Shown here: positions 1 to 64,000 of the stretch, one piece after another | How positions within the stretch are numbered: the stretch's first letter is position 1 | Layout: each line of letters opens with the position of its first letter | The notes under the pieces: generated by a model | Database searches by the model: none | The model's input: the letters and a program-made list of their open reading frames with translations, nothing else | Told to the model about the DNA's origin: nothing | Position numbers and translations under genes: made by a program | DNA from: Alentia gelatinosa | Taxonomy: Eukaryota; Annelida; Polychaeta; Phyllodocida; Polynoidae | Length of the DNA: 64,000 bases | Direction of reading: 5' to 3' | Assembly (NCBI GenBank): GCA_950022655.1 | Contig: OX465579.1 | Coordinates: 179,246,303-179,310,302, forward strand

Positions 1-348
1 TGATGTATTATCATAAGTCCTATTAATCAATAAATAACCTTTCCCGGACTAGAACCCATGTACCCATATATACAAGGTATATTGTAAATCTGGTGAAGAA
101 GAAGTCGGTAACACAGCTAGTAAGGTTTCAGGTCAGCATTCCAACTGAATATATTTTCAAAACCGCTCGCTTATATTCAGGCTTGTCGGCGGATCACGCG
201 ACGTGCGGGCACGCTCAGTCACGTGCGGGAGTGTTTGAGGCCGGGCAAACTACAATATGACACTACCAGTGACAATGCATTTTAGATTCAATGATCAATA
301 ACAATGGGATTTACTCGATTCGCCATTAATAAACTAATAAACTGCAAT
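1..348. other. No recognised feature
   Basis: I see no gene, repeat family or structured element here. The sequence is AT-rich and has no convincing coding frame. It precedes a Gypsy-type pol scrap. Confidence 0.5.
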
Positions 349-490
349 AATTTCTAGGAATGGTTGACTATTTCAACTGGTTCACAAAGAATCTTGCAAT
401 TCTGGCAGCATGGAGACCTCACAAAGAATGACAGTGATTTTGTGTGGGGCCCAGAACATCAAAAGGCCTTCAAAGAGGTGTTGGAACACA
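349..490 (+). pseudogene. Ty3/Gypsy pol relic (RT to RNase H connection)
   Basis: Conceptual translation starts with LGMVDYFNWFTKNLAILAA, the usual start of the connection region after Gypsy reverse transcriptase. After a frameshift it continues with WGPEHQKAFKEV, the segment preceding RNase H. The similarity covers only about 45 codons, there is no surrounding open frame, and no LTR is visible. It is an old fragment with no expected function. The assignment rests on motif recognition, not on a search. Confidence 0.6.
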
Positions 491-590
491 AATCAGTGAA
501 GATACAACACTGATATACTTTGTTTCAAAATCATGAGATTCTGTAATTTTGGAAAGGAATTTGTTAGGGACCAGGAATACATCGATCGAA

Positions 591-636
591 TCTCACAACA
601 GTCTCACAACAGTCTCACAACAGTCTCACAACCATA
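591..636. repeat. 11-bp tandem repeat
   Basis: The unit TCTCACAACAG is repeated about four times without change at the left edge of the large minisatellite. Confidence 0.85.
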
Positions 637-1440
637 CTGCTCCTCAACTATAGCGCCCCTCACCCATACATTCCCTCAACTTAACTTTTGCCCCTTAACC
701 GGACTTCCCCTAAACCATACTGCCCTTACCAAAATTGCTCCTGAATCATATTGCCCCTCCACCATACGTCCCCTCTAACATAATGTCCCTTCCACCATAC
801 TGTCCCTCAACCATAATGTCCCTCCACCATACTTCCCCTCCAACATAATATCCCTCCACATACTGCCACTCCACCATACTGCCCCTCTACCATTCTGCCC
901 TTTCACCACCCTGCCCCTCTGCAATACTGTCCCTCTACCATACTGCCCCTCTACAATACTGCCCCTTTACTATACTGCCCCTCTAGAATGCTATCCCTCC
1001 ATCATACTGCCCCTCTATTATACTGCCCCTCCACCATACTGCCCCTCCACCATACTGCCCCTCCAACATAATGTCCCTCAACCATATTGCCCCTCCACCT
1101 TACTGCCCCTCCACCATACTGCCCCTTAACCATACTACCCCTCAACCACCCTGCTGTCTCCCAGCTATACTGCTTCTCAACCTTACTGCCCTTACACCTT
1201 CTGCTCCTCTATCATACTGCCTCTCAATCACACTGCCTTTAATCCATACTGCTTCTCTAACATACTGCCTCTCAACCATAACGCCCCTCACCCATACTTT
1301 TCCTCAACCACCATACTGTCCCTCAGCAATACTGCCTCTCAACCATAATGCCCTTAAACCGTACTGCCCTTAAATCATACTGCCCCTCAACCTCACTGCC
1401 CTGAACCATACTGACCCAAACCATTCTGCTCCTCATGGGG
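637..1440. repeat. Degenerate minisatellite, CCATACTGCCCCTC unit
   Basis: About 800 bp made of imperfect 14-17 bp units resembling CCATACTGCCCCTCCA. Short open frames across it (rich in Pro, Leu, Thr, Cys) are by-products of the repeat and not genes. The same unit reappears on the opposite strand from 1441, at 5861-6290, in short form at 13955-14108 and at 18599-19010, always next to the Ngaro-1 copies. Confidence 0.85.
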
Positions 1441-1523
1441 GTGCTATGGTGAGGGACAGTGTGATTTATGGGCAGTATGGCTCAGGGGCAGTATGGCAGA
1501 GGGGTACTATGGTGAGGGGCATT
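1441..1523. repeat. Minisatellite in reversed orientation
   Basis: Units now read GGGCAGTATGG, the reverse complement of the array to the left. The flip is at about 1436. The same flipped stretch is at about 14025-14108 in copy B. Confidence 0.75.
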
Positions 1524-1685
1524 GTGACCTACTGAGGAGGTTTAATGGACATCCGAGGAGAACAGAGTGGCGCCACCTAGCGCTTACGAGACGCATTCCG
1601 CGCTTCCCGGATACAGCGCCATCTGTCGCATCGCGGCCGTTGTGACGTCACGCCGCACGCCATCAAAGACGCCTTTGAACATTTT
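1524..1685 (+). repeat. Ngaro-1A split direct repeat A1
   Basis: Starts GTGACCTACTGAGGAGG and ends CTTTGAACATTTT. It matches 5507-5668 over its whole 162 bp with few changes, and marks the 5' end of the element. Confidence 0.9.
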
Positions 1686-1745
1686 TGTTTGATCCTGCTA
1701 TTATACCGACAACCTTAGTTTTTTCGCGCATCTGCGACGTTGAAG

Positions 1746-2852
1746 ATGCCTCCGAAGAAAACTCCCGCTGGCAAGAACCAGAAAATCGTCAAAAAGACTT
1801 CGGCAGGGGAAAACAAGAACATAAAAATGGATAAGAAAATCGAGGACTTGAGTCACGAAATGGGGACTATGAAATCTGCTATGATGGCGTTCACTCAGGC
1901 GGCAGCCTCTAGGAACCAGGCGGCAGCCTCGCCTCCCAGGCCTATAAACGATTCTGCGATGACAGTGCCACAAGCTACCCCATCGACACCTACGGGCCCC
2001 CAGATGCGGGGATTCGATTTGCATCGGCTAAATACCACCGTGAGTACCGCCCCAACAGCTGTAAATAATGACTTCGCAGCATCCATGTTATCGCACCCCT
2101 GGATACCAAGGGACGCTCCTGGTCTGGGCGTCTCGTATCAGGATCAATCCATCGACGACCAAGTGCGCCTATTACTTCAATCTACGGCCCATGTGCTACG
2201 GCCAAATAGAGGTAAATTTATTATTCCGTGCCACTACGTATTACTCCCCAGCCGTAAGGACCATATGAGTTTGCGCACCGTAAATTTGCAGGAGCATATT
2301 TGGGGCATCCTCCGCATCGTGGACGATGCAGCGGTGCCCCCTACCGTCAAACCCCATGTTCTGTCCCACCTCAGGGAGGTCGTAGAGGATTGTTTAGACT
2401 ATGACTTTACAGCCGTTCGCCGGTGGAGCGAGGAAATTTTCATACGGGTGGCAGAAGGCCGTTTCGCCAGGGGATGGGAGGATTCTGAGCAAATCCAACA
2501 TCTACGCGCGGCGATTTCTCGTTCTGAAAGTTCCCGGGTTTGCCGCGCGGTGGAGGCACCGGCGGCAAAGAAGAAAAACAAATCGCCGGGCGCCTCTCCA
2601 GCCCACCCCCTCTGCAAGTTGTACAATAGCGAAGGGGGTTGCGCCGTCACCCCCCCTCATTCCACAAGTGGGGGAACTGTTGTTCACTGTTGCTCCTACT
2701 GTTATGACAACTTTGGAGCGCATCACGCTCACAGTTTCGTTGATTGCCAGATAAGGGCCCGCCACGAGGCTGCCGGCGGCAGTCACGCTTCTAGTACGCC
2801 CTTCCGCGGGCAGGCAGGGGGACGACCTGCCGCCGCCATCAACTCCTCTTAG
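1746..2852 (+). CDS. Ngaro-1A ORF1, Gag-like protein
   Basis: Intact ORF of 368 codons from ATG 1746; a TTG two codons upstream is unlikely to be the start. The protein begins with a Lys-rich segment (residues 1-35), then a short helical stretch and an Ala/Pro-rich linker. A folded middle (about 110-270) lacks recognisable catalytic motifs. The C-terminus has a Cys/His cluster (about 292-340, CKLYNSEGGC followed by HCCSYCYDNFGAHH and C), consistent with nucleic-acid binding. In YR retroelements the first ORF has the Gag role of binding element RNA; that role is inferred from position and the Cys/His cluster. It differs from copy B at about six bases. ORF2 follows within about 35 bp in another frame. 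Confidence 0.8.
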   Translation: MPPKKTPAGKNQKIVKKTSAGENKNIKMDKKIEDLSHEMGTMKSAMMAFTQAAASRNQAAASPPRPINDSAMTVPQATPSTPTGPQMRGFDLHRLNTTVSTAPTAVNNDFAASMLSHPWIPRDAPGLGVSYQDQSIDDQVRLLLQSTAHVLRPNRGKFIIPCHYVLLPSRKDHMSLRTVNLQEHIWGILRIVDDAAVPPTVKPHVLSHLREVVEDCLDYDFTAVRRWSEEIFIRVAEGRFARGWEDSEQIQHLRAAISRSESSRVCRAVEAPAAKKKNKSPGASPAHPLCKLYNSEGGCAVTPPHSTSGGTVVHCCSYCYDNFGAHHAHSFVDCQIRARHEAAGGSHASSTPFRGQAGGRPAAAINSS

Positions 2853-2883
2853 ATCGCTCCGGCAGGGGGAGCGTCTTCCGGGG

Positions 2884-4525
2884 GGTGGGGCGGACAACCC
2901 CCCCCCGGCAAGCCCAGTTGACGCCTCTGCCGCCGAAGTGTGGCGCCCCCCCCCCTCGGACGAGTTCCGCGAGCGCTTCCCCATGGAGGGGGCGCTCTAC
3001 GACGCTGTACGAGCTGGCGGAGACTACAATTATCGAGCTGCTCGCCGCGAGGTTCCGTCGGGTCTACGGGTCGACTGTTGGCCCGCACTCCTCATGCACT
3101 ACCACGACACCGAGCTGTGCGATTTTCTTCGCTACGGCTGGCCGATTAGCTTCAACCAGTCACGTTGGCCCATCTCTACCTTCAACAACCACGCATCTGG
3201 AAGGTCCCAGGGTGCCGCCCTTGCCGCTTTCGCTGAAAAAGAGCTGCTTCTCGGGGGGCTGACGGGCCCTCTCGTCCACCTCCCGTTCGGCCAGTGGACC
3301 CAAGTATCCCCACTTCTCACTCATCCTAAGAAGGGGGGGGAGGGTGTTCGTGTCATACTGGACTTATCATTCCCACCTGGCCAGGTGGTCAACGACGCCA
3401 TCGCACCTGGTTTCTACCTGGGATCTCCCGCCGGCGGGCCCTACGGCTCACGTCTGGTCAGCAGACCTCTCCAGGGCTTACCGCCAACTACGGATCGACC
3501 CCGTCGATGCTCCCCTATTGTGCTTCCGTGTAGGGGGGTCTTTCTACGTGGAGCGTTACCCCCGGTTTGGTTGCCGCACTTCATCTATCGCGTGTCAGCG
3601 CACATCGAACGGGGTCGTATACATGATGCGTTCCCGTGCACGGCATTGCCTCGCATACCTGGACAATTTTGCGGGCGTTGCCGCAGGGAAGGGCACCGCT
3701 CAGGAGGCTTACGACCACTTCCTGTGGTTGGCCGACCATCTGGGCCTGCAACTGGCCGCAGAAAAGTGCCAGCCCCCCACCCGCCGTCTCATCTGGTTGG
3801 GTTTCGTGTTGGACATCGACGCGGCCACTGTCTCCATTCCTCCCGGCAAGCTCGCAGATGTCCTGGAGGTGTGCCGCGAGTGGGGGGGGCGCTCCGACGC
3901 ATCTCGCCACCAACTCCAGTCCCTCCTGGGACGTCTCGTCCATGTCGGCCACTGCGTCCCCTACGCCCACCGCTTCATGACACGCCTCTTCTCGGCTCTA
4001 CGGGCGTCGCAGGGCGCCACAGTAATCACCGTAGGCCGCGAAATGCACGCGGACATCGCGTGGTTCCGCGCTTACACGACATCCTCGAACGGGCGTCACT
4101 ACTTCGGTCCGCCCGATGCCTCTACCGACCTCCACATCGACGCCTCCGCGGTGGGCGCCACGGCTTCTCTGGAGGGGTCGGCCGTCAGGTGGGAGTGGCC
4201 CCCCATCGATGCAGACGTCCCCTCAGACGACGCTTCTCGCCACGCCTACGCCTTGGTCGTGGCGCTTCATCTCCTCGCTCCTCACGCCGCCCCGGGCGTC
4301 GCCATCCGGGTCCACGCCTCCCACCAAGGCGTCCTTGCCCCCCTCGCCTCGGGGGTCATCAAGAACGGCCAGATCGCCGCATGCGCGCGGCAAATTTGGC
4401 TCGACGCCGCCCTCAGAGACACCGACGTGCTTCCGGGGGGGGTGGGGGGGCTCCCCCCCTCGACGCACGTGCCGAGTCACGTCGATGTACCTCCACACGC
4501 AGATCTCTTCAATATTGGTTTGTAA
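2884..4525 (+). pseudogene. Ngaro-1A RT/RNase H, broken
   Basis: Corresponds to the intact 562-codon ORF2 of copy B. Recognisable blocks are the YGWPISFNQSRWP segment, the KKGGEGVRVILDLSFP region, SADLSRAYRQLRIDP (RT palm, first Asp) and the active-site block at 3656-3667. That block encodes YLDN instead of YLDD, so one metal-binding Asp is gone. A 47-bp deletion between 3433 and 3434 and one missing C in the C run near 2905 change the frame. The RNase H part runs to the TAA at 4523-4525. Reverse transcription from this copy is not expected. Confidence 0.85.
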
Positions 4526-4558
4526 ATTGCAGGCACACCACTCGATCGTCACGCCCGG

Positions 4559-5333
4559 ATGAGGGCCTCCCACCAAGCCGCGCTTGCCCCCTCCACACAC
4601 AGGAACAAGGAGGTCCAAGCGCGGAGGTACCTCCGCTTCGCCGCCGGGCACGCCGTGGTCATCCTCCGTCCTACGGTCCTGGAGGCATGCCTGTACATCC
4701 AGCACCTGGCGGATACACTCTCGTCGCCCGTGGCCGTGAGGAACGCTATCACTTTCAACCCCCCCCATCACCATGGATATGTTGTCTTCGATCGCCAACC
4801 AGGCGGCATCGCTCACGACCGGGGTTCTCGTCAGGGCCGTGGCGCTCGTCGCTTTTTTCTCCCTCCTCCGCGCTTCGAATCTCTTCGCGGTACCTCCGGG
4901 GAGGCGCCAGTCTTCTCACGCGCTTTTGCGTGCCGACGCGGTCATTCAGGACGGCCGCTTAGCTCTCACTGTGCGGTCAGCTAGGACCATAGGACCCGGC
5001 CGCCCTCCGGCCGTTATTATCTTGGAGCCGTCTGACGACAGGGCATTATGCCCAGGTAGGGCATGGCGATCTTATATAGCGGCCGCCCCCGCGCGGCCGT
5101 TAGACCCCATGTTCCTGCTACGACCGGCAGAGCCGGTTTCGGCCTCTCAGTTCACAGCGGTCGTTCGTTGCCTCTTGCAATGAGCTGGTTTTCCCCACGC
5201 GGACGAGGTGACTCCTCACTCGTTCAGGAGGGGGGGGGCTCAATTTTTTCGCTCCCATGGCATGCCGGCCGCAGACTTACAGTGTCTCGGCACCTGGTCA
5301 TCTTCGGCAGCCATGGCACCCTACCTTGTATAA
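4559..5333 (+). pseudogene. Ngaro-1A tyrosine recombinase, broken
   Basis: The N-terminal half matches copy B up to the AVRNAI segment. A net loss of 110 bp near 4750 then shifts the frame, and translation resumes at MDMLSSIANQ (4773). Catalytic box I (FFSLLRASNLF) is present. TGA replaces a CGA codon at 5181-5183. Beyond it the correct frame carries HSFRRGG and the terminal MAPYLV with the presumed nucleophilic Tyr, ending at TAA 5331-5333. The G run after HSFRR has 9 Gs, which keeps this tail in frame, unlike copy B. Confidence 0.8.
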
Positions 5334-5355
5334 CTTTTTCAGACTTTCAGCTTGG

Positions 5356-5506
5356 TATCAAATTTTCTGACATTATACCGTTTATACCAGTTTGAGTCCT
5401 TCGATCATTCTGGCCTTGTATTTTATACTGTGTGATACCGTTCTGTCATACTTCCAGTTTTTCGGTAATAAACTTTACCAAATGCCTTCAACGAGTTTTG
5501 GTCATT
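5356..5506 (+). repeat. Ngaro-1A split direct repeat B1
   Basis: 151 bp, starts TATCAAATTTTCTGACATT and ends GTTTTGGTCATT. Nearly identical to B2 at 5710-5860, and directly joined to A2 with no gap. Confidence 0.9.
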
Positions 5507-5668
5507 GTGACCGACTGAGGAGGTCTAATGGACATCCGAGGAGAACGGAGTGGCGCCACCTAGCGCTTACGAGACGCATTCCGCGCTTCCCGGATACAGC
5601 GCCATCTGGCGCATCGCGGCCGTTGTGATGTCACACCGCACGCCATCAAAGACGCCTTTGAACATTTT
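5507..5668 (+). repeat. Ngaro-1A split direct repeat A2
   Basis: 162 bp, a repeat of A1 (1524-1685). The B1-A2 junction reproduces the circle junction expected from the Ngaro replication model. Confidence 0.9.
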
Positions 5669-5709
5669 CCTCCCACCCAACCCACAGTTTTCTACTATGA
5701 ACTTTGGAC

Positions 5710-5860
5710 TATCAAATTTTCTGACATTATACCGTTTATACCAGTTTGAGTCCTTCGATCATTCTGGCCTTGTATTTTATACTGTGTGATACCGTTCTGT
5801 CATACTTCCAGTTTTTCGGTAATAAACTTTACCAAATGCCTTCGACGAGTTTTGGTCATT
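5710..5860 (+). repeat. Ngaro-1A split direct repeat B2
   Basis: 151 bp, a repeat of B1. It ends GGTCATT and marks the 3' end of the element. It contains AATAAA (in GGTAATAAACTTTACC), a plausible polyadenylation signal. Confidence 0.88.
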
Positions 5861-6290
5861 ATGGTTTAAGGGCAGTATGGTGGCGGGGCAGTATGGTTAA
5901 GGGCCAGTATTGTTCAGGGACAGTATCATAATTGGGCAGTATGGTAGAGGGGCAATATGATTCAAGCGCATTTTTGGTGGGAGGCAGAATGGCTAAGGGA
6001 CAGCATGGTGAGGAGCAGCATCGTCACAGACTGGTTTGGGTGAGAGGCAGTATAGTTAGGAGCAGTATGGTCGAACAACAGTACGTTTGAAGGGCAGTAT
6101 GGTTATGGGGTAGTATAGTTCAGTGGCAGTATAGCTTCGGGACAGTATAATGAGGGGCAGTATGTTTGATGCAATTTTATTGTGGAGGACCAGTTTGGTT
6201 GTGGGACAGTTTCTTTGAGGGGCAATAAGATTAGGGTCAATATGGTGAGAGGCAGTTTGGCAGGGGTAATGTGATTCAATATGCCTACTA
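5861..6290. repeat. Minisatellite, GGGCAGTATGG orientation, right flank of Ngaro-1A
   Basis: Imperfect units such as GGGGCAGTATGGT, the reverse complement of the array at 637-1440. Ngaro-1A therefore sits inside or beside an array that reads in opposite directions at the two ends of the block. Confidence 0.8.
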
Positions 6291-6372
6291 TCCACAAAGC
6301 TACTTAGCAACCCGCCCCCACCCCCCATCAACTTTCCCATCTCCCTTTTTGCCCACCCTACAGCACTCCTCG

Positions 6373-6462
6373 TATATATATATATATATATAGATATATA
6401 TATATATTTAGATATAGATATAGATATAAACCCACACACACATCTACACACACACACTTATG
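6373..6462. repeat. TA, GATATA and CA microsatellites
   Basis: A run of TA dinucleotides, then GATATA units, then CACACA tracts. Poly-C stretches follow at about 6521-6582. Equivalent tracts are at 19115-19194 in copy B with different repeat counts. Confidence 0.85.
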
Positions 6463-6719
6463 CAAGAAACGTTCATTGAAATCGCATATATGCATGCGTA
6501 TGGAAAATCCAGCCTTATACACCCCCCCTCCCCCCTGTACGCTTTTGTATGCATTAGGACTAACCCCCCCCCCCACCCCCTTGCTGCGTAGGTACTTTAT
6601 GGATGGCCACAGAGAAGTCCGCTGCTATAGAGGTATAGCTCCACTGTCCATTTGTGTTGGTATAGGTGGTCTAGTGTGTTATTTCAGCAGTTCAGCGCAC
6701 ACCTGAGAGCAACAAAGCA

Positions 6720-6971
6720 ATGGGAAAACTGAGAGATTCAATCAAGAAGACCCTTGAGAAAGCACTTGGATTAAAAGATCCAGCAGTAGCCCTGCTATAC
6801 CATTTTTTGGGGCAGGAAGAGTCTATCAATCCTACCCTAAAAGATGGAAGTCCACAACGAAAGATAGATGCCTGGCTGGCTACAATGCAAAAGAGGGACA
6901 AAATGGGAGGACACTCACAACTCAGGGAAATGGCAACTGGCAGTCTTCATCTCCAAGAGTGGCGAGCCTAG
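6720..6971 (+). CDS. Unrecognised short ORF, copy A
   Basis: 83 codons, starting MGKLRDSIKKTLEKALGLKD, an amphipathic Lys/Leu-rich start. The copy-B version (19459-19689) has the same start but then differs, because copy A lacks about 40 bp after codon 27. It may be the remnant of a first ORF of the LINE relic whose endonuclease start lies about 0.5 kb downstream, but no domain is visible. Because the two copies diverge by indels, a maintained protein is doubtful. Confidence 0.3.
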   Translation: MGKLRDSIKKTLEKALGLKDPAVALLYHFLGQEESINPTLKDGSPQRKIDAWLATMQKRDKMGGHSQLREMATGSLHLQEWRA

Positions 6972-7459
6972 GTGATACAGTCTCAACACCAAGTCAGGTG
7001 ATCAGTACTGCAGAAATTGCTGGCACATCAGGACCACTGGAGAGGCCTTTGATTTTTTTGTTGAGACCCTTACTCAACCAGCCATGCAGGACAAGCCCAT
7101 GTGACTTTAACCACAACTGAAACACCAACTCATAACCCACCTCCAATAGAGCCCAGAAAATGTATCACTAGGTGGCAGATCAATTCAATTGCACATATTG
7201 TATGAATATGCGCAATTGTGTGGTCACCCCTATAGGCACATGATGCATTAGTTTGTTGTATGTGGATGTAGTTGATTTTCTTTTAGATGAATAGGTTTGT
7301 GGGCCATGTCATTTACATAATAAGGAAAACGTGAGAAGATACACAAGTGCTTTATTTATGAGACATTCTTTATATACTACTAATGGCTTCTATAACTTCT
7401 ATTATATAACTACTAATTGCATACTATACTCCTATTGAATCAAAACAATAAAAATGACT
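6972..7459. other. Non-coding part of the duplicated block
   Basis: AT-rich sequence present in both block copies, between the short ORF and the LINE endonuclease scrap. I see no gene. Confidence 0.5.
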
Positions 7460-7622
7460 GAAATCTATAACTGCAAATATTAGAAACTTATATGCAAAAC
7501 TGGATGATCTTAACTTTATATGTCATGAAGTAGATTTTCTTACAATAACAGAAACCTGGCTAAATAACAAATACTTCAAAAATATGTTCAATAATATGAC
7601 AATATTTTGAACCGATAGGAAT
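7460..7622 (+). pseudogene. LINE-3 relic, endonuclease start (copy A)
   Basis: Conceptual translation gives RNLYAKLDDLNFI and then FLTITETWLN, the N-terminal motif of APE-type LINE endonucleases. There are stops around it. Homologous to 20275-20450. The block duplication ends at 7655, so no RT part remains here. Confidence 0.7.
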
Positions 7623-7655
7623 TATCTATCAGAGTAGATACACATTTACACAGGG

Positions 7656-8290
7656 GTTCCAGGTCCTGCCCGTAGCGATATCCGAGGCGGGCCCAGGGCG
7701 GTCGGACCACACCAGGATGCGCGCCCCCGTGGTGGCCATGGAGCCCAAGGTCGCTACGGCTTGGAGGACCGCTGGAGGTATCCAGGCGGCCACGTTTTCA
7801 GGGCTGGAGGCAAGGAAGGCGAGGGGCCTTGCAAGGAACCGGCGACTCTGCAAGACACATCGAGTGATATAGAGGAGGCGGCCGATGAGCGACCTGAGGC
7901 GGGCGTGGTCAATCGGCCCACGAGGGATACTGTCCCGGCACGCGTCGACCAAGTCCCGTGAGCGGTCCTCCGGGATGCGGAGGGTGAGGGGGTCACAGTC
8001 GAACACGATGCCCAGCCATTCCATGCATTTTTTTCGGGGGCTGGCATTTTTCTGGGGCGAGGTCGAGGCCTAGGGCTGCCGCTGTGCTGGTAAACTTGGC
8101 GTAGGCCTCTGCAGCCACCTCGTAGGAGCTCTCCATCCCCGCAAAGTCATCAATATATGCCAGCGCCTGGAAGCCCTTGGCCTCAAGGAGGTAGGCGACC
8201 GCCGAGGTAGCATGTTGGCAAGCCGAGGCCGACAGGCGTGCCCCAAACGGGCAACAGACGTCTAGGTAGTAGAGGCCTTGGGCCTGTATA
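7656..8290 (-). pseudogene. Ngaro-3 RT, 3' part (minus strand)
   Basis: Reading leftward from 8290, the translation contains LYYLDVCCPFGARLSASAC, then the active site YIDDFAGM, LGLDLAPEKCQP and, after a frameshift near an A run at about 8032, MEWLGIVFDCDPLTLRIP and LRSLIGRLLYI. This is the same RT type as Ngaro-1 but a different family. It continues the RT half at 13075-13955, and LINE-1 separates the two. It is truncated at 7656, before RNase H is complete, where it meets the duplicated block. Confidence 0.8.
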
Positions 8291-8320
8291 GACTTTTCTT
8301 TTTTTTATACTTTTATTTAT

Positions 8321-8368
8321 ACTGGAGTGTCTACATAGGGTGACACCCTGTTTTCAGTAGGCTCCAGT
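8321..8368 (-). other. LINE-1 3' stem-loop
   Basis: ACTGGAG (8321-8327) pairs with CTCCAGT (8362-8368), enclosing AGGGTG/ACACCCT-type pairing. LINE-2 has the same 7-bp stem in the same place (26675-26681 with 26719-26725). Many LINE RTs recognise such a 3' structure; that role here is inferred. Confidence 0.6.
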
Positions 8369-8613
8369 GGCCAATCATGCTTATGTCTAGCAATATTCTA
8401 TTTACCAAACATATTTACAGGTAAGTTCGATGTACATTCATTCAGTTATCATGCGCAGTAACATGGGGTATTTTCTTAAAGGTTTACAATCTATATACAG
8501 CATAACAAAACAAAACAGTTTCAAGATAGTACAGTTGTGTCGGATTTGTTGGGAGTGGGTAAAAGGACAGGGCATAGTAATGCTTCTTTTTAATTTAGTG
8601 AAAAGATACGACT

Positions 8614-11449
8614 TTAACCATATTGAGCTAGTTTGGATACGAGGGTCTGCTTGGTTGATTCTCTGAAAGTTTCGTAGTCATTTATTAGTCGGGTGTTTGG
8701 GCTCAGTGTGTTCCATAGGTAACTTGTTTTATAGGATATACTCGTTCTGTAGGATTCCAGCCTAAAGGTTCTGGTTTCAAGCAGTGGTCCCATCCCTTGC
8801 CTAGTATGTCTCTCAGTTTGGTCAAGATAATTATTATCTTTACTGGGTTTAAAGGCCAGGTTTGTTAGATGCGCTTCCCTTCTTTCAGCTAGTAGGTTCA
8901 TTTTCGCCTTTTGGTGTATTAGTGTAGTACTAGTTCTAGGGTCCATACGTAGGCATATTTTTAATGCTCGATTTTGGATCTTTTGAAGTCTGTCGGTCAG
9001 GTTTTGGTTGCAATTGTGGGTAAAAACATCTCCGTACTCGAAGAAAGATAAGACTTTTGTTTTATAAATTATTAAAGCTTGCTGTGTATTAAGGTATTTT
9101 CTTATTTGGGACAAGAGATAGGTTTTGTGTGATGCTCTTTTAATCTGATTTTTGATGTGTTGGTTGTAGGTTAGTTGTGAGTCTAAGTTTATACCAAGGT
9201 AGTTAAAGTGTGTGACTTCTTCAAGGTTTTGATTATTTAGTACGGTGGTTTTGTTGTTCATGTTACTTATTTGTTGTCTGGTGCCAAAGGTCATTGTTTT
9301 TGTTTTATCCTTGTTTATTGTAAGTTTGTTGTTTATACACCAATTATTGAGGTTTACCATGTCAATTTGAAGTAATTGATGTGCAGTGTTATAGTCATTA
9401 TGGGAGGAGAAGATGATCGCATCATCGGCATAGAGTCGTATATCACAGTGTTCCAGTGTGTTTCCTAGGTCGTTCACGTAGATGAGAAAAAGAAGGGGGC
9501 CCAATGTGGACCCTTGGGGAACACCATGGGTTATATTCAGGGTTGTTGATTTAGTATCATTCACTTTTGTGTAATGAGTGCGGTTTAACAGATAATTTCT
9601 GATCCAATTACAAGTTTTTTGGTGAAAACCGATCCTCCTAATTTTCTCGTTTAGTATATGGTGGTTGACTGTATCGAAAGCCTTACTGTAGTCAATGAAG
9701 GTTCCGATGGTGATTTTTTGATTGTCCATGTTGTTTAGTATTTCATCAGTGAGGGATGCTGTGGTAAGGATTGTTGATCTATTTGGTCTGAAACCTCCCT
9801 GTCTGTCGTCAAGTAGATTTTCACTGTCTAGAAAATGTATCATGTAATTGTGCACCAGTTTTTCCATCAGTTTCCCGGGTAGGGGCAATTGGGAAATAGG
9901 GCATAGTTGTGTGACACTCTTTGTGTTTTCTTTTTTGGGAATTGGGGTAACTCGTGCCGTCTTCCATTTATCTGGGAAAATTCCAGTTGTCATGGATAGA
10001 TTATAAAGGTAAGTTAGTTGTGTAGTCAGCACCATAAAGCTATCTTTAAGCATTCGGCTGGAATAAAAGTCAATTGCAGATGACTTAGAGGTGTCGATAC
10101 TTTTTATCACATCAACAATTTCGCTTTCATCAAAAACAATTATATCAGACACTTGACCAGGATCAGGTAGGGCATCAATCCATTCATTATTGTAGTTGGC
10201 TGCAAGTTTACTCCCTATCGTGGTAAAAAATTGGTTTATGTACTCCGGAATGTCCTTTCTATCTACTTTTAGTCCCGTTTCTTCATTTGTTAGTTCGATT
10301 TCCCCATCACTTTTTTGTGTAGGTATGATTTCTTTCATTCTGTCCCAGAACTTTGAGGGGGTTTGTTCATTATTGTCTGTGATGTAATTTCGTTTCGCCT
10401 CTACTATGTTTTGCTTAACTTGATTTCTAAGTCTTTTAGCCTCATTTAGTTCATCCTGGTCTCGAGATGTGTGGGCTCGCTTCATAGTCAGGTCTTTGTC
10501 AAGAATCTGCTCAATAAGTTCTTGTGTGAGCCATGGTGTATTTTTACTTTTGTATTGAATGGGCTTTAGGGGGCAGATTGGTTCGAGTACAGTTTTTATC
10601 TTATTCATGATAATGTCCCAGCATGTATCTGGGTTGTTTGATTCAAAGAACTCTGTCCAGTCTCCCTCTGTTAGTTCTTTTTGAAAGTCAGCTTTAACAT
10701 AGTTTCTATATGATCTCCCGTAACTTTGGATCGTTTCGTATTTCTCAGTGGGTTTTTTCTTAGTGATGAAAATTGCTTTGTGATCGCTTATGCTAAAAGG
10801 AAGTGTTCCTTTGTTTGTGATGTGGTCCATTGATGTAAAGACAAGATCAATCATGTTTTCATTTCTGGTACTTTCAGATATGTGTTGTTTAAGTCCTAGG
10901 GATGTTTCTAGTTGTTTAAGGATTTGAGTTTGTGGATCATTTTTCTTCTGGTAGTGGACATTAAAATCCCCTATAAGTACAACTTCGGCATTGGGATAAG
11001 TTTCTTTTACTTGATTTACTGCGTTTATGAGGTATTCGGTAGCGGTTCTAGTACACCCATCTGGCGGTTTGTATATGGTACCTAAGATTATTTTCTTCTG
11101 GTTCATTGGTTCGAGAAGTGTCCACATACATTCGATATTCTCCGAGCTGAGATCGAGTGTCTCGGGTGTATTATCTACTAGTTTGATCGAATCTCTGATA
11201 TAAGCACAAACACCTCCACCGATTTTCACTTCACCCCTTTCATTCAGCCATGTCCTATCTAGCCTTTTTAGGTAGTAACCTCCAATATGTAGGATTTCCG
11301 TTGGATAATCTTCAATTAACCATGTTTCAGATAATGTGAAAATGCTTGCGCTGGAGAGCGCGATGTGTGTCTTTATTAAGTCGGGTTAGCTTTTTAAACT
11401 ACAAGCGTTTTGGTGTACGATGTGTAGCCCTCGTCCTGGTATTTTTAGA
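8614..11449 (-). pseudogene. LINE-1 ORF2, endonuclease and reverse transcriptase
   Basis: 871 codons are open from 11229 to 8614. Upstream in the same frame are further endonuclease residues (HIVHQNACSL, then FTLSETWLIED), interrupted by one TAA at 11386-11388. Domains: APE-type endonuclease with GDFNVHY and SDHKAIF; RT with KAFDTVNH, GVPQGSTLGPLLFLIYVNDL and active site YADDAIIF; then a Cys-poor C-terminal region. The protein makes target-primed cDNA: the endonuclease nicks the target and the RT copies element RNA. Only the single nonsense codon seems to break it, so the copy is young. The N-terminal boundary (about 11449) is uncertain. Confidence 0.85.
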
Positions 11450-11774
11450 TTTTTAGTCATTTGAGATATTTAAAGCCCTTCCTATTACCCTTAGAGTCCA
11501 ACAACATCCTTTTAATCTGTTCAAGTACATATATATAAAAGTAAAACAAATATTAGAAATAATAATCAAGGTCAGTCACAGGACAAGAAAGAGCAGTAAC
11601 CAGGAAAAGATGAGGCTGCTGCTCACTCAGTGTGACTTATGTGCATGCGATCATGATCAATGTAGTTTACCTCTGTATTCTTAGTATTGGGATAGAGTAG
11701 GTGTAAGTCATTTAGGGTTGTATTTAGATTATTTATTTTATTAAGTTTACTCATTTTATAGTATGTAGCGTAGT

Positions 11775-12154
11775 GGGATGTGTTATACCACATTCCCAGT
11801 AAAAAGAAGTGTATCAGGGTATACATATATCGTTTCTATCACTCGAATAAGGATGTGTTATACCACATACCCAATTTGTGATATGTTATATGTGGAATAC
11901 ATTGGTCAAATGAGATGGTGGTCAACAAGAGAAAGGAAGAAAAAGGAGGAGAAGAGAAAAAAGATTATACATTAACTTAGTGTCCTGCATCAGTAAGGAG
12001 TTAGTGGCAATAATACAAGGTTGATTCGGTTTGTGGTAAACCACAAGACCGATATTCACGAGCGTGTTAAACCACGCAACAATGTATTTTCTTTAGTTGG
12101 GTCCGATCTCCATTTGTCATATCCGTATACACAGTTTCCTGTGTTAGACCACAG
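11775..12154 (-). promoter_or_regulatory. Array of five small hairpins in the LINE-1 spacer
   Basis: Five copies of a GTG-(T/G)TANAC-CAC core at about 11779-11790, 11854-11865, 12033-12044, 12064-12075 and 12141-12152. Flanking bases extend each stem differently but remain paired: GGGAT/ATTCCC, GGAT/ATACC, TT/AA, GC/GC and CT/AG. Stem sequence changes while pairing holds, which suggests a selected RNA (or double-symmetric DNA) structure. It lies between the SGNH ORF stop and the endonuclease-RT ORF, so it may help translate ORF2 or bind an element protein. That function is inference. Confidence 0.55.
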
Positions 12155-12240
12155 ATTTTAGTGTAGTAGGATTTGTCAAAGGCCATAGTATTTGTAAACA
12201 ATATTGTCAAGGGTGTGAGGCAGCTGACTTGTTAGGCAGG

Positions 12241-12897
12241 TTAGTTACAGGTAGTATGAATGTTATTATAAAATGTATAGGTCAGGTTTCTGGCAAACTT
12301 CAACTTAGTGTCTCTGTTAAAATGTATGCCGTCTGTAGTAGTTGATTCGTATCGATGTGCCAGGTATAGCTTTCGCGGTTTATGTACATGCTCGGTCATT
12401 CTCAGTGTAATGGCCGACCTCATAGTGTTTAGGCATTTAATGGCGGATGCTACCTCGTATACTGCGGAGTCAACTAGTTTCTGTTCATCAAGATAGGGTA
12501 GTCCGTTTATGTTGTATAATTTGAAATTAACACCAATTATTTCACAAATTATCACTAGTTTATAATACCCTTCTAGTTTAGAGTGAGCATCCGCGTATTC
12601 TCTTGTTAGGTGACTGATTATTTTGTCTTGATTATCAAAGGCTGGTTTGATATTCCTATGACCTAGCAATACTGACAAGTCATTTACTCCCGTCATTAAG
12701 TACATAAGGTCATACATTCTCTTTCCTGGAATTATTTTCAGTGCCTGATCAACCGTAGTGCTAATAGTGGTCCCTGGAAAAAAGAGTAAGTCAAAGTGTA
12801 TGTCACTCATGTTCCGCTTCACCAACTCATCGATGACCATTGAACGCATACCTCTACCACGCGAGTCAGAGATCAGCAATATACGGAATTTAGTCAT
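12241..12897 (-). CDS. LINE-1 SGNH-hydrolase-like ORF
   Basis: 218 codons from the ATG at 12897-12895. A GTG further upstream extends the frame but is unlikely to be used. Near residue 10 is ISDSRGRGM, matching block I of SGNH/GDSL hydrolases with the candidate nucleophilic Ser. Block III is TGVNDLS (about 70), and the end carries DGIHF (about 195), with the Asp and His of the triad. Esterase-like domains are known in first ORFs of some CR1-type LINEs; their substrate is unresolved. The ORF is intact and separate. Its ATG lies 24 bp after the stop of the NADAR-tail frame and it shares layout with the LINE-2 version (30851-31501). Confidence 0.8.
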   Translation of the reverse strand: MTKFRILLISDSRGRGMRSMVIDELVKRNMSDIHFDLLFFPGTTISTTVDQALKIIPGKRMYDLMYLMTGVNDLSVLLGHRNIKPAFDNQDKIISHLTREYADAHSKLEGYYKLVIICEIIGVNFKLYNINGLPYLDEQKLVDSAVYEVASAIKCLNTMRSAITLRMTEHVHKPRKLYLAHRYESTTTDGIHFNRDTKLKFARNLTYTFYNNIHTTCN

Positions 12898-12921
12898 GTT
12901 GCGGGGTATCAGAGTCACCAA

Positions 12922-13075
12922 CTACTTATCTGCAGTTTCTTGGGTTTCTTCTTGTTTTCTCTGCTTGATTTCATCCGCTATTTCTTTAAGGATAGTTCCC
13001 ATTCGGTTCTCGTTATTTGGCTTGGTTGGAAGTGGGGTCTTGCTTCGTGCTACATCGGCTAGTATGTGTCTGGAG
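12922..13075 (-). pseudogene. LINE-1 NADAR-domain tail (5'-truncated ORF1)
   Basis: About 50 codons, open to the truncation point and ending at TAG 12924-12922. They include NENRMGTILKEIADEIKQRK. This resembles the last helix of NADAR/YbiA-like domains, where a G-N-x-x-G-x-(I/L)-L-x-x-I pattern is usual, and it aligns with HENVMGNILAKIKK in LINE-2. The remaining upstream ORF1 is missing because the element is 5'-truncated. The assignment depends on LINE-2, where the whole domain can be seen. Confidence 0.6.
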
Positions 13076-13955
13076 GGGTAGGTCTCGAGGGTCGACCCTT
13101 AACTGTCGATACGCTCTGGCGAGGTCAGCTTTCCATAGCCAGGCCGACGCGCCGACGCCTTTGATGTAGGCCGCGAGGTTGGTGACCATAGGGAGGACAC
13201 ATTGGCGAGCGTATTCCAGGTGGGGGCCGAGGCTTACCCCGTCGTTGATGCTTGCTCCCTTCGGAAAGGACATATCGACGATAACACGTCTCTGGACTGT
13301 GCCGCGCTTAGGGCGACTCATGAGTGGGGCAGTGGCGCACCACGGTTGAAAGGCTGGGCTGGCAAAGGGGCCTATGAGAGCGCCTGCGGCGAGCTCTTAA
13401 GTGACATAGGCGTCCACATGCTCCATGTAGGCCGCGGCCGACGGGTGGTTGGTCCTGGTGGCCTCTGGGAGGGACAAGAGCAGTGTATCCCGTAGGCCAT
13501 CCGTACTCGAGAAAATCTATGAGGCCCTCATCATGGTACCCGACCAAGAGGTGGCGCCATTCCTGTATGGCGAGGCCGGAGGGGACAGCGATATGGGCGC
13601 TACGATAATTTGGGAGGCCCGTGCGTGCGATAGCCGTGTAGGCCTCTCTGTAAAAACTGTATTTGGCCCAGGTGGGGCCTACCAGAGTCGGCCAAAGGGC
13701 GCGAACTACCAGGCTGTAGGCGTCTGGGGAGCAGCGGAGGGCACCGGAACTCTTGATACGGGGCACGCCTGCGGCGCGAGCGACAGCGGCGGTGGAGCTG
13801 GATGAAGCGAGGCCTGCTGGGGCATCGGGAGAGGCGGTGGTGGTGCCCTCACGGCTTGCAGGGTTAAAAAGAACATTTCAGAGTCTTTGAAGGTTGGCAG
13901 GAGACTGGTTCTTCTGTTTGCCGACAGGCGGCAGGCGAGGTTGCCATACTGGCCC
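13076..13955 (-). pseudogene. Ngaro-3 RT, 5' part (minus strand)
   Basis: Translation leftward from about 13800 gives IQEWRHLLVGYHDEGLIDFL and YGWPTGY, matching LLMHYHDTELCDFLHYGWP of Ngaro-1. After a frameshift near 13310 come RVIVDMSFPKGASINDG and KADLARAYRQLRVDPRDLPL, where LINE-1 begins. The rest of the RT is at 7656-8290. No Gag ORF is recognisable up to the edge of block copy B. Confidence 0.78.
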
Positions 13956-14108
13956 TAGACCATACTGGCCCTCACGTTATTGCCCCTAAACTATACTGAC
14001 CCAAACCATTCTGCTCCTCATGGGGGTGCTATGGTGAGGGACAGTGTGATTTATGGGCAGTATGGCTCAGGGGCAGTATGGCAGAGGGGTGCTATGGTGA
14101 GGGGCATT
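13955..14108. repeat. Short minisatellite remnant with orientation flip
   Basis: CCATACTGGCCCT-type units turn into GGGCAGTATGG-type units near 14025, as at 1436 in copy A, but the left array is much shorter. Confidence 0.7.
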
Positions 14109-14270
14109 GTGACCGACTGAGGAGGTTTAATGGACATCCGAGGAGAACGGAGTGGCGCCACCTAGCGCTTACTAGACGCATTCCGCGCTTCCCGGATACA
14201 GCGCCATCTGTCGCATCGCGGCCGTTGTGACGTCACGCCGCACGCCATCAAAGACGCCTTTGAACATTTT
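14109..14270 (+). repeat. Ngaro-1B split direct repeat A1
   Basis: 162 bp starting GTGACCGACTGAGGAGG; repeated at 18245-18406. Confidence 0.9.
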
Positions 14271-14330
14271 TGTTTGATCCTGCTATTATACCGACAACCT
14301 TAGTTTTTTCGCACATCTGCGACGTTGAAG

Positions 14331-15437
14331 ATGCCTCCGAAGAAAACTCCCGCTGGCAAGAACCAGAAAATCGTCAAAAAGACTTCGGCAGGGGAAAACA
14401 AGAACATAAAAATGGATAAGAAAATCGAGGACTTGAGTCACGAAATGCGGACTATGAAATCTGCTATGATGGCGTTCACTCAGGCGGCAGCCTCTAGGAA
14501 CCAGGCGGCAGCCTCGCCTCCCAGGCCTATAAACGATTCTGCAATGACAGTGCCACAAGCTACCCCATCGACACCTACGGGCCCCCAGATGCGGGGATTC
14601 GATTTGCATCGGCCAAATACCACCGTGAGTACCGCCCCAACGGCTGTAAATAATGACTTCGCAGCATCCATGTTATCGCACCCCTGGATACCAAGGGACG
14701 CTCCTGGTCTGGGCGTCTCGTATCAGGATCAATCCATCGACGACCAAGTGCGCCTATTACTTCAATCTACGGCCCATGTGCTACGGCCAAATAGAGGTAA
14801 ATTTATTATTCCGTGCCACTACGTATTACTCCCCAGCCGTAAGGACCATATGAGTTTGGGCACCGTAAATTTGCAGGAGCATATTTGGGGCATCCTCCGC
14901 ATCGTGGACGATGCAGCGGTGCCCCCTACCGTCAAACCCCATGTTCTGTCCCACCTCAGGGAGGTCGTAGAGGATTGTTTAGACTATGACTTTACAGCCG
15001 TTCGCCGGTGGAGCGAGGAAATTTTCATACGGGTGGCAGAAGGCCGTTTCGCCAGGGGATGGGAGGATTCTGAGCAAATCCAACATCTACGCGCGGCGAT
15101 TTCTCGTTCTGAAAGTTCCCGGGTTTGCCGCGCGGTGGAGGCACCGGCGGCAAAGAAGAAAAACAAATCGCCGGGCGCCTCTCCAGCCCACCCCCTCTGC
15201 AAGTTGTACAATAGCGAAGGGGGTTGCGCCGTCACCCCCCCTCATTCCACAAGTGGGGGAACTGTTGTTCACTGTTGCTCCTACTGTTATGACAACTTTG
15301 GAGCGCATCACGCTCACAGTTTCGTTGATTGCCGGATAAGGGCCCGCCACGAGGCTGCCGGCGGCAGTCACGCTTCTAGTACGCCCTTCCGCGGGCAGGC
15401 AGGGGGACGACCTGCCGCCGCCATCAACTCCTCTTAG
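14331..15437 (+). CDS. Ngaro-1B ORF1, Gag-like protein
   Basis: 368 codons from ATG 14331 to TAG 15435-15437, almost identical to ORF1 of copy A. Layout: Lys-rich N-terminus, Ala/Pro linker, a central domain of unknown fold with no visible catalytic motif, and a C-terminal Cys/His cluster (CKLYNSEGGC through C-x2-C and HH to C). It is likely the RNA-binding structural protein of the element. The RT ORF lies in the -1 frame and is open back into the end of this ORF, so a fused product by frameshifting is possible; no convincing slip site was found. Confidence 0.82.
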   Translation: MPPKKTPAGKNQKIVKKTSAGENKNIKMDKKIEDLSHEMRTMKSAMMAFTQAAASRNQAAASPPRPINDSAMTVPQATPSTPTGPQMRGFDLHRPNTTVSTAPTAVNNDFAASMLSHPWIPRDAPGLGVSYQDQSIDDQVRLLLQSTAHVLRPNRGKFIIPCHYVLLPSRKDHMSLGTVNLQEHIWGILRIVDDAAVPPTVKPHVLSHLREVVEDCLDYDFTAVRRWSEEIFIRVAEGRFARGWEDSEQIQHLRAAISRSESSRVCRAVEAPAAKKKNKSPGASPAHPLCKLYNSEGGCAVTPPHSTSGGTVVHCCSYCYDNFGAHHAHSFVDCRIRARHEAAGGSHASSTPFRGQAGGRPAAAINSS

Positions 15438-15469
15438 ATCGCTCCGGCAGGGGGAGCGTCTTCCGGGGG

Positions 15470-17158
15470 GTGGGGCGGACAACCCCCCCCCCGGCAAGCC
15501 CAGTTGATGCCTCTGCCGCCGAAGTGTGGCGCACCCCCCCCTCGGACGAGTTCCGCGAGCGCTTCCCCACGGAGGGGGCGCTCTACGACGCTGTACGAGC
15601 CGGCGGAGACTACAATTATCGAGCTGCTCGCCGCGAGGTTCCGTCGGGTCTACGGGTCGACCGTTGGACCGCACTCCTTATGCACTACCACGACACCGAG
15701 CTGTGTGATTTTCTTCACTATGGCTGGCCGATTAGCTTCAACCAGTCACGTTGGCCCATCTCTACCTTCAACAACCACGCATCTGGAAGGTCCCAGGGTG
15801 CCGCCCTTGCCGCTTTCGCTGAAAAAGAGCTGCTTCTCGGGGGGCTGACGGGCCCCCTCGTCCACCTCCCGTTCGGCCAGTGGACCCAAGTATCCCCACT
15901 TCTCACTCGTCCTAAGAAGGGGGGGGAGGGTGTTCGTGTCATACTGGACTTATCATTCCCACCTGGCCAGGTGGTCAACGACGCCATCGCACCTGGTTTC
16001 TACCTGGGATCTCCCGCCGCTTACACTCTCCCCGGGGTGGGAGACTTGATCGAGGAGATTCTCGCGGCGGGCCCTACGGCTCACGTCTGGTCAGCAGACC
16101 TCTCCAGGGCTTACCGCCAACTACGGATCGACCCCGTCGATGCTCCCCTATTGTGCTTCCGTGTAGGGGGGTCTTTCTACGTGGAGCGTTGCCCCCGGTT
16201 TGGTTGCCGCACTTCATCTATCGCGTGTCAGCGCACATCGAACGGGGTCGTATACATGATGCGTTCCCGTGCACGGCATTGCCTCGCATACCTGGACGAT
16301 TTTGCGGGCGTTGCCGCAGGGAAGGGCACCGCTCAGGAGGCTTACGACCACTTCCTGTGGTTGGCTGACCATCTGGGCCTGCAACTGGCCGCAGAGAAGT
16401 GCCAGCCCCCCACCCGCCGTCTCATCTGGTTGGGTTTCGTGTTGGACATCGACGCGGCCACTGTCTCCATTCCTCCCGGCAAGCTCGCAGATGTCCTGGA
16501 GGTGTGCCGCGAGTGGGGGGGGCGCTCCCACGCATCTCGCCACCAACTCCAGTCCCTCCTGGGACGTCTCGTCCATGTCGGCCACTGCGTCCCCTACGCC
16601 CACCGCTTCATGACACGCCTCTTCTCGGCTCTACGGGCGCCGCAGGGCGCCACAGTTATCACCGTAGGCCGCGAAATGCACGCGGACATCGCGTGGTTCC
16701 GCGCTTACGCGACGTCCTCGAACGGGCGTCACTACTTCGGTCCGCCCGATGCCTCTACCGACCTCCACATCGACGCCTCCGCGGCGGGCGCCAAGGCTTC
16801 TCTGGAGGGGTCGGCCGTCAGGTGGGAGTGGCCCCCCATCGATGCGGACGTCCCCTCAGACGACGCTTCTCGCCACGCCTACGCCTTGGTCGTGGCGCTT
16901 CATCTCCTCGCTCCTCACGCCCCCCTGGGCGTCGCCATCCGGGTCCACGCCTCCCACCAAGGCGTCCTTGCCCCCCTCGCCTCGGGGGTCATCAAGAACG
17001 GCCAGATCGCCGCATGCGCGCGGCAAATTTGGCTCGACGCCGCCCTCAGAGACACCGACGTGCTTCCGGGGGGGGTGGGGGGGCTCCCCCCCTCGATGCA
17101 CGTGCCGAGTCACGTCGATGTACCTCCACACGCAGATCTCTTCAATATTGGTTTGTAA
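15470..17158 (+). CDS. Ngaro-1B reverse transcriptase / RNase H
   Basis: 562 codons. The first in-frame start-like codon is GTG 15470; no ATG occurs until well into the domain, so the protein probably starts by frameshift or at a non-ATG codon. Visible RT blocks: VRVILDLSFP (about 150), SADLSRAYRQLRIDP (first catalytic Asp), FGCRTSSIACQ, YLDDFAG at 16289-16300 (active-site Asp pair), LGLQLAAEKCQPP and RLIWLGFVLD. RNase H follows with DLHIDASAAGA and ALVVALHLL. It makes element cDNA and removes RNA. It ends TAA 17156-17158. ORF3 begins 33 bp later in the same frame. Confidence 0.88.
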   Translation: MGRTTPPPASPVDASAAEVWRTPPSDEFRERFPTEGALYDAVRAGGDYNYRAARREVPSGLRVDRWTALLMHYHDTELCDFLHYGWPISFNQSRWPISTFNNHASGRSQGAALAAFAEKELLLGGLTGPLVHLPFGQWTQVSPLLTRPKKGGEGVRVILDLSFPPGQVVNDAIAPGFYLGSPAAYTLPGVGDLIEEILAAGPTAHVWSADLSRAYRQLRIDPVDAPLLCFRVGGSFYVERCPRFGCRTSSIACQRTSNGVVYMMRSRARHCLAYLDDFAGVAAGKGTAQEAYDHFLWLADHLGLQLAAEKCQPPTRRLIWLGFVLDIDAATVSIPPGKLADVLEVCREWGGRSHASRHQLQSLLGRLVHVGHCVPYAHRFMTRLFSALRAPQGATVITVGREMHADIAWFRAYATSSNGRHYFGPPDASTDLHIDASAAGAKASLEGSAVRWEWPPIDADVPSDDASRHAYALVVALHLLAPHAPLGVAIRVHASHQGVLAPLASGVIKNGQIAACARQIWLDAALRDTDVLPGGVGGLPPSMHVPSHVDVPPHADLFNIGL

Positions 17159-17191
17159 ATTACAGGCACACCACTCGATCGCCACGCCCGG

Positions 17192-18071
17192 ATGAGGGCC
17201 TCCCATCAAGCCGCGCTTGCCCCCTCCACACACAGGAACAAGGAGGTCCAAGCGCGGAGGTACCTCCGCTTCGCCGCCGGGCACGCCGTGGTCATCCTCC
17301 GTCCTACGGTCCTGGAGGCATGCCTGTACATCCAGCACCTGGCGGATACACTCTCGTCGCCCGGGGCTGTGAGGAACGCTATCTCCGGCGCCCGCGCTTG
17401 GCTCTCGGACCATGGAGGAGACGCCGGCGCTTTCGACTCACGGCAGGCCGCGGCCGTGTTGCATGGCACGGCTCTGCAGTCAGCGCACATCCTACGCCGC
17501 GCCCCCCCCATCACCATGGATATGTTGTCTTCTATCGCCAACCAGGCGGCATCACTCACGACCGGGGTTCTCGTCAGGGCCGTGGTGCTCGTCACTTTTT
17601 TCTCCCTCCTCCGTGCTTCGAATCTCTTCGCGCCACCTCCGGGGAGGCCTTCTCACGCGCTTTTGCGCGCCGACGCGGTCATTCAGGACAGCCGCTTAGC
17701 TCTCACTGTGCGGTCAGCTAAGACCATAGGACCTGGCCGCCCTCCGGCCGTTATTATCTTGGAGCCGTCTGACGACAGGGCATTATGCCCAGTTAGGGCA
17801 TGGAGATCTTATATAGCGGCCGCCCCCGCGCGGCCGTTAGACCCCATGTTCCTGCTACGACCGGCAGAGCCGTTTTCGGCCTCTCAGTTCACCGCGGTCG
17901 TTCGTTGCCTCTTGCAACGAGCTGGTTTCCCCCACGCGGACGAGGTGACTCCTCACTCGTTCCGGAGGGGGGGGGGCTCAATTTTTTCACTCCAATGGCA
18001 TGCCGGCCGCAGACTTACAGCGTCTCGGCCCCTGGTCATCTTCGGCAGCCATGGCACCCTACCTTGTATAA
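17192..18071 (+). pseudogene. Ngaro-1B tyrosine recombinase, one frameshift from intact
   Basis: From ATG 17192 the frame holds an N-terminal SAM-like core-binding region, box I FFSLLRASNLF (catalytic Arg near residue 141) and TPHSFRRGG (box II His and Arg). After HSFRR a run of 10 Gs at about 17977-17986 puts the rest out of frame. The uninterrupted frame runs on to 18133 with unrelated residues. In the neighbouring frame the expected end follows, with MPAADLQRLGPW and MAPYLV (presumed nucleophilic Tyr), stopping at TAA 18069-18071. Copy A has 9 Gs and the right frame. The extra G may be a mutation, polymerase slippage or a sequencing error. Confidence 0.8.
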
Positions 18072-18093
18072 CTTTTTCAGACTTTCAGCTTGG

Positions 18094-18244
18094 TATCAAA
18101 TTTTCTGACATTATACCGTTTATACCAGTTTGAGTCCTTCGATCATTCTGGTCTTGTATTTTATACTGTGTGATACCGTTCTGTCATACTTCCAGTTTTT
18201 CGGTAATAAACTTTACCAAATGCCTTCGACGAGTTTTGGTCATT
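18094..18244 (+). repeat. Ngaro-1B split direct repeat B1
   Basis: 151 bp; repeated at 18448-18598; abuts A2 directly. Confidence 0.9.
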
Positions 18245-18406
18245 GTGACCGACTAAGGAGGTTTAATGGACATCCGAGTAGAACGGAGTGGCTCCACCTA
18301 GCGCTTACGAGACGCATTCCGCGCTTCCCGGATACAGTGCCATCTGGCGCATCTTGGCCGTTGTGACATCACGCCGCACGCCATCAAAGACGCCTTTGAA
18401 CATTTT
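18245..18406 (+). repeat. Ngaro-1B split direct repeat A2
   Basis: 162 bp copy of A1, with more substitutions than the copy-A pair (for example GACTAAGG for GACTGAGG). Confidence 0.9.
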
Positions 18407-18447
18407 CCTCCCACCCACCCCACAGTTTTCTACTATGAACTTTGGAC

Positions 18448-18598
18448 TATCAAATTTTCTGACATTATACCGTTTATACCAGTTTGAGTCCTTCAATCAT
18501 TCTGGCCTTGTATTTTATACTGTGTGATACCGTTCTGTCATACTTCCAGTTTTTCGGTAATAAACTTTACCAAATGCCTTCGACGAGTTTTGGTCATT
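18448..18598 (+). repeat. Ngaro-1B split direct repeat B2
   Basis: 151 bp copy of B1, the 3' terminus of the element, containing AATAAA. Confidence 0.9.
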
Positions 18599-19010
18599 AT
18601 GGTTGCAGGGCAGTATGGTGGCGGGGCAGTATGGTTAAGGGCCAGTATTGTTCAGGGACAGTATCATAATTGGGCAGTATGGTGGAGGGGCAATATGATT
18701 CAAGCGCATTTTTGGTGGGAGGCAGAATGGCTAAGGGACAGCATGGTGAGGAGCAGCATCGTCACAGACTGGTTTGGGTGAGAGGCAGTATAGTTAGGAG
18801 CAGTATGGTCGAACAACAGTACGTTTGAAGGGCAGTATGGTTATGGGGTAGTATAGTTCAGTGGCAGTATAGCTTCGGGACAGAATAATGAGGGGCAGTA
18901 TGTTTGATGCAATTTTATTGTGGAGGACCAGTATGGTTGTGGGACAGTTTCTTTGAGGGGCAATAAGATTAGGGTCAATATGGTGAGAGGCAGTTTGGCA
19001 GGGGTAATGT
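18599..19010. repeat. Minisatellite, GGGCAGTATGG orientation, right flank of Ngaro-1B
   Basis: Counterpart of 5861-6290, almost identical in unit order, which shows that the array was copied together with the Ngaro element. Confidence 0.8.
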
Positions 19011-19114
19011 GATTCAATATGCCTACTATTCACAAAGCTACTTAGCAACCCGCCCCCCCCCCCCCCCATCAACTTTCCCATCTCCCTTTTTGCCCACCCT
19101 ACAGCACTCCTCGT

Positions 19115-19194
19115 ATATATATATATATAGATATATATATATATTTAGATATAGATATAGATATAAACCCACACACACATCTACACACACACAC
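19115..19194. repeat. TA, GATATA and CA microsatellites, copy B
   Basis: Same tracts as in copy A with a shorter first TA run. Poly-C runs lie on both sides (about 19052-19068 and 19258-19316). Confidence 0.85.
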
Positions 19195-19458
19195 TTATGC
19201 AAGAAACGTTCATTGAAATCGCATATATGCATGCGTATGGAAAATCCAGCCTTATACACCCCCCCCTCCCCCCTGTACGCTTTTGTATGCATTAGGACTA
19301 ACACCCCCCCCCCACCCCCTTGCTACGTAGGTACTTTATGGATGGCCACAGAGAAGTCCTCTGCTATAGAGGTATAGCCCCACTGTCCATTTGTGTTGGT
19401 ATAGGTGGTCTAGTGTGTTATTTCAGCAGTTCAGCGCACACCTGAGAGCAACAAAGCA

Positions 19459-19689
19459 ATGGGGAAACTGAGAGATTCAATCAAGAAGACCCTTGAGAAA
19501 GCATTTGGAGTGAAAGATCCAGCAGTAGCCCTGCTATACCTACTTGAGAAGGTATCCCATCACCAGCAGTCATTTTGGGGGGCAGGAAGAGTCTATCAAA
19601 CCTACCCTAAAAGATGGAGATCCACAATGAAAGATAGAAGCCAACCTGGCTACAATGCAAACTGGCATCAAGATCACTCCCAGCTCTAA
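19459..19689 (+). CDS. Unrecognised short ORF, copy B
   Basis: 76 codons, start MGKLRDSIKKTLEKAFGVKD as at 6720. It keeps about 40 bp missing from copy A and ends within frame-shifted sequence. A second short frame (19704-19919) follows, with SQVISTAEIAGTSG. The pair may be remains of a transposon ORF1 upstream of the LINE-3 endonuclease, but no domain can be named. Confidence 0.3.
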   Translation: MGKLRDSIKKTLEKAFGVKDPAVALLYLLEKVSHHQQSFWGAGRVYQTYPKRWRSTMKDRSQPGYNANWHQDHSQL

Positions 19690-20274
19690 AAGAGGGACAA
19701 AATGTGAGGATACTCACAACTCAGGGAAATGGCAACCGGCAGTCTTCATCTCCAAGAGTGGCGAGCCTAGGTGATACAGTCTCGACACCAAGTCAGGTGA
19801 TCAGTACTGCAGAAATTGCTGGCACATCAGGACCAGTGGAGAGATCTTTGATTTTTTTGTTGAGACCCTTACTCAACCAGCCATGCAGGACAAGCCCATG
19901 TGACTTTAAGCACAACTGAAACACCAACTCATAACCCACCTCCAATAGAGCCCAGAAAATGTATCACTAGGTGGCAGATCAATTCAATTGCACATATTGT
20001 ATGAATATGCGCAATTGTGTGGTCACCCCTATAGGCACATGATGCATTAGTTTGTTGTATGTGGATGTAGTTGTTTTTCTTTTTGATGAATAGGTTTGTG
20101 GGCCATGTCATTTACATAATAAGGAAAACGTGAGAAGATACACAAGTGCTTTATTTATGAGACATTCTTTATATACTACTAATGGCTTCTATAACTTCTA
20201 TTATATAACTACTAATTGCATACTATACTCCTGAATTTATATATACTATATTGAATTTAAAACAAAAAAAAATG

Positions 20275-22660
20275 ACTGAAATTTATAACTGCAAATATTA
20301 GAAACTTATATGCAAAACTGGATGATCTTGACTTTATATTTCATGAAGCATATTTTCTTACAATAACAGAAACCTGGCTAAATAACAAATACTCCAAAAA
20401 TATGTTGAACTTCAATAACATGACAATATTTTGAACCTATAGGAATTATCTATAAGAGTAGATACACATTTACACAAACTCAAAATATGTCTAAAGCGAG
20501 AGACACACCAAATGAGTCATGGCAGCGATTTCTGGAATCGCCAATACAAAATAGCATATATATGAGATATTTGTTTATAGTAATATCTCCTACCAATAAG
20601 TTAGCATCTCGGAAGCAATGATCAGGTGAAATATCGAATAATAGGCACTTACTTGCCATGAATGAGCGTGCAATTTTAAATGAATAACAACTAAATGATT
20701 TTGGTTACATTAAGTCTATGGATTGTTTTCTGTAACCCACTTGCACCCAGTCAACTTGCCATTTTTCTAACTGCCTGAGTCAAGGATCATACATGTCAAG
20801 CAACAGTTGGGCATTGAAGTACTTCTGTCTTCAGTGATTGGTCATGGTCAGCTTGGCATGCCTCTAAGACCCTCAGACACTGGCCCCCTGCTCCCTATCC
20901 AATAGCACAGCACGTAGCACGCATATAGTGAAGAGATGCTGAAAGTGTATGTGACCACTCTAACCTTTTACGGGCAACGTATATAGCGCGTGCGAGCACG
21001 CTCTAATAAGGGGTGAAAGCAACATGAATAAATAGGAACTTAGAAAATAAAAGAATAATCCCAACAGATCCTGGCGAGTATTAAGACAAACATAGAACCC
21101 TGCCTATAAAGCGATAGATAACTTTCCTTAAAAAGTGAATAAGAATATGGTTCAAATTACTGACGAATTGAATGAGTTCTTCTCGGAGTAATTAATCAAG
21201 CTACAAATACAGATGTGCAACCTGATGAGACCAATCAACCGAAACCAACTGAGATGGACAACAACGTGGAAGGAGATATGAAAAAAGATGTAGAGCACAA
21301 CCAAGTTGTACAAGAAGAACTTGAGACAGATGATATTGAGGTAACTCCCACATTGAGGTGTCTGGACGGAGAAAAAACCCAGGTATAGATTTGATAAAGT
21401 CAGGATTCTTGAAGTAAGTGATGCTAATCTGTAAATGAAGTTTTCTTGAGAAACTATTCCCTATCCTAAAATAAGGGAAGAAAAGAGGGAGATCTCATGT
21501 TATATCGAAATTGGAGACCAATCATTGTCTTGCCAATGATCTAAAAATTTATTGAAAAATTCTGCATAAATACCTTTTATGTGAGTTAATTAGCAAAGAC
21601 GTTATAACCAATGAACAAGACGGTGTTCTACTGGGCAGATCAACAAGTCACACCGTGTTTACATTGGTACATGAAGTTTTATTAGGACTGGATAAGAAAA
21701 AGACAATAGGAACAATATTTATAAACTTTTCAAAGGCCTTTTACAGACTATCAACCATTTACAGACTATCAAAAAGTCATTAGATCTTAAACTTAACAAC
21801 AATTTAATCAAAATCATTGAACATTATTTACAAAACCGAAGGGCTGTAACAAGACTGCATGATATTTATTCTAAAGCTATAAATGTACATATTAGAGTGC
21901 TCCAAGGGTTCGTCCTGGGGCCATTGTTATTTGTTATGTTATCAACAATCTACCACGGGTATTGAATTTCTCAAAAGTAATGATATATGCGGATGACATA
22001 GCACTAATCGTAACAGGTAACGATCAGCAAGAAGTTAATTTTAGAATAGAAGAAGATCCCAAAAGTATGTTTACATTGACTTGTGCTAATAAGATGAAAA
22101 TAAATGTTAGGAAGACTGAGGTAATCTGGTTCAGTAACAAGCACAATATTTACAGACTCCGACCAATATATTACTGAATGAATAATACTTTAAGAGATAA
22201 GCTTCAAATATTACTAAATAAAGTTCCAAGGGTGGCATTGAGGATAAAAACAGAAAAGTACAGGAAATCACCTCTGTATGTTGGAGGAATATTATGGGAC
22301 ACTCTAGCGCCAGACATCCAAAGTATAAATCAGCCAGATAAATTCAAAATGAAAATAAAAGAGGTTACACATACAGTTATGGTAGATACAGGAGGATGAA
22401 CCAAAGAACTAAGAAATCAATTACTGTAGTAATGGAAATCATGAGATTTCGGCCATTTATTTATTTATGATGTATTTGCCTTGTGTCTTCCTCTTTGTAA
22501 CAGTATTTGACAGCCTTGCTCTTGCATGTGCTTTTTTGTACATATATTAACCTGTACTGCTTCCCTATGCTGCCTGTACTGTTTTCTCCAGTGTTCAATG
22601 AGGAAGCTTCCCTATGCTGCCCAGAACACTATCAAATATAAAGAAAAGAAAGTAAAAAAT
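20275..22660 (+). mobile_element. LINE-3 relic (non-LTR retrotransposon)
   Basis: Traces in the right order: endonuclease start FLTITETWLN-like (20290-20450), a spacer with many stops (20475-21130), a pre-RT segment with QPDETNQPKPTEMDNN (about 21190-21400), RT blocks LLGRSTSHTVFTLVHE, a damaged KAFDTV-type motif, VLQGFVLGPLLFV and YADDIALIV (21600-22060), then a C-terminal part to about 22400 and an A-rich tail near 22640. Frameshifts and stops occur throughout. The sequence is unlike LINE-1 and LINE-2 and belongs to an older family. The endonuclease start is duplicated at 7460-7622. Confidence 0.72.
21590..22398 (+). pseudogene. LINE-3 reverse transcriptase, broken
   Basis: The RT core is recognisable from LLGRSTSHT through VLQGFVLGPLLF to the active site MIYADDIALIV at about 21979-22011, followed by NKMKINVRKTEVIWFSN. 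It needs several frame changes. The DTV/DH part is replaced by a short internal duplication (TIYRLSKS-like repeats near 21745-21775). There is no coding potential left. Confidence 0.7.
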
Positions 22661-23045
22661 TTGACACTTTGGTAAAACCATAGACACAAAAACACTCAGA
22701 AGCAACAACTCATATGTTCTTAACCAGTTCCATCTCATAACATAATTTACCCTAATTATCAAAATCAATTGTATTCAAAGAGTTTTCCTCAATAAACAGT
22801 TCAAAACTTAAGCCACGAATCCTTTGTTGAGTCTGATTCTATGTTGAATTTAGTCACTTTCAGTATTACACATCCAGCATTGTCTCTGATTCAGCTTTAC
22901 TCCATTGCCAGAATCCATGATGGTTTAGACCACTCTGTGTCTTCCTCCAGTTTGAATCAGACTGTAGATTGCTGGTGATCCTTAGACTCACAGAGCAGTC
23001 AGTCCACACACACGCAAATCATGCAGACTGCTCTTACTCCAGATA
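22661..23045. other. No recognised feature
   Basis: AT-rich sequence between the LINE-3 tail and a palindrome; no gene or named repeat seen. Confidence 0.5.
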
Positions 23046-23200
23046 GAATAGAGGGAAACTATGTTCCGGTGCGATTAAGTCAAAGTTACGAGGTTAGGCT
23101 TGGAAAAATTACTGCCCAAGGCATAGCCTTGGGCAGTAATTTTTCCAAGCCTTACTGAGTAACTTTGACTTATTTCCACCGGTACACGGTTTCCCTATTC
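23046..23200. repeat. Fold-back palindrome of about 155 bp
   Basis: Arms of about 70 bp. The inner 29 bases of each arm are a perfect match (AGGCTTGGAAAAATTACTGC... paired with its complement) around a 3-4 base centre at 23124. Outer parts (GGGAAAC, CCGGTG, TAAGTCAAAGTTAC) match with a few changes. It could be a short non-autonomous DNA element or a hairpin satellite. Confidence 0.75.
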
Positions 23201-23254
23201 CTATATACCTTAAATTGTCGGCTAATATCGATAAAAACAGAATGTCTTTGAACG

Positions 23255-23328
23255 TCAACCTGGGCAGTAAACGTCAGCCTGGGCAGTAAAAGTCAACCTG
23301 GGCAGTAACTTCAACCTGGGCAGTAAAC
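23255..23328. repeat. Short tandem repeat, CCTGGGCAGTAAA unit
   Basis: Four copies of about 17-20 bp, such as GTCAACCTGGGCAGTAAA, lying between the palindrome and Ngaro-2. GGGCAGTAA also occurs at the palindrome core. Confidence 0.75.
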
Positions 23329-23478
23329 AAAAGTTATTCCACCCCCAGCAGCGTTAAGTAATCATAGGTTGTTCGCTCATAGGTATATAGGAATAAGGAT
23401 TCCAGTGCCTGCTGGAGTGGTAGTATCACTCCCAGTGCAGTGAGGGTTACCAACACTCCTGAGTTTTGGGGGTTTTTT

Positions 23479-23592
23479 GGGCGGGATAACTCCCCCAGCG
23501 GAAGTTATCCGGGTAAATCGCCAAGACCCCACTGCGCAAACTCGAAGTATCTTCTCCGCCGGCACTCGAAGAGAGCAGATCGGAAAATTTTT
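23479..23592 (+). repeat. Ngaro-2 split direct repeat A1
   Basis: 114 bp starting GGGCGGGATAACTCCCCC; repeated at 34003-34116 with one change (TTCTCC to TTCTTC). Confidence 0.9.
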
Positions 23593-23630
23593 TCTCTTCA
23601 AATTAGACGGTTTTACTAACCTTTCTCAAG

Positions 23631-24726
23631 ATGGTGAAGAAACTAATTGCTTGCTCAGCGTGTGGCTTATCTCACCCACCAAGAGGTGGGCAGTTTTGTA
23701 AGTATATGTCGTTGGGAGAAAAGATCTGCAAATTGAAGGGCCTGGAGGCCACCCAGGAGCAGTACCGGGCAGCCATCGATAGAACAATGGTGGAATTCAA
23801 ATCGAAGATTTACCTTGCAGACGAGACAAGTGGGGATGAGTCTGACGAAGTAGAGAATGGCCAAGCTGCAGCTCCAAAAACGTCTCAGGACTCCCATCAG
23901 AGTCTTTTGCAAGGTTTGATGCAGGCGAGCGCGAGACAGCAGCAGCAACTGGATCAGCTGGTGAAAAAAAATCAGGGCCATGACAGTCTCTTCTCCTCCT
24001 CCAGGGCATGGTGCGGCGTCGTCGACAGTGCCGGCACAGGGACCGGCGGCTCCTCATCGACGAGCGGACGACTCGAAATCGGAGGGGATCCCTAGATGGT
24101 TCCAGACCATTCTCCAATCTACTACTCCAGGGGCGGGGACTTCTCTCGGCAGTCTCCCGGTTGACACGGCGACTGATGCATCGGTTACCCTACGTGGACC
24201 AACTCAGGCCCATTGCTGTGGATCGAAACGTAAGCGTTTTGTGAAATTTGACTTGGGGCCTTTTTTCCTAATTGACTCTGCGAATGACCGTTCCGTAGAG
24301 GACGTGGTAAGCGCAAACCTATGTCTGCTTGAGTCACTTGTGTCGAAGGGTGAGACCGACGCCATGAACTATGTTAAACATGTACGCTTTTTGGTTGACA
24401 AGTCAAAAATTCACTCTTCATCGGCGTTGGTGAAATATGACTTAGATGTGAGGGACAGAGCGGAGTGCCTGGGACTCAGCTCTATTTGTTATGGTGTACA
24501 TGAGTATGTGCAGCGACACTTGGGCCCGGACACACTGCGACCCTCAACCACACAGAAGGGAGCTGATCGTAAGCCGATTTCGTCCAAGTCTAACAGGCCC
24601 TGGGGCTATTGCTGGTTGTATCATGAGGGCAGAGTTTGTCCGAAAGGTCCCGCTTGCCCTAACAAGCATGTTTGCACTTGCGGTGGATCGCACAAAATCC
24701 CCGATTGCCCGAAATCTTCTAAATAG
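23631..24726 (+). pseudogene. Ngaro-2 Gag-like ORF, one frameshift
   Basis: Starts at ATG 23631 with MVKKLIACSACGLSHPPRGG, an N-terminal Cys pair followed by His and another Cys (possible zinc site). A Gln/Ala helical stretch and Lys run follow. At the A8 run (23966-23973) the frame changes: the first frame ends at 24095, while the other is open to 24726. The second part ends with WGYCWLYHEGRVCPKGPACP and NKHVCTCGGSHKIPDCPK, a Cys/His-rich nucleic-acid-binding tail. The A-run shift is either a lesion or a slippage site. The stop is a single TAG (24724-24726), and the RT frame is the same frame beyond it. Confidence 0.72.
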
Positions 24727-24792
24727 GTAAGTGCGGAGGCTCCTCATGTGCCCGGCGGAAGTCAGATTTTGTCAACAGCAGTGCCGCATCAA

Positions 24793-26640
24793 ATGTTATT
24801 TCCCGACGTCTGTGTTTGTGATACTTCTGACTGTTTAGACAATGACATTGTCTCTCATGATTTATTTGACTTCTTCGTGCCGGATTCGTCGTCTGATTGT
24901 GACAGTCTGAGTTTTTCTGAATGTGTTAACGCAAGTACGCCCCAGGAACAAGCTGAGTCTCCTTTCACTGCGGAGTTCAAAGATGGCGGCGAGGACTTCC
25001 GGTCGCCGTGTGTTGGTGGTTTTGCGGATGACGTTTCGAACTCTACTGATAATTCTGGACTTGTGTCGAGTTTTTTCACGCCTGTATGGTATGTAGACAA
25101 CGATTTTGCGCCTGTACATATTTTTTGTGTAGGTGAAACTTGCAAAGAACACGATTTATCGGGGGTGAACTGCCAGTTGAACCCTTGCAATGTGTATCGC
25201 GAGACTTACTGCCACCGTAATGGTGTCGATGTCAATGCTGACTACATTTTTCAAGCCGTGTCACAGGGTGTAAAAATTGTTGACGATGGTTTTTCAAACA
25301 CTTATTCGTGTGCTAACTACTCGTCGATTTTGTCAGGTGAGGCCAGATCTCAGATGGATCAGATTGTTGATATGGAACTTAATGCTGGTAAGCTGAGTAT
25401 TGCGGAGTCTCCTCCTCAGTGTGTTCATGCCTTAGGGGCTGTTATTAAACTCACAGGAAAAATAAGGCCAATAACGGATTGCAGTAGACCAGACGGTCAT
25501 TCCATTAACAGTTTTGTGGAAAATACTTGTAAGAAATTTTCTTATGTGAGCATTGACGATGTTACATCTGACTTGTGTGTCAACGATTACATGTCTGTTG
25601 TTGACATCAAATCTGCCTATAGGTCGATTAATATACGTCCTGAAGACAGGAAAGTACAGGGCCTTCTATGGGATGTGAACGCTCGGGGCACATTCATCAC
25701 TGACAACTGTTTGTGTTTTGGTGCGAAATGCACACCATACGTTTTTACTCAATTCACAGAGTTCATCATTAGATGTATGGCCCGCAGGGGTTTTTCAAAA
25801 ATTTTTGGTTATATCGATGACTTTATCGTCGTAGGTTCGTCACTTGAGGAATGTGCCCTTGCGACCAACGTGTTGGTAGCCCTCTTGGAATATATCGGGT
25901 TTGCGGTTGCCCATGAAAAGATGATTCATCCTTCAACATCTGTGGTTTATCTGGGTATTGAACTAGACTCTGTGAACATGGAGTTAAGGCTTCCACAGAA
26001 AAAACTATTGAAAATTAAAAAGTGTGTTTCAGATTTCTCCGAAAGAAAGTCATGCTCAAAAAGAGATTTGCAAAGGTTAGCTGGTTTGTTGTCACATGCC
26101 AGCACTGTCGTTAGAGGTGGTAGGACCTTCACTAGAAGGGTCATTAATCTCTGTAACTCTCTAAGTGGTTGGGACACTACTTGCAAAATACCAGAGTGGT
26201 TATTTGATGACCTTAATTGGTGGTCTAAATTTCTCCGTATTTTCAACGGAACCGCCAGGATGGTAGTTGACACTGTTGACTTAGAACCAGTCTGTACTGA
26301 CTCATCACTTACGGGTTTTGGAACTACCTGGGGAAATGATTGGGTTGCTGGGACATGGGTTTCTGATGCTACCACCAGGGGGCTCTTCCCCGAGGCTCAT
26401 TTTTCCTTAGGACCCTCTGATTACATCACGTCTATGGACATCAATGTTCTAGAGCTGTGGCCAGTCCTGTGTGCTGCAATGCATTGGGGTTGTTCCTGGA
26501 GGAACTACAAGGTGCGCTTAAAAAGCGATAACACCCAAGTTGTGTGTATGATAAACACGGGCAGGTCCCGTAGTGTACGTGCCATGTTCTGGCTACGTGA
26601 ACTATTTTGGTTAAGTTTTGTTTTTAATTTCCAGTTGACT
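24793..26640 (+). CDS. Ngaro-2 reverse transcriptase / RNase H (3' end cut by LINE-2)
   Basis: Open from the TAG of ORF1 onward; the first ATG is 24793. The first about 180 residues are acidic and Ser/Asp-rich. RT blocks: KLTGKIRPITDCSRPDG, VVDIKSAYRSINIRPEDRKV (first Asp), FGAKCTPYVFTQF, YIDDFIVVGS (active-site Asp pair) and VVYLGIELDSVNMELRLP. RNase H: LEPVCTDSSLTGFGTTWG (Asp), DINVLELWPVL (Glu) and VRLKSDNTQVVCMIN (Asp). The poly-T of LINE-2 follows directly at 26640. The downstream residues of RNase H and the link to YR are missing or displaced. Confidence 0.85.
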
Positions 26641-26674
26641 TTTTTTTTTTTTTTTTTTTAAGCTTTTTATTTAT

Positions 26675-26725
26675 ACTGGAGTTTGCGGTTTGAAACTTGC
26701 GTCTCTATCCTCCACCGTCTCCAGT
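26675..26725 (-). other. LINE-2 3' stem-loop
   Basis: ACTGGAG (26675-26681) pairs with CTCCAGT (26719-26725). LINE-1 has the identical 7-bp stem with a 34-base interval; here the interval is 37. The adjoining TTTTATTTATACTGGAG is shared, so the 3' terminus is conserved between families whose coding regions have diverged. Confidence 0.65.
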
Positions 26726-27013
26726 CGCGTCATTCAATACTTCGCCAGTGTCCAGGTTATGGCTACCATTAGTAATAACTTCGTTTTTAGCACATATTGC
26801 ATACAAGTAGCAATTTTACATCATACTGTAAACTAAGATGACTATACAGAGAAGAAGAACCACTTCGGTCAGTACAGGACCTATGGCATTGTACAAAGTT
26901 CATATATTTACTACCTAGTAATACTACACATCAGTACAGTTCAATACACCCGTATGGCAAGTGGTCCATGGTAGCCACATTTACTCTTTATATGAGAAAA
27001 AAAACAAGTCTCC

Positions 27014-29829
27014 CTAGTATTCATCCCTCAACCTTTTCATTACATTTTTCCTAACACTTAAGAATAGTGACTTATCATCTAGGTTCCTGACGTTAGCAGG
27101 TAGGTTGTTCCACAGTACGGCTGATTTGTACCTGACTGATTTTTGGTATTTGGTTATCTGGATATTGTCCTCGGTACTTAGGACCGGAGCGTCGAACATC
27201 CTAGTTCTGTTGGCATTAGCAGTTAAAAATTCCCTGTTTTTCGATCTAATGAAGGCAAGCGACATTAGGTGTGATTCCCTTCTTTCTGCTAGGTAGTTGA
27301 TATTACCAAATTTATGGAGGTCAGATACATGGTCTTCAGGTCTAGCTTTCATGCAGATTCGCAGTCCCCTGTTTTGGAGTCTCTGTAGCTTTAGTGTCAG
27401 GTTATGGTTAGTTTTATCAAACAGTATTCCACCGTATTCTGCGTACGGAAGGATTTTAGTTTTGTATACACTTATTGCTTGGTCTTTTGTTAGGTATTTT
27501 CTTATGTTCGAAAGTAGGTACATTTTGTGAGCCATGTTCTTTATATTTGTTTGCAGGTGTTTTTTGAAGGTTAGAGAGCTGTCTAGGTGTACCCCAAGGT
27601 AGGTATATTCATTTACCATTTCTAGGACTTTACCATTTATTTCCAAATTAGCTTTGGTTGTCTGTGCAATTTTTTGTCGGGTTCCGAATACCATAATTTT
27701 AGACTTGAGGGCGTTTACAGTAAGTCTGTTGTTAGCACACCAGCGACTAACAGTGTCTAGGTCCGTCTGTAGGTTCCGTTCGATTTCTTTTTGGTTATTA
27801 CCAGCGGCAAAGATTACTACGTCGTCTGCGTAAAGTTTAAATTTAGAATTTTCAACTGCATTGGCTATGTCATTTATGTATATTAGAAAATAGATAGGTC
27901 CCAATATCGAACCTTGTGGGACTCCATGCGTTAAGCGTGTTAATCCCGACCTTCTGTCATTTGCGATAGTTCGTTGTTTCCTATTACTTAGGTAGCTAGA
28001 CGACCATCCAACAAGCTTTCTGTTTATGCCTAGTTTCTGTAGTTTATAGACCAGGATGTCGTGATCGACAGTGTCGAAAGCTTTCGACATGTCCAAGAAA
28101 GCTGCCAGTGATAGCTCTTTGTTGTTCATACTTGTGAAAATACAATCAGTCAGTTCCGCTGTTGTCTGCATCGTCGAGTGGTTCGACCTAAACCCGCCCT
28201 GTTCTTTGTTAAGGAGGTCAAAGTTTTCTACGAAGGCTGTGATTTTGTCCCCAACTAGTCGCTCTAGGAGCTTACCGTGCAGGGGTAAGAGGGAAATTGG
28301 CCTCAGGTTGTTAGCTTCATCTTTGAAATTCGGTTTTTTGAGCGGGATCACATTTGCAGTTTTCCATGGTTCTGGATAAGTTTCAGTTTTAATCGATAAG
28401 TTAAATAGGAATTGGACCTGATGGTGAAGGACTTCGAAGCAGTCTTTGAATACTCTTGAGGAGATATTATCAATTGCTGCCGATTTATTGGGGTCAATGG
28501 TCTTTACAACTTTGACGATGTCCTCCAGGGTAAACTCGAAATCGTTCATTAGTTCTTTAGTGGGGCTGCAATCATCGTACCAATCATCTGTGAACTTCTC
28601 AGCTAGGGAACTACCTATTGTGGCAAAATAGTTATTGATGTGGGTCGGAGTGTCCTCAATGTCTATGTCTTCATTTCTCAAATTATCTCGTAATTTTATT
28701 GTTTCTGTCTTGCCTTTATTGGGTTCCTTATTTATTGCTTCCCAGAATTTTTTAGGGCTCTGCTCATCGTTTGCTTGTATGTACTCTCTTTTGGCGTTTT
28801 TGACTAATGCTTTGGTTTGTTTTCTCGTATTACGGGCATATTGCCAGTCTTCTTTATTACCTGATTGTCTAGCCAGCTTCCAAGCTCTATCTTTGTCACA
28901 GATTGCTTCGATGACTTGGTTTGTTAGCTCTCGTCTAGGTACATTGAGATTGTGTTGTGCATAATTTGCCACGCACTTTCAACATCCTCAATTTCATAAA
29001 AGTTCTCCCACTCATGTGCTTCAAGTAGGTCCTGTAGATCCTGTTTATTGTAGTTACGATATGAGCGACCCTTAAATTGCTTTTGTTCATACTTGATCTT
29101 AATCTTTTTTTTTGAGATATAGATGGTGCTGTGATCGCTAATGCTATCATCGAGTACCCCACATTTGCTAGTATGGTCCCATTCTGTGAAGATCAAATCT
29201 ATCGTGTTTTGATATCGAGTTGGTACTTTTATGATTTGTTTTAAATCCAAAATGTTTTCAAGAGCAACAACAGTGTTATAATCCTGACTTCCCTTCAGAT
29301 TTGTTTTTAGGTTAAAGTCACCAATCAAGGTGATCTCCCCTTTCCATTTGTCCCTAATCTGTCTCACTTGTTCCTCAATAATATCGATCAGTTTACCATG
29401 GTTACCGTCGTTCGGTCTATAGACAGTTCCTATAATCTGTGTTTTTTGTTTAGCTAAGGTGATCTTAATCCACATAATCTCAAGGTCCTCACAACTCAGG
29501 CTCCAATCAGCCAGTAGTTCTGTGTCCAGGTCCTCTTTCACATAAGCCCCCACCCCACCTCCAGTCTTGATTTCCCCTTTCTGGTTAAACCATGTTCTAT
29601 CATTTCTCAGTAGTTTGTAATTCCTAATATAATATAGGTTGCTATCATGGTCAGGGGTTAGCCATGTTTCTGATAGGGTTATCACATGTATGCCGGACTC
29701 GACAATCTGTGGGTATACTAGGTCAAGCTTGTTTTTAATACTTTGTAAGTTTTGGTGCGTTATGTGGAAACCCTTGCCTAACTTTCCTGGTTTATTCGTT
29801 AGTGTAGTATTTAAGATAGCTTATTTTGT
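27014..29829 (-). pseudogene. LINE-2 ORF2, endonuclease and reverse transcriptase
   Basis: Two overlapping frames, 29829-28924 and 28972-27014, need one frameshift near 28950. The first holds the APE-type endonuclease: HITHQNLQSIKNKL, VITLSETWL, IIGTVYRPNDG, LIGDFNLK and SISDHSTIYI. The second holds RT: KSAAIDNISSRVFK, LRPISLLPLHGKLLERLV, KAFDTVDHDIL, GVPQGSILGPIYFLIYINDI and active site YADDVVIF. A C-terminal region ending MKRLRDEY follows. No ATG precedes the endonuclease start within about 10 codons, so ORF2 may begin at a non-ATG codon or by re-initiation. The EN/RT resembles that of LINE-1. Confidence 0.85.
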
Positions 29830-30589
29830 GCCTCGGCCTTTCATACTCGAAGGGTCTATAGTCTATTGACATTGAGTTTCGTTGTTTTACAAAGTTAGTT
29901 AGGACTTTATCTCTCATTGTGCTCAATAAGAGGAGAGCTATCTCTATCCAGCAGTTGTATACCAATATGGTACCGGATGAAAACCCGCTTAACGTACAGT
30001 TTCGGTGGACGATCAGGTCATCACCCCTCAAACACACTTCTTGTTTTTCATGTCATGAGAATAAAGTGTAACTTACAGTTTTATGATGAGCGGTCAGATC
30101 GTCACAGTTTCATTATCAATTCATACAGTTAGGTTAATCGCGATATGTTGGGTGATCAGGGTTGGTTGTACAAGGTAGCGGAGCCTAGCGTCAACTTATA
30201 CCTGAATTCGAAAATTTAAAGCAATGTTCAGGACTGGCATCAAGATCACCAGGACAGTCACGTTGTTATTTGGATGTATACAGTTCTTATCATTGACTGT
30301 CTAGATTGTCATATTCATTTAAGTACAAGTCTTAGCATACATCATCATTCTTGTTGTTATAGACTTTTTGTTTAATTTGCTTTTGCATATTACAAGTGTT
30401 GACTCAAGGCAGCATGGGAAACAGACTTAGTATTTAGATATAAATACTTGGACAAGTTACAGTAGGTTTTTTGATTTACCCGTGCCATCGTCAAATGGTT
30501 GGACATCACTTCAATTCCTGAGAAAATAGAAAAGTTGTTAATATACGGTAAACAGTACAGGTAAAGCATGCATCAAGATACTAAGTAGA

Positions 30590-30813
30590 GACATGACCTT
30601 GCCACATCTCTGTAGATCATTGTTGATATTTTTAGAAACATATATACAGGTTTGGCTATAGCTCAGTAACATTCAGACATAACCTCGCCACGTCTTAAGT
30701 TTAGTTGAGCAGTATGTTATAGCCTAGTAAGGTTGGGCAAAGTCAGTTTCAGTGGCTGCGTATGGGATTAGCCCCGCGACTAAGGATGGTTTAGGACATG
30801 ACTTGACCACGTC
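30590..30813 (-). promoter_or_regulatory. Three repeated hairpins in the LINE-2 spacer
   Basis: GACATGACCTTGCCACATC (30590-30608), GACATAACCTCGCCACGTC (30676-30694) and GACATGACTTGACCACGTC (30795-30813). In RNA sense each folds as GAYGUG/YAUGUC with G-U pairs and a 7-base loop. Spacing is 86 and 119. They lie between the SGNH ORF and ORF2, as does the LINE-1 array, though the sequence is different. A role in ORF2 translation or protein binding is inferred. Confidence 0.45.
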
Positions 30814-30850
30814 CCAGTAGTTTGCACTCGAGAAACGCATGACAGCAGCT

Positions 30851-31501
30851 TCAGTTACATGTGCTGTGTATGTTGTGCTTGAATGTATAAGTCAGATTTC
30901 TCGCAAATTTATCTTTGCACTCCTGGGCAAAGTGAATTCCATCAGTGGTAGTGCTGGAATATCTGTGAGAAAGTTTCCCATGCCTTGTTTTGTGGATATG
31001 TTGTACCATGTGAGGTGTCGTTGCATTATTGAGGTTATTTATTGCGTAAATAGCTTTGTTGATCTCGCCCACAGCTTCGTTTAGTTCAACTTGTTCCTCG
31101 GGGAAGGGCTCACCATTCACATTATACAATCGAAAGGAAAGTCCCATAAATTCGCAAAGAACAACCAACTTGGCTTTTGCAGCCAAGGTCAGCCCTGCCT
31201 TAGACAGCTCAGTTATAATACGGTCAGTGATCTTATTTCGGTCCTCAAAATTCGGTACAATGTTTCTGTTAGCTAACTTCGTGGAACAGTTATTTGCACC
31301 CGTCATCAGATAGATAAGGTCCAACGGTTGGTATTTATCAATATCACGGCGGGCTCTAACTATAGTTTCGTCGATTTTAGCACCAGCGTGACAGCTGGCA
31401 AAGAACTGCACATTGTTTACCCGCTGCTTGACTAGTTCACTGTCAACTCTACTCTTGAGACGGAAGCCTCTCGAGTCGGCAATAAGTAGCACTTTAAACA
31501 T
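30851..31501 (-). CDS. LINE-2 SGNH-hydrolase-like ORF
   Basis: 216 codons from ATG 31501. Block I is LIADSRGFRLKS with the candidate catalytic Ser near residue 9. Block III is MTGANNCSTK (about 75), with Asn in place of the usual Asp after the conserved Asn. Block V is TTDGIHF near residue 190, with Asp and His of the triad. Residues between share pattern and length with the LINE-1 protein (for example LVVLCEFMG against LVIICEIIG, and a common ending HSTCN / HTTCN). Intact; 40 bp after the NADAR stop. Substrate unknown; acyl-ester hydrolysis is expected for the fold. Confidence 0.8.
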   Translation of the reverse strand: MFKVLLIADSRGFRLKSRVDSELVKQRVNNVQFFASCHAGAKIDETIVRARRDIDKYQPLDLIYLMTGANNCSTKLANRNIVPNFEDRNKITDRIITELSKAGLTLAAKAKLVVLCEFMGLSFRLYNVNGEPFPEEQVELNEAVGEINKAIYAINNLNNATTPHMVQHIHKTRHGKLSHRYSSTTTDGIHFAQECKDKFARNLTYTFKHNIHSTCN

Positions 31502-31541
31502 GGTATACAGCCTGTTCTACTCACTGTTTATATTGGGGTCG

Positions 31542-32934
31542 CTAGAGGGTTTTCTTGATCTTGGCAAGGATGTTTCCCATTACATTTTCGTGTCCCTGGC
31601 GTGGCATGTTGTTTTGGTCGACTTGGTTCAGTTCGAACAGGGTGACACCGCACCCGTACACCTTGTCTTTTGTTGCCTCGTAGAAGTTGTCAGTACTGGC
31701 TTGCCTCACTTTGTCCGCGATCCACGGGTTTTGGTCTAGTTTGAGTGTTACTATTTCCTCGAGAACTTGGCGCTCTTTATCTTTCCACTTCTGATCTTTA
31801 CGGATTTTTCGAGTGATTGATTTCAGCGTGTATGGGTTTGTTGTTTCCAGGATCAATTTTGCCGCCGCGAGGTCGTTGTGATGGTTTGCAAGTCGGACCG
31901 CGTATACATGTTCGCCGAAGGGCCGCTTATGCCAAAGCGTGCGTCAATGACTTTACATCTGTAAAGATCGCTTAGCGGGCTAAGGTGGCTCTGGAAGAAG
32001 ACTCCCATGTCATTTCTAACTGTGGAGGCCTTTTCAGGGGTAATACTGAAGGGCAGATCATCATAGTTAGATTCGATGTACTGTACTCCATCAATGATTA
32101 CACCGTTTTGTTTCAGTTTGGCTTCCTTGGCCCCGCACCGTCGTGCGGCTTCGACAATCAACTGTGCTTCTTTCCTTTTGAGAAGTTCATCGTCATTTAG
32201 ATCGTTAGCAAAAGTGACTTTCTCATATTTGGTACCCCCAATTTAGCCTTCAGACCAAAAATCTCTGAACGCTGTTGTTTTGTGATCAGCTTGATCTTTA
32301 TAGGCCTGATCCATTTGTTTTTCTGATTGTTTATGTTTGTGTTTTGCTGTTTGCCGATCCTGAAGGCCCCTTGGGTCATCGCAAAAGGGAAACTGGTGCC
32401 CAGTGTGTTGAATAGATCATTTACTACCACATACATTTTTTCATTTTCACTTTCTTCAATGCCCCTGACAATGATATTTAGACTCCTTTCATACTTTTGG
32501 TTCTGCTCGTTCGATTTTTTTAGCAATTCAATGTCCGAGTCATGTTCCGCTACTTTCTTGTCGGTCGCTGTCATGGCTTCCCTCGCCTCCTTCGTTTCGG
32601 CCATATGATCTGTCAGTTTTTTTGTTAAGTCAGTTACCACTTGTTTTTGATCGTTGGTCTCAGCACTAACCTTATCCAACTTTTCAGATAGTTTGGTATT
32701 TTCCTCTTTCAAATCGGATCTGATCTGTCCAATCTCAGTTTTTATCCAGTTGATTGAGCTTGCAAGATCTGTGATACTTTTAAGAAGTTGCTGGTGGTCT
32801 TCCGCACGGCCTGCCATTGTTGATGTTTGCAATGCATCAGCGTCGCGTCCCTGGCAACCGCTCCCTTTATCGCTCACTGTCGAAGAAGTTGAACTTGATC
32901 TTGTCACTCTGCGATGATCGCTAAGTGGATCCAT
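31542..32934 (-). pseudogene. LINE-2 ORF1: coiled coil, RRM, C-terminal domain and NADAR-like domain
   Basis: Starts at ATG 32934. Residues about 45-150 are a heptad-rich coiled coil. Next is an RRM-like segment (NIIVRGIEESENE, GAFRIGKQ, RPIKIKL), then a C-terminal domain (VTFANDLNDDELLKRKEA), as in L1 ORF1p-type RNA chaperones. After one frameshift near 32222 the frame runs into VFFQSHLSPLSDLY. After a second near 31940 it gives PFGEHVYAVRLANHHNDLAA and KWKDKERQVLEEIV. It ends with KVYGCGVTLFE and HENVMGNILAKIKK at TAG 31542. These blocks follow the order of NADAR/YbiA-like domains (S-x-x-S-x-x-Y, E-x-x-Y, W, G-x-G, G-N/x-x-G-x-(I/L)-L). NADAR proteins act on ADP-ribose-related compounds or N-glycosidic bonds; the function in a LINE is unknown. 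Confidence 0.7.
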
Positions 32935-32939
32935 GTAAG

Positions 32940-33104
32940 AATGTTATCAGTTCATACTCCATGTGTTCACGAACATTTGCACAGGTTTTCTTGCCAGAAG
33001 GCCTAGATTAATCCATGCAGAGCTAGATAGACGACCGCGCTCGACTCACGAAGGTCTTAACCGGTTGCCGCCATCACACGTACGTGTGCACACGTTGCTT
33101 CTGT
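32940..33104 (-). other. Presumed LINE-2 5' UTR and junction with Ngaro-2
   Basis: No coding frame in either element. Ngaro-2 YR residues (KNVVPDFSYSS) resume at about 33105, so the LINE 5' end lies within this interval. No target-site duplication was identified. Confidence 0.45.
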
Positions 33105-33880
33105 TAAGAATGTAGTCCCCGATTTTTCTTATTCGTCAATACAAAACTACTTGTCGGCCTTATGGACCTTGCACAAAATTAACGGGTTTGATCATGTGAC
33201 ACCTTCGGACTTTCGGATAATTTCAATGTTGAAGGGCATCAGACGTCATTTAGGCGATACTCGTTCGCAGGCCCCTACTATGACAATTGCTCATTTATCT
33301 GTGATTTTTTCTTCTTTAGATTTTTTGTTAAGTGAGGATAATATTTTTTGGTTGTGCCTCATTATAGGGTTTAGAGGGCTGTTGCGTAAATCGAATTTGT
33401 TCGACAAAGACTCCTGTATTTCAATCAAGGATGTATTTTTTTGACTGGGGCGTCTTGGTGTGTATCCGTCGTTCTAAGACGATTCAGGTTAAAGAAAGAG
33501 TATTACAGATTCTGTTCGCGAGAACATCTAACCTCAAATATTGTGTTGCTCACCATATGGGGGTTCGATTTTTATCTGGACCTACGAGTCCTGAATCACC
33601 ACTTTTGTGTTATTTCTCAGGTTCATCTTTCAAAAATTGTACTTATTATTGGTTTTCCAAAAAATTGTTTACTGTATGTCAGCGATTATCGCTTCCTAAT
33701 TACACCTCCCACTCATTGCACCGTGGTGGTGCAACTGCCCTATTGGGAGCAGGGCTACCTATTTTTGATATCAAACTACGAGGTGATTGGTCTAGTAATT
33801 GTGTTTATCAGTACTTATCAAAGACACTTCAAGAAAGAGTTGTTACTGATTCTGAAGTTTCTCAGACCTTATTTTTTTAG
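33105..33880 (+). pseudogene. Ngaro-2 tyrosine recombinase, one frameshift, altered HxxR box
   Basis: The frame resumes after LINE-2 with KNVVPDFSYSSIQNYLSALW and a core-binding region. Box I is IGFRGLLRKSNLF (catalytic Arg). At the T7 run near 33434-33440 the frame changes and continues through PLLCYF, YTSHSLHRGGATALLGAGL and LRGDWSSNCVYQYLS, which has the presumed nucleophilic Tyr, to TAG 33878-33880. In the second box, HSLHR (33710-33724) replaces the usual HSxRR, so the first Arg is His (CAC, one transition from CGC). Either this copy is catalytically damaged or the next Arg takes over. Confidence 0.78.
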
Positions 33881-33898
33881 TCGTTTGGCGGTTTGGCC

Positions 33899-34002
33899 GT
33901 GTTTTGTATCACTTGTATGTAAATCCAGTATATTTGTATACTTCGGATGTATAATAAATTATATATTTACCGCCACTCCTGCCTTGCTTGGGTCAATGAT
34001 TT
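33899..34002 (+). repeat. Ngaro-2 split direct repeat B1
   Basis: 104 bp from GTGTTTTGTATCAC to ATGATTT, repeated at 34137-34240; contains AATAAA. Confidence 0.9.
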
Positions 34003-34116
34003 GGGCGGGATAACTCCCCCAGCGGAAGTTATCCGGGTAAATCGCCAAGACCCCACTGCGCAAACTCGAAGTATCTTCTTCGCCGGCACTCGAAGAGAGC
34101 AGATCGGAAAATTTTT
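34003..34116 (+). repeat. Ngaro-2 split direct repeat A2
   Basis: 114-bp copy of A1 (23479-23592), directly following B1. Confidence 0.9.
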
Positions 34117-34136
34117 CTTGTTACTGTTCCTTACGG

Positions 34137-34240
34137 GTGTTTTGTATCACTTGTATGTAAATCCAGTATATTTGTATACTTCGGATGTATAATAAATTAT
34201 ATATTTACCGCCACTCCTGCCTTGCTTGGGTACATGATTT
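34137..34240 (+). repeat. Ngaro-2 split direct repeat B2
   Basis: 104-bp copy of B1, the 3' end of the element. Confidence 0.9.
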
Positions 34241-34529
34241 AACGTTCTTTATTGACGTCTTTATCTCATGAATCAGAACACAAAAGATAGAACGTCCACT
34301 GTGTAATTAAGTCAGATGTCAAAGTCATAGATGTTCATGACCTTTCTTATGTGTGAACAGAGGTTTAACAGCATAAATGTCAAAGTTGGCAAGTTGCCAA
34401 ATGTTCATAAGTTGATGATAGATGATGAAAAGTTATAGAACAGTTCTTCAGTACTTCAGAAAGTATCAAAGTCTTCCAGTCAAAGTCAATAATATCAAAT
34501 TCGCATGAATATCAAGTAATATCGTAAAA
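34241..34529. other. No recognised feature
   Basis: AT-rich spacer with scattered TCAAAGTC words; no gene seen. Confidence 0.45.
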
Positions 34530-34655
34530 CTGGATAAGTTTTAATCTTGGCTCCCGTATTCCACGACTGGCGTTTGGCGTAGTGATATCACGAGGCGGAG
34601 CCGAGTGGTATCCGGAACCAAACGCCAGGAGTGGCATACGGGAGCCAATATTAAA
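34530..34655. repeat. Fold-back element with 40-bp arms
   Basis: The left arm (GTTTTAATCTTGGCTCCCGT onward, through TGGCGTTTGG) pairs with the right arm ending in GGGAGCCAATATTAAAAC, with about three mismatches in 40. The centre contains GTGATATCAC. Probably a short non-autonomous DNA transposon. Confidence 0.7.
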
Positions 34656-34671
34656 ACGAATCAGGTTTTGA

Positions 34672-34838
34672 TTTTATCCTACCCCTCTCTTCAATATTTT
34701 AATATCAAAATCATGAATGAAAATCATCAAAATTCTGTATGCCCCTAGTAGCATACAAACGTCCGTATGCCAGTCAGCGTGGCATACGGAATGTCAATGT
34801 TAAGCCTATGGGATTTTATATTAGGGGTAGGATAATAG
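34672..34838. repeat. Short inverted-repeat element with inner hairpin
   Basis: TTTTATCCTACCCCT near 34674 is mirrored by AGGGGTAGGATAA near 34823. Inside, CCGTATGCCA and TGGCATACGG (about 34770-34797) form a second hairpin. GTATGCC words are shared with the preceding fold-back element. Confidence 0.55.
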
Positions 34839-35011
34839 ATATAATCAACTAATGAATCACCACATATTTGAATAGTCCTAAGTGAACTTGGAGAGTCTCT
34901 ATATCCATGCCACTTCCTGCACTTCCCATGTATAAGGAAAATAACGGGAATCTCGCTTGAGATCACACAGGATCGAGAGAACACGTGGATATATACGTAA
35001 ATGACTACGTT

Positions 35012-35667
35012 TTAGACCCCGCACCCACCAACGCCGACGCGAGCCGACGCGAGCCGATACAAAATTACCATATCGTAGCGCGTCGGGAGGCATATCGTAG
35101 CGTATCGGTTCGCGTCGGCTCGCGTCGGTGTGCGTCGTAACGTATTGGGAGGGTGCATGAAAAAGGTGCCATGGTCCCGATACACCCCGATATAGCTCAC
35201 GATGCAACCAGTGTAATCAACCATATTTCCTTTATAATTCCAGAAATAATGCATATTTAAGATTGATACTTTCTCTGTAGATACAAAACAATATTATATG
35301 ATACCTCATAATAATATCTAATGAAAAAAAACCAGTTCCAAGTTAAAGTATAAAATGATCGTTTTGAGACCCTTATTTACCATCAAATTTCACAATTTTT
35401 GCAGAGCCGCATCAGCATTATATATTCTAGAGATTCTGAAAATTTCATAATTTTCTATCAATTATTTCATATGATTTCCCGTTTAAAGAATCATCTATAC
35501 ACTGCGATGCGCACCGACGCGCTACGACGCGCTACGACAATCGATACATGATACACCAACTGCCCCTATAAGCTCTACGATTTTGCTACGATATGAATTT
35601 TGTATCGGAAGGATTATATCGGGGCGCGTCGGTTCGCGTCGGGAGCCCGGTGGACACCCCCCCTTAG
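35012..35667. mobile_element. Non-autonomous DNA element with CGACGCG-rich inverted termini
   Basis: About 650 bp. The left end has CCGACGCGAGCCGACGCGAG then CGATACAAAATT. The right end is the inverse, AATTTTGTATCGG then GGGGCGCGTCGG and TTCGCGTCGGG. Additional CGACGCG/CGCGTCG words lie inside (35060-35140, 35510-35540). TTAG flanks both ends (35012-35015, 35664-35667) and could be a target duplication, although it is short. No transposase frame is present. Confidence 0.65.
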
Positions 35668-35687
35668 TCTCAGGAACACCCTAAGGG

Positions 35688-35766
35688 AACTCCAGAGGGA
35701 ACTCCAGAGGGAACTCCAGAGGGAACTCCAGAGGGAACTCCAGAGGGAACTCCAGAGGGAACTCCA
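35688..35766. repeat. 12-bp tandem repeat
   Basis: GGAACTCCAGAG repeated about 6.5 times without change. The reading frame over it gives a Leu-Gln-Arg-Glu series, but nothing supports a gene. Confidence 0.9.
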
Positions 35767-36026
35767 ACCAACGTCACAGACACGTCAGTCGAGCTGCACT
35801 TAGGGCTTGATGCGGTTTACTTATAAAAAACGGTCAGTAGTAGATGGAAATGTCACCTTCCATATAGCAATCTACTTCATAGACCAATGATACATTGGTA
35901 CTTAGAGTATCAAACAAATAAAACATAAATATAAAATAACTATATATTTTATCAAAATACTTTCAAACATAAATAACTGCAATCTTGTACTGTATTTGAC
36001 TGAAGCACAATAGGGCCCAGCATAAT

Positions 36027-36073
36027 TTAGCTGGTTCCCCTGTCTGCTCCAAATCAATTAGGGGAACCAGCGT
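36027..36073. repeat. Short hairpin
   Basis: GCTGGTTCCCCT and AGGGGAACCAGC flank an 18-base loop. Confidence 0.7.
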
Positions 36074-38237
36074 CAATTCAAGGTCTTTTCAAATAGTGCG
36101 TTACCTGTCCCATTCTTTATTTGGGCAGGGAACCTGTCTAAGGTACAGTAATCTGAGAGTTCTGAGGGGCGCTGTAATGCCAGAGTCCTAGACTAGTAAG
36201 TCCCAGAGTCGCCATTGGATGAGAGGCTTGACCACTAGCACTATTTGACACTATTTTATTTTATTTTGAATTTTTCGTTCCGTTGGAACTGTGTCATGGC
36301 TCACAGAACAAAAAAAATCAAAATATACAGTCCCCAACCAGGGGAAGGTATGTGACAGCTATGACTACACAGAATAGAGAGAAGTACCACCATAGATATT
36401 CCCAACGGGCGAAAAATGATCCAGGGCTGACAAATCCCCCTTTCGACAAACATTTGGAGGGAAAGACCACAGAAGACCACCTCCACAACATTTCCCTGAC
36501 GAGACTGAAGAACAGTTGATACAACAAGATAATTGAGAGTGTAATAACTCTCGCTACGCACAAAAAACAACCCACACACTGGCAAAAAACGAAGCCAATG
36601 TGAAAACAATTCCAAGTTGGCACTTATCCAATTTGGCAAGGGACAGCAACCCAGGGCTTTCCTCCTTGTCTTAGTTTGACTGGGAGCTGGAAAACTTGGC
36701 TTTCCCAGCTTGCAAGCTCACACGGTCTGAACTCCATAGAGCCTCCAGAGGTAACTAAACTCCCGATTATCGCCCCTAGTAAAGCAAAGTTACGCTCCCC
36801 ATAGACTTGGCACACTACGACAACATGAACCACAGTTTTCTTATGTATAATTGGAGAAACTGAATATAATTTCGGATTTCTATGTAGAAATAGCTGAAAT
36901 TTCGATTTCTGGCATTTCAATCTCTGAAAACCGTTAAACTGCATCAATTCTGGGTTACGGGTAAGGGTCTATCACCATACCACGTCGGTAATCAGCGAAA
37001 ATCGGAACTTGTGAATAGACTGAATTATGGGATACCTCAATAGGGTCTATAGGAACTGTGTGTATGAATACATGGCGCCCCTTAGAACTGTCAACGCAGA
37101 TCGGCACACAGCCCACTGCGCCACGGCTCTAAACCAATCGTGACATGCTGGACCAATCAAATCACTAGAAACTGGATATGCAGATGAGGAGGCGGGAACT
37201 TCACCCGCTTCCCTTCCCTCGCGGTGGGATAGGACATGTATCGAAACGCCTCATCTACACATCTATTTGACACTCATTTTTTCCAATTATGTGGTCACTG
37301 TAAGAAAAGTTGTTGTGTGATGGGCTTTGAGATTTAGTCTCGTAGAAAAATTGTTGATCCCAGAACAAACAAAGTATTTTATCCAATATGGCCACCAGTT
37401 ATGTGTTCCTGGTTTGACTGTATCGGTGGAGTGAATAGATGGTTGGTGATGCCTAAACCACAGATCAGCAGACTGTACCTATCGGCAGCAGAATCTGCGT
37501 TGATTGGTATGGTGCAGATGTCTTTCTATTTCGGACTGCTCAATCCGCCACCTTCCTAACTGCTTATACTTCATTAGACCCATGGTTCAATTTATATTCT
37601 CATATTCCTCATATATATTGTAGATTGTCTTTTATTAAATGATTGTCTTTTATTAAATGATGAATATTTGTGCATTCTTTAACCTACGCTCTGTACTTCT
37701 GCTTCAGAACAATTGTAGGCTTAGTAGAGATCAATATCAGCAATAATTCAAATAATCTATACTCAATTAATGTATCTCATATGAAGGCAGCAACCTGGGA
37801 AATACCCAGGTGATACCAGGATAAAAACAATGTCTACCATGCAATCCTCCTCCAAATTAACTTCCCTCACATTCTGATAGATAATGCACATTCCGCCCTC
37901 ATGGTCGAAGCTCTAGTTAGATTGGGCTTATGACAAAACACACAACCAGCATGCTACACCATTTAGCAAGTTCCTTATCAGAATATGTACCAGCTATGGC
38001 TCGAATGAGGGCCCCAGGGTAAATTGAGTGGTCATGGTAAAATGAAGGTTCATGAGATTTAGAAAATCTTCTTTTATAATGACATATCAATGATGATATC
38101 CAGTTTTACCCTAAGAAAACTAGATCCAATATGACATATCAGTAGTCAGCTTATTCTCTATATTGGGTGGAGTAGCAGGCCATTTCATTCCGGTTCTTAT
38201 TGAAATAGGTATTTGATATACATATGTTTGTACTTGC
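36074..38237. other. No recognised feature
   Basis: About 2.2 kb of mixed sequence upstream of the host gene's first exon. Short open frames (for example 36283-36519) show no family motif. The promoter of the host gene should lie toward the right end, but no clear TATA box or initiator can be fixed. Confidence 0.4.
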
Positions 38238-38400
38238 TTGTCTGGATTGAGCAACATCTATCTGAAATTTGACACAAGTTCTCGGAGAGTTTCTTCCTGT
38301 TCGTGACATCCCTATCAAAGTGTCAACACTCAGATGATAGCAGTTTGTTTCAATATAGGGGCCATGGGGGCCAGCTTCACTCAAAGTCCGTAATTTTCTC
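38238..38400 (+). repeat. Dispersed repeat, copy 1 (GGCCATGGGGGCCAGCTT family)
   Basis: Contains ACACTCAGATGATAGCAGT, TTTGTTTCAATA and GGGGCCATGGGGGCCAGCTT, shared with 41275-41420 and, in reverse and more diverged form, with 43190-43300. It ends 30 bp before the signal-peptide exon and may include promoter or 5' UTR sequence. Confidence 0.6.
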
Positions 38401-38429
38401 TGTATGTCTGAACCTCTTCACTGGTAAAG

Positions 38430-38508
38430 ATGTGCACCCATTTCCGCAGCATGACTTTGTCAATCTGCCTCGTTGTGTGGCTTCTCACCGCTACTGCAGC
38501 TGCAGCAG
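38430..38508 (+). CDS. Host gene exon 1: signal peptide
   Basis: ATG 38430; MCTHFRSM, then the hydrophobic core TLSICLVVWLLTATAAAA, and an Ala-rich cleavage region. The exon ends with G before GTAAGAG (38509), giving phase 1. A second Met at residue 8 could also serve as start. Intron 1 is 5.5 kb. The role is to direct the product into the secretory pathway. Confidence 0.72.
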
Positions 38509-38895
38509 GTAAGAGTGTCTCTTTTATTGCAGCTTGACATATATATAGCACTGTAAAATGTGTGTAACATTGTCTTTTTCTACTTACTTTTCAAGGGATG
38601 GCGGGGTGAAATCATAAAAGTTGATCTAACCCAGGACAGAGTTTGTAAAAAAAATCATCTAGTATCATGGGGAAGAAGGGGTGAAATATGTTGCCTGACA
38701 GTATCAAATCCGCTCCTTCTAAAAGCTGTCATCATTACCATGTTTGGTGGTGGGTTACCAATTCTAATTCTAGGTGGTAATTGTGCCAATGATTATACTC
38801 AAATATTTCATATAGCCAGATAATTAGGTAAATCATTTATAACTTAACACCCATCTGATGAATTTGTGTGCTAATGCCAAAAATTAAAAAAGATA

Positions 38896-39072
38896 AGGGA
38901 CCTGTTTCAATAGTAGTAAATTCTCTCGTAGTTTGCCTCACCAACAAAATAGTGGCACTTCGAGTTTCAATAGGAGAGGATGGCAACAGTGAGCGGCACT
39001 TTGAATCTAAGCGGCACCAACAGTGGTAGTACCCGTTTCAATAGTTAGTGAGTTCTCACTGTTACTGCCACT
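38896..39072. repeat. MITE-like element (CTGTTTCAATAG ends)
   Basis: Begins GGGACCTGTTTCAATAG and has GAGCGGCACTTTGAATC and several GTTTCAATAG words. It resembles, in reverse orientation, the insert at 63145-63328, which ends CTTTTGAAACAGTTCCC. No coding capacity. Confidence 0.55.
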
Positions 39073-39577
39073 GTTCATGAGAGGGTCTACGCTCTCGTAT
39101 TGATCAAAAAGAAAATTTTAAAACATATTTTATCAGATGTTATGACCTATCTAAGTTAAGAAAAAAATGTGCTTAACGATTTCAAATATTTTTTGAAACC
39201 CTATCTTTATTTTCATGTTTCTCTAGTGATCAACTCCTTTGTGAGAACCATTATTCTATTTGAACCACAAACTGCTGTCCCTGCACCACTCGGCTGGGAA
39301 GGGAAGGACCACCTCAACAACCACTTATGAAACGAGACTTTATAGTCTCTGCTGTAAGTGCCTTTGTTAACTCCCGCTGTTGCGGTTGACATTCCCTGAT
39401 ATAATAAAATAAGAAAAGGTCTATCATAGAGTCTCTAATGTTTTGATACTGTGATTGACATAAATCATAGAAAATCGATGGCATATCCTGAGGTTCTACA
39501 ATTCCAAAATGGCCGTAAACCGGGTTTCACCGATTCTGTCTAGCCCTTCTGATTCCTCCCGAGGACTGCGATATGGC
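39073..39577. other. Host intron 1, no recognised feature
   Basis: Intronic sequence with no coding signature. Confidence 0.4.
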
Positions 39578-39762
39578 CAATGTCTATGTGGTGTGGGAAG
39601 TAAGAGAACTCTCACCTCGGTAAATATGTAGGGGTGAAATGTCTACCTAAATTCATCACATAGATTCCATCACCACCCTTGTAGTGTAAAAGAACCTTGA
39701 GAAAGTCTGGTAAGAACCATTACTGGTTAACCGGACTTTAAATCAGACCAACAAACCAACCG
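39578..39762 (+). mobile_element. SINE, 5'-truncated copy
   Basis: Shares ATGTCTATGTGGTGTGGGAA, GAACTCTCACCTCGG, CACCACCCTTGT and AAGAACCTTGAGAAAGTCTG with the complete SINE at 46686-47010. The tRNA-like head is absent. Confidence 0.75.
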
Positions 39763-41270
39763 TGTAAGGGGGGAAGGCTGAGGAAATGTCATTTTTATAA
39801 GTATATTGACTACCATTAACATACTCCTGAAGGTTCCTTAGAGTATGTTGTCTGAATAAAAGTTGTAAAAGGTATGAGTAAGCACTGTATCACCATAGAA
39901 GTGATTAACATAGTTCACTGATTAGGAGGCAGAATATACACTTTGCCTGAGCAAATGTTTAACAGATATGGAAACTCAAAGAATACATTTTGGGAGGTTG
40001 GGGTAGAAATAAAACTGACAGGAAGTAAATCTCAGCACTTGATCACTCTTGATTGAGAAACTTAATAACATAAGTATCAATCACGTCAGGCAATCTGTCA
40101 ATATCTCCATTGGTCATCCCTGCCAAATGCAAAATCTAAGAGCAAAGTGGACACAGTGCAAACTCTGAATGTTGGTATAGTCAAACACCCGCATCCCCAC
40201 ACGTATGAAACAGAAAGTACTCAACCAACAGCTCAGTATTAAGTGTTTGCTTCCCTTCACTATCTTATCAAATATAGAATGAGAGATTACCAGTTTACTG
40301 ATGCCTATTTTTCCAGAAATGTTCTTTTGATGAAGCATATTGGAATTTGACTCACCGTGATATAGAGCTGAATCTGATAAATTCAAGAACATTATTGATA
40401 ACTTATGTAGAGCCACAACATGTAATGGCTTTAACACAATGCACAATCTGTCCAAAACTACAATACATCAGGTGGTCTTTGATCAGTTTTAAAAGAATTC
40501 AATTAAAAAAGTAAATCTTATCATGATCTTTATTGCATTCTCCTTACCTAAAGTGATCAGTCTTAATGGAGGACGGTCTTACAAGACGATCACGAAAATA
40601 TCTTTTTTTAGGTGTTTTATAAATGTGATCTACATAGTCCACAGGTTTTGTTTTCCTCTATAAGTTGCAGTATATTAAGTCTAATAGAACATATTGGACG
40701 TTGAACTACCCAAACAAACAAACAAACAAGCAATTCCTCCATGTGTGTGTCCCTGGTGTAACAAACATGAACAATAGTGGATGAACGTAGGGTTATTTAC
40801 GCAAAAACTTGCCCATCACATTCCCTTATTCCTTATGTTTCTATAATTGGCTGTGATATATACATTAACCACACCTCATCACAATCACAGGCTTTGATTC
40901 ACCAGATGAACTAAGAAATTGTTTACCTTTCCTAACTGCTATCTCCTTCCCTCCATCTCTCCTCAGCTGAACAGGAACCTGCAGGCTTGTGGTTATCATA
41001 TCGGTTCTTATTCTCTGTTTTACTCTGAGAGTGTACATTCAACCCTCATGATCTGAACTCTAGTTTGTGCCATCTGTAACACACACAGCCCACATCCTGG
41101 TAAATATGTTCCAAGTGATACTGGCTAGAACCTGGAGGGTGAATACAGAATAACTAGAATGTGTTTTGAATCACAACCCAAGGCGTTCGGTGGTAATCTA
41201 TTCATATCTCTATCTGGGATTTCTAACAGGTTGTTGCATACCTCTCTTAGTTGTAATTGTCTATAGGACA
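39763..41270. other. Host intron 1, mostly unrecognised
   Basis: No gene seen. A (CAAA)n tract at 40714-40731 follows GGACGTTGAACTACC and may be the 3' tail of a worn SINE. The minus-strand open frame at 40114-40455 shows no family features. Confidence 0.4.
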
Positions 41271-41274
41271 TTTT

Positions 41275-41420
41275 CATTTCCAGTTCAAGTAACATTTATC
41301 TGAATCAAATTTACTCCTGACATTCATATCAGAATGTCAGCAACACTGAGATGATAGTAGTTATCTCATATTTTGTTTCAATATGCAGGCCATGGGGGCC
41401 AGCTTACTTGAAGTCAGCCT
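41275..41420 (+). repeat. Dispersed repeat, copy 2
   Basis: Contains CAACACTGAGATGATAGTAG, TTTTGTTTCAATA and GGCCATGGGGGCCAGCTT, as in 38238-38400. Confidence 0.6.
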
Positions 41421-41445
41421 AGACTGCTTCCTGTATGCCTCAGAC

Positions 41446-42415
41446 ACTGCACGAAAACCACCCTTTTACATATATATATACGCCATCGCAATAACGCACG
41501 TATCGGTGGAATATTGACTTATTTTCATTTATATACGCCTCTTATCCGCGGCTGTGTTTCGGGCGTCTACGAGACAGTTTCCATATGTAGACGCACGCAA
41601 CTTGGCTGTATTTCACGCCTGGTGTATCCAAGATAAAACATGCTCTGCACGACATGTATGCGCCAGGTGCATACATGTCGCAATAGAAAATATAAAAGGA
41701 AGTCCTCCACCCCCAGCCCCCACTGCTGCCATGAATTATCAGTGTGTTGTTTTAGCACTTTAAGCGTGGTGTGGGAGTCGAGGCTGTTGCTGGTGATCCT
41801 CTGTCTTCACACATTACCTGAGTTTTGTCTAAGGGCGGGCGGGAGCATATAGCAGCAGGTGTCAAAGTAGCAGGTGTCAAAGCGGTGACGGCAGCAGATG
41901 TGTGGAGGCACTTGGGGTGGTAGGTTGATAACTGACCAGATCTTGTGTTATATATACAGTACCCAAGGTATGACTTCAGAAGAGTGGTGTTTTGAAAAAC
42001 CTTAAAAACGTAAAAGAAACGTATATATGGAAAATACAATGTTATATTATCAATTTTGATTATAAAATTGTTCTATAACCCCATCTATTATCTCTTCATT
42101 AAACACATATAATAAACCAAGCACTTTTTGTTTTTTTAAACCGTTTTTTTTAAGTTTTTAAAGTTGCCGCTTTGACACCTGCCGCTTTGACACCCGCCGC
42201 TTTGACACCCGTCTGCACAGAGACATGCGCCCGCCTTCCCAGAGACAATAGGGGAACAGGGCTTCACTGAGAGCTCCCGCCTAAAGTGCTAAAACAACAC
42301 ACTGATAATCCACAGCAGCAGCGGGTGCTGGGGGTGGAGGACTTCCTTTTTTATTTCCTTGCTACACGTATACGCCCAGCGTATATATGTCACGCAGAGG
42401 ATGATTTATCTCGGA
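41446..42415. mobile_element. Large fold-back DNA element with nested inverted repeats
   Basis: Outer arms at about 41625-41770 and 42270-42415 are inverted copies: both carry AAGGAAGTCCTCCACCCCCA and AGTGTGTTGTTTTAGCACTT, in opposite orientation. Inside, GCAGGTGTCAAAG units (41850-41890) face GCCGCTTTGACACC units (42163-42212). The left end CACTGCACGAAAAC at 41446 resembles the terminus of the element at 43379-43687. No transposase ORF, so it is non-autonomous. Confidence 0.65.
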
Positions 42416-43189
42416 TACGCCAACTTATAAATGACAAGAGTTAGATATGACACTACCTTCCTATTTGGGTGGCACCTCCCACGATTGATCATGAAAACCA
42501 TGTTGAAGTGGACCTTTGCTTAAAAGACCTGGCTTGCATTGTAAATCAAAATATAGCAATTTGAATGAGGAATTCGGTTCAGTAAATCATTCTTCAAAAA
42601 ATGTGATCATCAAAAGCAGACAATAACAACAGTCCAGTATAGAGAGTGTCACAATTGACACCATAGAGGAATAGACTGATGAGAACATTCAGGAAGTTTT
42701 AAGGAATTCAGAGTATAATACTATTGTAGACATTCTAGCAGTTTGAGCATACAATCAATGTGCTCTCTGGGAGATTCCCTGGAGCTGCAGAACTCTGGGG
42801 TTTACATGGTACAACAGGCTTATTGCCTGCAGTCTGGTGGCTCTGGCTGCTGCTAGATACTGCAAGGTTGCTTCTGGCTGCTGCCATGGACTAATTTAAT
42901 GGGGTCTTAATTGTATAGTAGGATTTAGATTAACCTTAAATAAGAAAGAATTAAAATCTTTAAGGCAATAACACTCCCAGAAAGCTCAAAATTCTCTCTG
43001 CAAAACTGTCATCCTTGCATATTTCATCCATATAAGCAAAGCCATCAGAAAGCAATGCCTATGAAAAAGGATTAAACCTATATTTATCTCTGTAAATGGC
43101 TATGAATTTCATATCCTGTTAGCACTAGTTTCATTATCAAGAAATAATACTACCATGCACCATGTGGACTTTCCCTAACACCTGACAGG
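42416..43189. other. Host intron 1, no recognised feature
   Basis: AT-rich sequence without coding signature or clear repeat. Confidence 0.4.
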
Positions 43190-43300
43190 TCCAGGAGTCA
43201 AAATGTAAAGTTCGCCTCCATGGCCCTCATGTTGAAACAAAATGTAAGATAACAAGTATCATCTCAGTGTCGTTACTGATATGAAGAGACAGTTTAGATG
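43190..43300 (-). repeat. Dispersed repeat, copy 3 (reverse orientation)
   Basis: TCCATGGCCCTCATGTTGAAACAAAAT and ATCATCTCAGTGT-like words are the reverse complement of the 38238 and 41275 copies, more diverged. Confidence 0.5.
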
Positions 43301-43378
43301 ATTAATCCTCTACATTTATACCAATAATGTTGGCCATAATAGGGACTTTTAGACCAGAAATTTATACTCTGTTACTCT

Positions 43379-43687
43379 CACTGCACGAAACTTACCACTT
43401 TACATATGTATGCGAAACGCGTCTATCAGTACGATTTTGCATCTACAAGTTCGACCTATTATCTGTCTTATTAGACGCCTTATCTAGTGGCGTATATACA
43501 TGTCCATGGTATGGTCATATAACAAGGCGTATAAATAACATATATAAGACCGCACCATGGACACGTATATAAGCCACTAGATAAGGCGTCTACGAGACGG
43601 ATAATAGGTCGAACTTGTAGACGCAAAATCGTACTGATAGACACGTTTCGCATACATATGTAAAGTGGTTAGTTTCATGCAGTGCAT
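43379..43687. mobile_element. Fold-back MITE with arms of about 140 bp
   Basis: Left arm 43379-43520 and right arm 43545-43687 are inverted copies with roughly ten mismatches. Shared blocks include CACTTTACATATGTATGCGA, CTATCAGTACGATTTTGC and CTACAAGTTCGACCTATTAT. The loop is only about 25 bp. The ends read CACTGCACGAAACT and GTTTCATGCAGTG. The RNA would form a long duplex. No ORF. Confidence 0.85.
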
Positions 43688-44020
43688 CAAAGGCTTGTCT
43701 TGTATTTTTGCTGTAAATGTTCCAACATGGCATATAGAAACCTATTCAATATTTTTGGCATAACTGACCTGTCATGAGGTTTGACATTTTCAGGAGAAAT
43801 CTACTTTTCTATTTTTCAGTGCAGGGGAAATGGGGGTGATGGTGCCACCTTGAGTGAGCTCATAGAGTCAAGTTGTAAGACTTTATGCAATGCACTTTAA
43901 ATCATTTCAGCAGTGTCGATTGAAGGTTAATTACTTGGTGTATTAGAATAATGGCATTTGGGACCTGCAGTGAAACTGAACAAAATTATTTAAAACCTTA
44001 AAGTATCACCTTCTTTTCAG
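43688..44020. other. End of host intron 1
   Basis: CTTTATGCAATGCACTTTAAATCAT near 43881 is repeated near 63941 with one change. The segment ends in the acceptor TTCTTTTCAG at 44011-44020. Confidence 0.5.
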
Positions 44021-44157
44021 CTGGAGTAGTGGACCCTGGAGAATCCATTGTAGAGACCTGGCCATCAGACGTGGTAGTGAAGTATGGTCAGGAAGGCCTG
44101 ATAAAGCTCAGGCTGAAACCGGGAAAACATTTGACAAAAATAAGAATATTCGATGAA
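44021..44157 (+). CDS. Host gene exon 2: first half of beta-rich extracellular domain
   Basis: 137 nt after TTCTTTTCAG, entering in phase 1 and leaving in phase 0 before GTAAGC. It encodes VVDPGESIVETWPSDVVVKY and LIKLRLKPGKHLTKIRIFDE, alternating residues typical of beta strands. No Cys. It continues without a frame break into exon 3. Confidence 0.72.
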
Positions 44158-44637
44158 GTAAGCCATTGACTTCTTTTCTGTGACTCATACATCAATAGAT
44201 ATCAGAGCCTGCTAGGAACAGTTCTTCTACTTTTCTGTCCACATTTATCAATGTGATACTTTTGTTATTGTGCCAGTGTTTTAATACAAATGTAACCTAC
44301 CATGCATTTGGTAGAAATGGAGAACAAATGTCTATAAATTTATAAAAGTACTATTCCAAACCTTAAAACGCAATATAAAAAACCCAGAAAAAATGTAGCC
44401 AAATATAGGAGTATGATTTTTCATTTCCCAGAATGCCATTTATTAAAATTTCTGAATTTGTATTTGTGTATAGTTACTATGTTGTTCCATTTGAAAAATC
44501 TATACAAAGCATAGTGGCCCCTACATTTTGATACCCTTTTACCATGCCCCTACTGTAACCTGCACTGATAACCACACACACTGTGCCAATTAGTATTCAT
44601 ATGAGCCACATCATGGGTAAATATTATGTCATTTCAG

Positions 44638-44842
44638 TTTGGGGAAACTATTTACACAGCTACTCCAACAAGCAGTGTTGTGGCAGACTGGAGTCAAGGT
44701 TGGTTCGAGGACATCCCCAGCCAGAAGTATGACCTGAAGATCAAGAAGCTGCACTGGAATATAGCTTACGAGTATAGTGTTGAAGTTACTCAAAGTGATG
44801 GGCAGGTTGAACCAACTCATAAATTCCATATCACAGTTGTTT
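44638..44842 (+). CDS. Host gene exon 3: second half of beta-rich extracellular domain
   Basis: 205 nt after ATTTCAG, phase 0 to phase 1, followed by GTAAGT. It encodes FGETIYTATPTSSVVADWSQ, then YDLKIKKLHWNIAYEYSVEV, ending HKFHITVV. The Trp and the Tyr-x-Tyr-x-Val-x-Val strand near the end look like an Ig- or FN3-type sandwich without a disulphide; this fold is inferred. Confidence 0.74.
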
Positions 44843-45079
44843 GTAAGTGTTCAGTTCATTGTTTGTATCTGTAGATGCACATATATGCTTGTGATATTTA
44901 TCTGCAGTGCATTTATCAGACTGATAATTAGATACGATCGTATGGTAGGTGTTATTGTAATCTGTACTTTGGGAGTATAGATCCAAATCGGTGACATTTA
45001 AATGTTGGAAGTAATTATAAACATAATTGGTTTAGAGATGGAGAGTACAGTGTCTAAGTTACTCAAAATGATTGGCAAG
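44843..45079. other. Host intron 3, start
   Basis: No recognised element. GTGTCTAAGTTACTCAAAATGAT at 45050 resembles exon 3 sequence (GTTGAAGTTACTCAAAGTGAT), so 44990-45095 may be a worn copy of part of exon 3. Confidence 0.4.
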
Positions 45080-45600
45080 TTGAACCAACTGGTCCCAGCC
45101 GCTGTGGTTGTCTCGGACCACAGGGGCAAGCAGGCCTTTGATGGTGCAGTTCAGTTGCTCTACCAAGCCGTCGCTTTTTGGATTAAACGAACAGGTTCTC
45201 GTCTTGGACACCCCCAGGACTCGCAACACCTCCTAAAACATCTGACTATCAAAACTCTGCCCCTGGTTTCATCAGGGGTGCCGTTCCATTGGTGTGGCGG
45301 CCCCACGTGCCCCATGGGGCATTGCCGGCGCCGTGGGGGATCCTTTGTCTGTAGGCAGGCTGGACAGGCTGCACACCATCGCAGCACAGCTTTCCTATAT
45401 CCCAGCCAATAGTACAAGGCCTGACAGCGGCATAGGGTCCATGCGGTCCCAAAGTGAAGTGTGTAATTTGCGTAAGACTAGGTCCCTGTCCCCCGAGGCA
45501 AAGTCTTTTATGAAGGAGCGGTAATAACTGGCCAATCCCAAGAAACTGAGCACCTCATGTATGTTCTGAGGCTCTTGCCTCCTAGGCAAATTTAAAATAT
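45080..45600 (-). pseudogene. Ty3/Gypsy pol relic (RT tail and integrase pieces)
   Basis: Minus-strand translations: IHEVLSFLGLASYYRSFIKD (after RT), YYWLGYRKAVLRWCAACPAC (integrase zinc finger, CxxC) and, about 150 bp on, KTRTCSFNPKSDGLVEQLN (integrase core, Glu present). RNase H and much of the integrase are deleted between them. An old fragment, different in sequence from the element at 52609-62672. Confidence 0.78.
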
Positions 45601-46685
45601 CGATTAAAGGCAGGCGTCCACCAACTACGACAAGGCTACGACAAGAGCTGACAAGAAAGTTCCTACAGCGCCTCGTTGCAGCCTTGTCGTGAGAAGGGGG
45701 GCTTTACGACAGCGGTGTTGGGGCGTGTCCTAGACATTTCAGAAATGGTCGACTATCTTATCCGTAATCCAGTATATCTGACCAGTAAGGTACCTCTCAG
45801 TGGATCATGTTTCTGGCAGGTGGGTCTATGACTGGGGAAAATTCAAACCAAAATTTAGAAGAGATAGGAGGGTACAGTAAGTTTACAGTCATATAACTTT
45901 CCAACCTAACCAGTGGAAATACTGTGGGAGTTTTATTGTTCTCAAGGTCATACCTATACAACCAGTAGTTTTTACTGGGATGTATAAGCATAGAAGTAGG
46001 GGATTCTCAATGAAAAATTGTGGTCCAACTGTCCTGATAGGAGGATCAGTTTGTCAGGGCCTTTGTTTACCTTTTTACTTCATATGGTGACATGAAATGG
46101 TTTTACAGGCACAAGTGAAAACGTTTTGTAGAGGTCAGTCTTTTTTTGCAGTAGGTGATGTAAGAGGTACAACTCTGTCTATGTTTTATGTGTTAAGTCA
46201 TGGTACACTTCATACCCCCAGTTATGTGCTGAAGTATTGTAAACTATGCGACTAGTATATTGTAGGAATTACTACAGTGAAGTTGTAAAACTTTACATTA
46301 TTCTCATTCATATTCTAATGTCTCCCCCAGGCATTTTTAAATTCTAGCATAGGTTAAATATATATCAACAATGACAAAAGAGAAGAAAAAAAACAGGATT
46401 TGGTAGAGACTCATACCTAGTATTCATATTGAAAAATTGAGCTACGTAACACCTACAACATTGTACATTGATAGAGAAATAAAAGCTGCTATAAAAAAAA
46501 TATGAATATATAATATCTTATAAGAGAAAAGGCCTACTGTACCGTAGTCAAATACCGCCTGGGAGTGGAGTATAATTAAAAGTAAAAGATTTTAAGAAGT
46601 TAATTATATTTATATTTTAGGTTTTATTATATGTTTATAATCATAACCGGATATGCTTGCATGCAAGTATAACTAAAGCGACCGG
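45601..46685. other. Host intron 3, mostly unrecognised
   Basis: A short stretch at 45612-45700 has ACGACAAGG and CCTTGTCGT words in inverse order, possibly a small DNA element. The rest shows nothing that I can name. Confidence 0.4.
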
Positions 46686-47010
46686 GGTGGGTGGGGAGTT
46701 AGCTCAGTGGTAAAAAGCACAAGACTTTGTTGATTCGGGTCCCACTGCAGCCACTTTTCTCCTACACCCCCCAGCAGTGGTAGATTTACTGCTATATCAA
46801 AGGCCAATTCTTCTCATACCATGTCTATGTGGTGTGGGAAGTAAAAGAACTCTCACCTCGGAAAATGTGTAGGGGTGGGATTTCTTCCTAAATTCATTTC
46901 ATAGATTCGATCACCACCCTTGTGGTGTAAAAGAACCTTGAGAAAGTCTGGTGAGAACCTTCAATGGTTGACTGGACGTTAAATCAAACCCACAAACACA
47001 AACACCTCCC
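46686..47010 (+). mobile_element. tRNA-derived SINE, complete copy
   Basis: The head has an RNA polymerase III A box (TTAGCTCAGTGGT) and a B-box-like GATTCGGGTCCC about 35 bases on. A body follows that is shared with 39578-39762 (CTATGTGGTGTGGGAAGTAA, AAGAACCTTGAGAAAGTCTG), and the tail is rich in CAAA/CACAAA. It is about 320 bp. It is transcribed by Pol III and moved by a LINE's machinery; the partner LINE cannot be identified here. Confidence 0.8.
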
Positions 47011-47471
47011 CACGTTAATTGGTTAATGAACATTAACTAATTGACTCAATAGATTCGTATTCACATTTATAATTAAGATTCAGGCCTAATCCCTGCACTC
47101 TGTACTATAGCAGAACAGTGGGTTAGTTCTCCTACTGTCCACCAGACGTCTCTGACGACGGGCACTATAACTATAATCAGAGTTCATCAGTCTATAATCC
47201 ATCTATATACCTGAATTACATTACCACTTCCATTATCATATCATAACAACATAGACAAAACACCACCACTACCAGAACACTACAAAGGTAGGTAAAGGTG
47301 AAGAGGTGTAGTTTGGAGGGCAAAAGAATGTAATGTGCATGCAGTGTGGAAGCAGAAAACAGTGTGGAAGCAGAAGTGAGAATAAGGGAAACCTGAAATG
47401 GACATGAGTGTGGTGCAGAGTTTAGACACCAAAGGGGGCGCACACATGTGGTGCGCAGTGTAGATATTGGA
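47011..47471. other. Host intron 3, no recognised feature
   Basis: No coding or repeat signature apart from short purine-rich runs. Confidence 0.4.
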
Positions 47472-48352
47472 GAGACCAGGGCCCTGTTTTTCAGTAAAGA
47501 CATCGTCGGGCAACGATACCCTACGATCGTCCAGCGATTCCACGACATTCTAGAAGACACAAAATGGCCGCTGTTCTATAGACACGATCGTAGTGCGCCA
47601 CTCACAATCGCCGCTAAAACTGTCGGCCGTCACGACAAGTATAGAACTGTCTTAGGTTCTGTAACACATCACTGTGCGTATATAGAGGATTTCTCCACTT
47701 CCCGACAGAATTAAGCAATGAAATTTTAACACGAGTAAGGGATACATATGAACCATAATCGTTCCAGATATGAAGAAGATCGGACCAAACGTTTGGAAGT
47801 TATTGGCATTTGAATTTCGTCATAGCAATCGTCTGCTCTGGTGGCCAGTCACCCTCCCACCTCCAGATGCGCACTCTCCTAGCAGATATCCTACGCTCGT
47901 GCCGCGAAAGATCTGGGAGGAGAGCGGAAATCAGCGGAGGCGTCGGGAAAATACACTGGCCACCAGAGCAGCCGATTGCTATGACGAAATTCGAACGCCT
48001 ATAACTTCGGAACGGTGCAGCCGATTTTCTTCATATTTGGGACGATTATAGGTTATTTGTATACCTTACTCGTGTAAAAATTTCATAACTAAATTCGAAC
48101 GGGAGGTGAAGTTGCGCATTCTGTACGACATGTCCATAGGTGTCATGAACGGACGACACTTTGGGCGACAATTTCAATCACGTGACTCCACGATTGTCGT
48201 GACTGAAAAACACGTTTGGCTGCCCTACGCCTCTTAGACTCACGACATATCGCCTATTTACTAAAGTGTCGTGTCTATCGAACACTGACGGCAAAAACAC
48301 GTCGCCCATAACGATTGTCATGACTGAAAAACAGGCCCCAGGGGGGCAATGA
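47472..48352. mobile_element. Fold-back DNA transposon, hAT-like ends
   Basis: Left terminus CAGGGCCCTGTTTTTCAGT; right terminus is its inverse with two changes (GACTGAAAAACAGGCCCCAG). Within it lie long inverted arms of about 140 bp (47711-47850 and 47956-48092) with TTTCGTCATAGCAATCG and TCTGCTCTGGTGGCCAGT in opposite orientations. ACGACAATCGT-like words recur. No transposase. A CAGGG end suggests hAT, but a clean 8-bp target duplication was not seen. Confidence 0.65.
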
Positions 48353-48456
48353 CCACCCCTGACCATAGGCCATGAGTAACCAATTGGAAAAGTGTAACTT
48401 TGCAGGAATATCATTTTATCAATGCCTAAAACGTTCCCTCACTTCGTCTACTCTAG

Positions 48457-48613
48457 ATGGCTTGCAGTACTTTCTGAGTAAGTCTCATGACATTACTGAA
48501 GGGGTGGTCCTGAACATGGACTGCGTGGTGCAATTTAGAGGTGGACTGTCACCCAAGATGGAGTGGAAGGATGAGCATGGCCGGAGCATTCCTGGTCATA
48601 TGATCAGGGGAGG
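48457..48613 (+). CDS. Host gene exon 4: N-terminal half of Ig domain
   Basis: 157 nt after CTACTCTAG, phase 1 to phase 2, followed by GTATGT. It encodes YFLSKSHDITEGVVLNMDC (first Ig Cys), then VVQFRGGLSPKMEWKDEHGR (Ig Trp 16 residues after the Cys). A start at the upstream ATG of this open frame (48372) is not needed, since the splice from exon 3 keeps the frame. Confidence 0.76.
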
Positions 48614-48950
48614 GTATGTGTTCAATCTAAGTAATCGGTGTACCATGTTTGGAACTTGTAGCCTGATAACCACTATACACACTGGATGCCGTAGATTATC
48701 ATGGATCATCTTGATATCCGTCACAGAAACCTTAGATGCAATTTCTGAAAATTAATGTGAGAAAAAAGGAAAAATGGGCTTGTCTTTGTTTGATGCCTGA
48801 TCCTGTTCCTCTACTGCTTATCTAATATCAGTGACTCAATAACTTTGAGAGATAAATAGCTGTTTTGGCATTGCCATAATTTCAGTTTAAGCAAGTAATG
48901 TATAAATGTTCATTAAACTGTAACGGGTGAGGGCCACATCTGGGGCCATA
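48614..48950. other. Host intron 4, start
   Basis: No recognised feature. Confidence 0.4.
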
Positions 48951-49001
48951 GGGGTGTGCTATTTTAGTATTGGTCTTGACCAATACAAAAATAGCACACC
49001 C
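48951..49001. repeat. Hairpin of about 51 bp in a short inverted-repeat element
   Basis: GGGGTGTGCTATTTT and AAAATAGCACACCCC flank GTATTGGTC/GACCAATAC, an almost perfect stem. GGGCCAC outside (48934) and GTGGCCC (49014) extend the symmetry to about 95 bp. Confidence 0.8.
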
Positions 49002-50544
49002 CACAGCGCTGGACGTGGCCCAGGGTATAGTTATTCATTATTCTTGACTATACTACTATAATATAATCCGTAAAAAGATTCCTGTGATTCCTGTACTCCC
49101 CTCTCCCCATAAATATTTCTTTGACCCTTCAGGTAAAAAAAAAGTAATAATTAGGTTATTTAGTTTAATTTCTTTCACTAATAATGCCTTTCTTTTACAA
49201 AGTTAAGTATCCTGCTATTTTCAATGTCCAATACTTTGCCTTTATGGAAGGGTTGCTGTCAAGCTGTACATTGTCTTGGCCTTTTGAGATCCTTAAAATT
49301 GTGTTTAATTGAATACTTAGTGTGTATGTAAAGTTTAAGTTTGAGTTTCCCGAAAGGCTGTCAGTAGAGGCAACTGGCTGCATGTTGTCCATTGTAGTTA
49401 AGAGCAACAGTTTCCAATTCATAGGCATTTAAAATATAAACATTATACCTGGGACATACCAAGTAAGAAATGGCAATGGCAAGGACAACAAAATCTTGAT
49501 GAGCATGCCAGAAATAAAATTAATGACTTAACATCCTCAGCTCGCTGGGAAATTTCAGTAATTGGGTAGTGAGTAAATTTTGTTGAGTATGAAAATCGCC
49601 AGAGTAAAAATTATCAAACATGTTTGATGATATCTACTACTGCAACATCCCAACCTATAGATACTTTAAAAGTATCACCAAAATTTTTTTATCAGAAACT
49701 ATACCTCATCTTGTCTTACGCCATCTTACTTATTTGATTTGTTTTATCTGCCAACGTTTTTTCCTTTACCATTACCATGTGTATTACAGGTGAGAAATGA
49801 TGTGTATTCCTTAGACCTTGGAAATCTCTACATTATTTTTAACAGTGTTCCATCCATTGTTATTCTTGTATGGTAGGCCTGGTAATGAAAACCTGAAAAG
49901 CTGATACCGTGGCCGCTTTATTGACTCCATGTTACAGAATTGATAAATTCCATTGAAGTTGTAAACTACCTCAGTCAAAAAGGAAATCTATCCAAAAAAA
50001 TATATATATATATCAGTAACATTTGCCAGTAATACTTTCTCAGCAACCAAATATTGCTTAAAAAAAAGAAGGAAAAAAAAGCAAAACACTTGCACAGTGG
50101 ATTTTCTGTTTATAGCTATAGACAGTGATAAAAGCAAACGTAGCGACAACTTCAAATTATATTCTGAAGTTTTATGATCTATTCCCTCAGTCAGTAAGGT
50201 AGTCAGTTAGTGTTGGCTTTATTAGGCCATTTTCACCATTAAAATCAATGTCCTTTTTAAGAGACTGACATGTCAAGTTTATTGAGCATTATGTACTGAC
50301 ATGCTTACACCTGGCAGTGAAGCTAGGCTAATTTCCCACTTCACCACCAAGGCAGGAAGGTCTGCACTACCATACTAAACATTGATGGGTCTTCTTTCGC
50401 AGAGACTCACCAAACTGATGTTAATGAACCTACAACAATTATGTTATCAATCTCTAGTTGAACTTACAGGTGGAAACCTACTGTTTAATGTGTACATACC
50501 CTTAACTACCTCTATTGTATTCATTATAATTATAACCCTTACAG
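49002..50544. other. Host intron 4, no recognised feature
   Basis: AT-rich intron with a short TA run near 50000. Ends in the acceptor CCCTTACAG. Confidence 0.45.
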
Positions 50545-50687
50545 AAGTGTCTTCGGAGAAAAGTGGATCTATCGGGCAAATATCACCACATCCAGAGAGC
50601 AAGATCTACAAACCTTTACATGCAATCTTCACTTTGATGACCCTGAGACGTACAGTGAATACTTCAAGGCCAGCTTTAGTGTCAAAG
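50545..50687 (+). CDS. Host gene exon 5: C-terminal half of Ig domain
   Basis: 143 nt after CCTTACAG, phase 2 to phase 1, followed by GTAGGT. It encodes KWIYRANITTSREQDLQTFT, then C (second Ig Cys) in FTCNLHFDD, and ends FKASFSVK. Trp-Tyr and the strand before the Cys replace the more common D-x-G-x-Y-x-C pattern. The phase shows that at least one more exon follows. Confidence 0.76.
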
Positions 50688-50982
50688 GTAGGTCAATCTG
50701 TCTTCTCAAACACTAACCTTGTCCCAAGACACTTGTTCTTAATGACATACCTGGAGGTTAGTTGTGACATGCAATATGGCAAGGAGATTCCTCAGGGGAA
50801 AAGGTTATTCATTGAATATTCATGACCAAGTCCTCAAGACAGCTAAGCCTCGTGAACCAAACACATTCATGACCAAGTCCTACCATAAATCAAGGAGGAG
50901 AACCAAATCCATAAGGGAACTTACAGGTGGGGGTCAAAGCTGTAGAACCTATATATTGCACCTCATTAGGCATACAAGTGTA

Positions 50983-51600
50983 ATGGTTGGGTGACGGGTC
51001 CAGCCGAAGCTCCTCCCGAGCACCACTACAGTCCCACCCGCTAACCCGCAGCTGTGTTTTACCACAACCACCCAGCACCGTGGTTCTGCCCTCGAGGATC
51101 ACAGGGAGGTCAAACACCCTCACAGAGCGGAGAAGCAAGACGCCCTGGTCAGTGGACACTACCCTGATCGCATCTCTCGGGATCCCAGAACTCTATCCGG
51201 AGAAGGGACACACTGGTCCGACCCTCTCCTCCTAGAGAACCGAGATACTCTGACTCCACCCCCTAGGGGACCAGAACCGGTCAACAGCTAGTCCTGAGAA
51301 CTAGCTCCCGTCGGTGGAGCACAGAGACAGAGCCCTGCAGAGAGACCGCACATAGTCTCTCAACACCCCAGTGTGTCTCAGTAAGCCACAGCAGGCTGCT
51401 TATATACAGCCCATGTCCCCACTGAGCATGTGCAAGAATCCCGCTGATTCTCCAAAGGGGTATTCTTAGTCAGCCTGGTCACCAGCAAACCAGTGGTTCC
51501 TGCTAGTTGCCTGGCCAACTCCTCAGGATCAATCCTCACTGCTGGTTCTCAACCTGACAGGTGAGAAACCAGTGTAGACTGGTCCCAACACGGTGTCTAT
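50983..51600. mobile_element. Possible solo LTR or other GC-rich insert
   Basis: A GC-rich block in AT-rich intron: starts near TGTAATGGTTGGGTGACGGG, has TTATATACAGCCC near 51398 (TATA-like), and ends near CTCAACCTGACA. The TG...CA borders and internal TATA box suggest an LTR, but no second copy or target duplication is present here. Confidence 0.35.
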
Positions 51601-52608
51601 AATAGCCAGCGGCGGGTGGCCTTTTCCAAAACCACGGGAAAACAAGTTGTATCAACCTGTCCCACAGCTTGGTCGGCTGTCCCGGCCGCGGCTATACTTA
51701 CAAAGGCGTAGTAGACGTGCCCAAGTCATAGTCGACTTGCACGGGTCCCTACACAAACATAAGCTACACAAGGTATTTCAATGGAGAAACAAACCAGTGC
51801 TCATTGCTGTCAAGTTGGACAGAACAATTGTGATGGAACAGCTGCTATTTGATCAGAATCATACCAGATTTACAAAGAGAGAATGTGGTTGACCTACCCT
51901 GAAACATTTTAAATTGCAATAGCAGCAAAAGATAAGAACTCAGATTCAATGCGGAAATATGTGCATGGAAACTGAGACATTGCTTGATGACATTGATTAT
52001 ATTCTTTTGTTTATATGACAAGCTATCATATCTAATTCTAAAATTTCATAATATCCTGTTAAGCAATACACAAATGAGACATGTCTTTGTTTTTGGATGG
52101 GTCTTCCACAAAAGTGATCAGGTTTGTGGAAGGCTTTGCTGTTATGATCATTATGTTGGTCGCCCGAACAGTCATGCTTCGCTGATCACAATAAAGACAA
52201 CACTGTTTGAAAAACACCTACAGGTGTCTAAACTTGCCCAGAAATGCCCAGAAGCTGTGCTTGGTTGTATGATATTTACTCGGCCGGGAGGTCACTCTGC
52301 ATCCTACTGGCTACCAATACCCAAGTAGATCACACAGGTTGGAATAATGATAAATGCTTAACAAACACTTCCAGGCCATTCTATTAGCCCACATTTCACA
52401 GGCAGACACACCCCTGAGGAGACTTAGCAATGTGCTTACCTGGCTTTAAGGGCTTGCACTGTGGTGGCCTCATGGTGGAGCCTACAATTGAGCATCGACA
52501 TATTTATTTGGTTGTAGTTTTTATTTGATTAAAATCAAATATAGTAAATAGGCGTCAGCTGTTGTCAGCTGGTTTTATGAATCAGCAAGGCAGTGGATAT
52601 TATAATAA
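51601..52608. other. Host intron 5, no recognised feature
   Basis: Open frames at 51593-51892 and 51984-52328 carry no family motif. The DNA between is AT-rich. Confidence 0.4.
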
Positions 52609-53159
52609 TGTAGCGTTCCCTCTTGTCGCTGAAAGTGTATGACCACTTTCCACGATCGACAGCCGACTAGAGGTTCCGAGACTTCAGTCGCTACCCTGTA
52701 CTTACCGTGCCAGTACAGGTGGGTTCAGTTTTATCCGCTGGAAAGGGGAGGGAGAAACCGGATATACCTACTACCGCTTAACTACGAAGACAAAACCAGA
52801 CTCCGGACTGTTTCAGTTAACCGATCTTTTATTACAGTATATCTGTACAATACGTTAGTGCTTCAGGGCACCAACTAGCGCGGGAAGAGATACTGGTCTC
52901 TTCAACGTTGAAAGGTGCTACAACACAACCTAACCAACACGTGAGGCTTCAGACGTTCACTCTGCAAAGAGGCACCGCGAGAAGTCCTGCCAACCCGCTG
53001 TGGACTCAGCCTTATATAGTGGCTGAGTTACGTAATGCGGGCGAACCCGTAGTATTTGCATACCGCGGATCCGCCGGCCATACCGCACAGCAGGGATCGG
53101 CACTCGCGCCACCTAGCGTTAAAGTGAAACAACGCTGCTCGACTACCCTGCCCCCTACA
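52609..53159 (-). repeat. 3' LTR of the Gypsy element
   Basis: 551 bp, TG...CA ends, left on the plus strand. Contains TTATATAGTGGCTGAG, a TATA-like element in plus orientation. In minus (element) sense, no TATA box could be fixed. Confidence 0.9.
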
Positions 53160-53160
53160 T

Positions 53161-53177
53161 TACCCCTCCCAGCTTTT
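53161..53177 (-). other. Polypurine tract
   Basis: In element sense AAAAGCTGGGAGGGGTA, one base from the 3' LTR; primes plus-strand DNA synthesis. Confidence 0.7.
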
Positions 53178-54734
53178 ACGGGGGGGGGGGATCCGGCAAC
53201 CGATGTGTTGCGAGGGGACTTCCCGAAAAAGTTTTACAACTAAGTCGAGCAGTTCTGAATAAGTGTCTAACCATTCAACGTTCACAAAGAATCTTTTTAC
53301 TGATACCAATGTATGATAAAAGTTGAGATGGGAAATTATAATATATTACACATTTTAAGTGCTGAAAAAGGAAGACATAAGGCTGATACGGTATGTAAAA
53401 ATGGAGTAGCCTCGCTACCACCTTGATAAATAATAAAATGTGACAATATCACCCGTCTCGCCGATGTCGTTGGCTTCTCCCTGGCTTCCTTGAGTATCGG
53501 GCGGAGAAGACTCACCGGTCTGGACCTACAAATGGTCAGCCCAAACCAGCGAGCACCCCGCCTCCCACTGTTCCGGAGTTGTAAGCCAGGGATAACATAG
53601 TTTTTTAGTGTCGAGCCTGGCAGACCCGTCAGTGTGGGGACCTACTCGATCCAGCCCCCTGCTTCCGGGCGCCAGGCTTCCAACTGTCTTCCTTGCACAC
53701 CTCCAGCTTAGTTAGGGGGAGCAATTCTGCGAACCCCCCCCACCTTGATAACATCAGAATGGCCCGTCCCGCGGTGAGTTCTTCTGATGAGGTGAAGAGA
53801 AGTAGTGTGTATAAAGGAGAAAGAAAAAGATAGAACATTCCTTTTCTCTCCGTGAAGGAGTTCCCATCTCCATAAAAGTTGGTATCAGCATCCTTATGGC
53901 GTGGCACGCTATATCCGTCTCTCGTGGATAGGAGTTGCAGGAACCACTGAAGGCCCCAACCCCCATCCACACAGTGGTTGACACTTTCCTCACTGGCAAA
54001 AGACCGTGCGAATTCAACGTCAACCACCCCACAGGGAACCAAAACCACTTGCCGAAGCCGGGTCTCAGCCCCCCACACAGTCTCTACGCTCTCCGCGGAA
54101 TTAGACCGGAGTCCAACTCGCAGAAAGCACCGCAGGCCGGAGTGTTTCGTAATGGGGCCCTGCTACGAGGCTACCATTGAGAGACCCTTCAGCCTTCTGA
54201 AACCCGAGCTGTGCAGCAAAAATTCACCTGGGGGTGATTCTCCGTGGCCCAACGCGAGACCGCTTTTCTATTTTGACCCCCCTGTACTACCCCTCCCAGC
54301 GACCACGGAGGCAGCTGATCGAAGCACCGCTTATATGGGAGACCAAACCAGTCACCCTCCCCACCCAAAACTGAATTTTAGGTGTGGGTGATCCCCAGAT
54401 AAGAACTACGGGAGTTAATATCTTAGGAGCCGGCGGACGGACAGGCACAAATAACTAGGGTTGAATGTGTCTAGCCATCCTCTGCGGCAGGAAGTGTCCT
54501 GCCTCTCTCCATCTCACAGTGATACTGGGGAAACTCAATGTGGGATGGACCGATACTGCCTAGCTACAGGCCCTCAGCCAGCTGGCCTCTCGCCGGAACA
54601 AACGGGTTGTTCCTCAGCAGGGTCCTCAGCTGGAGGGGCGACTGTAGCTGACGGGGTAGCGGGCCTCGTCGCGGCAGCCTGCTGACCAACATTCGGTGGT
54701 GGGCTTAGTGGGTCTGTGACCCTGAACCTAGCCA
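53178..54734 (-). other. Gypsy 3' region without firm coding capacity
   Basis: Frames are short and unlike any family. TACCCCTCCCAGC at 54288-54300 repeats 13 bases of the polypurine tract (53161-53173), 1.1 kb further inside. The region could be untranslated sequence or a decayed end of the accessory ORF. Confidence 0.45.
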
Positions 54735-56220
54735 TCACCACGTTGAGGTCAGCCGTGCTGATGTCGTCAGCAATACCCACGTCACCGCTGAAGTAAACGG
54801 CAACGGGGCGAACACTCTACCAATATCCTCGAAATCCACACCGAACGGGACCTGCTGCTGACGTGGTGGCACGTAAGCGGGTCTCGTCGTAGTGCGGGTC
54901 ACTGACGGCGGCTGCCTCAGAGAAAACTGTGGAGATTCCGAGGAACTTCCACCAGGGGTGCTCTGAGGACGGTTACGCGGAGCAGTCTCCATAGCCGAAG
55001 CCTGGGGCGACTGTCCATCTAGGGCATAATCCCTCTCCGGACCCCAATCCAACAATGCGCCAGCTTGCTGCATTGTCAGCTTTGGGGTATCCACGAAGTC
55101 GAGATACCGCCCCCTTCGACGTTGATGAAACAACCACGCTGCTTCCGCAAACGCGATGTTAGACGGTTCAACGTCAAACATGCTCACACCCATCATCGTA
55201 CGACACCTGTAGTCGTAGTCCTGAAGGTTGAGCTCCAAACACGCCAACCGCGCCTCACAGGCCGCCAGCTTTGCAGCCATGTTTTCCAATGGCTGTTGAG
55301 CGATGACGCACTCGTACTCTGCTACCCGCATCTGTGCTATCCTAAACTTGATGATCGACTGATCATCTACTCGCTTCAAGTAGGTCTGCATGTGATACGG
55401 GCGCCAATCTGTCTTAGCTACGCTAGCCAGTGTCAGCTTTTGATCACCGGAGTACACATTGATCTGTTCCCATGGCGTTCAGGCTTCACCTCTTCCTCGC
55501 GGGAAGGCTTGGGCTGGGACGCTACCTTAGGAGCAGGGCGCTGAGGTTGGGCAGAGAAGGGTACTCCTCTTCCGTGCCACCAACCGTGCCTCTTTCCTCG
55601 TCAGGTTTAGGGGCCACGTTTGTCTCTTTTAGGCGAGCACCAGCAGTGCTTGTCGACACCGAACCGTCAGACGAGACCGCTGTCTCTGCAGAACCCTTAG
55701 AGGATTTCTCCCCCTTGGGCGCATTCGACCCCTTCCGGCCAGGCTTTTCCTTAGCTGGGCCCGTCTTTGAGGAACGCAGAACGTCCCCCAAAGTTACAGA
55801 GCCCGGCGTCTGGCTTCGCCCTGAGCAGCTCGACCTTGAGTCGTCGTCCGAGTCATCACTGGACTTAGACGAGTTCTTGGTCTTCTTAGCAGCCGGTCTG
55901 CGTTTCGCGGAGTCAGTACTCCGGTCCCGCTTCACGCTGCTACCACGCGCTGCTACCACGCGCTTCATCCGGTCCCAGTCCGCCGAGCTTATCCGCAGAG
56001 TTGCACCGAAGTTACGATTCTGCTTCCAAGACACGGTGTACTTGCCGTCCGAAGCCTTGCGTTTGGGTTCGACACCCTTACTTAGGGCCTCAGAAGCCAG
56101 CCCTACGAACTTACTGAAAAGCCGCATGGTCCTCTCCCTATCCCGAACTGCACCGATCCCATGCTCGTCCAACATGTGACGAATCATCCAAGATCGGCGC
56201 GACAAACCCGAGTGGTCCAA
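54735..56220 (-). pseudogene. Gypsy accessory ORF region downstream of integrase
   Basis: Two open stretches, 56220-55522 (232 codons) and 55457-54735 (240 codons), need frame changes between them. The first begins MDHSGLSRRSWMIRHMLDEH and has a basic, Ser/Lys/Asp-rich middle (KKTKNSSKSSDDSDDDS). The second holds KLTLASVAKTDWRPYHMQTY, then a helical segment (LAACEARLACLELNL) and a Pro/Gln/Ser-rich tail. I see no signal peptide, transmembrane helix or zinc knuckle, so it does not look like an envelope protein. It is in the env position; function unknown. Confidence 0.5.
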
Positions 56221-56485
56221 TTCAATCTGACCACCATTACGTGTCTCAAGAAGGTACAGGTTGATGATCGAGAGAGATTAAAAACCATCAAAATAGAAGG
56301 TTATGGCAAGTAGCGCAGCCTCTGGAGGGCCCTCTTTGGGGATTCCCTTCCAGCAAAGTCGACTTGCCGCCATAAGTCTGTCTTTTATCAAGTTTCAACC
56401 ATCATCGCATTCGATCAACCAACCCTAGGATACGCAGGTTTGGTCAGCGTACTTCTCGTTGTGTACACCCGACAACTCCGCACCA

Positions 56486-58076
56486 CTACTCCTTGTAGTT
56501 GAGCGCAGCCTTGCCTCGTATTTGGGCGCTACGGCGGGTGGTGGAATTGTATTCCAATTCTGTTTTCTTATTCACTGATCTTCCATGTTTCGTGTACATA
56601 GAACGATCAGTGGGGCCTTTGTAGTCCTCTGCTTCGGGCTTCCAATCCTCCCAGTCTTCCTCTCTCGAGTCAGACGGGGGTATCTTCACCTTACGCGGAC
56701 GACCCGGCTTCCGCCGTGTTGGCGGAGGGCCCTTGCAACTCTTACCGGCCTTGACTCGGGACTTCCCTGCCCTATGAGCGGGTCTCGCTGAAAGCGGTAC
56801 CTGCTGGGGCTGAGACTCCGCGCTATCAAAGCCAACTCTCTTGCGCGTACAGTGCCATGCTCGCAAGCGAGCAACATGCGACTTATAGCGTTTCCGTGTC
56901 CAGTCATCTTCGATGACTACTGACAGCACTTCAACTATAATAAATGGACCATCCTAGTTTGGGGCGAGTTTTACGTTCACTAACGGTGTGTGGTATCGTA
57001 TTACCCTATCTCCAACCTGGAATTTTCTCGGCTTTAGTCTAACATCATGTCCAGACCGCTGCCACTCCATGGCTTTCTCCAGGCCTTGCCTTGCTCGGTA
57101 GTAAGCCTCCACAAAGCGTTCCCGAAGTTCTTCCACGAAACCAATGGGGCAAGGTATCTCTGCGGATATCCCGGGTACCCCATATACAATGTCTGCGGGC
57201 ATCACAATCTCTTCTCCGAAGACAAGTAGATTAGGTGAACACCCCGTACTAGAATGAATAGTCCCATTATAAGCATGCACTATGTATGGTGCTAACTCAT
57301 CCCAGTTACTCCAGCTCTCATTGACCATAGTGCATAAGCACTGTTTCAACGTTCTATTGAACCGCTTTACCATCCCATCTGACTGTGGGCGGTACGGGTT
57401 GGTGTGTGTTTTCTTTATCTCCAGTTCTCTACACATTTCCTGCCAGATCTGGGATTCAAATTCTCGTCCCTGGTCGGAATGTAAAATACTCGGAGCTCCG
57501 AAAGGTAGCACCCAATTCTTCACAAGTGCTTCCACGCAGGTAGCAGCTTTGTGATCCTTCATGGGATAGATCTGCACATATTTTGTGTAATAATCCATCA
57601 CCACCATGATACACGTGTTGCCGTCATCGGACTCATCGATACCAGAGATGATATTGAGAGCAATGCGTGCAAACCGGACTCCGAATAAGTCCTGTTGTAA
57701 TGGCATCTTCCCTAGACATTCGCCGGGCTTAACCCTACAACAGATTGAGCATTCCAGAACCCATTGCTGTATGTCTGCGCTCATTCCGGGCCAGTAGTAG
57801 TGTCGCTTTATCTTAGCGGCAGTCCTACGTTTTACCGAAATGGGCCGAAATTCTATGCTCATGGCACAGAGTCAAAAGCCCAGGACGCAGTGAAATTGGT
57901 ACAACCAGCTGTAAGTGCTTCCGTACTGGACACACAGTGGTTCTGACCCTATATAACACATTATCCCTCACAGTTAACTCCGTCCACTGACTACAGAGGG
58001 TCTGGAACTCCCGGTTTTCAATTGAGAGCTCTGACCCTCTAGGTCTGTGGAGACCATTCCTTACCAGTTTAATCAA
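56486..58076 (-). pseudogene. Gypsy integrase, catalytic Glu replaced
   Basis: Reading leftward: an N-terminal zinc-binding part (LCHEHRISAHFG, then after a frameshift near 57840 YYWPGM and CSICCRVKPGEC), the core with MDYYTKYV (first Asp) and LHSDQGREFES (second Asp), and PQSDGMVKRFNRTL, where the usual Glu of the DDE triad is Lys (AAG, plus-strand CTT at 57365-57367). A C-terminal DNA-binding part follows, ending in a basic tail (RRKPGRPRKVK). Frame also changes near 56940. Integration by this protein is not expected. Confidence 0.85.
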
Positions 58077-59470
58077 CCGAACATCTCCGGATCACTCTGT
58101 TGAGCTTCACGGGTCTGTTCCAGCATCCACTGATAAAACGCGGGATCAGGATAACCCATCTGGTGCAGTGCAGCCAAGATAGCATCATGTTCCCCACAGT
58201 CTACACAGTTGGGCCGTCCACACTTACGCAATGGTCTCCGTGAGAGACTATCCGCGTTGATGTGTGACTTACCGGGTCTGTGCTCTATTTGGCAGTTCTT
58301 AAGTCCAAACTCGGACAGAGCCGCCAACCATCTTCCGATCATTCCTTCAGCGTCTTTAAAGTTAAAGAGCCATTTCAAAGAGGAATGATCCGTATGTAAA
58401 GTGAAATCTCCACCTCCGAGGAAGTGTCGATATTTCCTTACGTATACTACCACAGCGAGGAGTTCTCTCTTTGTGGTACAGTAGTTCCGTTGTGCCTTAT
58501 TCAAGCTATTGCTCGCCAAAGCTATCGGAACTTCAACCCCATTCTGTATCTGCGACAGTGCCGCTCCAATACTTTCATTGCTCGCGTCAGTATCAAGGAT
58601 GAACCGACCTTGGGGCAATGGGTAATGGAGGACTGGAGTTTCTTCAAACTTTCTTTTTAGTCCCGAGAAAGCGTCTTCAGCCGCGGAGTTCCATGGGATC
58701 TCCTTTGACTTTCCGGCCTTATCTAGGACTACATATTGCCGTAACGCATGGGCAGTTTCGGAAAAACCCGGGATAAAGTCACGATAATATGAACAGAATC
58801 CAAGGAAAGATCTCACTTCTTTTATATTCCAGGGTCGAGGCCACTTGGCCACTACGTCCAACTTAGATGGGCCAGCGCGGATACCATCACCCGCGACTAT
58901 CCTACCTAAGTACTCCACTGAGCATTTAAACAATCGACACTTCTGAGGTTTGAGTTTCAAGCCGTAAGACTTTAGTCGTTCAAATACCTCAGCAAGGTTA
59001 TTTAGACACCATGGATTCAAACGTTGCGGGGGTGTTGCATAGGCCAAAGGGCATTACTGTAAATTCATACAGCCCTTCATGGATAGTGAAAGCCGTTTTT
59101 GGCTGATCCTCACTAGCCATCTTCACCTGCCAATACCCGGATCGGAGATCCAAGGTACAAAACCATTGGTTCCCTCCCAAGAGTCGAGACTCTCATCGAT
59201 CCGCAGTATAGGGTAAGCATTCTTCCGGGTGATACCGTTCAGTTTTCTGTAATCGATACAGAACCGGCAAGTACCATCCTTCTTCGTAACCATAACCACA
59301 GGGCTGGCCCAAGGGCTTTCACTGGGCAAGATTACTTCTTGGGAAAGCATATTCCGTAACTCCTCTTCCAAAACTTCCCGCTTTATGGGCGGTAACCTTC
59401 GGTAGGGTAGTCTAAATGGAATGTTTCCCTCTGTGTCAATGTGGTGCTCCACGCGATCAGTCCTACCCAA
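58073..59470 (-). pseudogene. Gypsy reverse transcriptase / RNase H with active-site deletion
   Basis: Blocks: LPPIKREVLEEELRNML, SPWASPVVMVTKKDGTCRFC with DYRKLN, DLRSGYWQVKMA (first Asp) and TVMPFGLCNTPATFE. At 59003-59015 the frame jumps directly to LNNLAEVFERLKSYGLKL. The intervening segment that normally carries the YxDD motif is absent. The connection (FLGFCSYYRDFIPGFSE) and RNase H (FILDTDASNESIGAALSQ; TLHTDHSSLKWL) remain. The deletion alone abolishes polymerase activity. Confidence 0.87.
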
Positions 59471-59482
59471 AGGGTCTCCTGG

Positions 59483-60523
59483 TCATGCAAAGATCTTACT
59501 CCACCTTCCTAGCATACCCCTTAATTCACGCTGTTCTGCACTTGTTAATGCATCTGCAGCAGTGATCAGAGTCTCTAGGGTCTCATGCAGAACTGCAGAC
59601 CCGGGATCACTTTCCAGGTTTGCGTTCACACATCCAATCCTCACTTCTCCCGGGTCGTCGTTGGTAGGCGCAATACCTAGAGGACAAACCTCCACTGTAT
59701 CTACCATGTTAGCCAATATTACTTGGCCGACAATGTCGCCTTTCTTCAATGCTATCCTCCCCGTCGTATGATTACTAACGGGTATGGATCCGATCCGAGC
59801 ACTACCCACGAGGGTATCCCAAGCCTGCAGTCCTTTGTCGGGGAACAACATTGGATCAGGCTCAAACATAGCATCTGCCAATGGGAAGTCACCTTCCCCA
59901 GCTATTAGCACATTTACCATCTGCTGAGGGGCTATGCTCACATCCTGCCTGACAGAGACCACTCAAGATATCCGTCTACAGGAACATTCTACTTCCGGCT
60001 GTTCTGGGTGTTTAATCCGGAGCAAACCTTGTTGAAGGTCCAATGAGACTCCATACAAAGCCTGAAAGTCTATACCTATTATTCCATTCTCCTCGATATC
60101 ACTGAGTATGGGACTCCACACTAGTTCAGTGTTACCTACTGAGATCTGAATAATTACTTTACCGTAGCATTTTAACGGAGTACCATTAGCAGCCCGTGCA
60201 CTTGCTTCCGAAACTTTACATTCCGGATCAAACTCAAAAGTTTTATATAGATTGTGATTTAACACAGAGCGACTTTCTCCGGTATCAACCAACAGATCTA
60301 CTTTCAACCCTTGAATTCTTACAGGTACATACCACCGTCTCCCTCCTAATGGAGAGGCTGCTGAATGAACCGGGAAATACCATCGAGGGTGCCGAGGTCC
60401 CATCCACGTTGGCGTAGCCATTGTAGACATGGGTGTTTCGGAGATAGATACCGAGAACAGATTGTAGCAATCTGATCCGAGATCTCTGGTCCGAGCAGGA
60501 TTCCTACTGCTCGCGGGTTCCAT
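59483..60523 (-). pseudogene. Gypsy protease and linker to RT
   Basis: Frame 60523-59963 has VDLLVDTGESRSVLN, the retropepsin D-T-G triad followed by Glu-Ser instead of the common Ala-Ser, and GIIGIDFQALYG near the end. Frame 59962-59483 continues with a linker of about 160 residues (GRIALKKGDIVGQVILANMV), typical of the segment between protease and RT. Each change of frame is a probable lesion. Confidence 0.75.
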
Positions 60524-60599
60524 GGTTAGTGTACTCTGGCGTACAGTTGCTTGGGCTACTGTTTCGCCACCTACTGCAGCCCTTTCTAGTTTACCGGAT

Positions 60600-62061
60600 C
60601 CTCATATGGGGATGGTAGACTCCACAGCAGCCAACTTCTGGGGACATTCCAGGGAAATGTGCCCAGTTTTTCCACACTGCCAACAACGCCGAGTATCCAA
60701 TTGGTTTTTCTCCAACTGTGATAACCGTTCGTTGATCTGCAGTAACATTTCAGCCACAGAAGGAGATTCCTCAGAACCCTTCCCCGCAACCTGTTCCTTC
60801 ATCTGGGGATTCCCATCTCTGGGTCTCCCTGGATTCAACCACCCACGGCCCCTACTGCGGAAGCCACGACGTCCGAGTACCATTGACCGCACTGCAGAGA
60901 GTACATCCTCCACCTCAGGGTCGCTGGTTTCATCTGTCGCCAACTCATCCTTTTCCCAGGATGGGGTCAGCATAGCTACCCGGGTTTTACCCACAGGCTT
61001 GCCATACTGTCCGAACAGGGCACACCTTTGTTCATAGGCGTCCACTATTCTCAACACCTGTATGAGGCTCATACCAGGTTCCCATTTCGAGACCACCTCC
61101 GTTCGGATGTCCTCGTCTCTGAGACCCTTCACAAACTGAGTTTATAGATCCTCATGCAGTGCCGGTGAGTCCAATCTGGTACCGGGGTAAACCTCCATCA
61201 GCAGTTGCTGAAGGGCTAACCCATAAGCACGGGCGGACTCATCCTTACCCTGCATCCGACTTAGGAAAGTCGAGCGGGGGTTCAGTGTTACTAGCTGCCC
61301 ACAGTAATAAGACGCCACTTCCACAAGGGCATCCCATCCGTGCGTAGCTGAACGCCAGAGATAGATTGAACACCTGATCTGCGTTACTCTCCGCAAGCAC
61401 AGGGTTTAGTCCCAATTCTGCTATTGCAGAACTGGACTGTACTCCCCTATCGCTGGCATGCGTAGAGTTCCTCAGAGAGTCCATCGGGGAAGCAAAATTC
61501 ACCGTTGGAGGTCTCCGATCTATACGTGGCGGCGTATATATCTGAGGACCTGTGACATTCCCTTGTGGGGAGTACAGTGGTCCTTAGTTAGGCTCTGCCA
61601 GCCTGGAGTCCTATACTTTAAAGCATAGTCTGCCTCTGCACGCTGGGTGCGTTCCAACACCGCCTTTTCTTGTTCCTCGACCAACACAAGCTGTTCCTTC
61701 CACATGCACAGAGACTCAGCGGCGTTTTTGGCCCGAGAATACACATCCTGCAACATCAACTTAGCGGCCGGGTTACTGGGGATTCTTCTTCCCCACATTC
61801 AGGTCCCTCCTCGGAGTCGCCTATTCGGCTGACCCCGTCCAGGTCCCTGTCCTCTATGGAGTCCGCTCTGGGAGTCCCCATGTTGAACACGGTTGAGCTC
61901 AATTGCTCAGCCACGTTCCTCGCAGCCTTCCTCCGCGGTTGGCCTGCAGCTTCCTGCGGAGTGAGAATATCGGGTGTCCTCTCCGGGTCGGCTGCGCCCT
62001 CCGCTGCAGGGTTCTGCGTGGCGGTCTTCGACCAGGTTTTTATACCCGGTTTCTCCGCCAT
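60600..62061 (-). pseudogene. Gypsy Gag, several frameshifts
   Basis: Starts at ATG 62061 (MAEKPGIKTWSK). The frame then changes near 61790, 61500 and 61390 and is stopped at 61142. Recognisable capsid-like parts are RSTFLSRMQGKDESARAYGL, LDSPALHEDL and VKGLRDEDIRTEVVSKW. A nucleocapsid CCHC knuckle follows (CWQCGKTGHISLEC, about 60650-60700). The open reading frame ends near 60602. It would assemble particles and package RNA if intact. Confidence 0.8.
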
Positions 62062-62102
62062 GCTCCCTCTCCAGTGATCTTCGGCTGTGCAAGCAGCCAA
62101 AG

Positions 62103-62120
62103 ATCCTGGTCACGGCACCA
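62103..62120 (-). other. Primer-binding site, tRNA-His
   Basis: In element sense TGGTGCCGTGACCAGGAT, one base after the 5' LTR. It complements the 3' end of an animal tRNA-His (…TCCTGGTCACGGCA plus CCA). Confidence 0.75.
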
Positions 62121-62121
62121 A

Positions 62122-62672
62122 TGTAGCGTTCCCTCTAGTCGCTGAAAGTGTATGACCACTTTCCACGATCGACAGCCGACTAGAGGTTCCGAGACTTCAG
62201 TCGCTACCCTGTACTTACCGTGCCAGTACAGGTGGGTTCAGTTTTACCCGCTGGAAAGGGGAGGGAGATACCGGATCTACCTACTACCGCTTAACTACGA
62301 AGACAAAACCAGACTCCGGACTGTTTCAGTTAACCAATCTTTTATTACGGTATATCTGTACAATACGTTAGTGCTTCAGGGCACCAACTAGAACGGGAAG
62401 AGATACTGGTCTCTTCAATGTTGAAAGGTGCTACAACACAATCTAACCAACACGTGAGGCTTCAGACGTTCACTCTGCAAAGAGGTACCTCGAGAAGTCC
62501 TGTCAACCCGCTGTGGACTCAGCCTTATATAGTGGCTGAGTTACGTAATGCGGGCGAACCCGTAGTATTTGTATACCGCGGATCCGCCGGCCATACCGCA
62601 CAGCAGGGATCGGTACTCATGCCACCTAGCGTTAAAGTGAAACAACGCTGCTCGACTACCCTGCCCCCTACA
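62122..62672 (-). repeat. 5' LTR of the Gypsy element
   Basis: 551 bp, same length as the other LTR with no indel noticed and about 16 substitutions. Flanked on the right by ATAATAA, as the other LTR is on the left. Confidence 0.9.
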
Positions 62673-62904
62673 ATAATAACTACTTTTAGTCTGGTCTCAT
62701 GTTCTGATAATGCTCACCCCAATAAGGGATTAATTCCGCTAGCTGTGATATATAATTTCTATCCATGAGCAGAGATTTTCCTTGGCCTCTGTTGAGCTTC
62801 TGACTTCTCACATCAAATACAAGTGACTTCTTTGCTAGAGCCTAAAGACATGCTATTTGGTGGGTTTTCGTCAGAGCCAAAGCAAAAATTAGGGGCAAAA
62901 TTAG

Positions 62905-63770
62905 GAAACAGTCACTTTCCAATTCTAACTAATCTGTATCCAGATGACATTTGTCTGGCAGTTATATATCAAATAAACACTATTACAGTCACTTTCCTAT
63001 TCTAACCAACCTAGATTTTATAACCAGATGACATTTCCTGGCCATTATACGCAACTAGAGTCACTTTCTTATTCTAACCAACCTTAATTCTACATCCAGA
63101 TCATATATCCCTCTCCATTATAGATGCTAGATACAGCTACAGTCAGTCCCCGTTGAATAAAAAAATGTTGTCCTTCATTGTTGTTATCATCGTTGCCCCT
63201 CGCTATTGGGTATTGGTAGCAGTTTTGCTGCCGCTTTGATTAAAAGTGCCGCTCGCTGTTGCGGCCTCTTGATTTGAAATGCGACATGCCGCTGGCGAGA
63301 CTTCACTCGACTTTTGAAACAGTTCCCAGATAGACACTTTCCTATTCTAACCAACCAGATTTCTACATCCAGATCACAGATCCTTATACACTGTACGTGA
63401 TAGACCCTCCAACAGTTACTTTCCTATTCTAACCAAGCCAGATTCTATATATATTTCACACCTCCCCATTTATTATACATGATAGAACCTCTCACCATTA
63501 CTTTTCTATTCTAACCGAGCTAGATTCTACATCTGTGTCACATTTTCCCATCTATTCTTCATGATACTCAATACTATAGTCAGTTTCCTATTCCAACTAA
63601 ATTGAATTCTATACATCCAAATTACATTACCCTCGCTCTTATATATGATAGACACTATGACAGACACTTACCCATTCCAACAAACCTAAATTCTAGATCC
63701 AGATGACATCTCCCTGTCGTTATACTTGATAGTCACTAATTCAGTCACTCTCCTATTCTAATTTAATATA
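62905..63770. repeat. Tandem array, unit about 75-90 bp, interrupted by an insert
   Basis: About ten units with the pattern GTCACTTTCCTATTCTAACC, then AGATTCTACATCCAGATGAC, then TTATACATGATAGACAC. The units differ by many substitutions, so the array is old. Between about 63145 and 63328 an unrelated insert splits a unit. Confidence 0.8.
63145..63328. repeat. MITE-like insert in the tandem array
   Basis: Ends CTTTTGAAACAGTTCCC and contains AAAGTGCCGCTCGCTGTTG. In reverse it resembles the element at 38896-39072 (GGGACCTGTTTCAATAG, GAGCGGCACTTTGAATC). Confidence 0.55.
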
Positions 63771-63851
63771 ATGCGTTATCCATATAATCTTTGGTAGACT
63801 TTTATATCATCTTCCCTAAAACTTTAGTTTTCTTTCCTTCTCTCTGTTCAG

Positions 63852-64000
63852 GATCTTGCGGTACTTGTGTCTTACTTCTTATATTTGTTGCATGTAGCTC
63901 TGCCTGTTATAGGTTTCTGAGGATTGCCCTTTTGGAAAGTCTTTATGCAACGCACTTTAAATCATATGTATCCTGTATTCACAACATATGTACCTTGTGG
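63852..64000 (+). CDS. Candidate next host exon (transmembrane segment)
   Basis: Follows a good acceptor (TTCTCTCTGTTCAG, ending 63851). Entered in phase 1, as exon 5 requires, it reads GSCGTCVLLLIFVACSSACY, then RFLRIALLESLY, open to the window end. The hydrophobic stretch followed by Arg suits a single-pass membrane anchor. Against it: part of the downstream DNA (about 63941-63966) repeats intronic sequence at 43881, and a GT at 63914 may end the exon early. The 13-kb intron would be filled by the Gypsy element. Confidence 0.35.

Follow-up and report, generated by a model that had tools for sequence, protein, structure and literature searches.

NADAR domains cleave ADP-ribose off guanine, in DNA as well as in RNA (PMC11543638, PMC11833690, PMC11125620), and among the hydrolase families tested they alone reversed guanosine ADP-ribosylation on RNA (PMC11833690). 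Their role in animals was called unclear (PMC11125620). The closest described counterparts of the element reported here are several Tx1 LINE families of Crassostrea gigas, in which ORF1 appears to have a NADAR of the YbiA family and for which RNA processing was suggested (PMC12477816). Gypsy elements of the brown alga Ectocarpus carry a NADAR at the Pol N-terminus, with almost only bacterial blastp matches outside Ectocarpus (PMC12477816). These are NADAR-bearing retroelements too, but LTR elements with the domain in another position. DarT1-associated NADAR antitoxins and the oomycete NADAR 8bau are, as far as the accessible text describes them, not fused to a LINE RNA-binding protein (PMC11543638), while the activity of the LINE NADARs is a predicted one. 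Some animal RNA viruses have a NADAR inside their polyproteins (PMC9503650). Human LINE-1 ORF1p (2ykp) is without NADAR, whereas here the domain follows the CTD. CR1/L2 LINEs such as ZfL2-1, in which the ORF1 itself is an esterase (type IV; PMC3905857, PMC4120745), likewise encode an SGNH-type hydrolase, but in the present elements the hydrolase forms a separate middle ORF beside a type II (RRM) ORF1. In comparison with what is described for the C. gigas Tx1 families, the genome analyzed here also has the NADAR in several lineages of CR1/L2-like LINEs whose SGNH ORF is free, as well as intact copies, selection on the domain, recent mobility, signs of ORF1 exchange and an altered active site in one family.

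The window, a stretch of 64,000 nucleotides of the Alentia gelatinosa genome, contains a decayed LINE with an ORF1 composed of coiled coil, RRM, CTD and NADAR, a free SGNH-like ORF and an endonuclease-reverse transcriptase ORF (Table 1). The original prediction had proposed for this place a frameshift-split ORF1 of the L1 ORF1p type followed by NADAR sequence blocks. Both parts were recovered, with one break between RRM and CTD, which lie in different frames, and one inside the NADAR, which scored 54.5 bits with PF08719 at a cutoff of 35.1. The free SGNH ORF beside ORF1 and the second such LINE of the window had not been named in the original prediction. The ORF1 profile A1 gave 54.3 bits over 32200-32943, and the coiled coil showed weak matches to coiled-coil families. 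The 3' end of the copy, CTCCAGTATAAATAAAA plus poly(A) at about 26640-26659, is common to this copy and a second, 5'-truncated LINE of the same kind. In the second copy ORF2 (8614-11385, 923 aa) and the SGNH-like ORF (12241-12921) are open; the latter shares 46% identity with the SGNH ORF of the first copy and gave no Pfam match itself. The last approximately 30 ORF1 residues of the second copy (12922-13014) resemble the C-terminal helix of NADAR with 5.9 bits, a score equalled by 19 of 20,000 shuffles (top shuffle 9.5 bits).

Table 1. Coordinates of the two LINE copies in the window and of their parts.
Feature	Position	Strand	Basis and remarks
LINE copy D1, three ORFs, CR1/L2-like, decayed	26640..32943	-	ORFs; from ORF1 frame to 3' poly(A)
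D1 ORF1 coiled coil	32494..32808	-	limits by eye
D1 ORF1 RRM, L1-ORF1p-like	32236..32487	-	profile A1; limits by eye
D1 ORF1 CTD	32048..32242	-	profile A1, 25.4 bits over 31856-32242
D1 NADAR, C terminus of ORF1	31542..32008	-	one internal frameshift; stop codon present
D1 SGNH/GDSL-like hydrolase, separate ORF between ORF1 and ORF2	30851..31501	-	block I ADSR, block V DGIH; Lipase_GDSL_2 E 4e-5, 24.6 bits, below cutoff of 32.9
D1 ORF2	27014..29820	-	endonuclease and reverse transcriptase in different frames
D1 ORF2 endonuclease	28924-29820	-	Exo_endo_phos E 0.0039, 17.4 bits, below cutoff of 24.5
D1 ORF2 reverse transcriptase	27014-28978	-	RVT_1 126 bits
LINE copy D2, same kind, 5'-truncated	8293..13014	-	

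Two features on the plus strand adjoin the first copy. An RT element at 23607-26661 (RVT_1, 54 bits) has an ORF that continues into the 3'-terminal poly(T) of the LINE, and a tyrosine-recombinase-like ORF, seen by eye without a Pfam match, lies just past the LINE at 33061-33880. The LINE may thus be nested inside a DIRS-like element.

The likeness of ORF1 to L1 ORF1p was confirmed by profile comparison. The ORF1 profile matched human LINE-1 ORF1p (2ykp) with E 4.9e-5 over profile positions 205-376 and, outside the coiled coil, the mouse structure 2ldy (E 0.0025) and 2w7a (E 0.0079); unrelated coiled-coil chains appear in the same list from E 0.0008 onward. By these comparisons the ORF1 is classified as L1-type (type II) with coiled coil, RRM and CTD, and trimerization and an RNA chaperone role are predicted for it. 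NADAR and RRM/CTD were found in one ORF in 60 of 65 loci of the genome; for the 41 loci that had been left out of RRM/CTD profile building the count was 39. The idea of a host sequence joined by accident is ruled out by the 60 loci. Concerning the identity of the NADAR, nine LINE ORF1s and one further protein (L027) scored 105-115 bits with PF08719, and comparison of predicted structures indicated the NADAR fold, so that the family proposed in the original prediction held in profile search and structure comparison alike. Chance or a profile artefact is excluded by the PF08719 scores, the ORF1 profile and the fold comparison.

In order to find relatives of the window copy the genome was searched with window positions 30851-32943, which yielded 48 matches, counting the window itself and several that are pieces of single places. 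Two relatives (L070, L071) are 98% identical to the window copy, the others, including L072 and L073, approximately 68%; together they are called family D here. The ORF1 of L073 is a single open frame of 465 aa running through coiled coil, RRM, CTD and NADAR (PF08719, 50.5 bits) instead of stopping before the NADAR, and in L072 the frame is open from RRM to NADAR. RRM and CTD share one frame in L070, L072 and L073. L070 has an unbroken NADAR and its own break between CTD and NADAR, while L071 shows an RRM/CTD break like that of the window with CTD and NADAR in-frame. From these four frames it follows that the NADAR is a genuine part of the family D ORF1 and that the window copy is a decayed one. 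A dead oddity of a single copy is ruled out by the intact L073 and the many other lineages.

The survey covered 1.234 Gb, nearly all of it in 15 contigs of 38.6-180.8 Mb. A first look yielded 3,136 NADAR candidates, of which the best 150 were scored with Pfam; all 150 were above the cutoff and 146 were without a stop within the match. A total of 20 loci of approximately 10 kb, mostly picked for long open frames, were examined: 16 contained CR1/L2-like and 3 L1-like LINEs (L011, L015, L017), and L027 was of another kind. Thus, several lineages of NADAR-ORF1 LINEs, both CR1/L2-like and L1-like, exist in this genome. The ORF2 of L011 matched human L1 ORF2p with E 2e-110 over residues 46-1203, and L015 and L017 were assigned as L1-like by their similarity to L011. 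The ORF2 of L012, a CR1/L2-like element, matched R2 and a group II intron RT alone in the PDB set at E <= 0.001 and had no match to L1 ORF2p there. The labels CR1/L2-like and Jockey-group are presumptive, as they build on characteristic motifs and on the absent L1 match and not on a reference RT tree. Tx1 elements we take to be members of the L1 superfamily. In having a NADAR in the ORF1 of such a LINE, the C. gigas elements, as far as they are described in the accessible text of PMC12477816, resemble our L1-like group E (L011, L015, L017), with the L1-like ORF2 of L011.

An SGNH ORF with block I ([GS]DSR) lies between ORF1 and ORF2 in all 16 CR1/L2-like loci. The strict DG[IV]HP pattern was present in 12 of the 16; the SGNH ORF of L023 is truncated. 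When Pfam was run on three of these SGNH-like ORFs, a GDSL match was obtained for one (L012), barely over the cutoff, so the label SGNH rests mainly on the motifs. Among the L1-like elements no SGNH ORF was found after ORF1 in L011 and L015. L017 has a frameshifted SGNH (TDSRGR ... PDGIHP) at 2900-3540 (+) of its locus, directly after the NADAR-ORF1, in the CR1/L2-like arrangement.

Two NADAR genes of different build were observed. The top NADAR match genome-wide (L001:1402-2127, +; 180 bits) is a 242-aa frame with a basic tail and without RRM/CTD match; it looks like a stand-alone NADAR gene and is perhaps the host's own. L027:3-2843 (+) is a 947-aa ORF with internal repeats, a C-terminal NADAR (106 bits), no RRM/CTD match and an LRAT-like N-terminus (28.7 bits, cutoff 24.3), a different NADAR fusion, distinct from the LINE ORF1s treated here.

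In the E. coli C7 NADAR, E88, K95 and D171 were reported as catalytic and K95R as hydrolysis-competent in vitro (PMC11543638). The LINE NADARs outside family D have the same Glu-Lys spacing of +7, and their Lys aligns with K50 of the P. nicotianae NADAR (PMC11543638). In 65 loci outside family D the first Glu was found in 65, the Lys in 64 (Arg in L042), the second Glu in 65, the Trp in 64 and the Asn of GxN in 65. We are aware of the fact that these loci were drawn from the best 150 matches, mostly for their long open frames, which biases the sample towards intact active sites, and that the set includes L001 and L027, neither of which is a LINE ORF1. By alignment, the second Glu corresponds to the catalytic Glu of the superfamily. 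The best NCBIfam model for the NADARs of L012 and L011 was TIGR02464, a riboflavin-intermediate N-glycosidase, with 109.9 and 122.7 bits (cutoff 73.7). The second match for L012, L011 and two database proteins (P0013, P0008) was NF053876, 'NADAR family anti-phage protein', with 40-68 bits at a cutoff of 240.

The active site of family D is different. In five sequences, three of them 98% alike, the first Glu is kept in all five and the second in four, while the Lys at +7 is replaced by Leu and the Trp by Tyr in all five. Hydrolysis is therefore doubtful in this family, though not in the other lineages. Tyr for Trp also occurs in another NADAR protein (P0005), which keeps the Lys, so that the Trp change alone is little informative. 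The family D NADAR keeps the fold with an altered active site and may bind instead of cut, or use another substrate; we consider a binding role or another substrate as likely as hydrolysis. Of the proposed ADP-ribose chemistry, the family and the fold stand, while for the window's own family, which is without the catalytic Lys and the conserved Trp, hydrolysis is in question. Family D nevertheless looks constrained: its NADAR gave an omega of 0.062 [0.048-0.148] for L072/L073, a pair in which dS was saturated and therefore capped at 3.5. Against the decayed L071 the values were 0.14-0.19, and for RRM/CTD 0.03-0.04, also capped.

Selection was assessed more broadly in 24 chosen pairs. As dN/dS across ORF1 is largely saturated, omega was taken from pairs with usable dS and pN used elsewhere; most pairs are saturated at synonymous sites and the omega values are therefore rough. 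For L016/L024 we obtained 0.035 [0.013-0.074] for the NADAR, 0.045 for RRM/CTD, 0.294 for the linker and 0.161 for the N-terminal part, and 0.057 and 0.071 for SGNH and ORF2. L009 has no unbroken ORF2, and its pair is absent from the SGNH/ORF2 comparison. The five unsaturated NADAR comparisons ranged from 0.041 to 0.171, and in each of the 19 pairs whose linker could be aligned, the NADAR had a lower pN than the linker. The L1-like group was less constrained in its NADAR than L016/L024 (0.152 and 0.171 in two unsaturated pairs), and in L017/L037 the value of 0.152 exceeded that of RRM/CTD (0.098). These values indicate purifying selection on the NADAR in LINE ORF1. Evidence of recent mobility came from L016 and L018. 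Over 7,261 aligned bases the two share 99.74% identity; they have a common 5' start and a 3' poly(A), and lie on different contigs (that of L016 is short) with differing flanks. Near-identity with differing flanks marks them as recent insertions that arose separately; clear target-site duplications were not established for this pair. Other copy pairs compared showed 98.0-99.7% identity.

Among the literature matches listed, PMC12477816 was the only report found of NADAR in LINEs, and none was found for CR1/L2-like LINEs; most subscription papers and Repbase were outside this search. The word NADAR is absent from the main texts of a bivalve LINE survey (PMC10294476) and a gastropod non-LTR paper (PMC11203168). 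As far as these listings show, several points are new: CR1/L2-like LINEs with a NADAR, their arrangement of three ORFs including a free SGNH, the data on conservation and selection, the signs of exchange between superfamilies, and a lineage whose active site is altered.

Regarding the origin of the module, mean NADAR identity of the L1-like group to groups A, B and C was 0.344, 0.328 and 0.354, compared with 0.31-0.35 among A, B and C; lineage D was lower, at 0.22-0.30. RRM/CTD identities left no gap either, with 0.21-0.26 for the L1-like group against A, B and C and 0.21-0.24 within A, B and C. For the RT, in contrast, the L1-like group shared 0.209, 0.202 and 0.197 with A, B and C, versus 0.33-0.35 among these. 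The branch before the L1-like group measured 3.3 substitutions per site in the RT tree, 0.5 in the RRM tree and 0.2 in the NADAR tree. As NADAR and RRM/CTD are without the gap of the RT, passage of ORF1 plus NADAR between LINE superfamilies is the simplest reading, and the module was probably exchanged along with the rest of ORF1. The broken SGNH after ORF1 of the L1-like L017 points to the same exchange. ORF1 exchange between CR1 and L2 lineages has been proposed before (PMC4120745); if our reading is true, one ORF1 module in two LINE superfamilies is a clear case of exchange between superfamilies.

That L1-like and CR1/L2-like LINEs gained the NADAR separately, without ORF1 exchange, appears doubtful to us, given that the L1-like NADARs and RRM/CTDs are as near the CR1/L2-like ones as those are among themselves, that the NADAR has the same place after the CTD and that L017 shares the SGNH remnant. 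In favor of separate gain, the nodes that unite the LINE groups had supports of 54-87 in the larger trees. When YbiA was included it fell within group A with low support (36-68), which we take as a long-branch error, yet it is a reason for caution about any single origin. Proteins from other sources were also considered. A protein-database search with the NADAR region of one ORF1 gave 120 candidates, none at E <= 0.001, while a search with the NADAR alignment gave 25 proteins, of which 21 were inspected. In P0008, P0009, P0010 and P0013 an ORF1 CTD ahead of the NADAR was recognized by eye, in P0013 also in the predicted structure; P0006, a relative of P0009, begins at the CTD end. The NADARs of P0006 and P0008-P0010 cluster with the stand-alone L001, P0002, P0003, P0005 and 8bau (UFBoot 98), apart from the LINEs of this genome, which makes repeated gain possible; there may have been multiple gain or replacement. 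Scanning viral contigs with one peptide pattern of the NADAR alignment gave 9 matching stretches, none of them confirmed as a relative.

As to function, we tentatively favor an explanation that joins the NADAR-ORF1 LINE, removal of ADP-ribose from RNA and cDNA, exchange of the module and the altered site of family D, and as a whole we place it just short of an even chance. ORF1p would coat the RNA of its own element, and the NADAR attached to it would strip ADP-ribose from guanine of this RNA and of the first cDNA strand. The template would so remain readable for the reverse transcriptase despite a host or invading ADP-ribosyltransferase, the NADAR acting like the antitoxin of a toxin-antitoxin pair carried in cis. 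NADAR-ORF1 proteins that are mobile, selected and intact point to a concrete, testable substrate of the domain, the RNA and cDNA of the LINE itself. Guanine-N2 ADP-ribosylating activity was reported from six edible clams (PMC11209040), which makes it directly testable whether invertebrates are engaged in an arms race that centers on the ADP-ribosylation of bases. In a bolder form, which we hold to be improbable on balance, the host would direct guanine ADP-ribosylation against transposons, ORF1p would serve as antitoxin, the module would have spread between superfamilies and the D lineage would have become a reader. If true, this would mean host ADP-ribosylation immunity against transposons with a counter-module carried by LINEs; no published report of such immunity was found in the literature searched.

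Counting against removal of ADP-ribose from nucleic acid, NADARs are also N-glycosidases in riboflavin biosynthesis, and TIGR02464 is the best model for L012 and L011. The domain could be an N-glycosidase that acts on small molecules derived from NAD or nucleotides or takes part in the processing of RNA ends, placed in ORF1 only since ORF1p is abundant. The TIGR02464 scores over the cutoff and a nematode NADAR protein required for RNA trans-splicing (PMC9303266) speak for this, but fusion to a nucleic-acid-binding protein suggests a nucleic-acid substrate, and the SGNH enzyme of these LINEs has an ORF to itself; we regard it as unlikely. Slightly less probable still is a reader that performs no hydrolysis but recognizes ADP-ribose, or nucleic acid or chromatin modified with it, and thereby guides the LINE particle to sites such as nicked DNA marked by PARP. 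Family D, constrained and largely keeping fold and both Glu despite its replaced Lys and Trp, would fit a reader, as would the neighboring nucleic-acid-binding domains, while the near-invariant catalytic residues of the other lineages go beyond the expected need of a pure binder. A functionless passenger, be it a decayed piece of host sequence or a spurious profile match, has next to no probability: the window copy itself is a pseudogene, but the one-ORF counts, the strong constraint and the near-identical recent copies refute it. Removal of ADP-ribose from LINE RNA and cDNA remains our preferred explanation.

The remainder of the window holds further mobile elements. Rfam at gathering thresholds gave no match over the whole window. 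Pieces of a Gypsy-like LTR element, integrase core and RT-RNase H, lie at 56954-59053 (-). Another RT element is present in two copies closely alike by eye (1719-4984 and 14304-18133, both +), with RVT_1 at 48 bits in the 14304-18133 copy and tandem 16-base repeats close to the copies.
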